Below, piece after piece: positions 1-64,000 of a DNA stretch of 64,000 bases. Within the stretch, counting starts at the first letter, position 1. Each line of letters opens with the position of its first letter. The stretch spans positions 3,237,101 through 3,301,100 of the forward strand of contig CACVBU010000600.1 in NCBI GenBank assembly GCA_902728285.1, given 5' to 3'. The stretch is from Clytia hemisphaerica (lineage: Eukaryota; Cnidaria; Hydrozoa; Leptothecata; Clytiidae). Under the pieces are notes generated by a model, which made no database searches, had not been told where the DNA came from, and was given only the letters and a program-made list of their open reading frames with translations. The translations under genes and the position numbers were made by a program.

Positions 1-690
1 TCCAGCGTGAAATTTATGCCATAATGTATTTATAGAACCCAAAACTAAATTAAGCTGCAAAAGACCTGGAAACTAGACAGCAACAAATAACAATAAAACC
101 GATGAAACACTACTTTTGAGCATCTGTTTTCGTGGAAAAGCAAGCGTGATAAAAAATTGGTTTGGTTTTGTCAATTTCAATTTCTTACGGCACAATTTTC
201 AGTATTTGAAAATATTATTTTCAATTTTCAATGCAAGAAGTTTATATTAGAAAATCAAAGATGATACTGGAAATTTCAGTTCATTTCTGGCAATAAACAA
301 AACAAAAATTGAAATTTGCAATCAAAATTCAATTTTCAAATTTTTAACTCGAAAATTGAAAATTGAATATTGCCATCGAAATTCAATTTTTTGACCAAAA
401 ATGTCGTCAAAAATTGAATGAACGAAACATGCACACACGGATCTGAATTATTTTGTAATGTTATTAGTAACGAGATTAACAAACTGAACAAATTTAAAAT
501 TAGGATTTAAAAAATTCAATACTTGAAACTTACACATCTAGCACAAGAAAAAAAGCTAAAAAATGATAAAAAGTTTAAAGATTCTGAAAAATAATTTTCA
601 AAATTGTCTTACTTTTTACTTGATGTTGATTTTTATGTTAGAAATCTCACGTTGTCTGACAACGCCAAAATGAGTGATTTGCCGTCGGGC
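1..690. other. AT-rich non-coding stretch
   Basis: Low-complexity AT-rich DNA with many short runs of the form CAATTTTCAA/TTGAAAATTG in both directions. I see no splice-flanked reading frame, RNA gene or clear transposon terminus. Confidence 0.5.
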
Positions 691-985
691 ACGAGAAGAG
701 ACAACAGCGAGATTATGTATCTGGAATTCTCTACGGCTACGGCTAAAGTGGCGAGGGAAATGGCGAGTAAGGCAAGTAATGGCGGGTGAAAGCAAGTTCG
801 ATATTTGACGTACGGCATTATGTCGACTTTGCTTATACGGTGTTTTGGTGTTTTTCCCGTACAGAGCAAAGTAGACAACGACATGTCGCCTTTGGTGACG
901 ACCCGTATGGGCAGCCCCACAACCGTAGCCGTAGAATATCTTCAATACATAATCTCGCTAACGAGAAATTGGGGTTTACTCAGAG
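690..985. repeat. imperfect inverted repeat, MITE-like
   Basis: The stretch AGCGAGATTATGTATCTGGA near 706 recurs inverted near 940-960, and CTACGGCTACGG near 730 pairs with CCGTAGCCGTAG near 920. The central part also pairs (GTCGACTTTGC near 824 with GCAAAGTAGAC near 868). The whole could fold into one long hairpin, as a non-autonomous DNA transposon would. I could not define the ends or a target duplication. The overlapping open frames here are by-products of the palindrome. Confidence 0.5.
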
Positions 986-2700
986 CTTTGACAAGTTTTG
1001 ACAGCTCAAAGGTGTGAATTTGATGTTTTCACTTTCTCGTTGTCGTATATCGTTGTGCTTTTTGGAAGAACCCAGTGTATCTCATCTGGAGTTCCAGATT
1101 CGCTCGAATCTGAAAATGCAAGAAGTAAAATTTTTTTTAAATCTATAATGTTATGAAATATGCCGAAAAGCTAGTCCAGCCCAACTTTTAAAAATAAAAT
1201 CAGATCACTCTATCTGAAGGAATTAGGGGCTGTTCATATAGACATCTTATATAAAACACTAGATAGAGTTACCTTAAGTGTATATATTTTCGCGGGTACT
1301 CATTTTCGCATGTAGATAATTTCGCGAGTTTTTAGGCAAAATTTCGCGAAATTTAGTACTGTTTAAATTTTTCAAAAACACAAAATCGTGAAATTAAATA
1401 CACGCGAAAAACTTTCAAAGTAGGAAAAGCTCCATCTAGTGTTTTATATATAATATCTGACGGAAAACGTTAGTGAAGACGTTACTTTGCAACGTCGCGT
1501 GATTCATTCGTCAAAACAGACGAAAAACACCGGGACATTTTCCGGGACATTTCGGATCTGGCGACCAGAAAAATTTTTTTTCTTAAAATCTGGCTCCATT
1601 GCATTTGGGATTTACTTTTATGTTTCATTGGGCAAAAAATCATGAAAATATGTCGAGTGTGACTCAAAAAATGAAAGAAGCCCGTTATACGCCGAGTTGA
1701 AAATGATTTTTTTTGGGAATCAAACGATGCACTGTCGCAGAGGTTTCAAAAATTGAACATTATTCATCGAAAATAACGGAAAATATATTTTATCGGACGA
1801 CCAGCTAAAAATCTTTTCCCTTCCCATCCGTATTTTGGAAACAAACTTTAGCAATGCTTTAAAAGATGATAGAATCTCGTTGATTTAAAGGTTTTATGAG
1901 GTCCCCTTTTTGGCGGCAATACAATAGTTTTTTAATCTTTATTTTCAATCAAAACTTCCTTTCCTTGGCGGGGATCAGGAATTTATCTCGGTTATCTTAT
2001 CGAAAAATAAAGTGAGCAAGCAATTTTTTCCACTTTTCCCTGACGAATCTGCTACTAATGAGGTAATTAAAAAAAGGATGATTGAAAATATTTAAAGTAC
2101 CTGGGAAAGCACGTTCATTATCTTCTTCTTTCCTTATTGAAATATCCTATAAATAATAAAAACATTTTAGTCAATGTATTAGTTGTAAGCAAAGTATTGA
2201 GTATCAAGTATTTTGAGGACTGTATTTTTATTAGATATTATAGATAGAAGTAGTGAGCAGGCCGTTCCGATTCATAACCTTTCTTGAATTAAAAATTCTA
2301 GCATGCTAGTCACGTGTACAGAAGAAAAGTCAAATATAAAGTTGCGTAAGATAGTAAACTGACGTAATTTGTTGAGATTTCATAGGGTCAAAAATATAGA
2401 AAAAGCTACAAAAGATTTTTGCTCCGGCAGTTTCAAATATCTTGTCAAACTTCAATAGTAAATTTTAACAAATGAAAGCAAAAAATTCCAAGAAAATGAG
2501 AGAAAGGCAAAGTAAAAAGATTTTAAACATTCTAAAACCAATTATAAGCCGCTTGTATGTTAGGTAATCAATATCCATAGACGCTAGATTGTCCCGATGA
2601 TTTAATTTTTGGATGTGATTAGTATATGAAATTAAATTGTCTGTAGTCTATTGTATATAATTAAATTAAAGATAACTTTACGTAAAATGATTAAAATTTA
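985..2700. other. non-coding region with one MITE
   Basis: Apart from the MITE at 1240-1460 I see no supported feature. Short open frames exist (for example around 1482-1667) but have no splice context or recognisable protein character. Confidence 0.4.
1240..1460. mobile_element. MITE with TATAAAACACTAGAT termini
   Basis: The left end ATATAAAACACTAGATAGAG (about 1250-1267) is repeated inverted at the right end, CTCCATCTAGTGTTTTATAT (about 1430-1449). The interior holds ATTTTCGCG-type motifs also seen in the CTTAAGGG MITEs elsewhere in this window. It has no coding capacity, so it is a non-autonomous element. Confidence 0.65.
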
Positions 2701-2707
2701 TTATCAC

Positions 2708-2958
2708 CTGTCTTGCGGCAACTTGGGCAGCAACTTTTGCCGCAAACTCGGCATTAGCCTTATTCTGTTTCAGTTTTTCATCACTATCAACTGGTATTGA
2801 TTGTGATACAGGTATGGGGGTTGCGGGAGCAGAAATTTTAACTTGAGTAGATGTCCTTAGTGGAGTAGCCTGTTGCGGCTGCATTGTTTGATAGACATAC
2901 TGCTGGTGCGGAATAGTTTGTTGTGCTTGGAGTTGGACAGGCAGATAAGAGTTTGTAC
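2708..2958 (-). CDS. internal exon of an unidentified Q-rich protein
   Basis: A 251-nt open exon on the minus strand. The acceptor is a long (CT)n tract ending in TTAG at 2959-2960, and the donor is CAG/GTGATAA at 2708/2707. It enters with 2 nt and leaves in phase 0, giving 83 codons. The product is rich in Gln, Thr and Pro in its first two thirds and ends in an Ala-rich helical stretch containing NAEFAAKVAAQVAAR. That contrast between a disordered Q/P region and an amphipathic helix is typical of nuclear or RNA-associated proteins, but I do not recognise the family. Neighbouring exons were not found; upstream exons should lie at higher coordinates and downstream exons below 2708 or outside the window. 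Confidence 0.6.
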
Positions 2959-2959
2959 C

Positions 2960-2960
<1 letters not shown>

Positions 2961-2994
<34 letters not shown>
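2961..2994. repeat. (GA)n microsatellite
   Basis: About 16 uninterrupted GA dinucleotides on the plus strand. Read on the minus strand it is a perfect (CT)n polypyrimidine tract immediately before the 3' splice site of the Q-rich exon. Confidence 0.9.
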
Positions 2995-2997
<3 letters not shown>

Positions 2998-3890
2998 ATG
3001 CAGGAAATCAAGCTTCATTGTCACAGCTCTGGTTATTATTTTGAAAGCTTTTACAATTTTTAGGGGAAAATTATCTTCTTGATTATTTTCGCACATTCTA
3101 TTAAGGTCGAAATTGTTAGCAAACAAGGCATTAATGTGACTTTGGTTTGACTGACCTGGGAGTGGTCAAAATCCATACCAAACCTAGCATGGTAGTTATG
3201 TTTTTTTGGGGTTGAGGAAACAATTAGGCCATCTTCACTTATTGTAAAGTCCATTGTAAACGCATAAAGTCACTTGACAGCAAGCATGATGGTGTTACGA
3301 CACTACAAATCTACCATTTACAAATGCCAATTTAAATTCAAAAGCGAAATTGGAAAATCGGGATTTAAGCAGAGCAGAATGAAGACTATCGAGAGATCGT
3401 TTTAGATCAGTCGAGTGTACAAAATATTGAAGTGCAAAAATTGGAAAACAATTGGAAAGTTCAAAAGGATCGAAAAAAGTGCGAGAGACGACGAAAAAGA
3501 GTTTCACCCGGAAACAATACATTTTATTAGGGTCGGCATCATTATGTTAAATCAATATCAATTAAGGGTGCGGTCCCACTTTCTCAGATTCAGGTTATCA
3601 AGTACTACTGGGTCATTAATTAGCCACATGTTCAATGTTTGTATCACTGACTGTCGGTATTTATTGACTAATTTTTATGAACTGTCAATTCCAAATTATT
3701 GACAAAAAATCAATATTGACTGTATTTATTTACGGTCAAGTCAATATGTACTTATTTACGGTCAAGTCAATATGTACTTATTGACAGCCAATTATATTGC
3801 TGACAGCTATTAAATGGGTGATGGACAGTCAATTAAAATTTGACTGTCGCAAGCCAAATGCTGAATGGACACATCTAAAGGCTAAAGAAA
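2995..3890. other. non-coding stretch with a small tandem repeat
   Basis: No supported gene. Around 3726-3780 the sequence TTTACGGTCAAGTCAATATG occurs twice in tandem, and TGACAG/CTGTCA words are frequent between 3640 and 3850. Open frames at 3060-3254 and 3295-3702 have no splice context and no recognisable motifs. Confidence 0.4.
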
Positions 3891-3894
3891 ATAG

Positions 3895-5136
3895 TAAGAA
3901 AATGCAAACTAAAAAATCATAAAAAAGTACCAAACCAATCGCGAGAAATGCTCGCGAAATATATGACAAAAGGGAAATTCCCCAAATAAGAAAATCCAAC
4001 TTTACGGCTAAAAAAATTCCAAAAAAAAAGTTTCAACCACTTTTTAGTGAGCCTTGCCCTCTGTCTTCATGCAAAAACTAGTGAAGCAGTTTCATGTCCA
4101 GAAAACCCCATTTTTAAGGCATTGTTTGGCCCAAATCTGAACAAAACTTTTTTTTAAATCAGGCTCCATCAAATCTTAAACATTACCATTTTACATCATT
4201 GTGCAGAGAATCAGAAATAAATACCAAGCAAATCACGAGGAGTGACAATATCCTCAAACAAACAAAAATGTGTATAATTTCACTTTTTAGATAACCTGGC
4301 CCTCTGTCTTTGTGTAAAAATTTCTGAAAAAACTAGTGAAGGAATAACGCACAAAGTCCAAAAAAACTCTATTTTTAGGCAGCTTTGGGCCCAAATTTAC
4401 CCTAAAAACTTTTTTCTCAAAAAATCGTAACATTTTGGGTATCACCGTTTTACATCATTGTGCAAAAAATCAGTAAAAGCCAATGAACCAATCTCTGGAA
4501 AAGCTGGTAACAGACGAACGGACGATCGATATGGTCGATATATTATATTACATCGGACTCTGTCATGTTTTGGGTATTGCTAATACGCATCTTCGTGCAA
4601 AAACTCAGAAAAAACTAACGATGAAATCTCGAGAAAATGCAAAAAAAAAACGGTTTTTCTGGCATATTTCCGGCATATTCAGCCGAAATAATTTTTCTTT
4701 CAAAAATCGGGATCCGTCACATGTTAGGTATTGCCATTTCGCATCAGTGTGCAGAATTCCAAAAGTACAGCAGAGAAATTCAAGAAAAACCGTTTTTCCG
4801 GCGATTCTCGGCAGTTCCGCCGACTTTTGGAAAGTTCCGGCTACAAAACTCAGTTTTATCGACAATTGAATCATGCTTTTTATGGTGGACATTGCTATAA
4901 ATAATGTTTTTGCGTGAAATAAACAAAGTAATACTGTATCAGGAAAAAATCCAATGAAAATCGGCAAAAACGGTGATTTCCGGCATTTGAGCATTGCTAA
5001 TACACATCTTTGTGCAAAAAATCAGGAAGAACTAATGAGCAAATCTCGAGAAAAGTTAATAACGAAGGGACAGACGGACGGACGGACGAACATCAGTTAA
5101 TTTATAGGACCTCCAGCCACCGGGCTAGGTCCAAAA
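3895..5136. mobile_element. degenerate tandem-repeat element ending in TAGGTCCAAAAA
   Basis: Roughly 170-bp units recur with the words TTTGTGCAAAAAATCAG, AATCTCGAGAAAA and CGTCACAT followed by GGGTATTGC. The right end is a GACGGACGGACG run followed by TTATAGGACCTCC and TAGGTCCAAAAA. The same 3' end closes the elements at 10687-12706 and 26787-27036. I could not find the matching left terminus, so this copy may be truncated. The open frames at 4483-4994 lie inside these repeats and are not genes. Confidence 0.55.
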
Positions 5137-5387
5137 ATGAAAACAATAATTAGTCAGCAAACATAGCGTTTAGCGAAAATGCATAACGCCTTAAATTTTA
5201 GCATTGATTTTTCCGGTTGCAAAAACCAGTTTCATTGACAATTCGATAAATTCAAGAGAACCCGTCCTTCCGGCGATTTTTAGAAAGTTCCGGCTTCAAA
5301 AGTCAGTTTTATTGACAATTGAATCATGCTTGATGGTGGACATTGTTATCAATAATGTATTTAAGTGAAAAAAAATAATATTCGGTC

Positions 5388-5665
5388 CCTCTAAGGTCCC
5401 GAAAATAGGGGGCCAAGTTTATTCAAAATCTAAAAACGGAAGGGGGGTGGTTCCGAATAAAAGGTGGTTCCAAATAAAAGGGGGGTCCGAAATTGTACCT
5501 CCAAAAACCCAGAAACAAGGTAACTATAAGCTAAAAACTGCCTATTTAGAGCAAATTCAGAAATAAATAAACGAGGGAGGGGGTCCTAATAAAAACCAGG
5601 GGAGTCTGAAAATCTTTTGAAAATTAATAACCAGATGGGGACGTTCATTCCGGACCTTAGAGTAT
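5388..5665. mobile_element. poly-G MITE, copy 1
   Basis: The ends CTCTAAGGTCC (left) and GGACCTTAGAG (right) are inverted copies. The interior carries G-runs (AAGGGGGG, AATAAAAGG types) resembling those in the elements at 35154-35405 and 53741-54028. No coding capacity. Confidence 0.55.
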
Positions 5666-6039
5666 GATTTATTTCAAGGTTAAGGTTATTATGAGCTAAA
5701 TATTGTCAGACTACAATGGCTAAAGTAAGTCAAACCTTTCTCTCCCAAGTACGACGGTATAAAGCCTTGCTCCAATTCTTCCGGCTGCATATTTAAGTAC
5801 CTTTAGAAAATGAGGTAAAAGTTACAGGCCTAGCAAATGTGCTGGCAAACCAGCGTAACTCGTGTAAAATCGACCGGGAATGACGTCAAAACGCAACTTT
5901 GACTTAATTTACTCCAGATAGGTTGAGAATTTGACTTTATCCACTTAAGAGTATCGTTTTTCGAGTGCTTTCAATTGGTATGAGAGGTTTATGAATGGAT
6001 TGCCTTTGAAATTCCGTCAAACTTAAGAGTTTAAGGGTT

Positions 6040-6294
6040 TTGCCTATGACGCCAGTCATAAAACAGTCTTTAAATACTTCTTTCTTTGAAAAGGTCGAGG
6101 TTTTGTTGCGTTGCATAAAAGATAGCATGGGTCCTGAGAGTTTGCACCATACTATAAAATTACGTTATGATAAACAAAACAAGCCTGTAGCCGAAATGGA
6201 TTTTGGAAAGTTTAACATTGAGAGGCCTTCTATTAAAAATCAGAGAAAAATAATTCAAATAAATAGTCACTGGGTTCTCGGTTCTTCATATTGA
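6040..6294 (+). other. unassigned open frame, doubtful
   Basis: An 84-codon open stretch starting at a TTG, not an ATG. Its composition is protein-like (for example KVEVLLRCIKD and KPVAEMDFGKFN), but no family was recognised and there are no convincing splice sites or in-frame upstream extension. It could be a decayed exon or an old transposon ORF. Confidence 0.2.
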
Positions 6295-6392
6295 TGTGCC
6301 TGCTGGTGTAACATTGCCCTTAAAAGCAATAAACGACATTGAAAATAGTGGATCTGAGACTTGAAGATTCTCAAAATGGTGAACCTTTTTCT

Positions 6393-6971
6393 ACACAGGA
6401 AAAAATTTTCGATTTCCAAGGTGGGAAATTCAATATTTTTGGGTTGGAAATTTTGGTTTTATAATTGAAGGTTGGAAATTTGAGCGATTAACTTAAGCTG
6501 ATTTGGAAAACGTAAATTACTCATAGGTTTTGAAAATTAAACCAATGCCCTTGAAAAATCAAGTGAAAAAAAAACAATGTAGAAATGTCCTGCGCATGTC
6601 CTTTAAGAAAACCACAAGCGATTTTTCGCGCAGAACTGTCGTGATGTATAGCTAACCTAGATATTAGGCTACAATATGAGCAGTCAAGCTGCAAGTTTCC
6701 GTCAGGTGAGGTATCCCTTCGGAGCGGCCTTGGTCAATCACAGTGAGTTCGCACAGTGAATCACATAGGGTACTTGTGTCATAGTTTCAAATGGTGCCCT
6801 GCTGAGCTGTGTGAGTGATCTAAGATCAACCACGTATCTGTGCGAACAATAAGAAGAGATTGACCGGGTGCCATCGAGCCTAGGTTACCCTTTCCATTTG
6901 GTTTTTATCAATTTTCCAACTAAGAAATCTTGAAATTTCCAACCTTGGAAATCGATTTTTTTTTCCTGTGC
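6393..6971. mobile_element. MITE with CACAGGAAAAAAA termini
   Basis: The left end ACACAGGAAAAAATTTTCGA followed by TTTCCAAGGT matches, inverted, the right end ACCTTGGAAATCG followed by TTTTTTTTTCCTGTG. Inside is a second inverted pair, AACCTAGATATTAGGCT (near 6653) and AGCCTAGGTTACC (near 6877). No open frame of note. Confidence 0.65.
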
Positions 6972-7119
6972 TAAACCCGTACGTTATCCAGAGATAAAAA
7001 TCTTTGTTTGTAGAAAGCACCCAAAACTATAAGTAGATCACTTGGATCTTAAGAATGATCTTTTTGGCGACTAGGAGCATGTAAAAGAAAGGAAGCTTCA
7101 TAAATTTTTGTGGTCATAC

Positions 7120-7294
7120 CTCATATCGAAAGTATTTTCATCAGCAATCCATACAACCTTTTTATTGATCAAAGAATTCGGTATCACAACAGCATTGCCT
7201 CTGCAAACGTCAGTTTTGTCTTTTACGTGTTTATGGTCAACTAATAGTTTAATTGCTTCCGTCAAATTTGAGCTAGCTTTAGGAATAACATCAC
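7120..7294 (-). CDS. exon 9: C-terminal exon
   Basis: 175 nt with acceptor TTTTTATAG (7296-7295). It encodes DVIPKASSNLTEAIKLLVDH and further charged sequence ending VVWIADENTFDMR. Either GAG/GTATGA at 7120/7119 is a donor to an exon I could not find, or translation continues eight codons to a TGA. No family recognised for this tail. Confidence 0.5.
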
Positions 7295-10200
7295 CTATAA
7301 AAAGGTTAAGAAATCAGACCGGCTATTGATCTCAACTTTATTTCGTAAAAATCTGCAGGAGTTACAATGAAAAAGGGGACAATGTCAAGACGAACCTAAG
7401 AATCAAAATCGCGTTTCGCTACCAGAAATCCTCAAAAATTCAGTATTTATCTTCAAAAATCCAAATAAGTGCTGCTTTTTTAAATCTGAAAGAAATGGCA
7501 TACTCGTTCTATGTCTTTTAACTGACACAATGTACAATTTTGTGCGTGAGCGTGATAATGCTTCACCAAACATCTGTCTTCCATAAATATCACTCAAATC
7601 CCACAAAACCAAAACCTATCGGAGAAAAAAATATTATTTAGACTCCATTTCTTAATCAAAATGAATCAACCTCAAATTACCTTAAGGGAATAATTTGAGC
7701 GTAAACTTAAGCTACGCAGCTAAAATCCTAATAAAGTAAACATTTATACCATCACATTTTAAAACCTTTGGGTAACTTTCTTGCTCTTGCTGGTGACACC
7801 AGCTGGTAGATTTCCAGCTTCATTTTGATTTAATTTTGTTTCACTTATATTCAGGGGAGATAAGAATTGTTTTAAGATATTCACATTTACACATACCTCG
7901 TCATTTTCCATTCCCCGACAACCTCTGCAGTCTGTAAGAAGAACTGGAACTTCGTTCTCCCAACTGTAGAGGATAGCTTTCTTGTGAGATGTACTTTTTG
8001 CGGGTTGTCCTCGTATATTGTCTGTATACTCGACATATCTAGTACCTGCTACTTTTAGGGCTAATCGGGCGAATGGCAATAGGTCCCTTGAATTGCATAT
8101 CAGCATCAACTTCTTATCTGTATTCTTTCCTCTTTTGTTCTTTAATACAAAAGTATTCAACAAATGAACCATCATTTCGAGACTCGTCATAGTCAATACT
8201 TCAAGTTGCAATAGCAAGGGAGTTTCCCCTTTCCGTCTAACACCACTTGTTACACCCTTTGGATAGACAAATTTCGAGATCATCTTAGCACCTGTTTTTC
8301 CAGAGTATTTACACAACTCATCAATCCGAAGGGTTGGTACTTCCATGGAATTTCCATCTGTATCCATTTCAACATTCGTACCCTCGTCAGCTTGATCTTT
8401 GCTTGATTTCAGATTTAACGTCATTGGAATTGAAGCTGTTCCTCTTGACTGAATTTCGTTGGTGGTCGATTTTATAGGAATATCGTATACAGCTTCCTGC
8501 TCTTCAACCTTTTTCAGTGATAAAGAAACGGATTGGCAGATACTGGAGGTATAACGCATGGTCTTAAGCAGCTCGAACTCCTTCATACCAAGATCCTCAA
8601 GGCAATTAGCTGATTGCTCCTTTTTCATATCTTCTCTTTGAATTATGCGGTTCTTCTGACAACTTTGTACAGCAATTGTGATTTGGCAATTTTTGAAAAA
8701 ACTGCCGTCCAGAAGTTGTCTTATCTTCTTTGCTTCTTTATTGTTAAGCTCTTCAGTATCATATTCATCAAGAATGATATGTAGCCTATTGCCTTTAAAC
8801 TTGCTTTCTATCATTTCCAATGATTCTCGAAGAGGCAATATGTTCTTACTGCCTCTCTCAAGGGTTAGGTCAGCGACATTCAAACAAACTATATCACCTG
8901 GTATAGTTTGACAAAATCTTTCCATTTGTACTTGAAGTAGTGAATATTCTTCGTACCCTAGGTAAACAGTGGTAATATCCTTCTCTTCCACTGATCTTTG
9001 AATCAATTCATTGACAATAACACTTTTACCTGATCCATAGGGTCCTAAAAGTAAAATGAAATGGAAAGATTTAATTCTGTATATTTAAAATAGTGGTTTT
9101 AATAAATTTAATTAGAGGAGTGAAATAAAAATGCCCTGCTTTGAAAGGTTTCAAGAATAAAAAGAAAATAAGTATGCTATAATTGAGGTTTTATACGTAA
9201 AAGAGGACTTATGAAAAATAAACTACCTTTCACTAATTTATGTCGAGCTTTGTCTAACAAGACGTCAATCTGTGCTCTGTTCATGATCTTCTTACAGAAG
9301 ACTTCTTCATCTTTCGCAAAAAGAGTTGGAAAGTTATCATCGATCAATGCTTCGAGAAGGATCGATCGTGCAGAAATTTCGAATGTGCTTTGTTGGTCAG
9401 CTTCCTCAAGGTTGTTAGCTATTTGCTCCAAGAAGTCTTCAATTTTATCCCACCAAGTTTGAGAATCGTAGACAAAGTCCGAAAATAACATGAATGGTAA
9501 GCTATCTTGACAATGTAGGGACTTCTCGACGTCTTCTCTTTTGTGATGAACAGCCGCAATGACATTGATAATAACAAATCTTTTGACTTGAAAAAGATCT
9601 TCGTGCAACGCGAGATACGATTTGAGGTTTTCATCTGCTCTGAAGATCAGCTGATGGAGGCTTTCTCTTTCAGATCCTGGTAATGTCATTAGGACTACTG
9701 CAGGGTATGAGGGTGGATAAAATATCATTAAATTGCCATCCAGAGACAGATATCGAAACTGCTCTTCGATACATTTTTTCTTTACACCAAGTGTCTTCTC
9801 CAAATGTTTTCTGGCATTGAAAGAAGACAACAGATAGAACTTTCCAGGGAGTTTCTCCCCGATAGCCATGAATTTCTTCGCTAAAACACTTCTAAAGGAC
9901 TGTGGTTCCATTGTATTCAAATAAGGAAGGACAATGTCTTCATCAGGAAAATTGTTGTTGACATATTTAGCACTGTCAATGCTTTGCAATGATCGTTTTT
10001 CCTGACCAGCACCAGTTTGGAATCGAACGACTTTCTTCTTATTTGCCAAAACATTTTCTCGATACGAGTTTTCAGAATAGCCAAGAGGATGTGTTTTTAC
10101 TGATACCGAATTATACATAGACAATGAGTGTGACTCGTCTGAAATGAGAAGAAAAAACAACTAAAGCTTTTAAAGTTGTCGTATCACTTTTCGATATTTT

Positions 10201-13200
10201 AAAAAGCAACTATCTCTGGGATGGAGAGAATAAACAATATACCTCTCCATCAAGCCAAAATCTTAGTCCTCGTTCGCGCATTTACGACTAACAAAGCGCG
10301 TGGTTGGGATGACATATATACAGATGATTAGAATCTATCAATATTCTTTAGATTTTTGCATATTTCCAACTGGAAATAATAAACTGGGAAAAAGCAAATG
10401 TTGTTCCTGTATACAAAAACGAAGGGCATAAGAGCGTGGTAAAAAAAATATATGGCAGTGTCTATTCTGCCTATTTTTGGAAAAATCTTTGAAAAATGCA
10501 TCTTTGACTCCGTCTACACCTATTTCGAATAAAAAAAATATCTTTTAACAAATTCCATGTCTCGTTACCGCAAGGGTGACTCCTGTGTGTCACAGCTGTT
10601 ATCCATAACACACGACATCATGAATGGTTTGGATGTTGATCCATCCCTAGATACTTGAGGAGAAAAAAATTAACTTAAGAACAAGTGATACTTTTATGGA
10701 CCTACATGGTTGTGCATTTAACATATTTATAATTGATCTCTACGTGACGTGACCATTTAACAATCATTCAGAACACAAACATTGACGATCTATTAATTAG
10801 TCGTTTGTTTCTTATAAAAAAACATTTAGAAACCAAAATTTCATGCTCTTGAAATATTCTTTCATATTCATTTATAATTGATCTCTACGTGACGTGACCA
10901 TTTAACAATCATTCAGAACACAAACATTGACGATCTATTAATTAGTCGTTTGTTTCTTATAAAAAAACATTTAGAAACCAAAATTTCATGCTCTTGAAAT
11001 ATTCTTTCATATTCAAGACTTTGTGAGCAAAAAAAAAACATCTATCTCATAAAAAAATCGAGTAATTTGACTAAGAACATTGATGTATGCTTATTAATAG
11101 TGATTCTTATAGATAAACATGCGTTTTTTGAGCTGAAAAATTCTTTTTTTACCAACACGGTGGTCAAAATAGGCTTTTTTATTACCACTTACTTAATGAC
11201 TTAGATCCATTATCCTGTTCTTTATCATTCTTATAGCCTTAGAATAATTTGTTTTGCCCTAAATATTTTTCAAACTATTTTCCAAAAAAAATCAAAAATT
11301 TTTTTGAAAAAAAAGTCATCACGTGACCGAAAAATACGTCATCAAAATTTAAACGAAAATTTGAAGTTGGTATTATGCTTAAAGCAACATTTCCAAACGA
11401 TAGATCTTGACGAGTAGTGCTTAAAAATGGGGTCACTTTTAATTTCAGCTTTTGATTAACTCAAGAAATTTAGAATTAAAGGCATGACCATATATGGTAA
11501 AAAAACGAATTGCAGAGTTTAAACTGTATGTTCCCGATATACTTAAACGCTGAAAACTGACATGAAGGAAGTTATGGTTAAAAGGAAACTTTCTATCTTA
11601 AGACTTAGGGAATTAAGGCCTTTAATTTTCTGCTAGGTCTGATTTTTTACCAAAGATGGGGGTAAAAATGAGGGTTTTCCGTTTTTGAAAATCGGGAAAT
11701 CGGGAAATCTAAAAATTTTCAAGACAAAAATTTTTCTTTTATTATTTTGAATTTACTTACCAAGTTTGAAGGCATTTTGATGATTCTACAAGGCTCTGTA
11801 AACCTAAACATAATTCGCTGTGTGACGTCACAGGCTTAGTCTATGTGGGCAAAATACGGCTACTTTTTACCACCGTGAAAATCTGCTCGAGCCATCTTTT
11901 ACCTACTTTCATTCAAAAAATCAGAAAAAATTAAAGATCCAACATTTCACATAGTCCAAAAAACTCTTTTTTGGCCGTTTTTTAGCTGAAATTTACCCCA
12001 TTTTTTTTTCTTCAAAAAATGAGCTCCGTCACATTCGAGGGTTTATAGTTATGCATCTTTGTGCAAAAAATCATAAACAATGATAGAGCCAATCTCGAGA
12101 AAAGCTAATACCTAAGTAATTGATAATGTGCTTATAAAAAAATATCGAATTTGGCCAGTTTTTCTATAAAAACACGCCAAGCAACCAAAATTTAATGTCT
12201 AAACACACATATTCTTCAAGAGTAAGCCCTTATGAACAAAAATAAACATATATCTCATTAACAAATTGAGTAATTTGACTGAGAACATTAATGTATGTTT
12301 ATTAATAGTGATTCTTATAGATAAACATGCGTTTTTTGAGCCAACATATTTTTTTTGCGAAAATCTGCTTGATCCATCTTTTACCTACGATGGTAGCCTA
12401 CTTTCATGCAAAAAATCAGAAAAAATTAATGATCGAATTTTTCACAAAGTCCAAAAAACCAATTTTTTAGCCGTTTTTTGGCCCAAATTTGCCCAAAAAT
12501 TTTTTTTTTAGAAAATCGGCTCCGTCACATTCGAGGGTTTATAGTTACACATCTTTGTGAAAAAAATCAGAAAAAACTAATGACCCAATCTCGAGAAAAG
12601 TTGGTAACGAACGAACGAACGAACGAACGAACGAACGAACGGACGGACGGACGGACGAACGAACAGAGGTTAATTTATAGGACCTCCACCGGGGTAGGTC
12701 CAAAAAAATGACATCTTTAATAGCACTTTTTACTTCGGTAGAAAAGTCTCTGCAGGTCTAAAGAATTCCCACCAATTATTTAATTATTCAAAATTCGAAA
12801 CACTGCAATAACTGCAACATCTTTTTTTGAAATTTAAATGATTATATCTCGATTTTTTTCTTCGCCTCTTTTTTCCAAGGCTGGGCATGTTCTTAAGATG
12901 TTCTTACTTTGTTGCCCAATTTCAACCTAACTGTTCTTATAAACTGGGTTCTTAAAAAAAAACGTGTATGGTGTTTCTGGCTTCCTTCTTTTATTAATCC
13001 AGAATTTTGTTCACGGGAGATGACAGCGGGTTGTTCTTGATGATCAAGCTTCTGATTTGACGAAAGTTTTGGCCGGTGTACCTCAGGGATCTATTCTCGG
13101 CCCCCTCTTTTGTTTGATTTACATCAACAACCTCCCTGAAGGAATCATTTCCATGATCAAAATTTTTGCTTCACACTTGAAAAAGAGTTGCCTCACAAAG

Positions 13201-16200
13201 TTTTAGCAGAAAAAGTGTAAAAAGTTGGAGGGGCTCCTTTCAAAACTTCCAATACAAATTCCAAAAAATAATGACGTCATCAGGTGAAAATCACGTCATA
13301 ATTGACGTCAAATTTACACACTTTCAAAATTTCAAGTTAATCGGATAAACATTTCAATACCTTAAGGGGAACTCAACAAAGTTTGGATTCTTTTGTTTCT
13401 ATCCTGAAATGGTTTGTTTCAACGATAAATTTCAAAATTTCAAGGTTGCAACTCTCCTTTCACTCTAAAAATTTGTTTAATGAGCTTTTAAAAAGAGGCT
13501 CCCCTCTACTAAAATGAAATTGTTTATCAAATAAAAAAGACGCACTTTCAGCTGTTTTATGACGTAGCCGCATTCAGAAAGAGGAAGATGCTTATCTTCT
13601 CAGGCTAAAAATCAGTGAAGGCCCTTCAGTAGATGGTTTGTGACTAAATTTTTGTGCTTCTTGTTGGATTTTTTATTGTTATTCAGCTAAATCACCCACA
13701 ATTTACCAGGAATACTTTTCTATGTATTTATTTCTTATTTAAAACAGAACTCTGAAAACATACTGTAGTCATAACTGAATTTGTTCTGTTTTCTGAATAC
13801 TTTGACGTCATAATCCAAAGAGAAGTCGATCTTTTTTTTAAAGAAAGGGGGTGAATTTTTGAACATATTTTTAACTGAAGTTAAGAGAGATTTTTCATGA
13901 TTTTTATTTGAGAGATCGGACTTATATACTTTCTGTCTCATTTTTATACTTAATATTACCAAAAATCAGTAAAAAAGTTCCCCTTTAAGGGCAAAATGAC
14001 GGGCTTTAAAAGACCAAATAATAAATACTTTGATTTCAAAACAATCATGGACCTATCCAAACTTACGGGGCAATATTTTATATCCACTTCTCGCGCGTAA
14101 GACCTTTTTTTATGTTTTGAGACGTCATTTGGGCCCTAAATGACGTCATCGAAAGGTCGATAAATTGTTTACTTTACTGAAATCAATTTGTCATTTACGC
14201 GAAAGATTATCTCGATGATTTCCGATCCAATGAGGGGTCAACCATTGCTTAATTCTTTCTCAAACTTGAGATATTGAATTTTTCAGGTTTTAATGACGTC
14301 ATCGGACCCAAAATGCCTCAATTTGAATACATTTATTTTCAAAAATCTCTATATACCCCTACTATCTTATTCCCCATAGAATTTCCGATCCAATGAAGGG
14401 TCAACCATCTCCTAACTTCTTTCCAATCTCGAGATATCGCATTTTTCCTGTTTTGATGACGTCATCAAGTGAAAGCGCCTAAAAATTCAGCCAAATTTCA
14501 AAGTCACCACACTCAAGCTTCATAACCCCTCCAAACTTATTCCCCATACAATTATCGATCCAATGAGGGGTCAACGACCGCTCAACTCCTTCTCAAACTC
14601 AAGATATCGCATTTTGAAGTTTTTCCAAAATCTGTGACGTCATTTGGTCCCTTAACCCCTAATTTTGATGACTTCTCCCCAAAAACGCTATAACAGATTA
14701 CCTATATCCGTATACTCTTACGGCTATGTGAAGTCCGTGACAGACGGAGATGTATCTTAATGCTAGGCTAGCGTTACAGAAATTTTTCATAATGCAATTA
14801 GTATAGTAAGACTGAGAACTTAATTGCAACAAGAAGCCCAGAGGGCGTGAAGGCCCAGCATCATGAAGGAACACTAAAAGTACTTGTGAAATTTGTAAAC
14901 AATACAGCGGGACGTGAAATCAAAACAAATGTCACATGTCAAAACAAATATGGCTACTATTATTTCAAGTTTGTCTTTTGTGTTAAAAATTATCAGGCCC
15001 TGGATTTGTTTCAATATCACCTGATGTTATGAGTAAAATACTTAGGTAAAAAGCTATGGATAGAAACGGCATCAGCTTCAATATTCGAGAAAACCCCTGG
15101 CTGGAACAAGAGGAGCTTATAATTAGATATCGATATATCGAACGAAGGTCTAGTTGCCGAGTTTTGTTAAAATTGCCGGCCGTGACACGGTATGCAGCGA
15201 TAGATATCATGGTAATCAGACGAAAAAATTCTTGGGTTATAACACAAAATAAATCAACAAAATAAGTTTTTATTAAATTCAATTTTTATTCAAAATATTA
15301 ATGTTTTGAATGCTTTGTATGTTGAGTGAGCTGAGTAAGTTAAGTTAGCTGGATAAATCAAGTGGGTCAAATAAACCAAGTGAGTTGCATAAACCAAGTA
15401 AGTGGAATAAACAGAGTCTTCTGAGTAATAAACCGAGTGTCCTTAGTAAACCGAGTATTCTGAGTAAACTGAATAAACCGAGTATGCTAGTATGCTAGTA
15501 TTTTGATGGAACCCTCCTTAGACGAAGAAGGGTATTGTCTTGAAATCTAAAAAAGAAAAAAATCATTTTAAAAGTCGTTTCCCAAGAAGTGGACAATCAG
15601 AAGGAATTAAGATTTCTGTGCTAATAAACCAACTCAAAGTTCAATTTGCAATTTTTGAGGGAATTCGGGAAAAACCGCATAATTAATTCCCTATAAAGGT
15701 AATTGAAATTTGCTGTACTGTAGGTTAAGTAGGAAAAATTTAAAAAAAAACAACCTCGACGAGATTCCAAGTGAGATCAAATGAAAGCAACTTTGACGTC
15801 TTTGAAGAATATACGACTTTTAAGCTAAAAAGAAGAAAAAGCAAAAATTTCAAATTGAGACATAAAGAAATTAAACAGAAAATTTAGATGAAAAAGTTTT
15901 TTATGCTTTCCAAAGTACCGTCGAATAGTGATACATTGCACTTCCCTGACATACTTTGCACTTGCACTTTGCACTTACACTTTGCACCTAATTTCCTTTG
16001 TTTTATTCATAAAATTCTCGTCATCAGATTGAATCATGATTAAAAACTAACTAGCGCTAAATCTGCAAATGTTCTTTGAAAAATATCACCTAAAAATCCG
16101 ACAGATTTCCCGACTTTCCGACTAAAAACAATTGGATTTTTCAGATCAAAAGTGGGTCGGTCGGACGACGCGAACACAAACTACTTGTGATTTTGGCCTA

Positions 16201-19200
16201 ATACGAGTTCAACCAAAATTCAATGTGACTGAATGCCCTGAATTACCATCGAACCAATCAAATTTTACCCAGAATTTAGCCGTTCAATACACCTTTATTG
16301 GAAAGTCCGCCACAGAATTTAGCCGTTCAATATACACCTTATCGGAAAGGTCGCCAAAAACAATCGCACTAACATTGAACTCTCTAAAGAAGAACTAGAT
16401 ATACCTTATCCAGTAATTTTTAGAGCTCCGTAATAATACATATGTTTTTCACTTTTGCAAGTTTTTTAGCTGGAAATCTGCATTTTGGGCCTTTTTACCT
16501 TTTTACTGCCGCAAAAGATTTGCACGGTAACATTGGGCCATTCCAGAATTTTTGTCTGTTTGGAAAAAATCCATGGAATTTCTGAAGAGTTATGGGATAT
16601 CGATATTATTTCCAAGGCAAAAAAAACAATTAAAAACTTAGGGGCATCACAAATATCTCATTTTGCGTAACCCGACGACTCTTGAAAATTCTGAAAATTG
16701 AGTCGAGAGTCGATAAACTTGTCGAATTTTTTCTGTCCACTGATGTGTGTCAAGTTTTCTCGTAGCATTCCGCGGGTTAACTTCACCAAAAACCGAATGT
16801 TTATATTGTTTCTGCAATTTAAGAAAGCCGCGACGTCTAGTAAAGACTATCCGCTGCTTTTGCAGACCGACCGACTCGCTTTTCAGGCCTGAAATGACGC
16901 GAAATGAAGATATTTGTGATTGCCGCCTTATGTCGTCCGGAGCGCGGAGGGGGTTAATGGAAATTTTCTGGAATGACCCATTGTGGTGTGCGAGGAGGTG
17001 AACTTTCCGATAAAGGTGTATTGGATTTTCGAGGATTGTCAGTTCAAATTGACTTGACATCGTTGCTTCAAATTAGTTAGCTAGGTTGGTTTGGGGTGAT
17101 ATAATTTTTCAATTACCCGCTATCAGGACAAGGAATACAGGTATATACAGGGGAATAAAACATTACAAAGTTTACCTTTTTTTGTATTAAAACTCAATCA
17201 AAACAACAAATGATAGAGAATGAAATACGTATAATCTGGTGCTGATGTTTGTTTGTTTGGTGTTGATCTTTATTTCAAAAAAGTTTTGTATAAACACACA
17301 ACTTTGACAGGAGCAGGACCAGCAGGAGCAAAGCATGTGAATGGATGGGTCAAAATGGTTGACCTTGCTGATACACCGAAATGAAGTCATTCTATTGGTT
17401 AATTTTGAAACTGACGTCATTTCTAACCAATGGAACGTGGTCTAAGAAGGACGAATCTAGAAAAACATCGACTACGATGCGCCGTTTACCCAAAAATAAG
17501 GTGGCACTAAATCGGCAAACAAAAGTCACGAGGCGCGCTTTATTAAATTATAGCGCGGAAACACACACGGAAAGTTGCTAATGAAAGGCCCAGTACGCTA
17601 TGAGCGCTGGGCCAAAAATGACGTTATGAACGTTAAGACGTTAATGATATGTTGCATCACCTTCTTTTACAAAAAGTGCTAAGTTTTAATGGGTAATTAA
17701 CCTTTTTGTTTCGAACTTTTTTCAAACTGCCGCAAAGAATTGAACTATTTTATTGCGGAAAATTTCTAAAAAGTGTCAAAAGTGTATAACTTTTTTTAAG
17801 CAAAATCCAGATGAAAAATTGATGAAAAACCACTGGGGCAATATTTTATATCCACTCTCGCGCGTAAGACCTTTTTATGTTTTGAGACGTCATTTGGGCC
17901 TAAATGACGTCATCGAAAGGTCGATAAATTGTTTACTTTACTGAAATCAATTTGTCATTTACGCGAAAGATTATCTCGATGATTTCCGATCCAATGAGGG
18001 GTCAACCATTGCTTAATTCTTTCTCAAACTTGAGATATTGAATTTTTCAGGTTTTAATGACGTCATCGGACCCAAAATGCCTCAATTTGAATACATTTAT
18101 TTTCAAATCTCTATATACCCCTACTATCTTATTCCCCATAGAATTTCCGATCCAATGAAGGGTCAACCATCTCCTAACTTCTTTCCAATCTCGAGATATC
18201 GCATTTTTCCTGTTTTGATGACGTCATCAAGTGAAAGCGCCTAAAAATTCAGCCAAATTTCAAAGTCACCACACTCAAGCTTCATAACCCCTCCAAACTT
18301 ATTCCCCATACAATTATCGATCCAATGAGGGGTCAACGACCGCTCAACTCCTTCTCAAACTCAAGATATCGCATTTTGAAGTTTTTCCAAAATCTGTGAC
18401 GTCATTTGGTCCCTTAACCCCTAATTTTGATGACTTCTCCCCAAAAACGCTATAACAGATTACCTATATCCGTATACTCTTACGGCTATGTGAAGTCCGT
18501 GACAGACGGAGATGTATCTTAATGCTAGGCTAGCGTTACAGAAATTTTTCATAATGCAATTAGTATAGTAAGACTGAGAACTTAATTGCAACAAGAAGCC
18601 CAGAGGGCGTGAAGGCCCAGCATCATGAAGGAACACTAAAGTACTTGTGAAATTTGTAAACAATACAGCGGGACGTGAAATCAAAACAAATGTCACATGT
18701 CAAAACAAATATGGCTACTATTATTTCAAGTTTGTCTTTTGTGTTAAAAATTATCAGGCCCTGGATTTGTTTCAATATCACCTGATGTTATGAGTAAAAT
18801 ACTTAGGTAAAAAGCTATGGATAGAAACGGCATCAGCTTCAATATTCGAGAAAACCCCTGGCTGGAACAAGAGGAGCTTATAATTAGATATCGATATATC
18901 GAACGAAGGTCTAGTTGCCGAGTTTTGTTAAAATTGCCGGCCGTGACACGGTATGCAGCGATAGATATCATGGTAATCAGACGAAAAAATTCTTGGGTTA
19001 TAACACAAAATAAATCAACAAAATAAGTTTTTATTAAATTCAATTTTTATTCAAAATATTAATGTTTTGAATGCTTTGTATGTTGAGTGAGCTGAGTAAG
19101 TTAAGTTAGCTGGATAAATCAAGTGGGTCAAATAAACCAAGTGAGTTGCATAAACCAAGTAAGTGGAATAAACAGAGTCTTCTGAGTAATAAACCGAGTG

Positions 19201-22200
19201 TCCTTAGTAAACCGAGTATTCTGAGTAAACTGAATAAACCGAGTATGCTAGTATGCTAGTATTTTGATGGAACCCTCCTTAGACGAAGAAGGGTATTGTC
19301 TTGAAATCTAAAAAAGAAAAAAATCATTTTAAAAGTCGTTTCCCAAGAAGTGGACAATCAGAAGGAATTAAGATTTCTGTGCTAATAAACCAACTCAAAG
19401 TTCAATTTGCAATTTTTGAGGGAATTCGGGAAAAACCGCATAATTAATTCCCTATAAAGGTAATTGAAATTTGCTGTACTGTAGGTTAAGTAGGAAAAAT
19501 TTAAAAAAAAACAACCTCGACGAGATTCCAAGTGAGATCAAATGAAAGCAACTTTGACGTCTTTGAAGAATATACGACTTTTAAGCTAAAAAGAAGAAAA
19601 AGCAAAAATTTCAAATTGAGACATAAAGAAATTAAACAGAAAATTTAGATGAAAAAGTTTTTTATGCTTTCCAAAGTACCGTCGAATAGTGATACATTGC
19701 ACTTCCCTGACATACTTTGCACTTGCACTTTGCACTTACACTTTGCACCTAATTTCCTTTGTTTTATTCATAAAATTCTCGTCATCAGATTGAATCATGA
19801 TTAAAAACTAACTAGCGCTAAATCTGCAAATGTTCTTTGAAAAATATCACCTAAAAATCCGACAGATTTCCCGACTTTCCGACTAAAAACAATTGGATTT
19901 TTCAGATCAAAAGTGGGTCGGTCGGACGACGCGAACACAAATACTTGTGATTTGGCCTATACGAGTTCAACCAAAATTCAATGTGACTGAATGCCCTGAA
20001 TTACCATCGAACCAATCAAATTTTACCCAGAATTTAGCCGTTCAATACACCTTTATTGGAAAGTCCGCCACAGAATTTAGCCGTTCAATATACACCTTAT
20101 CGGAAAGGTCGCCAAAAACAATCGCACTAACATTGAACTCTCTAAAGAAGAACTAGATATACCTTATCCAGTAATTTTTAGAGCTCCGTAATAATACATA
20201 TGTTTTTCACTTTTGCAAGTTTTTTAGCTGGAAATCTGCATTTTGGGCCTTTTTACCTTTTTACTGCCGCAAAAGATTTGCACGGTAACATTGGGCCATT
20301 CCAGAATTTTTGTCTGTTTGGAAAAAATCCATGGAATTTCTGAAGAGTTATGGGATATCGATATTATTTCCAAGGCAAAAAAAACAATTAAAAACTTAGG
20401 CGGCAATCACAAATATCTTCATTTTGCGTCACCCGACCGACTCTTGAAAATTCTGAAAATTTGAGTCGGAGAGTCGGATAAACTTGTCGAATTTTTTCTG
20501 TCCACTGATGTGTGTCAAGTTTTCTCGTAGCATTCCGCGGGTTAACTTCACCAAAAACCGAATGTTTATATTGTTTCTGCAATTTAAGAAAGCCGCGACG
20601 TCTAGTAAAGACTATCCGCTGCTTTTGCAGACCGACCGACTCGCTTTTCAGGCCTGAAATGACGCGAAATGAAGATATTTGTGATTGCCGCCTTATGTCG
20701 TCCGGAGCGCGGAGGGGGTTAATGGAAATTTTCTGGAATGACCCATTGTGGTGTGCGAGGAGGTGAACTTTCCGATAAAGGTGTATTGGATTTTCGAGGA
20801 TTGTCAGTTCAAATTGACTTGACATCGTTGCTTCAAATTAGTAGCTAGGTTGGTTTGGGGTGATATAATTTTCAAATTACCCGCTATCAGGACAAGGAAT
20901 ACAGGTATATACAGGGGAATAAAACATTACAAAGTTTACCTTTTTTTGTATTAAAACTCAATCAAAACAACAAATGATAGAGAATGAAATACGTATAATC
21001 TGGTGCTGATGTTTGTTTGTTTGGTGTTGATCTTTATTTCAAAAAAGTTTTGTATAAACACACAACTTTGACAGGGAAGCAGGACCAGCAAGCAAAGCAT
21101 GTGAATGGATGGGTCAAATGGTTACCTGCTGATACACCGAATGAAGTCATTTATTGGTCATTTGAAATGGTCATTTCTAACCAAGGAACGTGGTCTAGAA
21201 GGCAATCTAGAAAAACATCGACTACGATGCCGTTTACCCAAAAATAAGGTGGCACTAAATCGGCAAACAAAAGTCACGAGGCGCGCTTTATTAAATTATA
21301 GCGCGGAAACACACACGGAAAGTTGCTAATGAAAGGCCCAGTACGCTATGAGCGCTGGGCCAAAAATGACGTTATGAACGTTAAGACGTTAATGATATGT
21401 TGCATCACCTTCTTTTACAAAAAGTGCTAAGTTTTAATGGGTAATTAACCTTTTTGTTTCGAACTTTTTTCAAACTGTCCGCAAAGAATTGAACTATTTT
21501 AAATTTTGCGGAAAATTTTTCTAAAAAGATGTGTCAAAAGTTATAACTGTTTTTTTAAGCAAAATCCAGATGAAAAATTGATGAAAAACCACTATTTTGA
21601 AGATTTCGAGACAAAGAAGCATTTACAAAAATTTTCCGCAAAAGTTTTTTATTGGTCGGTAAAAGATACCCCATTTACTGCAAAAATGTTTCAAAATGTT
21701 TTTTCTCCGCCGAAACTAAGCTCTTCAAAGTTGAAATACTCTTCCTCGCAAAAGTCTTCATTTTCTTCTTCATCAAATTTTTTTCAATGCAATTTTTGAA
21801 TTTTCAGATTCAGGAATAGTTTGTCTAACAGAAAATGTATAGCATGCCATAGTTTTTTTGGTTACATCAGTCAGAAAACACATTTTAAACACGGCAATTA
21901 TGAAAAATTCACTATGGTCAGAGCCTTTAAGGGAACTTATTTTGGCGGGAACTAATTTTAGCGAATTTGATGAATTTAGACAAAATTCGGCAAAATTATT
22001 TCCTGCCAAAATAAGTTTCCTTAAGTTAGTTTGCTAAAGTTCTCCGCCTCCCCTTTCGCCAAGACGCACGAAGGGTTATACATTGGGGCACGAGCTATGA
22101 TAAAATAATGTAAAATTGAAAGAACAACTCACCTGTTACAATGGCTTCTCTAATGTAAACAACCAGTTCGCCATCGAATTTTCTGACGGTTATACGCATA

Positions 22201-25200
22201 TCATAACATTCATTTTCTTCCAATTTACCAACCGTTAGATTCTTAGCACCATCAAGTGACTGGTCTCGAAACTCGTAACAATTCTCGTCAACAAGATCCC
22301 ATTTCTCGTCAACACTTCGTATTTCGACTTTAATAACCTCGCTGATGTCACTTTCCTTGTCAAAAATGAAATGGATTGATTCGTCATCGACATATATCAC
22401 ATCAGCCCTGAGCAATGAAGAAATATATATTGAATGTAATAATTTTGAGCATAAAATACACTTTCTTTCTTGACAATGCTTCGAAACTCTCGTTGTTTTT
22501 TTGTTTTTTTAACATTGCAATTTAAAAAGCATACTTAAGCTCAGATATGGCAAAAATTCAAGCATACGCTAAGCATTACCTTGAGCCTACAAAAAAGATT
22601 TCCAATTTCCAATTTTGGCTGTTTTTGACTGTTTTTTTTTTAACAGATTTGGCTAATTTCCCTAAAATTATGCTTATGGGATACATTTTTTAGCCTTGTC
22701 AATGTTTCGATCCCAGCATCTCCGAGCCAGTTTACATGTCTAACATTGTCGGTAAGATAATTCTGATTTATACGCTATTAGCTTCGATTAGCACGAGTCC
22801 TTTAAAATTAATGTCCTATTTCTAAATCGATGTAAAACAATATATTGTCTTAAACTTGGATAAAATATCATGTGATTTGTACCTTGCGTTTTCAAAATCT
22901 TGAATCACATAGTTTTGACCATATACCACCAACTTATCTTCTTCTTTGATTTCTGTGATAAAAAAAGATGCTTCTTAGAGATCTGTATCAAGAACTTGAG
23001 GAGAACTGGAGGAGAGCTCGAAATGGAAATTCCAAGGACGGTTTAGGCTAATTTCATCATGAGCATTACATGTATAAAAAAGTTAGCGTGTAAAATTGAT
23101 CGACTTTAGTTTACAAACAATTTAACTTATTTACTGGTAATTTAATTATTTCACTCCAGAGACGGTTACGAATCTATTAGTAGGCCCGATTTGTAACAAA
23201 TTCCATAAAAATCGTGCAAATTTGGAACAAAGCACAAAATTTGGACCAGACATACCTAATACCTTATGGATTGATATTAGAAGGGCTGCCCTGAAAAATT
23301 TAAAGGGCAGCCCCTATTTTTGGGCCCATTTATTGAAAAACTAGGCTAAAAATTTTTATGGAAATTTCAAACTCATTTTAGGCCAAAACCAATTATAGAA
23401 TCTGAAAGCTCTTGAAAAACTATATAGAAGACTTTTAAGCGAGTATGGTCCATTTCTGTACTGAACGGGAATTATTTGATGACGAAGTTGTGGTTTCCCC
23501 CTCATTTTGGTCACAAATCGCTTATAAAATGACACTTCTTCATCAAATAACTCCCATTCAGTGCAGAAATCGGCCATACTCGCTTAAAAGTCTTCTATAT
23601 AGTTTTTCAAGAGCTTTCAGATTCTATAATTGGTTTTGGCCTAAAATGAGTTTGAAATTTCCATAAAAATTGGGCCCTTGGGATTTAGCCTAGTTTTTCA
23701 ATAAATGGGGCCAAAAAATAGGGGCTACCCTTAAAATTTTTCTGGGCAGCCCTTCTAATATCAATCCATAGGGTATTAGGCATATCTTGTCCAAATTTGC
23801 ACGATAATTACACCAATCAGGCCTACTATATAAAACGAACCAACTTTCAACATTGAGAATCAGAATACCTTTGATTTGCAAGTCTTCTTTTGTTTTGAAG
23901 ATGACCACTTCTCTAGCATGGTTCAAACAGATGCCACGAAACTCATAAAAACTTCCAAGCTCTAATTTATCAACTGTAATAAAATTGTGATGATGCGGTC
24001 CAACAATTGGCGAAAAATCATTCCATTGTCTGTTAGATTTGCGTAATTGAATATTAATCAACTTGTAACTGTTATTAAAAATCAAAGTGCATCCACCAGA
24101 TACGTTGATTGAGACATCAAAACTAAAAAGAAATAGAGAGAAGACATTATGCAGAATAAATCAAATTGCGTATTTCTACTTTTTCCCATATAATTTGGTA
24201 GAAAGACAATAATCCCAACTATCCCCCACCTCTAGTAACCCAGCTGGCACACAACATTTTTCGACGTTTATCTGACGTTCACAACGTCCATATAACGTTA
24301 GATGAACGTTGAAACAACGTTGTGTGCCAGCTGGGAAAGTAAAAGACAATTATGGCGCGCCAAAAGGCTTTTTAATACCAACTTTTTTTTTTTGATACCA
24401 ACTTCTTTTTTTTGATACCAACTTTTTGATACCAACTATTTTTTTTGATACCAACTTTTTTTTTTTAATACCAACTTTTTTTTTTTGATACCAACTTTTT
24501 TTTTTTGATACCAACTTTTTTTTTTAATACCAACTTTTATTTTTGATACCGACTTTTTTTATTTTTCCTTGATAGCAACTTTTTTTACAATGCCAATTTA
24601 TTTTTATAATACCGACATTATATCGACGTAATACTGACGTAGTGATGGCGTAATACCGACGTAATACTAACCTTGTTTTATAACATCAACATTATTTGTC
24701 TCGTTTACTCCTATTTTCTTTTGTGTGATGTAGATGGGGCTTTAATAAGAAAAGCCTGTTCGTCATCGTGATACTCGAATACTCAAACCTCCCTATTATA
24801 TTCACTTCAGAATCCGGGCTTTTTTTTAGCTAATTCTAATTAAGATTAACAATATCATTAAGAAAATCCCTAATCACGGGTTCTGGACCTATTTTCGAAT
24901 TTTTTCTAGTGTTGCTACATCAAAATAAATAACAACACCTAAAGTATACTATTTAAGTGCAAATATTGTTCTTAATTCTGCGATAATATCTTTCCTATAA
25001 GGTATTCCCTTCCGTCATATTCGAGTAGTCGCCCATCCCGATTACCAAAGAAATTCGTTTTAGTTCCATTCATTATTGAACTTATTTCTTCCTGTCACGC
25101 TACTCTCTTCTCCCTAGACTAATATAAGTAAACTAGCCTGTAAATTTTTAAAAGAAGATTGAGAAATTCCCGAGATTTATTTAAAGGGGTGGCATGGAAG

Positions 25201-28045
25201 GAGAGTACGGGCGAAGGAAGAAAATTTAACGATTTTCGATCCGTGGTTATCTTCCTAGCTATATTTTATAAAAACCGACTAATACCTAGTCTATCTTCTC
25301 CCGTGTCTTGCCTTAACTTATTCCAGTTATCAGCTTTCGCCCGACTTTATTTCCCCGGAAAAAAATTTAAGGGCCCTTCTACACTTGAACAATTAAACAT
25401 CGAGGCAAAATTTGGTATTGTACAAAACATTGATACCAAAAAAAAAGTTGGTAAAAAAAAAAAAAGTTGGTATAAAAAAAAAAGTTGGTATCAAAAAAAA
25501 AAAAGTTGGTATCAAAAAAAAAAAGTTGGTTTAAAAAAAAAGTTGGTATCAAAAAAAAAAAAAGTTGGTATCAAAAAAAAAAGTTAGTACCAAAAAAAAA
25601 AAGTTGGTATCAAAAAAAAAAGTTGGTATTAAAAAGTCTTTTGGCGCGCCATAGACAATGTGCTATAACTATACCACTTGTATCAAAAGCGGAAACACAA
25701 CAGAATTAGAATCCAAATCAAATATTACCTTCCTTTCTTCAAATTTGCATCGTTGTAATTGATCACTGTTCCATTATGTTGAACACAATCTAAACGTAAA
25801 AAGGTTTGATTATTTGAATCTTATCTCTGCATTATTCTAAATTATTTTTCTCGTTCAGAGTTTTCTATATTTAAAAATATGACTAAAAGTCTGAACTCGA
25901 AAGGGTTAATTATTTGAATCTTCTGCATTATTCTAAGGGGGGGGGTTGTACTTTTACAGTGTGACGGGATTGGCCCTTTTTTAGTACGGTATTACGGGAT
26001 TTGACGAAAAAAGAGACGGGAAAACGGTATTTTAAAATCAGACGGCGACGGTATTTAGGTACATTTTTGCCCTGTACAAGCCGGTGTGACGGTGTTATTA
26101 TTTTTCCAATTTTCGGGATTCCGGGATTCAGCAATAATTTTGACGGGAAAACGGTATTTTGAACCCCTACAACCCCCCCCCCACCATTTAGGAATTTGAC
26201 AATCTTCAAAAATTACACTAATAACGAGACTAATCATAGATCCAATGTTAATCACCCAATGTTAATCACCCAAGGTTTGTCTCAAACATATGCGGACACT
26301 TTACCTTTTTGTTAAATCTCTCAGTTTAACTTCTACTTTGCATAATATATGGAGAAGGGTTTAGACAAGATGGATCAGAGACGTATTGTGTAAGTTTTGG
26401 CCTCCATATCGGCTGGCCTCTTATAAGATAAGTTTTGGGGTAAAGTTGTCCCAACCGAAGGACCCATTTATTTATATCAAAAAGTTATGCGTCGTTGTAA
26501 AGGTATCATCGAGGACAGTAATAACAAATGGTTTTTTTTCTTCAAATAAAGAAGACAAACGAAGATGATAAAAAAGAAAGAAAGAGTTAAAAGGGAAAAG
26601 TGTCGACGTGCTTTTGAAACAGAATGTTCGGAAGATTTTGAAGATTATTCATCATAACATTTTAACATTTTTTTCTCCCTTTTTTATGGACACCATACTG
26701 TACAAAGGGGGCTGAAGGCAAACATCAATGTTCAAAAGTTTAGCTTTTAAGGACTTCAAGTTATGATTTAACAAGCGATACTCTTATGGACCTACCTGAT
26801 AATAAAATTACATATTGTTGAGAAAATAGTTTGGAATATATAATAAAAGCACAATTATCAACACTATTAAAAAGACTTTAGAAAAACAATACAAAATAGC
26901 TATTACACGCTTTTCTATGTCAAATCACAAACTAATTATCATTTCTAATTATCAATAAGATAAGGTAACTAACAAACTAACAAACTAACGAACACGGGTT
27001 ATTAATTTATAGGACCTCCATCAGGTAGGTCCAAAAAGGAGACTTCACACTTTAATGGATTAGCTGGAATTGCTTTATTAAAACAAAGAGTATTAATTGT
27101 CGTGCTTTACTAACCTTTGTTCAGATGAGTTCTTAGCTCGTCCCAGTTGACAGTTAGCGTATCCAGGCTGTTCTTGAAATCGTTCAAACTTGATTTGAAC
27201 TTCTTCTCAATATTTTCATCAATACCTTCAGCTCCAAGAACAACGTTTTGGAAATGCTTCGCTTTATTTGCCACAGCAGGTAGAAGAAAATCAGTATCTT
27301 TAAAAACACCAATGTACAATTCCATTTCAAAACATTTAAATTGGTGATCTGTTATAAAAGTATTCATACTGTTTGGAGCTCTGTATTTCCTCAGAAAATC
27401 AAGAGGTTCCAATGATGCAGTTACAACTTCACCCATTAAAGCATCCCATGCCAAGTTAGGGAAATCTTGGAGATGTTGTACTCCATTTTGCAGATCATCT
27501 AAAAATGTATGATCATTCAGATGAGCGAAACAGTTCCTGAATCCTTGGACTAAACCAATGAATCGTTTGAAAGCGATAAATTTACAATTCTGTGCATTAT
27601 TACAATTTACATCTTGGCATGGTTCCAGTTTACAAGCCCTGTTGTTACATTGGATGTTTCCACATGTACATTTCTTATGCTGTTGAGAGCATAGATTACA
27701 ACATCGTGATCTTTGACGAATCTCTGATATCATAAAATCCAAATTGATTAGTTTCGCCAGAATTGTTATATCCAAAGTTTCAATTGGAATCCTTGCTTTT
27801 AATTGTTGATTCGTTCCAGGATCATCGTAAAAATACACAGTGTAATAATCATGTTTGTGTATCTCCTTTCGCCTTTTAAACTTCCCAAGATTCTTTCTCA
27901 CAATTTCTGCTAACGCAACTCCAAAATCATTGGTGAGTGGATTTTTATGTTGATGGTTCTGGATACAAAATTGTAATATCAACAAAAGTATTTGGTGAAG
28001 TATATCCAGAACATATCGAGCTCTGATATCCAGTGCATGCAACAT
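7120..28045 (-). CDS. HEPN - FN3-like x2 - SF1-like helicase/NTPase gene (9 exons)
   Basis: I assembled this gene from nine minus-strand exons: 28045-27115, 25789-25729, 24122-23869, 22952-22883, 22407-22133, 10138-9227, 9044-7897, 7615-7423 and 7294-7120. Every junction is GT/AG and every phase matches (1,2,1,2,1,1,0,1), which is very unlikely by chance. The product is about 1,340 residues: a DZIP3-like HEPN domain (R170-H175), two beta-sandwich domains resembling fibronectin III, and an SF1-like NTPase with Walker A at residues 835-842. HEPN domains are commonly RNA-cutting or RNA-binding and, in animals, are often fused to NTPases of innate-immunity type; a fusion to a helicase-like motor suggests RNA sensing or degradation (inference). 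The gene may end with the in-frame stop shortly after 7120 or splice on at the GTATGA donor there. Confidence 0.75.
7423..7615 (-). CDS. exon 8: SF1 motif VI
   Basis: 193 nt with acceptor CCGATAG (7617-7616). It reads VLVLWDLSDIYGRQMFGEAL then SRSRTKLYIVSV, so that RGMENDE-VLVLWD and ALSRSRTKLYIV complete helicase motifs V and VI, including the arginine finger. The joining phase is 0. The exon ends at TCTG/GTAGCG, leaving 1 nt for exon 9; reading on gives a stop at 7403. Confidence 0.7.
7897..9044 (-). CDS. exon 7: SF1-like NTPase core
   Basis: 1,148 nt after acceptor TTACTTTTAG (9046-9045). It starts with the P-loop GPYGSGKSVIVNEL; Walker B is LHIILDEYD. A following ITIAVQSCQKNR segment, the MRYTSSI segment (equivalent to helicase motif IV R), LMLICNSRDLL, and VPVLLTDCRGCRGMENDE match the layout of superfamily 1 helicases of UvrD/Upf1 type. 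An acidic/Ser-rich loop (around EGTNVEMDTDGNSMEV) interrupts the core. The donor is GAG/GTATGT at 7897/7896; reading through instead gives an unrelated tail and a stop at about 7759, which would remove motif VI. Confidence 0.75.
9227..10138 (-). CDS. exon 6: region preceding the NTPase
   Basis: 912 nt (303 full codons) between acceptor CTCATTTCAG (10140-10139) and donor AAAG/GTAGTT (9227/9226). The sequence is soluble, mixed alpha/beta, with hydrophobic strands such as NLMIFYPPSYPAVVLMTLPG and RFVIINVIAAVHH, and a helical C-terminus ending QIDVLLDKARHKLVK directly before the Walker A glycine. I do not recognise a separate domain here. The split codon G/GA across the next intron supplies the first Gly of GPYGSGKS, which strongly supports the join. 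Confidence 0.75.
10250..10660 (+). pseudogene. LINE reverse transcriptase remnant, N-terminal part
   Basis: Translating with two frame changes and stops gives VRAFTTNKARGWDDI, then WEKANVVPVYKNEGHKSVV, then SILPIFGKIFEKCIFDSVY, then RKGDSCVSQLLSITHDI. These match in order the first RT blocks of non-LTR retrotransposons of the CR1/L2/Jockey group (NKAxGxDxI, WKxAxVxPxxK, RPISLLPxxxKxxEK, SCxxQLL). The copy is dead. It is opposite in strand to the host gene. Confidence 0.75.
10725..11014. repeat. 145-bp perfect tandem duplication
   Basis: The unit starting ATTTATAATTGATCTCTACG occurs at 10725-10869 and again at 10870-11014 without a difference that I can see. Identity implies a recent event or an assembly duplication. 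Confidence 0.85.
12607..12664. repeat. (GAAC)n(GGAC)n microsatellite
   Basis: A run of CGAA tetranucleotides followed by CGGA tetranucleotides, then CGAA again. It forms part of the 3' end of the GGACCTCC/TAGGTCC element family. Confidence 0.9.
12965..13175 (+). pseudogene. LINE reverse transcriptase remnant, palm part
   Basis: One frame, broken by a single TGA, reads GVSGFLLLLIQNFVHGR, then QRVVLDDQASDLTKVLAG, then VPQGSILGPLLCLIYINN and a degraded KIFA. AGVPQGSILGPLLxLIYIN is the signature RT block of non-LTR retrotransposons. The catalytic FADD block is lost after KIFA. With 10250-10660 it forms one disrupted LINE. Confidence 0.85.
13175..14066. other. non-coding flank of the duplication
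   Basis: No supported gene. TGACGTCA-type words appear (for example near 13270 and 13803), as in the adjoining duplicated unit, so this may be older divergent sequence of the same repeat family. Confidence 0.35.
14200..14650. repeat. ~168-bp tandem repeats with TGACGTCA sites (copy 1)
   Basis: GATCCAATGAGGGGTCAAC or close variants recur at about 14224, 14391 and 14560. Between them lie TGACGTCAT palindromes (near 14146, 14294, 14457 and 14634) and GAGATATCGCATTTT. The same array recurs near 17985-18410. TGACGTCA is the CRE/ATF binding core; any regulatory role is speculation. Confidence 0.7.
14983..15072 (-). CDS. short ORF ending in a 2A ribosome-skipping peptide (copy 1)
   Basis: From ATG at 15072 it encodes 29 residues: a hydrophobic stretch (PFLSIAFYLSILLITS) followed by GDIETNPGP and then DNF-stop. 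D-x-E-x-N-P-G-P is the 2A consensus, at which ribosomes skip the Gly-Pro bond. In animals, 2A peptides are known near the N-terminus of CR1/L2-type LINE proteins and of some sea urchin immune receptors, where a hydrophobic start can double as a signal peptide. The same frame is open upstream to 15282 but without an ATG. The stop three codons after the skip site, and the absence of RT sequence downstream, suggest a truncated 5' piece of a retroelement ORF. Confidence 0.6.
   Translation of the reverse strand: MPFLSIAFYLSILLITSGDIETNPGPDNF
15309..15495. repeat. imperfect AATAAACCGAGT minisatellite (copy 1)
   Basis: Degenerate units around AAATAAACCAAGTGAGTTGC and GAGTAAACCGAGT repeat through this stretch. 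The matching array lies at about 19070-19255 in copy 2. Confidence 0.65.
16638..16940. mobile_element. MITE with GGCGGCAATCAC termini (gapped copy)
   Basis: The copy-1 equivalent of 20398-20699. The right terminus GATATTTGTGATTGCCGCC is intact; the left terminus reads GGGGCATCACAAATATC with missing bases. The open frame on the minus strand at 16647-17060 runs through the MITE and is not a gene. Confidence 0.7.
18744..18833 (-). CDS. short ORF ending in a 2A peptide (copy 2)
   Basis: An identical 29-codon frame in the second duplicated unit, again hydrophobic stretch plus GDIETNPGP plus DNF-stop. The peptide is unchanged between copies while neighbouring DNA shows gaps, though the region is short and this may be chance. 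Confidence 0.6.
   Translation of the reverse strand: MPFLSIAFYLSILLITSGDIETNPGPDNF
20398..20699. mobile_element. MITE, TTA target site, GGCGGCAATCACAAATATC termini
   Basis: The left end is TTA-GGCGGCAATCACAAATATC with TTCATTTTGCGTCA following; the right end is the inverted copy TGACGCGAAATGAAG, then ATATTTGTGATTGCCGCC-TTA. The flanking TTA is a possible 3-bp target duplication, as in PIF/Harbinger-type elements. A nested palindrome GACTCTTGAAAATTC and GAGTCGGAGAGTCGG lies near the left end. No transposase. Confidence 0.75.
21594..22095. other. non-coding stretch with a CTTTAAGGGAA MITE
   Basis: 21918-22026 is a short element whose left end TTTAAGGGAACTTATTTTGG matches, inverted, the right end CAAAATAAGTTTCCTTAA. 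The frame 21506-21799 is Ser/Lys-rich low-complexity DNA with no gene support. Confidence 0.5.
22133..22407 (-). CDS. exon 5: second FN3-like domain
   Basis: 275 nt with acceptor TTGCTCAG and donor ACAG/GTGAGT. It encodes a beta-rich domain (ADVIYVDDESIHFIF ... KLEENECYDMRITV ... GELVVYIREAIVT) aligned by eye with exon 3. Exon 5 ends in phase 1 and fits exon 6, 12 kb away, which begins AC/GAG to make Asp. The intervening 12-kb intron holds the LINE fragments and the tandem duplication. Confidence 0.7.
22883..22952 (-). CDS. exon 4: short FN3 linker exon
   Basis: 70 nt with acceptor TATCACAG and donor GCAAG/GTACAA. It encodes KEEDKLVVYGQNYVIQDFE. It completes the first beta domain and leads into the second; its phases (2 nt in, 2 nt out) fit both neighbours. 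Confidence 0.65.
23178..23828. mobile_element. 650-bp near-palindromic element
   Basis: The left arm begins TTAGTAGGCCCGATT and the right arm ends AATCAGGCCTACTA. The arms then match over some 300 bases each, including GGATTGATATTAGAAGGGCTG and ACTTTTAAGCGAGTATGG, with a short centre around 23510. It lies in intron 3 of the HEPN gene, 40 bp from exon 3. The two mirror-image open frames (23356-23577 minus, 23445-23666 plus) are products of the palindrome. Confidence 0.8.
23869..24122 (-). CDS. exon 3: first FN3-like domain
   Basis: 254 nt between acceptor CTTTTTAG (24124-24123) and donor AAAG/GTATTC (23869/23868). It encodes alternating beta-strand patterns such as SGGCTLIF and a strand-turn signature VDKLELGSFYEFRGI that parallels VGKLEENECYDMRITV in exon 5. 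That Leu-x-x-Gly/Asn...Tyr-x-x-Arg layout is the usual F-strand region of a fibronectin III domain. The FN3 assignment is structural inference. Confidence 0.65.
24239..24335. mobile_element. 97-bp hairpin MITE (CCCAGCTGGCACACAAC)
   Basis: A compact inverted repeat: CCCAGCTGGCACACAAC at the left and GTTGTGTGCCAGCTGGG at the right, with AACGT/ACGTT words inside. Such short elements with CCCAGCTGGCACA ends are widespread in invertebrate genomes. Confidence 0.85.
24351..25653. mobile_element. 1.3-kb element with inverted GATACCAACTTTTT arrays
   Basis: Termini TATGGCGCGCCAAAAG and CTTTTGGCGCGCCATA are inverted and flanked by the direct repeat GACAAT (24345-24350 and 25654-25659), a likely 6-bp target duplication. 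Inside each end is a minisatellite: GATACCAACTTTTTTTT on the left (to about 24570) and its complement on the right (from about 25430). The middle is unique and non-coding. The Lys-rich frames at 25159-25709 arise from the AAAAAAGTTGGTATC repeats. Confidence 0.85.
25729..25789 (-). CDS. exon 2: linker into first FN3-like domain
   Basis: 61 nt, phase 1 in and phase 0+2 out. The acceptor is CGTTTAG at 25791-25790 and the donor is AAG/GTAATA at 25729/25728. It encodes 19 full codons beginning CVQHNGTVINYND. It is too short for the ORF track scale but is required by the phases of exons 1 and 3. Confidence 0.65.
25937..26182. mobile_element. MITE with GGGGGGGGGTTGTA termini
   Basis: The left end GGGGGGGGGTTGTA and right end TACAACCCCCCCCC are inverted. 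The interior repeats ACGGGAAAACGGTATTTT and GACGG words, similar to the 62850-63050 region. It lies in intron 1 of the HEPN gene. Confidence 0.7.
26787..27036. mobile_element. 250-bp MITE, GGACCTACCTGAT termini
   Basis: The left end TTATGGACCTACCTGATA and right end CATCAGGTAGGTCCAAAA are inverted. The right part TTAATTTATAGGACCTCC is shared with the larger elements at 3895-5136 and 10687-12706. A solo left end (TTTATGAACCTACCTAG) is at 28650. Confidence 0.75.
27115..28045 (-). CDS. exon 1: DZIP3-like HEPN domain
   Basis: 310 codons from ATG at 28045; an in-frame TAA 15 nt upstream supports this start, and an acceptor TTTCAG at about 28093 suggests a spliced 5' UTR. The exon leaves in phase 1 at AAAG/GTTAGT. 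Helical segments flank a Cys-rich insert (residues 115-154, with CNLC, CTCGN, QCNNRAC and NCNNAQNC) that may bind zinc. The HEPN motif R-x4-H is RNCFAH at 170-175, followed by the LND-F-D pattern typical of DZIP3-like HEPN domains. The C-terminal 100 residues are charged and helical, perhaps coiled coil. HEPN assignment is by motif and layout; ribonuclease activity is family knowledge, not shown here. Confidence 0.75.
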
Positions 28046-29147
28046 ATTCCCATAATTTTTTTATATTAATTTCTTGCTTTACTTTTTATTTGCTGAAACG
28101 AAAACAAATTCAAATGAAATCGTTAGTACAGGAAGGAAGGTTTAGTAAAATAATAAAAGGTGATGAGCTCATCTCAGGTGAGCATTGATCTAGACGACCG
28201 ACAGGGACAAACTGTTGGAGTCTGAAGAGTGGACCCTGTCAGATACGAATGTTTGGTAAATTTGGGACCCTGTCAGATCTCTTCAGAGCCTAAAATATGG
28301 ACCCTATGGACCCTGACCAGCGGCAGGTCGCAGTAGCCAAATTTGCCTTAGTGCAGCCCCGGGGCGCCGATCACTTGAAGGTTTTATAGTTATATGTTAA
28401 GCGTTCCCCTATTATCATATTGTGTTCAACTTCGTGCTGAAGATACGAAATTGTTTTTCTTCTGACCAATCTTGCTCCACATCCGTGTAGAATCTACCAA
28501 GCTGCTGTTCTTTTATGTACATCTCGACGGAAATTTTTAAAACAGTTTAAAACTTAATTAAAAGTAATAAGTTATCGCACAGTACCAAGTACAATTTGGG
28601 ATATATCTTTCGAGTTCCGATTTTTTGGCAAGAACAGGTGATACCTTTATGAACCTACCTAGTAGTTGATCAACAGAAAACATTAAATTCAAAATCAGAA
28701 TAAATGATTTAATCGATCACAAGCAAAGCTAGTAACTTAGAAGTAGAGTAAAAAATTAAAGCTCTTGAATTTTTTGATTATTGTAAAAAAATATTACTGA
28801 TAAAAATTAAAATAAAGATTAAAATAAAAATTCTTTAAAGTTAGTACAAAAATTGGGCTGAAATAATTACAATTTGATACAAGAAAAGAGAAATCTTTGC
28901 AATCATTTTCATATACGATGCTATATAATCATGATAAAGAACACTAAACTCCAGATCGTAAGAATCAATAATGAGTGAGTTGAGGTGTTATCAAAAATAT
29001 GCTGAGCTTGCAAAAACGTTGCAGTGTTAAAACGAAACATCAAAAATAAACAGTAAGTATTACGTTAGTTGATTGTTAATTTGGATTTGACAAAAGACAC
29101 AAGTTATAAAGGTTTCAATTTTTCGAACCCCCAGTTTCAATACTATA
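28046..29147. other. upstream region of the HEPN gene
   Basis: An acceptor-like CGTTTCAG on the minus strand at about 28100-28093 suggests that the 5' UTR is spliced. 28220-28320 has three or four imperfect copies of GGACCCTGTCAGAT. 28620-28670 holds the solo TE end noted above. No further gene seen. Confidence 0.4.
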
Positions 29148-29282
29148 GGTTAGTTCAGTAGTGGTGAAGAAGTAAAGCTCGAATCTCATTGGCTATCCAT
29201 TTTTTCAAAAATCCAGGCTATTTATTATCGAAGATTCAGGCTATTTAATTCCGTATTCTAATTCAAAGTTGATAAATTTCAG

Positions 29283-29462
29283 AATTCAAATCCAAATCTT
29301 GTGTTCTCCGTGTTCTTGTGTCCGCGATGGTAAAAATAAATTTTAAATAAAATGGTACTGAATCTTGTGTTCTCTGTGTTCTTGTGTCCGATTTTATCAA
29401 TTACAGAATTTCAAATCCAAATCTTGTGTTCTCTGTGTTCTTGTGTCCGATTTTATCAATTT
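29283..29462. repeat. left-arm subrepeats (3 copies)
   Basis: Three copies of AATCTTGTGTTCTCTGTGTT followed by CTTGTGTCC at about 29295, 29360 and 29425. They are the reverse complement of the right-arm array at 35795-36125. Confidence 0.85.
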
Positions 29463-30022
29463 TTCCCTAAGCGACCTTAGCCCTCATCCAGCGTCCCATA
29501 ACCTGATAACAGCTGTGGAGTTTTTTTAACGCAACACGCTGAAGCTCTAAAGATCGCTGAAAACTAACATCTGAGGAAAATGGTCATGTCGCTATGAGAA
29601 AATTTCAGTCAACTTTTTGTCGTGCGCCAAAATTATTAAAAATTAAAATTAAAATGGCGCTCCATAAAAAGTGCGTTTTATAGATAGGAATTAAAATTCT
29701 AACCCACAATGCTTTGCGACTTGGAGGCTTTCAAAATATTTAAATTTATTTCGTGAAACCTTTGAAGTTTTTTCTGACCCAAATTTTGTCGGCAATGACA
29801 CCCTTCCCTGTCCAGATTGCACTCGGGCCCATTCTTCTATACGCGGTCCGAGAATAAACGCGCGACCATATTCTTCAGATTGTATATTTTCGCCCACGTC
29901 TTTAGAGCTTTAGGGTTTAGCGTACTGGGCTAGAAAATACACAATCTGTTATCATCAGGTTAGCGTCCCAAGCCCCAGTAGCCATATATTGGAGAATTAT
30001 TTTCTGTAATAAAGAGAACGAA

Positions 30023-30235
30023 TACCTTAAGGGAACAAATTTTCGCTGGAACTAATTTTCGCGGTACGAGGGTATGAAATTGCTGGTGCTTTTTGCGAAA
30101 CTAATTCTAATTTCATTTGCCTAAATTCTTTCATTTTCCTAGGGGTTTTTAAGAATTCCAATTTAAAATTTCCATTTCGCGGAACTGACTTTTGCGGTAG
30201 ACACCCAAAAACGCGAAAATTAGTTCCCTTAAGGT
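30023..30235. mobile_element. MITE with TACCTTAAGGGAAC termini
   Basis: The left TACCTTAAGGGAACAAATTT and right AATTAGTTCCCTTAAGGTA are inverted. The interior has AATTTTCGCGG-type words. One of a family in this window (also near 21918, 44690-45775, 50208 and 53008). Confidence 0.8.
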
Positions 30236-30887
30236 AACGTGTTATCCCCGTGGAAATATACCTCTATTTGATGAAGCATAATGGATATCTACACTGTAAA
30301 AAATAATTTTCTTAAGGTAGATAGTCATCTCAATTTAAGAAAACTTAACTGATTTTAAGATCTCATTTCTTAAATTAAGATTTCAATTTTCGAGTTTTGA
30401 AAAAAGTGTACGTTATCCTAAAATTAGATAAAATTTCTTATATTCTAGGGCGGTCAGAAAAAATATCTAGAGCTATAGAGAAAGTGCGCGAAGCGAAATA
30501 AAAGGATTTACTAAAGCATGAAAAGTTCTTTTGTTTTTAATCAAAAGAATAGTTTATTGAATGAAAAATTTCACTACGAAGGTTTTAACATTTTTTTGAA
30601 GTTTTTTTTTGTGAGAAGTTTTGTATGTATATGGAAGAGATTCTTTTTGAGGGGAGAAGAGCAAAGACAAGACGCGGTTATAAGATAAGTATTTTTTTTT
30701 ATATGTTAACTTTACTGAACTTACCTACCTACCTACAATCTTACAGATATGGTTTAAGCCTGTTTCACTTAATGATCACAAGAGCATAAGGGATATATTC
30801 TAGCAAGATTCGTAACGATATCAATATTCTTGAATGAGACACTTCCTTCGTATAGGCAAGCATAAATGCGTGGAAACATGTGCTAGT

Positions 30888-32058
30888 GTAGTCATGTGCT
30901 ACCTAAATTGTGCAGACTACCGGGCTACCTTAATGGAGCGGCCCGTTTGTTTCTGCAAAACCTCAGAAAGATTACTGTAACATTGGCAAGTTAGTGTAGA
31001 AGCAATTTGTAGTCATGTGCTACCTAAATTGTGCAGACTACCGGGCTACCTTAACGGAGCGGCCCGTTTGTTTCTACAAAACCTCAGAAAGATTACTGTA
31101 ACATTGGCAAGTTAGTGCAGAAACAATTTGTAGTCATGTGCTACCTAAATTGTGCAGACTACCGGGCTACCTTAATGGAGCGGCCCGTTTGTTTCTACAA
31201 AACCTTAGAAAGATTACTGTAACATTGGCAAGTTAGTGCAGAAACAATTTGTAGTCATGTGCTACCTAAATTGTGCAGACTACCGGGCTACCTTAATGGA
31301 GCGGCCCGTTTGTTTCTACAAAACCTTAGGAAGATTACTGTAACATTGGCAAGTTAGTGCAGAAACAATTTGTAGTCATGTGCTACCTAAATTGTGCAGA
31401 CTACCGGGCTACCTTAATGGAGCGGCCCGTTTGTTTCTACAAAACCTTAGAAAGATTACTGTAACATTGGCAAGTTAGTGCAGAAACAATTTGTAGTCAT
31501 GTGCTACCTAAAATGTGCAGACTACCGGGCTACCTTAATGGAGCGGCCCGTTTGTTTCTACAAAAACAAAACCTTAGGAAGATTACTGTCATTGGCAAGT
31601 TAGTGCAGAAACAATTTGTAGTCATGTGCTACCTAAATTGTGCAGATTACCGGGCTACCTTAATGGAGCGGCCTGTTTGTTTCTACAAAACCTTGGAAAA
31701 ATTACTGTAACATTGGCAAGTTAGTGCAGAAACAATTTGTAGTCATGTGCTACCTAAATTGTGCAGACTACCGGGCTACCTTAATGGAGCGGCCCGTTTG
31801 TTTCTACAAAACTTTAGGAAGATTACTGTAACATTGGCAAGTTAGTGCAGAAACAATTTGTAGTCATGTGCTACCTAAATTGTGCAGACTACCGGGCTAC
31901 CTTAATGGAGCGGCCCGTTTGTTTCTACAAAACTTTAGGAAGATTACTGTAACATTGGCAAGTTAGTGCAGAAACAATTTGTAGTCATGTGCTACCTAAA
32001 TTGTGCAGACTATTACCTAAACCTGGCTACCTTAATGGAGCGGCCCGTTTGCTTCTGC
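30888..32058. repeat. 121-bp satellite array, about 9.6 copies
   Basis: Unit starts GTAGTCATGTGCTACC recur at 30888, 31009, 31130, 31251, 31372 and 31493, then after one indel-bearing unit at about 31618, 31739, 31860 and 31981. Units are over 95% alike by eye. Each contains CGGGC...GCCCG, a possible 5-bp stem. A unit of 121 is not a multiple of three and the frames break, so the array is not coding; the frame at 31501-31710 exists only because of an indel. Confidence 0.9.
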
Positions 32059-32389
32059 GTAAAAACCTTGAATACTATTTTGGAATTTTTTCTGATTTAA
32101 GCCATATATATCGATCGAAATCAAAGCAGTTTATATTTTTTTAAGGGAAAATGAAGTGCGAGCCCGGACCGGAAGGGAAACGTCATTTACTCTACAAGTC
32201 TTCTTCAAAAGGTGAGAATATTTCTGTAATTATTTATCCAGCACCTTCAATATTTGTCTTCGTTACTCCAAGTACAGAATCTCTTCAGAGTCATTTAGCA
32301 AACGTAGGTGAAAAGAAGCACTTACTTATCTTGAGCTATGTTGGCTTGTGAAGTCTAATATATTATTTATTATTTCCTTTTCTACAGGA

Positions 32390-32738
32390 GACCGATCAAC
32401 CGAAGGCAAAAAAGAAAGAATTGTTTGCCTGAGATGCCAAGGTTAATGGTAGAAGCTAGGACATGGAAATGGTTTATCGTGTACGGTAGCAATATTTTTA
32501 CGGTAGAGCCGCTTCCACTCGGTTTAATGGTTATGTTTCACTTGCTCCATGAAGACTATCTAACAGACAGAGCTGATTACCTGCATGCATGACAATCTAG
32601 CATCGTCTTCAAAGACGCTTGTTGTATAGATTCTCATTACGAAAGCTTTAATAATGCAGCAAAAGGACTTCAGAATTTCTACCCATCGATTTCGACACTT
32701 CTGTGTCAGAGAGCCTTTCTCTTAAAATCAAAACAATG
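32390..32738 (+). pseudogene. decayed paralogue of the 33445-33768 exon
   Basis: After acceptor TTTCTACAG the sequence reads ETDQPKAKKKE, then (after a 2-nt frame change) LPEMPRLMVEARTWKWFIVY, LGLMVMFHLLHEDYL, a TGA stop, and IVFKDACCIDSHY. This aligns along its length with the intact exon at 33445-33768 (DKDDPNIKRK, LPELPGLMVEVKTGKAF, LGLLCFYALFYVLNVDYP, LIFKDIRCIDSHC). The frameshift and stop indicate a dead copy. An ATG-led open exon at 32151-32211 ending AAAG/GTGAGA may be its 5' partner. Confidence 0.65.
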
Positions 32739-32794
32739 ACTTTCCATAATTTACCACATAATATTAAATCCAATGTCATCCATTTTATTTTTAG

Positions 32795-33768
32795 TTAATC
32801 AGAGAGGTGGGGCGCATTCTTCATCAAGAAACAAAAATGTTTACACAAGAGGTCATCAAAAGGCTCTCAGTACTAACCGATTCGCTCCTCCCCTACGTAT
32901 ATACGAAGTTCAACACCAACAAACGCTAATCGAAACATTGCATAATCCAAACTTCAATATTTCATGTAAGTATTTCTGACTTTGTTGCTTTGTCACCGTG
33001 AACTGAGTTTTAAAGGGTATTTCTGAAAACTTAAGGGTCTTATTTGAAAATTAGTTCTGCCTCCTTGCTTTTTGTTAATGAATTTATTTTGATTATTTCT
33101 AGGGACCAAGCTGGTATCTATCCTTTCCGTCATCGATGTTCTATTTGATGGGAAGAAAAAGAAGAAATCTATCGTTCAACTGATCCATGTAAGTATATTT
33201 TCAATTCCGTCACAAAACATTTTTATCGAAATTATGCATAGGGAAAGAACACTATACTAACGAAAACAGTGTATGGAAAATATTTACATTAATTCTTCTC
33301 TGATCATACCTGTTTGCTCATGCTCTCCGAATAGGATGTTTCCGATAGGATGGTGAATGAGTGCTTTGACCTTTTTGCGTATACGTTCATAAAATGCCTT
33401 GATGATATATACTATTCTATTATCTGTCGTATCCATTTTTACAGGACAAGGATGACCCCAACATTAAACGAAAACTACTGTTGCCAGAGTTACCGGGCCT
33501 CATGGTTGAAGTAAAAACCGGCAAAGCTTTTGTAATGTATGGGGCAGAAATACTCCGGACCGTTGATCAATTACCGATGGGGCTGCTTTGTTTCTACGCT
33601 CTATTTTACGTACTGAACGTGGACTACCCCGACGAATGTGCTACGTTTCTCAGTATCCTCCAAAGTCTAATTTTCAAAGACATAAGGTGCATCGATTCGC
33701 ACTGCGACAAAGTTGAAAATCATCTGGAGGAATTACGGACCTTTTTACCTTATGACTTTATAATTTAA
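32795..33768 (+). CDS. three-exon gene of an uncharacterised family (5' incomplete)
   Basis: Exons 32795-32965, 33103-33188 and 33445-33768 join in phase (…NFNIS/W/TKLVSILSVIDVLFDG…/DKDDPNIKRK…) with TTTTTAG, ATTTCTAG and TTTTACAG acceptors and GTAAGT donors. About 190 codons end at TAA 33768. The last exon carries VLNVDYPDECATFLSILQSL, resembling a Y-x-x-N-x-x-YP-x-x-C pattern that I recall from many unannotated fish and cnidarian proteins; function unknown. A Lys-rich patch (GKKKKKS) could be a nuclear signal. AATAAA-like AAAATAAAG follows near 33975. The gene sits inside the CACTG element, so it may be cargo or part of that element. Confidence 0.55.
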
Positions 33769-34579
33769 TCAACACTTGTTTTGTGTTTACTTTTTATCTT
33801 ACTTTTTATCTTACTTTTCATGCCGCCTTCAATTTTCAAAATCATCGGAATACTCTGGAATACTCTCATCCGTTATTTTCTTGTGGATGTATTTTGTGCA
33901 TTTTACAGAATTTTGCTTTGTGAGTTGTGCCATGTCTTCGAAGGGAAAGTGATAGGTTTTATAATTCTAATTAAAATAAAGTTGTACAGTCTAGAATGAA
34001 TATTCAAAATGATCTGTTGATTTTATTTTTATCTTATTGTGTACATAATAGTAGGCTATTATTAAAAGAACTGTCAATGTGAGCGCCGCGAAGTGCTCCA
34101 TGGTATCATAATCAAATGTCTCAGTTTACCTTTTTTTATAGCAACCAATTGTCAACAGGGTATTCCCCTGAATTTTTACATAATCTTAATCCGAGAAAAA
34201 ACATCTTAAAATCGATCTGATTTATTTTGAAAAGCTCTTTAAACTATATCTTAAAACTAGAAATTGTTCAAAAACGTCATCTGACAATAAATCTTGTTTC
34301 AAGAAAAAACATCTTAAAATAGGAAGATTTTGGCAGAAACACATTACTTGATTTTTTCTAAAAATAAGAAAACTTTTCAAGATATATAATCTCATAATCT
34401 AAATTTAAGAAATAATTATCTCGTCTCACGGAATAGTTATTTAATCTTACAATGGTCATATTTTGTCTAGATATAAGAATTTTCATCTAGAAATGAGAAA
34501 ATTATTTTTTACAGTGTATTAACTAGTATTAATACACATTTTTTTATAAAAAAACCCAACTTTAGGCTTAAGGCAGGAC

Positions 34580-35140
34580 GGGAGTTGCAAAGGGGTTTCA
34601 AGATTTCAGCCCAAAAGTTGATTATAGATTTTGAGCCAACATTGCTTCGACAACTCCCAAAATTTCAAATTTTTAACTTGTTTTATGTCCAAAATACCTT
34701 AAATTCAGTTAGGCAATTTAATACCAAAAGTGCGGCAATTACAAGCTTGATACTTCCCATTTTACTATACAACAATGCTGAAACCTTGTGTCTAACCGAA
34801 TCAATTTATAACCACCTCCGTACTAGTCTGAAACGCAGACCTGTACAAAACCCTAGGTAGTATAGTCTATAAGGAGCATGAATCCGTTAGTGGATGCCAG
34901 CAGCCTACCTCCGTACCTTTCACCACACCTGTATTCGAGAAATGTGTAGGGTAAACCGTTTGCACGTATTTCCCTACATAACCAGCACATATGATCTTCT
35001 TGATCGTCCTTCTTTGAAAAAGATTGATTACTATGTTTTCCACGGACAGCTATCGTGGCTTGATAATGTTGCTAGAATGCCTTTTGAAAGGCTACCTCGA
35101 AAAGTGTTGTCGTCCTGGCTATCGACGGCTTAGACGGGCC
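34580..35140 (+). pseudogene. LINE reverse transcriptase C-terminal fragment
   Basis: The broken reading LRTFHHTCIREMCRVNRLHV ... LDRPSLKKIDYYVFHGQLSW ... LDNVARMPFERLPRKVL matches the conserved C-terminal region of LINE RT proteins (HxxCLRxIxxI, RRLRWLGHVARMPxxRLPR). Upstream at 34585-34860 the frame SLILPILLYNNAETLCL fits the preceding region. The frame is interrupted between 34860 and 34894, so the copy is dead. Confidence 0.75.
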
Positions 35141-35153
35141 ACCTGAGTTTACC

Positions 35154-35405
35154 TACTCTCGGGTACCTAATAGCCGGGGGGTTTGGAATAAGCGGGGGGG
35201 GGGGTTGGAATAAAAATGTCCTGGGTGGAAAATTTTTGAAAAGGAGGCTAATACAGCAGAATTAGGACAAAAGAGGGAACTTTCAAAAACATTTTCCAAA
35301 AAATTAATAAGCGGGGGGGGGGGGGGTTGGAATAAGAATGTCCTGGGTGGAAAATTTCGAAAAATTAATTAGCGGGGGGGGGTGGCTATTAGATACCTGA
35401 GAGTA
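35154..35405. mobile_element. poly-G MITE, copy 2
   Basis: TACTCTCGGGTACCTAATAG and CTATTAGATACCTGAGAGTA are inverted ends. The interior has three G-runs of 8 to 14 (AAGCGGGGGGGG...TTGGAATAA). Related to 53741-54028. Confidence 0.8.
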
Positions 35406-35794
35406 TGGCCGTGGTGTTCTCAAAGCTTTGAAAGTTGTTAATGTTAATAGAATTGATTGACGTGGTCTTGCACTCGATCATGTTGCATGGACAGGGTCGG
35501 CGAAACGGGGGGGGGGCCCTTTTTTGCTCAGAAAAAAAAACCAACCAACCATGGTGGCGCCTCCTTAGCCACTTACTATTTGGCCTCTCCACTTTCAAAA
35601 TTGATTCGCCGGCCCTGATGGAAAAATGTTGTTGACGGGTTACAGAGTTTATGAATTTTGAACCGTTTTTATAGACATATCTGTATTTCTTTTTTATTTG
35701 TCATAGCGCTGTGATTTCCTGGATTTTTATGTTCTAGCTTTGTCTAGGATGGTTAGTCTTCAGTCTTACTATCGAATTTATTTTTCCTATCGTC

Positions 35795-36125
35795 GGGACA
35801 CAAGAACACAGAGAACACAAGATTCAGCTTTACTATTTTAGAATTTATTTTTCCCATTGCAGTGGACACAAGAACACAGAGAACACAAGATTCAGTCTTA
35901 CTATTTTAGAATTTATCTTTCCTATTGCAGTGGACACAAGAACACAGAGAACACAAGATTCAGGTTTACTATTTTAGAATTTAATTTTCCCATCGTGGTG
36001 GACACAAGAACACAGAGAACACAAGATTCTGTCTTACTATTTTGAAATTTACTTTTCCCATTGCAGTGGACACAAGAACACAGAGAACACAAGATTCAGT
36101 CTTACTATTTTGAAATTTATTTTTC
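35795..36125. repeat. right-arm 68-bp tandem repeats (5 copies)
   Basis: GGACACAAGAACACAGAGAA starts at 35796, 35864, 35932, 36000 and 36068, an exact 68-bp period. Inverted relative to 29283-29462. Confidence 0.9.
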
Positions 36126-36261
36126 CCATAAAAAAATGACGAATCTAGGCTGAGAGTGTCAAGCCTGATGATGAAACTAGCCTATGAACATTTTTAGCCT
36201 GAATTACCAGTTCTTTATCAGCCAATCAGATTGCTTCTTTACTTACTTCACCTTAACCCGG

Positions 36262-36828
36262 TTAGTTGGCTCGATATTGTGCCAATAATAATGGCAGCCA
36301 AGTTTTTACGTCACATGTATTATTTATGCGTAAAGATTACATCATGAATATCAACACTTCAACGTTGAAAATGTTGAAAAAGAAATAATACGAATAGTCT
36401 ATATTTTGGAGTGATCAACTAAATATTTTACATTGCTTCCTAAGTGCATAGCGGTTGGCTTTAATTTGAACGTGTGCTTTTGTGTATGTGCGAGTCTTTA
36501 AATATTAAATATTAAAATTTTTAACTCTGCAAGTCGGACGATGAATGCATGCTTAATTTGGTCCATAATTTGGTCCATTTTCTACCTTGCTGAATTATAT
36601 AAATTATATTCGTTTGTCTTTACTGTCCATTTTTCGGAATCCATTTAGGTATTTGTTTTAGTTAGAGTTATACAAATTATAACAATTCCTAACCGTCGCG
36701 ATCCGAATTTTTTTGGTTAGGGGCACGCAGATTATTTGATATACGCTTAAAAGACGGTCCAAAAAACATCATCTGGTCCAAGTCCCATCATCTGACATTT
36801 TAGCTGTCATCTTTTATAACAAGTAGTT
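36262..36828. other. unassigned non-coding stretch
   Basis: No open frame, splice-flanked exon or repeat terminus that I can support. Confidence 0.35.
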
Positions 36829-36941
36829 ACCTGCTTTTTCTAAAGGCTAAAAGTGTCCCATCCTCAGTACAGAATCTACCATGATTTATTGGATATCCTT
36901 CACCACATTTGTGGCAGTACTTCTTCTCATCAAGACCACCT
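36829..36941 (-). CDS. isolated zinc-ribbon exon
   Basis: 113 nt between acceptor GTTTTAG (upstream of 36941) and donor GCAG/GTAACT. It encodes GLDEKKYCHKCGEGYPINHG then RFCTEDGTLLAFRKS. C-x2-C ... RFC-x2-D/C-G resembles a zinc ribbon of the kind that opens with YCxxCG and closes with RFCxxCG, with the last Cys replaced by Asp. It enters with 2 nt and leaves with 2 nt. The next minus-strand gene (HEPN) cannot be its continuation because a stop precedes the HEPN ATG. Gene of origin unknown. Confidence 0.5.
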
Positions 36942-37134
36942 AAAACAAAATACAACATACATATAAAATAAATACAAAAAAGAGGTCAAGTGTTATACCC
37001 AGGCTCTCTCTGTGATAATGACATAAAAACTTTCTTTGACGAAGATCAATTGCGATTCTATTTTTTGAATTTGAATTTGAATATATACTGTTTTTTTCAA
37101 TTTACCAGATAGTCGAACATGCGCAACGCAGTGG

Positions 37135-37805
37135 GCTCAACTTCAGTGCCTTCAAACTAATCATAGACCCAATTGTAGAACCCCAGATATTCACCCAAGG
37201 AACAAATGTGCAAAATTTCAGCCAAATCGAACAATTATTGAAGCCTCCAGGCTGCCCCAAAGTTTTAGCCTCGTTTTGGCGAAAACTCGTCCCCAGGCCC
37301 CAAAAATTAAAAAATTTTGAAAAATAAAAGAAATACGTCCTCAGATAATCACCTAAGGAACAAGTGTGCAGAATTTCAGCCAAATCGAACAATTTTTGAA
37401 GTCTCCAGGCTGCCCCAAAGTTTTAGCCTCGTTTTGGAGAAAAACTCGTCCCCAGGTCCCAAAAATCAAAATTTTCAAAAAATGAAAAAAACACCCCCAG
37501 ATATTCACCCAAGGAACACGTGTGCCAAATTTCAGCCAAATCCGACCTTTTTGAAGTGTCCAGGCTGCCCCAAAGTTTTAGCCTCGTTTTGGCGAAAAAC
37601 TCGTCCCCAGGCCCCAAAAATCAAAATTTTCAAAAAATGAAAAAAACACCCCCAGATATTCACCCAAGGAACAAGTGTGCCAAATTTCAGCCAAATCCGA
37701 CCTTTTTTGAAGTGTCCAGCCTGCCCTAAAGTTTTTGGACGGACATACATACATACATACAGACATACATACAGACATTCTCAGATTATAGCTCAACTGA
37801 AGTTG
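37135..37805. repeat. ~155-bp tandem repeats with (ACAT)n tail
   Basis: AGATATTCACCCAAGGAACA and GTCCCCAGGCCCCAAAAAT recur four times between 37180 and 37725, followed by ACATACATACATACATACAG repeats. The block is bracketed by CTCAACTTCAG at about 37136 and CTCAACTGAAGTTGAG at about 37790. The Lys- and Pro-rich open frames in both strands come from these repeats. Confidence 0.75.
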
Positions 37806-39200
37806 AGAATAGTTTATACGGGTATATAATATGCCAAGTGTTTAGGAGTGTTAGGGTTTTTCGGAAAGATGAAATTTTTGCAAAAAAAGTGCTGACATCA
37901 ACAGAAACATCATTTTCAAGAGTCTCTCAATTTTTATTTTCTTTACTTCATGAGGAACCTCTGTGCTCTATCCCTATTTGAAGTAAACATGTGATAATCC
38001 GCCCACTATAAGAGCTAGGCAGCAACTAAAAATAAAGGCGATTTTTAAGGAATTACTATCCTCACTCTCATTATTGTCCTCGCAACCCTTAATCAACCAT
38101 CCACCGCAAGATTAGAGGATAGAGAGGGTAGCGAGGACAATAAGGATAGTGAGGACAATGAGGATAGTGAGGGCAATGAGGATAGTGAGGACAATGAGGG
38201 CAATGAGGATAGTGAGGACAATAAGGATTTTGGTACGAAACGAAATAGTACAAAAGGCTAATTAAAACCAACATGAAAATGTAATATTTCGTACTGAATA
38301 GTAAATAATCATTATCAAGATTAAAATTTTAAAATCATATATTGAAGGATTGAACACAATTTGCAAGAGCAATAGATTTTTTTCAAAAATTTTGGTTTTA
38401 AAACACTCTCTTGAGTCAGATATTTTAATCTCATTGTGAAATCTATCCAAAGTCTGTCATGCTCGATAATTGAAGGAGTTCAAACAAAATGCTTATTTTG
38501 AGTAGTGGAAGTTTGATTTGAGCGTCTCTCCTGAATTTTGGAGGTGGAAATAATAATAATAATAATAAGAATTATGAATTCCGGGTTTTGAACGAAACGC
38601 GAAATAATTTGAACGAAAAGCGGAATGATTGGAACGAAATGTCGGCTTGTCTATGGAATATGAACGAGATGTCGATAACTTTGAACGAATTGTCGACAAT
38701 TTTTGAACGAGATGTAAAAAGTTCATGAACGAATTGCATATTACCCAAAATGCACTGCTGTATTTGAACGTGAGTCTAAGTAGCGGCGGGCTAAAAGTGA
38801 AAGTTGAAGCTTTGGAGTTTGGAGCTGTGCATCATGAAATGCATGATTTTTGACTGCATATGGGACTTGGGAGCTGATGGTGTATGAATAAACTGGATGG
38901 ACATTGATATCATTGTAAGAAGATAAATGAAAGTATGCTGTCTTCTCTCTACTCAATAATGGTAAGGTTAGCAGGATTACCAGTGACCAGTGGAAACTTC
39001 TGAAACTTTCTTCAAGATTTATGGGTAAATTTGAATGGTGAGCGTATAAAACTGAGGCTCATCTATCATGCTATCTTTTTCCTTGTCTGGAGACACTAAG
39101 TCACAAAGTTTCCTAGTCTTTTAAGCTTCTTGACTTCTTGAAAAGTGATTTTATCACTGCATGTGGTTTTTAGCCCGGAAACCTGGCTCAGACAAACCAT
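37806..39200. other. non-coding region with minisatellites
   Basis: 38111-38228 is an 18/36-bp minisatellite of GAGGATAGTGAGGACAAT units. 38551-38568 is (AAT)n. 38580-38735 contains seven or so variants of TTTGAACGAAATGTCG. No gene supported; open frames on either strand follow the repeat phase. Confidence 0.55.
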
Positions 39201-39546
39201 AGGACCCTGTCGACGCACCGGACTGTCCGGTGTATTTGTCCGGTGGCAAAAAGTATCCTTTCGCTACACCGGACGCAATAAGTCTGGTGCCAGTCCGGTG
39301 TTGCATACAGGGAATTCTGGACGCCGGACATTTATGAAACAAAAAATTTAGAAACACCGGGCGCACCGGACTGGTCATGTCTGGTGTTTTGATTGTCCGG
39401 TGGGAAAAAATATCCTTCTCCGACACCGGACTTCCGACTTCCTTAAGTCCGGTGTAGAAATTGTCCGGTGGTAAAAAAAATTCTCATTTCACACCGAACT
39501 TTCGCGTGTCCGGTGTTCGTTAAGTCCGGTGCGTCGGCAGGGTCCT
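39201..39546. mobile_element. MITE with AGGACCCTGTCGACGCACCG termini
   Basis: The left AGGACCCTGTCGACGCACCG and right CGGTGCGTCGGCAGGGTCCT are inverted. The interior is a mosaic of about a dozen TCCGGTG/CACCGGA words in both directions. The open frames here are by-products. Confidence 0.85.
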
Positions 39547-40120
39547 CAAACCGTTTGTTGAATCCTATCTTTCTATAAATTTGTTTGACGATGGCCATTC
39601 ACTAACAAATTTTCCGTGCGTAGCATCTTAAATTCGCCTGGATGAACGAATAACAGATAGGAATGTTTAAAGTGTTCGAATAATTAAAGCAAAATGATAG
39701 TGGATTTCCGAGGGAGGGTTGACCATGGATCTTATTTCTTTAGAACGTTTGTCCATGCAATATAGTGCAATTTAAAGACGTGACTTTGTGGTTTAGATTC
39801 GGCCACAAGTTGCGGCAAGGCAGAAAAATCTTAAAGACGCAAAAAGGCCGATTGAAAGAACTTGGTCTGTCGTACAATTAGTATCTGAACAATGAAAGTG
39901 AAAGTTATTAAAAACATTGCGTGACGCATAAGTTGTTTTTTATTTTATGGTTTGAATGTGTTGACAATTTGTTTCTTGTCAACTAATGTCAGCATCTCAT
40001 TGTCTTGGATCAGAAGAGAATAAGAGTAAGTCTAGCCTAGCCGTAATTTTGTATTTTGATATTTGCACTAAACTAATTGAAATGCGCAGGTGTGAAGCGC
40101 TGCTTTACTGTTATACCATG
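39547..40120. other. unassigned non-coding stretch
   Basis: No supported feature seen. Confidence 0.35.
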
Positions 40121-42756
40121 GACCAGGGGGATGTCAATCGAATGAAGTCGAACTACTGTCGAACTTCAATTTTTAATCAGATTTGTCGAAGTAATCAAAT
40201 CCAATACACCTTTCCCGTAATTCAGATTTTGCCTGGAAAATACTTGTTCTCCACCGTTATAATGTGCCAGGGGATGTCAATCGAATTTTGATCAAATTCT
40301 AATCGAATAATTAAACTTTGATTGGTCAAATCAATCGAACACCAATCGAAGTTTCATTTTTTTCACGCTTGATTGGATTCAATTCACAATTGGTATTTGA
40401 TTCTTTTTGATCCAGGGGATGTCAATCGAAGGTAATCGAATTCATGGAATTTAATCGAAAGTAATCGAACGATTAAAATTCGATTAACTTCGATTACCAT
40501 TTGAACAGCTTAATTCTTGAAAGCTTTATGAAATTACTTGAAATGTTTTCAATCAAAAAGAAATAAACAAAACCTTCATTTCAACAAAAATCCATCCTTT
40601 ATTTGATTACCTTTCATTCTCTGATTTTTCTTCGGCCATGTTTTTCAAACAAATAATTCTTTGGGGCATTCCCGTTTATTCTAAAATTTTCACGCATGCA
40701 CGAGTTCTTTCAATTCTTGTTGAATCAAAATGCGCGATTTAAGTCATGTGATTTTTTTCCGGCTTTTTTCTGTAGTAAAGTTCCGGCGAAGCAAATCAGG
40801 GGGTCATGTATGTTGTTGTATGTTTTAGGCTGGGGCGGAATGGGGCCAAGGCTTTACCTCAATGTTTTTGGTTTTTCTGAAAGGTATAAAGCAGATGAAG
40901 GTTCCTTTAAAACGGCTCGACGCAGGAACCATTTTATGGAAAGTTGTGAGCCTAAAAGTGCCTGATTTTTGTGCTAAATTTATTTTTTTTGATTATAACT
41001 TTTTTTCTATCCTTACCCCCGAGAGCCGTCTTGGATATCTAATCGAGATTACTAATCGAGTCCACTGTGAAAATTTCAAAACAAAACAAGACCAACTCTG
41101 AACCTAAACCAGGGGATGTCATTCGAAGGTAATCGAATTAATCAAGAAAAAAATGTGAAAATTCGATTACCATTTGATTGAATTCGATAATCGAATTTTA
41201 ATCGTTCGATTGACTTCGATTAACTTCGATTATTTCGGTAATCGAATTATTCGATTGACATCCCCTGGTTTGATTGGATTCGATTGATGTTTGATTACTT
41301 CGATTACACTTCGATTAGAGTTCGATTGTGATTGAGCTTTGATTATACTTAGACAGAACAATCGCCCGAATAAGGCAGCAATCACATATATCTTCATTTC
41401 GTGTCACCCGACCGACTCTTGAAAATTATGAAAATCTGAGTTGGAGAGTCGGTAAATTTTGTCAGATTTTTTGTCGGATTTTTTTCTGTCCACTGTCTGT
41501 GAGTTTATAAGTATACCGTAGCTTGTTGTTGGTTTCAAGTTTTCTCATAGCATTTCGTGAGTTACTTTACCAAAAACCAAATATTTATGTTTCTGCATTC
41601 TATAAGGAATCTGTGACGTCTAGTATAGATTATCCACGGCTGTTTGTTTATATTTTCACCTGCCATTTTTTTATGGGCCCATTTTTTATCTCACGGTTCA
41701 TAAGTCATAACTGAAACTACCTGCGTGTGACTTACCTGCATGACTTACGTCCTTCGTAAAAAAAACAACATGAAATGAAAGACATGAAAGATGGATGAAG
41801 TTGGAAGAGGAGAAGAACTTTCACTATGAACATCTTTGCCGACCGACCCACTATTCATGCCTGAAATGACACGAAATGAGGATATTTGTGATTGCCGCCT
41901 TATTTGAGACAGGGATGTTTTGTTTAGGACATTTGTATGTCCTATTTAAGTAATGTGGCAAATATCTCGGAAATGAGGAAAAAGGGCAATTTCTTGTCAC
42001 CACAAATCGAAAGAGCTAGAAAAACTGGATGTTCTTGGTGGTTTTTATAAAATTTGACAGAAGGACGAATTATGCAGAACTATTCATTTTACCTGGAACC
42101 TTAAAGCCCACTCTACATGTTACGAAAATTGAAATTTTAAAAATGTAAACAGGCCTTTATTTAGACCTAAATATATACCTTTGTTTTTTTGTTGTGTTTT
42201 TGGTTCTCAACTTTAAATAAAGAGTATGAAAAAACGCTTCTGCGGATCTCAATAATTTTCTTTTTACCTTAAGGGGATTAATTTTCGCGAGGACTTATTT
42301 TCGCGAGGCAATTTGTTTCAAAAAATTTTTAATTTTCGCGGGACTTATTTTCGCGAGGACGGGAATTGTAAATTTTTTGTTTTATATGTTTTATATGTTT
42401 TATATAAGACATCCCTTTCTTATATAAGACATACAAACATGTCCTTTTCAAGACAGATGTCCTGTTTAAGGGGGTATCTTATTCGGTGATTGTTTTAGGA
42501 CTGTGAGAGGTCTAGGTGCAACGAAAATCCATTACTATTACTAATTTAATGATCGAAGTCAATCGAACAACGGTCGAAGTCAATCGAACAACGATCGAAG
42601 TCAATCGAATTTACATTTTTTTGACTTTAATCACGATTCGATTGGCGTTCGATCAATTCGGCCATGATCGAATACTATTAATTCGATTGTCTTTGATTAC
42701 TTCGACGAATTCGATTGGCAATCGAAGTTCGATTTGGTTCGATTGACATCCCCTGG
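40121..42756. mobile_element. cluster of CCAGGGGATGTCAATCGAA elements
   Basis: Left-type ends (CCAGGGGATGTCAATCGAA) occur at about 40124, 40267, 40413 and 41110, and right-type ends (TTCGATTGACATCCCCTGG) at about 41251-41269 and 42738-42756. The interior is filled with AATCGAA/TTCGATT words. The pair 41109-41269 forms a compact hairpin MITE; the others are nested or truncated copies. Confidence 0.7.
41353..42495. mobile_element. nested MITEs: ACAATCxCCGAATAAG host with a GGCxGCAATCAC insert
   Basis: The outer ends AACAATCGCCCGAATAAG (left) and CTTATTCGGTGATTGTT (right) are inverted. Immediately inside the left end sits an element 41371-41904 with TAAGGCAGCAATCACATAT and ATATTTGTGATTGCCGCCTTA ends, a relative of the MITE at 20398-20699. 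After it, TTTGAGACAGGGATG resumes the outer element, so the second inserted into the first. Confidence 0.65.
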
Positions 42757-42973
42757 TATGTGAAAAACAAAGTGGAAGTAAACAAACATGTTTTTACCTG
42801 AGTTTGCTTAGGAGGGAAGGTGATATTTTGTCTTATATCTTTTGATGCCTTCGTTCGTTTCGAAAGAAATTTGGAAGGTATATAATATCATGACATGTAA
42901 AAACATACTGAAGTTTGCAAAGATTTGATGCAATAGAAGTTGAGAAAAAGACCCGGGGGTACTAGGGTTGGAG

Positions 42974-43242
42974 GATGCTGGGTATGTGGGGACCGGACCT
43001 CGGAAACCGACCCTTAGAGAGACTGAATTTTGGCAAAAAAGTGACCCTTAAAGAGACTTTTTTGTGAAAATTTTCTCGATTTTCGAAAAATTTTCTATGA
43101 TTTTTGAGAAATTTTCCAGAAAATCTGAAAAAACCAACCTTTAGAGAGACTGTTTTGATTTTTTGTTGTTTTGGGTACCCCTTAGACAGACTTTAGAAGG
43201 TGAAAAATCCGACCCTTACCGTTTGCACATACCCAGCACCCA
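42974..43242. mobile_element. MITE with ATGCTGGGTATGTG termini
   Basis: ATGCTGGGTATGTGGGGACC at the left and CACATACCCAGCACCC at the right are inverted. The interior repeats CCCTTAGAGAGACT and GAAAATTTTC words. Non-coding. Confidence 0.7.
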
Positions 43243-44640
43243 TTTTTGCCTAAAACCACTCAACGATGTAAAAATAATAGATAACCAAGTTGCCTTGATT
43301 CTCAAAAAACATCCGTGTTACGGTTGTAAAAATATTAATGATAATAAATATTAATTTTGCATCGTAAAAAGTGCAATTAAATAAAAACTTGCTTCATTTG
43401 CAACCTTCTATTGGACAGAATCGATCACGTGATGTATATTTTTCCAAAATTTGGGTTAGAAAAAGTGTATTTTCCTATAGGCAGCCTCACAGAAGGAATT
43501 TTTTAATTAGATATTATTGTTCTATAAACATTCATCTGTTTATTTTGTATCAGGCAACCTTCATGCACTTTTCATTCGTGAGATATCGCACTTCAAATCA
43601 CACATATATTTTTCAGATAACATCATTTTATGAGCGTTTATTTATCCAGATGCAGATTAAGTGGTATCAGGCCGATCCGTAGTCAATTTGTCTAAAGATT
43701 GGTACCTTTATCTCTTGAAAAAAATTCCAAAATTTGCAGTAAATAACAATTCAAATTTTCTATCAATTCAGTGGATGTCAAAAAGTGTGCCAAAATCTAG
43801 CTAAAAGCATAACACGCACTGCACACAGAGCTATTTAAAGGAGTGCTCATTTCAATAGGAAAACAATGGTTGTTCTCTTGGGAGAAGTGCCTTCTAGAGG
43901 TAGTTGGTTATCTATTATTTTTACATCGTTGAACCACTCTATTCCCTAAGGAAATGCAAGCAAAATCGGGTTTTTCTACTTCCCTTTTAAAAAACGATGG
44001 ATTGCAAAGACTGCAGAAAAAATCCAGAAAACCGAAATTACGGGAAAGGTGTATTGAATGATGAACGTGATTGAATGATCGAACGTCAATCATGATTAAA
44101 GTTTTAAAAAATGTAATATATAACTTTGATCAACTTCAATCGACTTCAATTTTGTCATTTGTACCAAAAGATGGCAATGTCTGGCTTTTTGGTTGTGTCC
44201 ACAGGAAGTATAACCCACAAGGTAGTATATATACAGGGAGTTTACAGGGATTTTCGTTTTGATTGGATTCTTTGGCCCAAGCAGAGGCTGGTTTTTTTTA
44301 TTTTATAAATCCAAAAAGTTTGAACTTGGAACTGGAAAAGACAAAAGAAATATTTTTGCAAGAAAATATAAATAATGACAACTTCATGCTACAGGTTTTT
44401 AAGGAAAAATTTTAGAGTTTTTTAAATACCACCTGAAACCCCCTCCCCCAAAGGAAAAATAACACATTTGACGAACTATATATAAGTTGTTTCTTCTGGA
44501 TTTTTCCCGGATTTTTTTCACACTACACCATGCACTGGAAAATCAGTGAAAAATATGATGCGGGCAGGTGACACGAACAGAACAATTTTTCGATGGCCGC
44601 CTTATCAAAGCTAATCGACCTCTCACAATTTTCCGTTGAA
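43243..44640. other. non-coding, with a solo GCCGCCTTATC terminus
   Basis: No supported gene. GATGGCCGCCTTATC at about 44592 resembles the right end of the GGCGGCAATCAC MITE family, but no left partner was found. Confidence 0.35.
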
Positions 44641-44669
44641 ATGAAAAGTTTGATTAGTTAGACGGCATT

Positions 44670-45778
44670 AAATTTTGCAGTATTTAATTTCCCAGTTTTG
44701 GGTGTCAACCGCAAAATTAAATTCCACGAACCATACAAAGTCTTGATTTTTGAAATTTAACGGGCAGGTACAAAACGCCTACTACCTACTACTTACTACC
44801 TACTACCTACTATTTGCCATAAAATGCTTTAAAAGGGTTGTAATTTCTTTTATAACAAACCAGCATATCAAAATTAGGGTGCTGTGAAATTATTGTGCAA
44901 AAATAATTAGAATTTTGGATTCTATAGACAAAAATATTTTTTCTTATTAGTCTTTCATCTTCGACTTTTTCGCGCGTTTTTCAACAAAATCTACAGACCA
45001 AAAAAACGCTCTCCTCCTTAGATATTTGAAACAATCATCTTTACTTCATAAGAAAATATAAACCAAAGTGTTTACAGTACTGAAAAGGTTCAATTCTTGC
45101 TTTGCAATCTGTTCTTATAAAAGAAAGGTTTCTTTATAAAAGGAGAGATGAAAACATCGCGTTAGTTTATTTACACAGCTACGCAAAAAAAAACTGCAAT
45201 ACTTTTATATAAGAACATTATTATAACAAGGTTTTGTGTTTTCAACTTTATAATGTTTATATAAACATACTCTTATAGTTCATTTTTCATGGGATGACAA
45301 CAAATCAATATTTTTTGTTTAAAAGAATTATTTTACGGAGAAAAGACAATAGAATAATAATCTAAAGAATTTGATTACATCATGGAAATATGCAAGGAAG
45401 CAAGCGAGGAAGAATTCTTCCTGATTTTCAAAAATAAGGTCAAATTTTCATTATGCATATTCTTATTATGAAGAAAAAATTTCCACTGAATTCAATAAAA
45501 CGAGTAGAAAAAAATTAAAATATAAAATATCGTAGGGCAGGAGAGTAGTCTGCAAAATATAAAATAGTAAGTAGTAGGTATCAAGTAGTAAGTAATAGGT
45601 GGTAGGTAGTAGGCATTTTGTACCTGCCCGAAATTTAACCCTTAAGATTGGCGTTTTTAAGCCAAATTAGCCTATATTTTGGACTAAAGATACCCTCAAA
45701 CGCGAGATATTTAATTTGCAAAGTCTGAACCGCGAAATTAGATGCCGCAAAATTTTCTTCCTTTAAGGTAGTTGATTT
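44670..45778. mobile_element. CTTAAGG/CCGCAAAATT element split by a later insertion
   Basis: Left GGCATTAAATTTTGCAG and right CTGAACCGCGAAATTAGATG...CCGCAAAATTTTC...CTTTAAGG are arms of the TACCTTAAGGGAA family. The two halves abut the AAATTTAA duplication flanking 44761-45630, showing that one older element was interrupted. Confidence 0.5.
44761..45630. mobile_element. 870-bp hAT-like element with 8-bp target duplication
   Basis: Termini CGGGCAGGTACAAAACGCCT and AGGCATTTTGTACCTGCCCG are inverted, followed inside by CTACTACCTACTAC and its complement. Exact direct repeats AAATTTAA flank it at 44753-44760 and 45631-45638. An 8-bp duplication is typical of the hAT superfamily. No transposase frame. 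Confidence 0.85.
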
Positions 45779-46249
45779 AAAACACCACTATGCAAAAAAG
45801 TCTTTGTTTCCTGAAATCTGCCCTTTTTGCATACATCACTCAGCCGATTCACAATAAAATTACTTTAAGAAACTCTTAAAGACTTTAAAATTAGGAACCA
45901 AAAATAATGCTTTATTTATAAAGTATATTGTTGGCGTTCATTTCTGCCAATATATATATAAATCTTTTTAGATTGGCTTCGTAGGAGTCAAAAATAGAAT
46001 TCCCCTTTGGGGAATTTCCCTTCTGTCTACTTCTCTCAGTCTGCACCACAAGTGATTGTTTGGTGCTGAAATGCTGGCAAAATCGATCTGCTAGGCTGAT
46101 TTTTAATAGTTGGACAGAAATCTATGATTTCTTCAAATATATATCATAAACACATCATAACAGGTGATTTGAGAATCTTAGAGAATCAAAAACTACGTAA
46201 ACTTTTGACCAAAGGTCCAATAAACTATCGGGAAACTAACTATCGCATT

Positions 46250-46840
46250 GACGTCTGTGTATAAAATTTAGAACAGAGGACAGAGTTTAAGGCAAGAGCT
46301 TTCAAACGTTGGAAGGATGCCATTGTTTCTAAAGTGAAAGATAAAATTAATTTCCTTAAGACAAAAACTAAAGTCTATAAAACCAAACCTGTTCTTTAAA
46401 AGATCCAGGTGTACAAGCATATCTGAAACTCCTACAGAAAAAGTTTGTTATTGTTACCATAGATAAAACATCTAACAACTTTGCTTTTATCTGTAAAAAG
46501 TTGTATGTTTCAAGATTGATTGCAGAAATCTCTGGAAATAACACTTATAAACTTGCTGACAATGACTTAAATTCTATCATCGAAAACAATGAGAATACGT
46601 GTAAACAGTTTGGACTAGAACTCACAGAAAAAATGAAAACCTTTCCTATTATGTATTGGACCCCAAAAATGCATAAAAATCCTGTAGGTTGTCGCTTTAT
46701 CATCGCTTCTAAAACCTGTAGTACAAAACCTCTATCATGTGCTGTCTCAATGGTCTTTAAAGTCTTATATATAAAAATGTTGAGAATTTCCATCATAAAT
46801 CCCGCTTCTTTTCCGGTTTCAATAAGTTTTAGGTAGTGCA
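46250..46840 (+). pseudogene. Penelope-like reverse transcriptase fragment
   Basis: After frame changes the sequence reads YLKLLQKKFVIVTIDKTSNN, then FAFICKKLYVSRLIAEISGN, and TFPIMYWTPKMHKNPVGCRF followed by IIASKTC. The set xVxxxDKxxNN, CKxxYxxxLxxE, LPxMYWxPKxHKxPxxxRxI is the N-terminal RT signature of Penelope-type and related retroelements. Internal stops occur near 46400 and the frame ends before the catalytic palm blocks, so this is a fragment. Confidence 0.7.
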
Positions 46841-47274
46841 GAATTTTTCTCATGTTGTTAACCATCTTAATAGGATCAATGCTAAGAAAAAGGCAAAACG
46901 AATTTCCACATTATAATTTAATCAGATTAATTTTCATGAGAAATAAATGACTATTATATATGAAAAAAATATTTTGACACTGTTTGACAATTGATATCTT
47001 TAGATTTTGATAAATAAGTGAATTAATGAAAGTAACTTCAAATCTAATGACAGAATGAAAGGTAAGCCATCTTTTAGTAGAATTTTCCAATCCCCTGGTT
47101 ATTCCAAAACACTTGTCTATTAGGGACCAGAGATTAGGTATGGTAAGTTTTATGCTACATTTTTTCAAAACTGTTGTTTTTGTATGCAATAAATATAAAA
47201 TACTTTTGTGTAAATATCAGACGTTAGTCAGTTGTTTCTGTCCTACTACAAAACATTATTTTTATGCACTTTAG
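46841..47274. other. upstream of the SET exons; 5' exon not found
   Basis: The first SET exon at 47275 needs an upstream exon ending with one spare nucleotide. I saw no convincing candidate here. Confidence 0.35.
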
Positions 47275-49531
47275 AAACTCGAAACAAGAAGCTTACTCTA
47301 CCAGAAAAAATCAAACTAATTGAAGATGACAGATTTTTTGTTAAAAAAATAGATGATAAAATTGGTGAGTTTTAATAATTTATTTGAAAGAGGCTTTAAA
47401 CAAAAGTTTTCCTTCAAGAAATTTCATTGTAGGCAAATCTCTGTGTTGATTGCCTATAGAAAAGACCCTGTAATTTTTTACCAATTTTCCAGCATTCAAG
47501 GTTTCTGTGCAAAAATACGTCAAAATTAGTGTACTTTTTGAGGAGTTTGATTTTTGATAATATTTCATTGCAGGTTATGGTGTTTTTGCAAAACAGAAAT
47601 TTATGCGGAAAGATTTCTTATTGCAATATAAAGGTATATATATTTGAGTGCAATTTAGAATTATTTTTTTAATTTTTGTATCATGTTCTTAATGAATAAA
47701 GCTTTACCTCAATACTTACTTAATAGATTGATAGTGGTGAATATTTTTTGTTAGGAGACCTTGCTACTTCTTTTTTTTATGATTCTGATGAAAAAGTAGC
47801 ATGGTCTTACCAGTCAGTTTAAATTTCGGCAGTTGATAAAAAGAACCAATCAAAAAATTTTTGTATTTACTAAAACAAAATTTTGACACTTTTCTTGGCC
47901 AAGGAATATAGTAAAAAAGTCCAGCGGCGAATATTAATTTTTGGCATCCTGGTTGCAACTCAGCCACTATATCAAAATCAAAAAAGGTGGCTGATGTGTC
48001 TTAGCTAAAAAGCCATGCGAGGGCAATGAATTTTAAATGCATGGATTTCAATGACTAATCTAATCTAATCTAATCGAAGAAGGTTATGGTTTTGTTTTAT
48101 CATGTTTTTTTTTCTATCAGATTATCATGTTATCAATTCTTGATCAAATAGTTGTGACTTTTTAACCTTTAGCCACCGCTCTGTTTTTTAAAAATTATCC
48201 TTTTTTACACTTTAATTTTTCATGAATTTTGAAACTCAAAGCCAAATTGTGGTCACAGTGGTAAGACTCAGGCAATTCTTTTGGTACCATTGGAAAGTCT
48301 CAGCTTTCGAAAACAACCAGGGCATTTTGGCTGAAAACATAGTGGTTTTGAGCTATGGTCAAAAGACTGAGGGTCGTAAAATCTGTGTTCACCGTACGTC
48401 ATTCGGTGGCTAAAGGTTAATGATGTTCCAAATATTTGGCAGCCTAGGAAATTCAGATTTTTTTTAAGGCAATGCTTTGATGAGAAAACCATCAAATCTG
48501 ACTACCTCTCTCTGTTTAAATTTCCAAAACTTTTAAAACGTGTCTCACTTACTTTAAATTCAGGCGAAAATATATCACCAAAGGAAGCAGAGAGGCGAGC
48601 CTTGGACTACAAGCACAGAGGGATTGGTAATTTCATCTTTGACCAAATAAAAGATTGTCGTGATAAATGGATTTGGTAAAAATAATTTTTTTAAATATTA
48701 TGTCATCACATTAATTTCTGATTTTGTTCTTTTCAAAAGTTACTAATGAAATGTTTTTCATTTATAAAAGCACTGTAAGAAAAAATCGATACGGTTTTAT
48801 TTTGATTTTTAAGTATTGATGGAACAATGGAATCATCCTTTGGACGGTTAGTCAATGATTCACCTCAAGACTTTGCCAACAGTGTGATGAAAAGGGAAAA
48901 GATTGGCAATAGGGTTATCCTTTGCCTCTATGCTCTTAATGACATTGAAATTGGAACTGAGTTGAGGTACTGAGGGGTATTTTTCAATATGTCAATAATT
49001 TCAATTTAATGGCTGTTGATGGTGAAATCTGTGTTCCATTAATTTGGTTTTATAGGATTTTCTTAGTGTGATTTTAAGATTTTATTTATGTATACTGTAT
49101 TCTAAGAGTTCTGGTCAAAATTTATTGAGTTTATTCCGCCAAAAATCTCATTTGCAAATATTAATTCTCATAAAAAAAGTTCAAAATTCGCAAAGTCTTA
49201 TAACTCCAAGTTTTTTTATACTTAGTTTGGCAAAAGACCGTATAGACAGATTCATTTGACACCCTTTTTATGATTTATTGAAAGTTGACACATAATTTGT
49301 TTGATTCTGAAATTTCTTAACAAAGGTCCATTTGCAAAAAAATTTTATTCTTGCAAATTTTTCTAAGACATCTGTCCTAGTTGCTGACTTGTTTAGTTCT
49401 CCTATCATTTAAATTCTTGTTATCAATAGTCAAATGTTTTAAAGCAAAGAATTATCTTTTGTTGTAGATATGACTATAATTTTGGTTCCAGTCAGGTAGA
49501 TACCAACTCCATGCCATGGAGATTAAATTAT
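47275..49531 (+). CDS. SET domain exons (5)
   Basis: Exons 47275-47364, 47574-47633, 48564-48675, 48814-48966 and 49468-49531. Blocks in order: VKKIDDKIG/GYGVFAKQKF (the GxG cofactor loop), LLQYKG/GENISPKEAERR, DKWIC/IDGTMESSFGRLVNDSP, LCLYALNDIEIGTEL/RYDYNFG, and MPWRLNY. Order and spacing fit KMT5A, including DxT-x4-5-GRLxN and E-L-x-YDY. In canonical SET domains the Asn is followed by His (NHS); here it is Asp (NDS), and the residues after it are unusual. The catalytic Tyr of YDY is kept. Activity therefore cannot be assumed. Confidence 0.8.
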
Positions 49532-52500
49532 GTAAGTTTAAATTTTAATAAAAGATATTTTTCTTTTTTAAAAATATAGTACGACAGCAGCCCTGGCAAT
49601 TCAAATTTGTTTGCCTCGGCATTTTTTTGCCGAAGCAAAAGGTTAAATTTGCTATTTGCCTCCGCAGAATAGGATTCTGCCTCGGCAATTTTTACTCACG
49701 GAGAGGGGACATCTCTGCTTCAACAGTTATCTATTTTTCTTAGAAATTTTTGCCTCAACATTTTTTTGGCCGAGGCAAACACACTATAAACTAATTTGCC
49801 TCAGCTTTTACCTCGGCATTTGCCGTATGCCGACGCCAATTGCCAGGACTGGACAGGAGCAAAAATAATACAATTTTCGAATTGAAATTGCAACCTACTT
49901 GATTAGTCTGACCAAATTGTAAAATTAAAAAAGCTAATTTGCAAAGATTTACCAACTAGCATAATATGTGAAAAGCCCAGAAAAGCCATCTTTGAAGTCA
50001 AATATCTTCAAATCAGTACAGAATTTGGCCATACTTTATACTTGCTTAAAAGAGTTCTATTTACTTTTTTGGAGAGCTTACATGTGGTATAGATTATTTT
50101 TGTTAGAAATGGTTTTAAACGTTTTTTTAGCCTCTGAAAATGTTTTTCCTAAGAGCCTCAAGCCTCACTATGTTAATCTACATAAAATTTTGATATTGTC
50201 TAGTATATACCTTAAGTGGAGAAATTTTGGCGCAGATTTAATTTGGCGCACAGCGGATTTGAAATATTTGGCGCGGATTTAATTTGGCGCAGCAAGGATA
50301 TTTTTTAATTTGGTGCATACAAAAGTTTTTCAGACCTTAGCCAGTCATGCCAGCTGTCATGACAAGGCTGATAAGAAAAAGAATAACGGCAATATGACCA
50401 TTGACTAGATATTTCGTATTTTATTGATTTCGTTGGTAAAAGTTTAGAAAAAAACTTAATATTCGTTTAAAATTTACTTTTAGTAATAAAAAAAAACTTG
50501 GCGTGTATTTAATTTGGCGCAGCTTAAAAAAAACTTAAATTTGGCGGTTTTTGGTATTTTGCGTCAATTGCGCCAAATTTTTCTCTGCGCCAAAATTTCT
50601 CCACTTAAGGTAACCTAAGACCTAAGGCCTTAGAAAACAACCAAAGTGATTTGCACTGTTGCTCACTGAAGAAGAAAGGTGATCTTTGTTCCATGGGATA
50701 TGGCTACCTCGCACAAAAACCTTCTTTGAGTCAGTTTTGTAATTTTTTAAATTAATTAACTTAGCCCTGTATGGTAATTTACATAATTCTACAACTTCAA
50801 ATTTTCAAATGATTTTGATTCCACAGAAGAGTACACACAGAAACATTTGAAAATTTATATCAGTTGTCCACTTCAACTTTGGGAAATGTAAAAAAAGCAA
50901 GAAGTGTGTTTTGCAATGCTCTTACCAGGCAACCAGAAAAATAACTAATAAAGTGATTTTTAAAGAAAGATTGTGATTAAATTTCTTTTCACTTTTAGGA
51001 ACTCTATGCCGAGCCGAAGATGGAAAATACTCCATCCCTCACAAAAGAAACGGTAACAATTGTTTTAAAATCTGACTGGAACTCTCCATCCTGTTGGATC
51101 TCCATATCATTTTAAAAACTTAAAAGTAAATTGTGCATATACAATGCAATTACAGGTGAAGGTTGGATTCAAATGAATAAATTAAGTTCTCTATAATGTT
51201 CATAAGTTGAATTAAAATATTTTGTAGATTTCTTTATTTTTAGTATACCCTATAATTTAATAGTGATTCTTTATCTTCGTCAAGGAAACAAACACAGCCA
51301 CGGAAACCAATATACCATCAGTACAGCCAACTACATTGCAAGCTGATCAGGTACAAGAATATTTGTGATTATTATCTTCAAAAAGAAAATCTTAGTACTT
51401 CCAAGAACCAAAATATTTGGTATAGAGATCCTGTAATGTCCTGTACTGTAGGGTAATAATTAGAATTCAATTAATATAAACTTGAACAAGGGTCTTTAGT
51501 TCTTGGATAATGTAGTAAGATTTGACTAGTCTTTTATTATTATCGTTAGGTCATCTAATAAAGTTATTGTTCCAGATCTGCGGCCGGGTGAAAACTTTTT
51601 TACAAGTCAATCGGTCGGTTGGTCGGTGTTAAAAAGTATTTATTGGATTGTAAAAAGTCTGACAACCATGCTTAATTTCAACAAAAATCATATGTTTAAT
51701 TTGCTTGTTTCTAAAGATTGATTACATTACTAAAGAGACTGATTTAACTAGAGAAACTAAAATACGGCAATTGAGCTTGAATTTTACAAAAAAAAATATT
51801 GATCGCCTGGGTGGAAGAAATTTTTCTCACCTAATTTTCTACAGATGGCCTTATCCAGGTAAGTGCCCTAATTCTATGACTTCCAAATCAATAAGTATGT
51901 AATTATCTTCACTTAGGAAAATGCAATAACCAAAGTTCATTTTGATGTGGTTTATCGATTATCAAACAATACGATTAAGATTGAAGATGACAACCAAGAT
52001 GAAGAAAATGATATTGTGCCACCTACCCCACTTAAAAAGGTACATATGAGACAAAAGGCTCTCCATATAATTTCCCCAATGTTCACTCTAGCAAAGACTC
52101 ACCTAAGAATTTAAGTCCTCGCTAAACCATATTCCCACCTGGAATCCAATAGCTTTTAAAATCCCATCTGAAGACAGATTATCTAACTTAGCAATTCCCT
52201 CACCACCAATGTATTGTTTTTAGAATGAAGTGTATAAAGAAAGCATCATTCAATCAAGTTTAAGGTAGGCAAAATTAATTATAAGATGATACTGCAAAAC
52301 CATTCATGAAACAACTTGTGTGTCGTTTTTCGCTAGTTCGGACTCTTGCCAAAGATATAGAAGAGGGTTATGCAACTCATTATATGCAAACCTGGAATAA
52401 TAATATGTTCGAATGAGTTGATAAGGAATAGATTAATGTTATAATTCATTCATTTATTTATTTCGTTTAGTGAAAGCAGCGCACAATTGACTTTAACCAA

Positions 52501-55500
52501 CAGCTCACCTCCAAGGTATACAAAGTTGAAAAGACAAGTCATTTCAAACAAGCGAAGCTGAGTCTATTGGCTTCAAGTGCTTTACACCCTCTGTTTGGGA
52601 TAATGAGCTTTTTATATCTGAGAGACATGCACGCTAACTTTATTCTTATAAAGTAGAAGTATGTAACAATGAAAACTTTTCAGGTTTTTTATTTGTCTCT
52701 ATTGCTGTAATGATGAACACTTATTTGGATTATAATATTGTTCTTTACTCAGGATACTGACAAAAGATGTCATGAGAAATCAAATCGTCAGCTGTGAAGA
52801 CATAGTCAAAGCTGCGATTAAACAACCAGACTACAAGTAAATATTTTATGTTGATATACACAATTTTTGATACCATAAACAAACTAATTTTGGCAGATTT
52901 TCCAAATTAAGTTCCCGCCAGATTTAATATTTTCCGCCATTTTATGGTTAAAATTTTCAGCAATTACCAAATTAAATTCATGCCGAAACTAGTTCCTTTA
53001 AGTGATATACCTTATTAAGGGAAGGGAATTTTGCGGGAAGAAATTTTTGCGGCATTTAATTTTGCGGTTTAGACCTTGCAAATTAAATATTTCGCGGAAA
53101 TTAATTTTACGGTTGAGGGCATTTTTAGTCCAAATTATAACCTAATTTGGCCTAAAAGTGCCAATTTTAGGAGTAAAATTTCAAAATTCAAGATTCAATG
53201 TGTTTCGCAGAATTTAATTTCACGGTTGTCACCGGGAAAATTAAATGCCGCAAAAATTTCTTCCCTTAAGGTACCCTAGCTTCTATAAGAGTATTCGGGT
53301 TAAAATTGCCCAAATTGTGAGAATTATTATATTCCCAGGAGAATTTTTATCAACCACAAAACTAATATATTTATTGATATGCAATAACTTTGAATTCGAA
53401 AATGAGAATGCGATGGCTGGAACACAATACTGTAGTATAAAATAATATCAACTTGAAATACTACCACATTCTTCTTTTAGGTTCAACATGTCCCCAATTA
53501 CAATAGAAGATTATTTTCAAAATGCAAGTACATCCATGACAATGAAGAAATATTTTCGAAATCCAAGTACATTTCCAAAAGCATCAAGGTTTTTATTCAT
53601 GATTTAATATTACAGTTTCTTAGTCTGAACCACTTTTTTTGAGGGGATTATTTCCATAACTTATGTAAAATATTGAGACACTTTTGTACACAATCAGTTA
53701 TTTCCTGGTATTTTTGTCAATCATGATTCTTGTTTTTACATACTCTTAGGTTCCAAATAAACGGGGGGGGGGGTTGGAAAATTTTCTAGATTTTAATAAA
53801 CGGGGGACCTAATTGCCGGGGGGGGTTGGAAATTGTACTTCTGAAACCCCAAAATAAGGTAAAAATAGGTTAAAACTATGCTATTTAAAGCAAAATAAGG
53901 GACCTTCTCTTTGACAGCTGAAAATATTCTTCGAGATTAATAAACGGGGGTCCTAATAAGGTCCAGGGGGGTTGTTTAAAAAAAAATTAACAAGCGGGGG
54001 GGGGCCGTTTATTTGGAACCTAAGAGTAAGCGTGATAAAACATAACTACATATTAAAGAACATTATGAAGTAGGAAAAATAATTTATTTTCTCAGTTATC
54101 TCATATCAAATGGACTTGCTCTCGTAAGAAAAAAAAGATTTACAAAGGTATTATATTTTTTCAGAAATTATTTGCAATTTTGATGAGATTTTGTAGCAAC
54201 TTTATACGCTAATTTTGCTTAGACAGATCAAGTTTAAGGCGTAATTATTTTGTAAACTGATGTCACAGAAAGGCTTTGTTTTGTTCTGTTTTTTTTCTTT
54301 TCTATTTATCAATTTTTGTTGATGCTTATTATTTTTCAGGAAGATTTGAAAACAGATGAAGAAAATTACGAAGAGGTATTTTTCTCTTTTCAACACACCT
54401 TTTTGTAAATTTTGTGATTACTTTTAAATTAATGTATTTTTATTGATTTTAGCTTTTTATTGAATTTAGCTTTTTATTGAATTTTTTGTAGATCAATTTT
54501 TATATGACTGATGATGACTGTCGGAGTGAAGAAAGAAAGTTTCCGATCGATATTGGTTCGTCAAAAAATGGACTTTTTGATCAGGTAGCAGGTTTAATTG
54601 TTAAGATATCATAGCTTCAAGTGTTTTTTTAAAATGAACTAATAGATATTGATAAATTAAAAGCTATATCCTCACACCTCATTCCCATATTTCCCATATT
54701 TTATTCACGTGTGTAAGTATAAGTGTAACTGACACATTCAGCTCACCTTAAAAACTCTTATAGAAGTTCCATTTATCCCTAAACCAAAAATGGGTACTAT
54801 TTTTACATTAAATGCATCAATTTTAGATGTCGACTTCGAAAACTGGTCAGTGTAAAAACTGGTATGCTTAAGTTAGTAAAAATGTTGACATCAATAATTT
54901 GTTAATCGTTATTTTCTTTTTTTCAGAATGATTTTTGCATTGGAATAGACAAAGAACTTGACGAAGAGGTTTGTTTTCATGAAAGGTTTCACACTGTTTC
55001 ACTTTTCACATTTAGAGATATTTAAGTACTGTCATAGTGTCCTCCCCCCCTTTATAAAGGGGGGGGATTCTGATTTTGGCCCTTTTTTTAAAGTATGGGG
55101 GAAAATGAAAAATTTGAAATTTGCTGGGGGAAAATAAAGAGGGGGGAAAACCATAAATTTAGGAGATTTTGACTGGGGGAACTTCACTGATCTCAAGGTG
55201 ATCTTGTTGCAAAACCTGTTTAAGCAATAAAATCAGCAAATCTTTTGGGATAAACTAACTTTTCAATACAATTTCATTTTTCCAGCACTTTCAAGGCTTT
55301 TTTTTCAAGCTTTCCAAAATTTCAAATTTGATTTTATGTTAACCATATGGGGAACCGCAAAATCTTCAAATAGCTGGGGGAATTCAAAAAAGAGGGGGGA
55401 ACCGAAAAATTTTGAAATATGGTGGGGGAAATAAAAGAGGGGGGAATGGAGAAAAATTTTGATTTTTAGTGGGGGGAACCAACCCAGGAGGACACTATGA

Positions 55501-58500
55501 CAGTACTTTCACTGTAACTTGTTCAAAAATAAGTTTAAAAAACCGTATCGGTACTGATCAGTAGATGCATAGCTAAGAAATTTAACAACGAGATATAATA
55601 TTTTTCTAGGATGAGCTTGAATTGATCCATGCAGAGAGGAGTGAAGAATCTTCAAGTGAATCAGAACATGATACAAGTCAACCTCAGTCACCATCGCAGT
55701 AAGTTAATTTTCATGGCGTCCTCCAGCTTTTTGGTCCCCCCTAATATGAGCTAAAATCCCCCATCTGGCCTTTCCCCCCCACCTGTCTTTAAAATTCGTG
55801 CTCCCCCCCCTAATTGGGAAATCCCCCTAGCCGTATTGTATAAGGGTTGCGAAGTGATGATCCAGACTCGCCTCAATTCGCAAGCTACTATAGCAAAAAA
55901 AAGACTCTCAAAATCCCAAGAAAGACAGGCTCATAAGCCTGAATGCCCAAACACACCAGGAAGGTCTGTATTTATCCTATTACTCCCCCCACTAGGTAGA
56001 GGACTGAATATACCCCCTATTCGCCTTTCTCCCCCCATCAAGCTTGAAATTTTCACTTCCCCCCTGGCACCAAAATCTGATTCCCCCCCCATCTTCCTGG
56101 GGGGGGGATGATCCCATGATTTTTGCAATTATTGATGTAAACAGGGGGGGGGCACGCAGTTACTACAAGACAGTATGACACTTACTATCGTGGTGGTACT
56201 GTATTCAGAAGTTATGAAAACAGTTACTACACAGTGTAGTAATGCTGTTTGGGGGTGGTGCCAAACACTAAAACTAGCACTTTTGGTGTAGTAAGTGCTT
56301 ATATTTTAATTCTTTTCAAAGACTTTTCAAAATTTTTCATAAAAAATGAATTTTTTCAATTTTTTGTGAAAAAATTCTTTGTTAAGAAAAATATTTTTGT
56401 TATAAATGGACGAAAAAAAATTTGAAATTTTTCTCAGACCCAACTTTGAAATTATGTTTTCCTTAATCATCATTAAAATGTTCTCAACAGCTGTTAACCA
56501 AGTAAACTAAAAGAAAATCTAGCACAAAAATGGCTTAAGGTTGAAAAATAATCGCAATTTTAGGGTAATTTTGAGCATGTTTTTGATGATATCACTCAAA
56601 AACAGGGGTTGTACCTGGAAATCTTTTCTGAAAACAGTTACTACCAAGGTGTAGTAACTACAAAGGGTGGTGGTCCTGAAAAAAAAATGTTGAAAAAACA
56701 CTTATTACACATCATGTCTTGTAGTAACTGCGTGCCCCCCCCCTGATGTAAAGAATAATTGTTGCGGAATCAACAACGTCCAAATCAAATTATTCGGTTT
56801 CAGATGTTTACCACAGACTTTTAAACTTTTTTGTGGTGCAACCTATTTTTTGTTGTTTTTGTAACTTGTATCATGATCATATTGCTTCTGATTTCATCTC
56901 ATAAAATAGAGTGAAAAAATAAATATTGAAATTTTTTTTTATTTGCAGTGACATGCAATTATCAACAGAATGCCGTAGAAATCAAGTCATCTCAACTCAC
57001 AAAATCATACAAGAGGTATGTTTTCATTAACTCCCATATTGTCTTGTTAAGTTTGTTGTTTGTTCAGTGCAGACCAGCTTTTTGCTAGCCTTATATCGAT
57101 ATCTCGTTTGGTGGGTAATGTTTACTGCCTATAAGCATGTGAATTATTTTATTGATTTTTTATATTCTTATGTCATTGATTTGATGGAACCAGAATGTTG
57201 TTGATTAAATACCATATATTTTGGCGTTAACAGACAGACTTTGATTGCGGTTTCTTCATTACCATGTAGAAAACCATATTTAGAAATGTAACATATCAGT
57301 TCAAAACTTTTCTAGGGTGAGTGGGAAATGATTATTCCAAATGAGATGAGTGAATACACAGAATCTTCGAGTGAATCAGAATATGTTTCTTCACCATCAC
57401 AGTAAGTTAATTTTCTCCCCTCCTTTAGTTTTAGTTTAGATCGCAAGGTCGCATAAATCCCCCCACCCCCAGATTTCCAAACTTTCAGTGATGTTTATTC
57501 AACTACACAAAGTCTATTCGTGCCAAATCCGTGAGTATTTAAATACCTCTAAAAATTTGAACGAATGTCGATTGACTAATGAGTTAGAAGCTGTGGTAAT
57601 ATTATTATGGTTGCTAAGTATGCAAATTAAGTTGTAAGCGTTCATTGAAGACTACTTCCACTTCTGAATTCATCAAGATGCTTTTTGAACGAAATGTCGT
57701 TTTTTCTATTTTCAGTGACGTTCATTTAACTAGACAAAATCTACTCGTGCCAAATCCGTGGTCTTTAATCCTCTAAAAATTTGAACGAAATGTCGATTGA
57801 TTGATGAATTAGAAGATCGGGTAATATAATTATGGTTGCCAGTATGCATTAGCTGTAATCGTTCATTGAAGACTACTTCCACTTCTGAATTCACAAACGC
57901 TTTTTTGGCACGAGTAGTTGTGTGTAGTTTAATCAGTTAATGAACGTCACTGAAAATAGAAAAAACGACATTTCGTTCAAAAAGCGTTTGATGAATTCAG
58001 AAGTGGAAGTAGACTTCAATGAACGGTTTCAGCTTAATTTGCATTCTTCGCAACCATAATATTACCACAGCTTCCTAACTCGTTAATCAATCGATATTTC
58101 GTTCAAATTTTTAGAGTTATTGAAAGACTCACGGATTTAGCACGAGTAGATTTTGTGTAGTTAAACGAACGTCACCGAGAATAGAGAAAACGACATTTCG
58201 TTCAAAAAGCATTTGATAAATTCAGAAGTGGAAGTAGTTTTCAATGAAGAGTCAGCTTATTTGCATACTTAGCAACCATACTTGATTACCACAACTTCAT
58301 TGCAGTTCATTGAAGACTACTTCCCCTTCTGAATTCACCAAACGCTTTTTGAACGAAATGTCGTTTTTTCTATTATCAGTGACGTTCAGTTATCTACAGA
58401 AAATGAACTCGTGCCGAATCCGTGAATAAAAGTTTAAAAAAGTATTTTTAAAAATCCTCTTAAAATCTGAACGAAATGTCGATTGAATGATGAGTTAGAA

Positions 58501-61500
58501 GTTGTGGTAATATAATTCTGGTTGCTAAGTATGCAAATTAAGCTGTAATCGTTCATTGAAGACTACTTCCACTTCTGAATTCATCAAATGCTTTTTGAAC
58601 GAAATTTCGTTTTTTCTATTATCAGTGACGTTCAGTTATCTACAGAAAATGAACTCGTGCCTAATCCGTGAATAAAAGTTTAAAAAAGTATTTTTAAAAA
58701 TCATCTTAAAATCTGAACGAAATGTCGATTGATTGATGAGTTAGAAGTTGTGGTAATATAATTCTGGTTGCTAAGTATGCAAATTAAGCTGTAATCGTTC
58801 ATTGAAGACTACTTCCACTTCTGAATTCACCAAACGCTTTTGGAACGAATGTCGTTTTTTTCTATTACAGTGACGTTCAGTAATCAGAAAATGAACTCGT
58901 GCCTAATCCGTGAAATAAAATTTTAAAAAGTATTTTTAAAATCATCTTAAAATCTGAACGAAATGTCGATTGATTGATGAGTTAGGAAGTTGTGGTAATA
59001 TAATTATTTGCAAAGTATGCACAAATAGCTTAATCGTTCATTGAAGATACTTCCACTTCTGAATTCACCAAACGCTTTTTTGGCACGAGTAGATTGTGTG
59101 TAGTTAAATCAGGTTAAATGAACGTCACTGAAAATAGAAAAAACGACATTTCGTTCAAAAAGCATTTGATGAATTCAGAAGAGGAAGTAGTCTTCAATGA
59201 ACGCTTACAACTTAATTTGCGTACTTAGCAACCATAACAATATTACCACAACTTCATTGCAGTTCATTGAAGACTACTTCCACTTCTGAATTCACCAAAC
59301 GCTTTTTGAACGAAATGTCGTTTTTTCTATTATCAGTGACGTTCAGTTATCTACAGAAAATGAACTCGTGCCGAATCCGTGAATAAAAGTTTAAAAAAGT
59401 ATTTTTAAAAATCCTCTTAAAATCTGAACGAAATGTCGATTGATTGATGAGTTAGAAGTTGTGGTAATATAATTCTGGTTGCTAAGTATGCAAATTAAGC
59501 TGTAATCGTTCATTGAAGACTACTTCCACTTCTGAATTCATCAAATGCTTTTTGAACGAAATGTCGTTTTTTCTATTTTCATGACGTTCATTTACTACAG
59601 AAAATGAACTCGTGCCAAATCCGTGAATAAAGTTTAAAAATATTTTTAAAATCATCTTAAAATCTGAACAAAATGTCGATTGATTGATGAGTTAGGAAGT
59701 TGTGGTAATATAATTATGGTTGCTAAGTATGCAAATTAAGCTGTAATCGTTCATTGAAGACTACTTCCACTTCTGAATTCACCAAACGCTTTTTTGGCAC
59801 GAGTAGATTGTGTGTAGTTAAATCAGGTTAAATGAACGTCACTGAAAATAGAAAAAACGACATTTCGTTCAAAAAGCATTTGATGAATTCAGAAGAGGAA
59901 GTAGTCTTCAATGGACGATTACAGCTTAATTTGCATTCTTCGCAACCATAATATTACCACAGCTTCCTAGCTCGTTCAGATTTTTAGAGGTATTGAAAGA
60001 CTCACCGATTTAGCACGAGTAGATTTTGTGTAGTTAAATGAACGTCACCGAGAATGGAGAAAACGACATTTCGTTCAAAAAGCATCTGATCAATTCAGAA
60101 GTGGAAGTAGTCTTCAATGAACGCTTACAACTTAATTTGCGTACTTAGCAACCATAACAATATTACCACAACTTCATTGCAGTTCATTGAAGACTACTTC
60201 CACTTTAAATACCCCTTAAAGATTTGAACGAAATGTCGATTGATTAATTAGTTAGGAAGCTGTGGTAATATTATTATGGTTGCTAAGTATGCAAATTAGG
60301 CTGTAATCGTCCATTGAAGACTACTTCCTCTTCTGAATTAATCAAATGCTTTTTGAACGAAATGTCGTTTTTTTCTATTTTAAGTGACGTTCGTTTAACT
60401 ACACAAAATCTACTCGTGTCAAATCCGTGAGTCTTTAAATAACTCTAAAAATTTGAACGAAATGTCGATTGATTGATGAATTAGAAGCTGTGGTAATATA
60501 ATTATGGTTGCTAAGTATGCAAATTAAGCTGTAATCGTTCATTGAAGACTACTTCCACTTCTGAATTCACCAAACGCTTTTTGAACGAAATGTCTTTTTT
60601 TCTATTTTCAGTGACGTTCAGTTATCTACAGAAAATGACGTTCAGTTATCTACAGAAAATGAACTCGTGCCAAATCCGTGAGTAAAAATTTGAAAAGTAT
60701 TTTTTTAAATCCTCTTAAAATCTAAACGAAATGTCGATTGATTGATGAGTTAGAAGTTGTGGTAATATAATTCTGGTTGCTAAGTATGCAAATAAAGCTG
60801 AAACCGTTCATTGAAGACTACTTCCACTTCTGAATTCACCAAACGCTTTTTGAACGAAATGTCGTTTTTTCTATTTTCAGTGACGTTCAGTTATCTACAG
60901 AAATGACGTTCAGTTATCTACAGAAAATGACGTTCAGTTATCTACAGAAAATGAACTCGTGCCAAATCCGTGAGTAAAAGTTTGAAAAGTATTTTTTTAA
61001 ATCCTCTTAAAATCTGAACGAAATGTCGATTGATTGATGAGTTAGAAGTTGTGGTAATATAATTCTGGTTGCTAAGTATGCAAATAAAGCTGAAACCGTT
61101 CATTGAAGACTACTTCCACTTCTGAATTCACCAAACGCTTTTTGAACGAAATGTCGTTTTTTTCTATTTTCAGTGACGTTCAGTTACCTACAGAAAATGA
61201 ACTCGTGCCAAATCCGTGAGTAAAAGTTTTACTATTTCATATTCCTAGGTTAAAATAGTGCCCGAAACGATCTGAATAGGATAACCTTGGCCATAAATTC
61301 TTGGCAAAATATCATAGCTAACAAAATCTTTTTTGATCATGTAAAAACTTTATAAAGTCGTATTGGAATCATAAGCAACGTTTTCAAGCAGAGGCTTGAT
61401 TTGTCTTCCTATAACCATTATCGTTGAAAATCAGCAGTTTCGAGCTTCTCCCAGTATCTATGCGTAAGATGTGGGTCATACAATTACGTTGTTGCAACTC

Positions 61501-64000
61501 ACTAACATCTTTCACATAATATATTGCACAGAGTCCAATTGCATTAGATTCTAACGTTCGAGTACTTTCTTTTGTGAAGAAGTTACACTTGAGAGATTCG
61601 TTAACTTGAGTCATAAACAGTGGCGTTTGTACTTCGACCTATACTTCGGAGGAAAATGGGAAAATTGCCGATTTTGTGCCCCCAAACTATCAAAAATGAG
61701 TACAGTAGAAATTAGGCGAGGGAAGCGAGCGCGAAAATTTTTCGATATTCCCCCTTTTAAGCCAAACACTGCTATCTTTGAGGCACAAGAAGGAATGGGG
61801 TGCCAATTAGTGTTTTAAAATGCTTTTGGAACCCATTTTCGGGTCCCAATAAAACCAAAATTTTTCGATATTTCTCCTTTTTAAGTCATCTTCGAGGTAC
61901 AAGAAGGAATGGGGCGCCAATTAGTGTTTTAAAATGCTTTTGGAACCCCTTTTCTGGGCCCACTAAAACCACCGCTGGAATGCCACCATGCTTCTGATCA
62001 TAAAGCTGATTGCATACTGAGAGAGGACTTAAAATGACCTTAGTTGTATAATGGAAGTGTTCGACATTCAGGGTCATCATACTCAATATGTTTGAGGCTT
62101 TTTTAAAACATGAGCAAATGCGAGCGAAGCGAGCACCAAATTTTTCTATCAAGATGGATAGTGGAGAGCCAATTATAATGATATTGAAATGCGAGCGAAG
62201 CGAACACGAAATTTTAACCAGACGAGTACAAAAATACAACCACCTATAAATCATTTTGCATATTTATAAAAACTTTTTAAAACCTAGAAATCAGAAACAT
62301 ATTATATCTTCTGAGAATGAGAATTTTCGGAAAGACGATCCTTAAGAACTGCGATTATTGGTCGTGCTTCTCTATTGGAAGTGCGAAAAAATAGATTTTT
62401 GTTTGGCTGCATATGTTTAAGATTAATTGACGCGAGCGAAGCGAGCTAAAAATTAATATAGAGCTTAAATTTGACCAAAAAGTAAAATGGCACCTTGAAG
62501 AGAAAGAGGGAGAATTACATGCTAAAGGGCAATTACTTCAAAAAACTTCAAAAACTTCCTTCTTTTGACATTCTACCCCATGCCGCCACGCTACTGTTAT
62601 TCAGTTTCATTTTGATAAAGTATAAAATCAAATACTTGATAATATAGAAACTACTTAAAGGATAAGTGTTGAATCTACATGCGATGGTGGAGGAAACAAT
62701 TCTTCTTCTTCGCTTCTCTCACTCTTATCTTCGAGGGCCAACCATGGTTTGGCCCGAGGAAATTTTTTTTTGAAAGTTAGAGCACTAGATTGCCTTGAAC
62801 AGCACTTAGAAAAATTAAAAAAGGATTCCAATGGCTATTTTCCGTCACCGACAGGGAAAAAAATTCCGAAATATCGTCAATTATTTTGTGCTATTCCGCA
62901 GTAACGTTTAAATTTTACCCAAAATTCTGTCACCGGTACTGAAAGAAATTCCGTCATACCGTCTAATTTTTTGTAAAATTCCGTCACTCCGGAAGAAAAA
63001 GTGGTCGATTCCGCTCCTCCGCCAACCGTGAACCCCCCCTTTATGTACGTTGTATTGAGGAGATCTTGTTTGGCTTGCGATAGGTTCCAATTTTGGCAGG
63101 GATAAGTGAGCCTGCTGCGTACTTAGTGAATAAGGAATTTGATTCGTGTCTTGAACCTTTTTAAGTGGGGTATTGTCGATTGAGATAATGAATTTTAGGT
63201 ATTCATTATCAAAGATCATTGTTCCTGTTTTACCATTGTTTATGTTCAACCTCAAACCGCGTATAACTAGATGACATCATCATGAATTTCAGAGTATATA
63301 ATGGAAGTGCCACAAACTACGAAACTTATTATAGGTATACCGTCGTTCCCTTTAAAGTATATTTTTTTTATTTTTGCAGTCGCCGAAGTAAGAAGAAATG
63401 TCCGGAATGCCAACACCCATTCGCTGACCTCCCAAAACATTTAAGGAATGAGCATGGTTGGTCACGGACGAGCTCCATCAGTGCTGTGGGCATGTTTGGA
63501 ATGAGAAAAAGGAAAGAAAAGAAAACGGCTACGAAATACAAACACTATACAAAAATCTGTCCATTTCCCGATTGTAAGGGCACCAACAAAAACCCCGGTG
63601 AACACTTGCGAGGCAAAAAACATGGGTTCAAAAAAAGTGATGAGAACTACAAACGAATGATCAAGTTGTTCCAAAATTATGACCCGGCTATTCAGGAAAA
63701 TAATTACAAATATGGTTCGCCGATGAAATCTGCCGGTATTGTTTTGAAGAAAAAAACAATCAAAGCCACTCGGGCTAATGATAACATTGTAGTATTGGAG
63801 GACGATGGTTCCGATGCCGATGGTTCCGATGACGAATCTTACCGAAATTGCCTAGAAGATATCCCTGAAGTGCAAGACGAAGACGAAGACGAATACGAAG
63901 AAAAGAACGACAAAGAACAAATACTAGACGAGGAATTGTATTCTGATGAGTCGTCTGATGAAAATCGCGATGATTCTCTACATCAGTTGATAACACTTTT
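47275..64000 (+). CDS. SET-domain (KMT5A-like) + cassette repeat + C2H2 gene, partial at both ends
   Basis: A plus-strand gene chained from 19 constant exons (47275-57401), an array of cassette micro-exons (57489-61215) and a large last visible exon from 63380. All constant exons have AG/GT borders and matching phases. Visible coding is about 490 codons before the array, up to 120 within it, and 207 after. The SET domain is KMT5A (PR-Set7)-like by its GYGVFA, GENIS, CIDGT, GRLVN and ELRYDYN blocks; the enzyme class methylates lysines, classically H4K20. The linker is Ser/Glu-rich and probably disordered. The C-terminal exon has two C2H2-type fingers and an acidic tail. I recall KMT5A-like proteins with C2H2 fingers in fish and cnidarians. 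The start codon was not found and the end lies outside the window. Confidence 0.75.
48162..48420. mobile_element. MITE with TTAACCTTTAGCCACCG termini
   Basis: The left TTAACCTTTAGCCACCG and right CGGTGGCTAAAGGTTAA are inverted. The flanking TTAA could be the target duplication, as in piggyBac- or Kolobok-type elements. It lies in a SET-gene intron; the two overlapping open frames inside are not genes. Confidence 0.8.
49589..49852. mobile_element. MITE with CCTGGCAATT termini
   Basis: GCCCTGGCAATT and AATTGCCAGGACTG are inverted ends. The interior repeats TGCCTCGGCA and TGCCGAGGCAAA in both directions. It lies in the intron after the last SET exon. Confidence 0.75.
50208..50612. mobile_element. 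MITE with TACCTTAAGTGGAGAAATTT termini
   Basis: The left TACCTTAAGTGGAGAAATTT and right AAATTTCTCCACTTAAGGTA are inverted. The interior is dominated by ATTTGGCGCA words. A divergent member of the CTTAAGG family. Confidence 0.85.
50999..57401 (+). CDS. linker exons between SET and cassette array (14)
   Basis: Exons 50999-51052, 51285-51350, 51917-52039, 52224-52264, 52471-52515, 52753-52836, 53481-53588, 54096-54147, 54340-54375, 54492-54584, 54927-54968, 55610-55698, 56949-57015 and 57316-57401. All phases agree. The protein is Glu/Asp/Ser/Thr-rich with short helical pieces (ILTKDVMRNQIVSCEDIVKA, PITIEDYFQNAS, MKKYFRNPSTFPKAS). Exons 55610 and 57316 share ESSSESE and PS-H endings, and 56949 begins DMQLSTE like the micro-exons. 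Many exons end in GAG or AAG before GT. Introns are packed with MITEs. Confidence 0.65.
53008..53273. mobile_element. MITE with TACCTT..TTAAGGGAA termini
   Basis: The left TTAAGGGAAGGGAATTTTGC and right TTTCTTCCCTTAAGGTA ends are inverted; TTAATTTTGCGG and CCGCAAAAATTTC words line the arms. It lies in the intron between the 52753 and 53481 exons. Confidence 0.75.
53741..54028. mobile_element. poly-G MITE, copy 3
   Basis: TACTCTTAGGTTCCAAATAA and TTATTTGGAACCTAAGAGTA are exact inverted termini. Interior G-runs of up to 11 with TTGGAAAAT and AATAAACGGGGG. It lies in an intron of the SET gene. Confidence 0.9.
55027..55505. mobile_element. MITE with TACTGTCATAGTGTCC termini
   Basis: TACTGTCATAGTGTCCTCC at the left and GGAGGACACTATGACAGTA at the right are inverted. 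The interior contains GGGGGAAAAT and GGGGGGAA runs. It lies in the intron before exon 55610. Confidence 0.9.
55712..56118. mobile_element. MITE with CATGGxxTCxTCC termini, poly-C rich
   Basis: The left CATGGCGTCCTCC and the right end (reverse complement CATGGGATCATCC) are imperfect inverted repeats. The interior has eight or more C-runs and one G-run near the right end. Starts 14 bp after exon 55610-55698. Confidence 0.6.
56142..56745. mobile_element. MITE with CAGGGGGGGGGCACGCAGTT termini
   Basis: CAGGGGGGGGGCACGCAGTT and AACTGCGTGCCCCCCCCCTG are exact inverted ends, followed inside by ACTACAAGACA and its complement. The direct repeat ATGTAAA flanks both sides (56135-56141 and 56746-56752), a 7- or 8-bp target duplication. 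Confidence 0.9.
57480..61230. repeat. ~245-bp repeat array carrying the micro-exons, both orientations
   Basis: Each unit holds the micro-exon, then TTTGAACGAAATGTCGATTG, GTTAGAAGTTGTGGTAATAT, GGTTGCTAAGTATGCAAATT, TCATTGAAGACTACTTCCAC and GAACGAAATGTCG before the next acceptor. Inverted units lie at about 57900-58260, 59085-59260 and 59795-60200. Three inverted exons (near 57930, 59115 and 59825) are cut at GTGCC with the donor missing; two others (near 58160 and 60030) have the acceptor AG changed. Confidence 0.85.
57489..61215 (+). CDS. tandem array of 42-nt cassette micro-exons
   Basis: Sense copies start, after a TTTTCTATTTTCAG-like acceptor, at 57489, 57716, 58380, 58626, 58871, 59337, 59581, 60385, 60612, 60881 and 61174, about 227-293 bp apart. 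A standard copy is 42 nt, enters after 2 nt and leaves 2 nt before a GTGAGT/GTGAAT donor, so any number can be spliced in without changing frame. The encoded 14-mer is (x)DVQLSTENELVPN or a DVxLTTQNLLVPN variant. Eight copies are open (57489, 57716, 58380, 58626, 59337, 60385, 60612, 61174). 58871 has an in-frame stop, 59581 has lost its AG, and 60881 is frame-shifted. The upstream exon 57401 (…PS-CA) and downstream exon 63380 (T-CGC) both fit the phase. Splicing is inferred, not shown. Confidence 0.65.
61216..63379. other. intron between cassettes and zinc-finger exon
   Basis: No coding exon found. 61740-61975 holds two ~120-bp copies sharing CCAATTAGTGTTTTAAAATG and CTTTTGGAACCC. GCGAGCGAAGCGAGC-type words occur at about 61715, 62120, 62190 and 62432. 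62850-63050 has dispersed ATTCCGTCA/ACCG words and a C-run, resembling the 25937-26182 MITE. Open frames here lack support. Confidence 0.5.
63380..64000 (+). CDS. C2H2 zinc-finger and acidic-tail exon (continues past window)
   Basis: It starts after TTTTTGCAG; the first T completes a codon opened by either exon 57401 or any micro-exon. RRSKKKCPECQHPFADLPKH then LRNEHGW gives C-x2-C ... H-x4-H; a second finger is CPFPDCKGTNKNPGEHLRGK then KHG. Between them is a basic stretch (GMRKRKEKKTATKYK), a likely nuclear signal or nucleic-acid contact. After residue ~130 it turns strongly acidic (DGSDADGSDDES, DEDEDEYEEKND, DESSDENRDD). Open to the last base of the window. The minus-strand open frames here are shadows. 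Confidence 0.8.

What the first reader, a model, noticed from the sequence alone, without database searches (positions are those of the whole stretch)
57489..61215. A SET-methyltransferase gene with a tandem array of frame-neutral micro-exons
Seen: eleven sense copies of a short exon, each with its own acceptor, eight still open with AG/GT, all multiples of three and of the same 2-2 phase as the flanking constant exons. Any subset yields a continuous protein, so inclusion could tune the length of a (DVQLSTENELVPN) repeat between the SET and zinc-finger parts. Cassette amplification on this scale by an intron-plus-exon repeat is unusual. Inference: it arose from the constant exon at 56949 (DMQLSTE).
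Basis: partly seen in the sequence, partly recalled or inferred. Interest (0 to 1): 0.9.

Follow-up and report, generated by a model that had tools for sequence, protein, structure and literature searches.

The report
Jellyfish gene with repeated mini-exons
A jellyfish gene carries a row of near-identical, frame-neutral mini-exons, and two public protein models contain only the last three or four of them, so this looks like a real way of lengthening a protein linker rather than junk DNA.

Summary
The window is Clytia hemisphaerica (hydrozoan) DNA. Between constant exons 57316-57401 and 63380 lie 11 sense and 5 antisense copies of one short exon unit. In the window 8 of 11 sense copies are open, 3n and AG-GT; in a second genomic copy (contig C256) it is 10 of 11, and 0 of 5 antisense copies are usable in either. 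Public protein P0011 of this locus is reproduced (574 of 577 residues tested) by joining 57401 to copies 14, 15, 16 and then 63380. P0001, from C256, joins copies 13-16 in frame. So SET exons, micro-exons and zinc-finger exon share one model, and only the copies nearest the zinc finger are used. A paralogue (C566) has its own array in the same place: 11 copies of a different 72-nt exon plus a 63-nt one, all 12 open, phase 2-2. GAACGAAATG flanks most array exons in both genes and none of 20 constant exons. Amino acids vary among copies; frame and splice sites persist. Tandem amplification of a symmetric exon is known (schistosome SmPoMuc); new are the gene type, recurrence, inverted copies and motif. 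Regulated length tuning is unproven; no RNA reads were seen.

The parts
47275..49531 (+). SET-domain exons 47275-47364, 47574-47633, 48564-48675, 48814-48966, 49468-49531
   Evidence: exons and translation; Pfam SET E 2.5e-12; nearest solved structures KMT5A/SETD8, E 5e-11; all present in public model P0011
50999..55698 (+). linker exons 50999-51052, 51285-51350, 51917-52039, 52224-52264, 52471-52515, 52753-52836, 53481-53588, 54096-54147, 54340-54375, 54492-54584, 54927-54968, 55610-55698
   Evidence: reconstruction of P0011 from its fourth residue on
56949..57015 (+). constant exon DMQLSTE..., phase 2-0, proposed parent of the micro-exon
57316..57401 (+). constant exon, phase 0-2, duplicate of 55610-55698; splices to copy 14 in P0011; its counterpart in C256 splices to copy 13 in P0001
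57489..57530 (+). micro-exon copy 1 (42 nt, open, AG/GTGAGT, DVYSTTQSLFVPN)
57716..57757 (+). micro-exon copy 2 (42 nt, open; donor GTGGTC here, GTGAGT in C256)
57900..57982 (-). antisense copy 3 (frame lost, no GT)
58127..58207 (-). antisense copy 4 (acceptor AG lost)
58380..58421 (+). micro-exon copy 5 (42 nt, open, donor GTGAAT)
58626..58667 (+). micro-exon copy 6 (42 nt, open, donor GTGAAT)
58871..58909 (+). micro-exon copy 7 (39 nt, stop; 42 nt and open in C256)
59075..59160 (-). antisense copy 8 (frame lost, no GT)
59337..59378 (+). micro-exon copy 9 (42 nt, open, donor GTGAAT)
59582..59622 (+). micro-exon copy 10 (41 nt, no AG; 42 nt and also without AG in C256)
59788..59874 (-). antisense copy 11 (frame lost, no GT)
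60000..60080 (-). antisense copy 12 (acceptor AG lost)
60385..60426 (+). micro-exon copy 13 (42 nt, open, GTGAGT); counterpart used in P0001, absent from P0011
60612..60677 (+). micro-exon copy 14 (66 nt, internal 24-nt duplication); in both models
60881..60969 (+). micro-exon copy 15 (89 nt here, 90 nt in C256); in both models, frame-breaking in P0011
61174..61215 (+). micro-exon copy 16 (42 nt, open, GTGAGT); in both models
63380..64000 (+). zinc-finger / tyrosine-recombinase-like exon; continues to about 65037 beyond the window; frame broken twice in this contig, 601-aa open frame in C256

Best explanation
This is a real, expressed tandem array of symmetric (phase 2-2, 3n) cassette micro-exons in a Clytia hemisphaerica gene coding for a KMT5A-like SET domain, a long acidic linker, zinc fingers and a tyrosine-recombinase-like domain. 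The exon arose from, or beside, an exon-pair duplication (55610+56949 to 57316+micro-exon). It was then amplified as an intron-plus-exon unit, partly with inversion, in an intron placed between two phase-2 boundaries, so every gain or loss of a 3n copy keeps the frame. The copies nearest the zinc-finger exon (13-16) are spliced in and add 14 aa each (22 and 30 aa for the internally duplicated ones) to a sequence-tolerant linker. Earlier copies are mostly skipped because of weak donors (GTGAAT) or a lost acceptor, and perhaps because inverted copies pair with them. Shown: sequence, frames, copy number in two genomic copies, junctions in two protein models, a second array in a paralogue, flanking motifs. 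Inferred: RNA support for the models, the reasons for skipping, and that linker length is mostly tolerated rather than tuned.
For: P0011 (sources ncbi and uniref; Clytia hemisphaerica; uniref name 'isoform X2'; contig length 3470762 = this contig) is reproduced from its fourth residue to its last from window exons including copies 14-15-16. It keeps frame-breaking copy 15, which an ab initio predictor would be expected to avoid, so transcript evidence is likely (inference). P0001 equals C256 with copies 13-16 in frame over its first 682 of 831 residues; the rest lies in later exons not included in that check. Sense copies 10 of 11 usable in C256, antisense 0 of 5, hypergeometric P 0.0014. Paralogue C566: 12 of 12 array exons open, 3n, AG/GTGAGT. 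Exact GAACGAAATG within 60 nt upstream / 110 nt downstream: 8 / 7 of 11 window copies, 10 / 9 of 11 C256 copies, 7 / 11 of 12 C566 exons, 0 / 0 of 20 constant exons of the window gene. Ten of 14 codons vary among the 11 C256 copies, nine of them with amino-acid changes, fitting a tolerant linker.
Against: No RNA reads were available. The junctions rest on protein models whose evidence was not visible, and P0001's source is not shown by the tool. The antisense copies fall into two related classes, so the sense/antisense contrast is not 16 independent trials, and the sense copies are recent relatives of each other. The window's gene is not clearly intact: copy 15 and two places in the recombinase-like exon shift frame, and P0011 ends out of frame. 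The C256 copy has no SET exons next to it: its match stops inside exon 50999-51052, with none in the next 8 kb nor in a tile 30-38 kb away. No SET match was found in 19 kb of the C566 paralogue. So no copy intact from SET to recombinase was seen. The C65 paralogue has a similar array without a clear exon.
Confidence: 0.72

Rival explanations
1. Regulated tuning: inclusion of 0 to about 10 copies is controlled by cell type or stage, so that linker length between the SET part and the DNA-binding part is an adjustable parameter.
For: Symmetric exons; different copy sets in two models; record name 'isoform X2'; a motif near array exons and not near the gene's constant exons. A SET protein of Magallana gigas has annotated isoforms X2 and X4 that differ by exactly one 20-aa repeat between SET and zinc finger, and X8 and X6 by 10 aa in the linker (gene ids were cut off in the listing and the five sequences show two residue types at several positions, so they may come from two loci).
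Against: No expression data. Only copies 13-16 are used in the two models, which come from two genomic copies. Amino acids vary freely among copies. Another linker of the family, in the C267 paralogue, expands by repeats inside one exon (L042 5059-5175), which splicing cannot tune.
Confidence: 0.2
2. Neutral satellite: the intron became a tandem satellite that happens to contain an exon; the extra copies are ignored by the spliceosome and the models' use of 13-16 is noise.
For: A related paralogue (C65, L044) has a large tandem array with a similar motif in the same intron and no coherent 3n exon visible by reading. Some window copies are broken. Antisense copies show rearrangement.
Against: Two models use the same 3-4 adjacent copies. 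23 of 23 sense exons in the two other arrays (11 in C256, 12 in C566) keep a 3n length and an open frame, and 22 of 23 both splice sites.
Confidence: 0.15
3. RNA-structure gating: inverted copies fold onto earlier sense copies and hide them, leaving copies 14-16 (and variably 13) for splicing.
For: MFE folding of the C256 array at spans of 800, 1500 and unlimited pairs copies 1, 2, 6, 10 and 13 with antisense copies; all five antisense copies lie upstream of copy 13.
Against: MFE of 4.3 kb is unreliable. Copies 5, 7 and 9 have no antisense partner at those spans yet are unused; their donors (GTGAAT) explain that more simply. At span 400 the paired set is different (5, 7, 13). Copy 14 pairs partly with antisense 11 but is used, and without a span limit copy 16 pairs with antisense 8. 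The search of the C566 array found no antisense copies.
Confidence: 0.12
4. Assembly artefact: the array is a misassembly of a simpler locus.
For: The window contig shows an excess of single-base gaps in the array (16 against 2).
Against: C256 has the same 11 + 5 copies in the same order. C566 has an array of the same design with a different exon.
Confidence: 0.03

Closest known systems
SmPoMuc polymorphic mucins of Schistosoma mansoni (PMC2576457, passages read)
   Same: A short symmetric exon (27 bp) amplified together with its flanking introns in tandem, up to about 20 copies; paralogous gene groups with different exon types; variable repeat numbers in transcripts; complementary sequences noted in introns of the repeats.
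   Different: Mucins of a parasite, units about 1 kb separated by microsatellites, copy number differing between genes. Here: 42-nt exon, units about 240 bp, five inverted copies, a SET / zinc-finger / recombinase-like gene, the same copy number in both genomic copies examined, only 3-4 copies in the models seen.
Schistosome micro-exon genes (MEG) and S. mansoni gene 10-3 with tandemly repeated exons (PMC10526429 and PMC4015677, passages read; the 1988 paper known only by its title in a reference list)
   Same: Short exons, mostly multiples of three; symmetric so that they can be left out without frame change; tandemly repeated exons in 10-3.
   Different: MEG proteins appear mostly secreted and micro-exons make up to 75% of coding sequence; here micro-exons are a small part of a multi-domain gene, and secretion was not examined.
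Tandem exon duplications with mutually exclusive choice (PMC9013439, abstract and results section read)
   Same: Tandemly duplicated exons in one intron.
   Different: Here several copies are in one model, so it is not one-and-only-one choice.
SET proteins of Acropora millepora (P0013, P0014) and Magallana gigas (P0015-P0019)
   Same: Homologous SET domain, then a tandem-repeat linker, then zinc-finger-like motifs by eye.
   Different: Profile comparison of these proteins with the Clytia zinc-finger/recombinase family was not significant, so membership in one family is unproven; whether their repeats are separate exons could not be tested.
Crypton tyrosine-recombinase elements and their domesticated DUF3504 genes (PMC3212892, passages read)
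   Same: Recombinase-derived domain joined to zinc fingers in animal genes.
   Different: No DUF3504-named match in Pfam (a renamed model was not checked); no methyltransferase mentioned in the paper's text search; mobility of the Clytia family not tested.

Membership tests
Tandem symmetric micro-exon array (SmPoMuc type) | exon plus flanking intron amplified in tandem | tested here: met
   11 sense copies with similar flanking introns; 11 copies of the 72-nt exon in C566
Tandem symmetric micro-exon array (SmPoMuc type) | exon length multiple of three, same phase both sides | tested here: met
   8 of 11 open, 3n and AG/GT in the window; 11 of 11 3n and open in C256; 12 of 12 in C566
Tandem symmetric micro-exon array (SmPoMuc type) | repeats present in mature transcripts in variable number | tested here: inconclusive
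   protein models with 3 and 4 copies, from two genomic copies; no RNA reads
Schistosome MEG family | micro-exons make most of the coding sequence | tested here: not met
   in P0011, 66+89+42 = 197 nt against 577 codons
Schistosome MEG family | secreted product with signal peptide | not tested
   no signal-peptide tool was run
Mutually exclusive exon cluster | one and only one copy per mRNA | tested here: not met
   three or four copies per protein model
SET-domain lysine methyltransferase, KMT5A-like | SET domain by profile and sequence | tested here: met
   PF00856 47.6 bits over cutoff 22.4; best PDB matches KMT5A/SETD8
SET-domain lysine methyltransferase, KMT5A-like | methyltransferase activity and substrate | not testable with these tools
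   needs an assay
Tyrosine recombinase | conserved R, K, H/R, H, Y set | tested here: inconclusive
   columns R516, K546 invariant and H625, R627, H651, Y660 nearly invariant in 10 sequences, some of them partial; the assignment to catalytic positions is recalled and the H-R spacing differs from the usual one
Tyrosine recombinase | recognised integrase domain | tested here: inconclusive
   P0001 no hit at 0.01; its C256 exon 14.9 bits, below the cutoff 22.3; relative P0009 passes the Phage_int_SAM_1 cutoff, 25.0 over 22.3; no PDB hit by profile; structure prediction never ran
Crypton-derived DUF3504 genes | DUF3504 domain | tested here: inconclusive
   no match under that name for P0001 or the C256 exon; the present Pfam name of the model was not checked

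The most novel reading that the evidence does not exclude
In this gene family the birth of cassette-exon arrays is a recurrent, motif-driven process. A short intronic sequence, GAACGAAATG, placed about 24-30 nt before and 25-50 nt after a phase-2 exon, both defines the micro-exon for splicing and marks the unit that is duplicated. Different paralogues have thus grown arrays of 11 or 12 copies of different exons in the same intron, and inverted copies act as built-in silencers that decide which copies are used. Linker length between a SET enzyme and a recombinase-like DNA-binding module would then be an evolvable dial.
Probability: 0.15. Interest if true: 0.85.

Novelty: new variant of a known kind. 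Interest (0 to 1): 0.58.

Why it matters
The precedents found here for tandem amplification of symmetric micro-exons are schistosome genes for mucins and apparently secreted proteins. Finding the same design in a SET / zinc-finger / recombinase-like gene of a free-living jellyfish, and in two paralogues with different exon sequences, makes the question of how exon arrays are born testable: is it selection on a variable protein, or a property of the intron? Clytia is a laboratory species (recalled), so isoform counts and minigene tests are feasible. It also warns that gene models in such loci depend on which copies an annotator picks.

Tried and rejected
Considered and rejected: dispersed transposable element as carrier of the exon (the array query matched only this locus and C256 among 16 matches; a lower bound by the tool's own words). 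Strong purifying selection on the peptide (10 of 14 codons vary among the 11 C256 copies, 9 of the 10 with amino-acid changes; last 42 nt of copies 14 and 15 used). The C65 array as a third exon array (no coherent 3n exon seen by reading). Assigning the Acropora and Magallana proteins to the Clytia recombinase family (not significant). C256 as a plain allele: its similarity stops inside exon 50999-51052 and does not resume in the tiles fetched, so it is called a second genomic copy (allele with large insertion, or partial duplicate). Literature: the nine searches listed no paper recognisable from title or abstract start as dealing with this Clytia gene or with a SET plus tyrosine-recombinase fusion; only the listed rows were seen, apart from the papers named above.

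Led nowhere: RNA folding as sole explanation of skipping (a first run hit the time limit). Structure prediction of the recombinase-like domain was never accepted. Genome-wide search for the unit, the motif and the SET part did not complete; of the genome-search runs only 7 and 19 were.


Full report
WHAT WAS CHECKED. The window lies at G000:C419:3237101-3301100 of a 417-Mb, 951-contig assembly. Clytia hemisphaerica proteins P0006 and P0008 match loci of this assembly at 100% over 436 and 226 aligned residues (L021, L019), and Clytia protein P0011 sits on a contig of the same length as C419, 3470762. The window is therefore Clytia hemisphaerica.

THE ARRAY. A search with one unit (nhmmer) finds 11 sense and 5 antisense copies between 57479 and 61228, and the same 11 + 5 in the same order in a second genomic copy on contig C256. 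In C256 all 11 are 3n and open, and 10 have AG/GT (copy 10 lacks AG). None of the 5 antisense copies is usable in either contig: three have lost frame and donor, two have no AG. If usable copies fell on strands at random, 0 of 5 antisense given 10 of 16 usable has probability 0.0014, but the antisense copies form only two related classes. Two sense copies carry internal 24-nt tandem duplications, both in frame in C256 (66 and 90 nt).

ASSEMBLY QUALITY. Between the two genomic copies substitutions are 0.24-0.42% in the stretches just outside the array and in the recombinase-like exon, 1.0% further downstream, and 2.7% inside the array. Single-base gaps in the array are 16 missing from the window copy against 2 missing from C256. 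The broken copies in the window, and the two frame breaks in the recombinase-like exon, may be consensus errors; this cannot be decided here.

THE GENE. Exons 47275-49531 give a SET domain (PF00856, E 2.5e-12) nearest to KMT5A/SETD8 among solved structures. Exons to 57401 give an acidic linker. Exon 63380 to about 65037 gives zinc-finger-like motifs and a domain whose columns R, K, H, R, H, Y are invariant or nearly so in 10 sequences; reading them as the tyrosine-recombinase set is recalled knowledge. Pfam supports this only weakly (relative P0009 passes the Phage_int_SAM_1 cutoff; the C256 exon does not) and no solved structure matches by profile. A paralogue on C267 (L042) has a weak SET match (E 0.005), a 16-residue linker match (E 0.84) and the zinc finger (E 2e-10) in the same order on the same strand. 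No SET match was found in 19 kb of C566 or 9 kb of C65 (only a short linker match, E 0.023, in C566), so the SET fusion is not shown for those paralogues.

DIRECT SUPPORT FOR SPLICING. P0011 (577 aa, uniref name 'isoform X2') is reproduced from its fourth residue to its end by 57316-57401 to copy 14 (60612-60677), copy 15 (60881-60969), copy 16 (61174-61215) and 63380. Because copy 15 is 89 nt here, the model leaves frame and ends early; a predictor working from coding potential alone would be expected to skip it, so transcript alignments probably forced it (inference). P0001 (831 aa; source not shown; it matches C256, though its record's contig length is 1963754 against 1961360) joins copies 13, 14, 15 and 16 in frame to the zinc finger; the join reproduces its first 682 residues, the remainder lying in later exons not included in that check. 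P0001 has no SET part, and in C256 the match to the window stops inside exon 50999-51052, with no further match in the next 8 kb or in a tile 30-38 kb away. No fully intact SET-to-recombinase copy was seen.

WHY THE LAST COPIES. Copies 5, 6 and 9 have donor GTGAAT, as does copy 7 in C256; 13-16 have GTGAGT; copy 10 has no acceptor. Copies 1 and (in C256) 2 have both sites and GTGAGT and are nevertheless absent from the models. All inverted copies lie upstream of copy 13. MFE folding of the C256 array pairs copies 1, 2, 6, 10 and 13 with inverted copies at spans of 800 or more, but a different set (5, 7, 13) at 400; copy 14 pairs in part, and copy 16 pairs with antisense 8 without a span limit. 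This is a hypothesis only.

SELECTION. The differences between the two exon classes (DVQLSTENELVPN and DVHLTTQNLLVPN) change amino acids (read). Ten of 14 codons vary among the 11 C256 copies and nine of these ten include amino-acid changes; among the 8 C566 copies compared, 7 codons vary, 5 with amino-acid changes. What persists is length, frame and splice sites, as expected for a tolerant linker. No formal test of selection was made.

A SECOND ARRAY. In the C566 paralogue (L043 + L045) the region before the zinc-finger exon holds 11 copies of a different 72-nt exon (8 near the zinc finger, 3 about 7 kb upstream) and one 63-nt exon, 12 of 12 open, 3n, AG/GTGAGT, phase 2-2. The motif GAACGAAATG lies within 60 nt upstream / 110 nt downstream of 8 / 7 of 11 window copies, 10 / 9 of 11 C256 copies, 7 / 11 of 12 C566 exons and 0 / 0 of 20 constant exons, mostly at -24 to -30 and +25 to +50. 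In one search it occurs once elsewhere in the window (38632), not in the flanking tiles L009-L012, L014, L015, not in L042 nor in 16 other paralogue loci of about 3 kb, but also in the C65 and C22 paralogues. C65 has a tandem array with the motif and no clear exon, a case against exon function as the cause of amplification. L042 has no comparable array and no motif, but a 39-aa linker exon with internal 18-nt repeats.

ORIGIN. Exon 57316 is a clear duplicate of 55610 including the donor (0 of 2000 shuffles). The micro-exon matches exon 56949 at 18 of 22 bases from the acceptor on (3 of 2000), though one unrelated place in the window scores equally; the unit search hits 56933-56972 at E 0.044.

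RELATIVES. SET proteins of Acropora millepora (two loci) and Magallana gigas have tandem repeats between SET and zinc-finger-like motifs. Magallana isoforms X2 and X4 differ by exactly one 20-aa unit; that they share a gene is not verified. The two Acropora proteins, from different loci, differ by 119 residues in the repeat region. These proteins could not be tied to the Clytia recombinase family. Hydractinia protein P0012 has SET and a recombinase part similar to P0001 (E 3e-7, single comparison, 21% identity) in the opposite order.

KNOWN KIND. SmPoMuc genes of Schistosoma mansoni repeat a 27-bp exon with its introns up to about 20 times (PMC2576457 passages), and MEG exons are symmetric (PMC4015677 passages). 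The mechanism is therefore known in kind; the gene, the inverted copies, the recurrence in paralogues with different exons and the flanking motif are the new part.

VERDICT. The cassette-exon reading is supported by protein models; tuning is unproven.

Noticed in passing
window 14067-21593: Head-to-tail duplication of about 3.77 kb at 98.5% identity (14067-17834 and 17835-21593), exactly adjacent; either a recent tandem duplication or two haplotypes joined by the assembler.
   Followed up: partly
window 35759-36129: A 68-bp tandem repeat, 5.5 copies, several carrying a pyrimidine-rich tract and CAG followed by a 28-nt stretch, acceptor-like without a donor; not a clear exon.
   Followed up: partly
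window 30887-32012: 121-bp tandem repeat, 9.3 copies, 96% matches.
   Followed up: no
window 38580-38720: Run of degenerate TTTGAACGAAA-like repeats that also read as LNE-x repeats; the only GAACGAAATG of the window outside the array lies here (38632).
   Followed up: no
L044 1188-4255 (C65): Long 80/160-bp tandem arrays upstream of a paralogous zinc-finger exon, with TTTGAACGAATTG and GAACGAAATG motifs but no clear exon.
   Followed up: partly
L045 7047-7359 (C566): 21-bp tandem repeat, about 15 copies, upstream in the paralogue that carries the 72-nt exon array.
   Followed up: no
window 7759-10160 (- strand) and 27110-28060 (- strand): Long open frames: the first (7762-9084) with weak P-loop NTPase matches below the Pfam cut-offs, the others without a convincing Pfam match.
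   Followed up: partly
C256 about 1101740: In the second genomic copy foreign sequence begins inside the exon that corresponds to 50999-51052, cutting off the SET part.
   Followed up: partly
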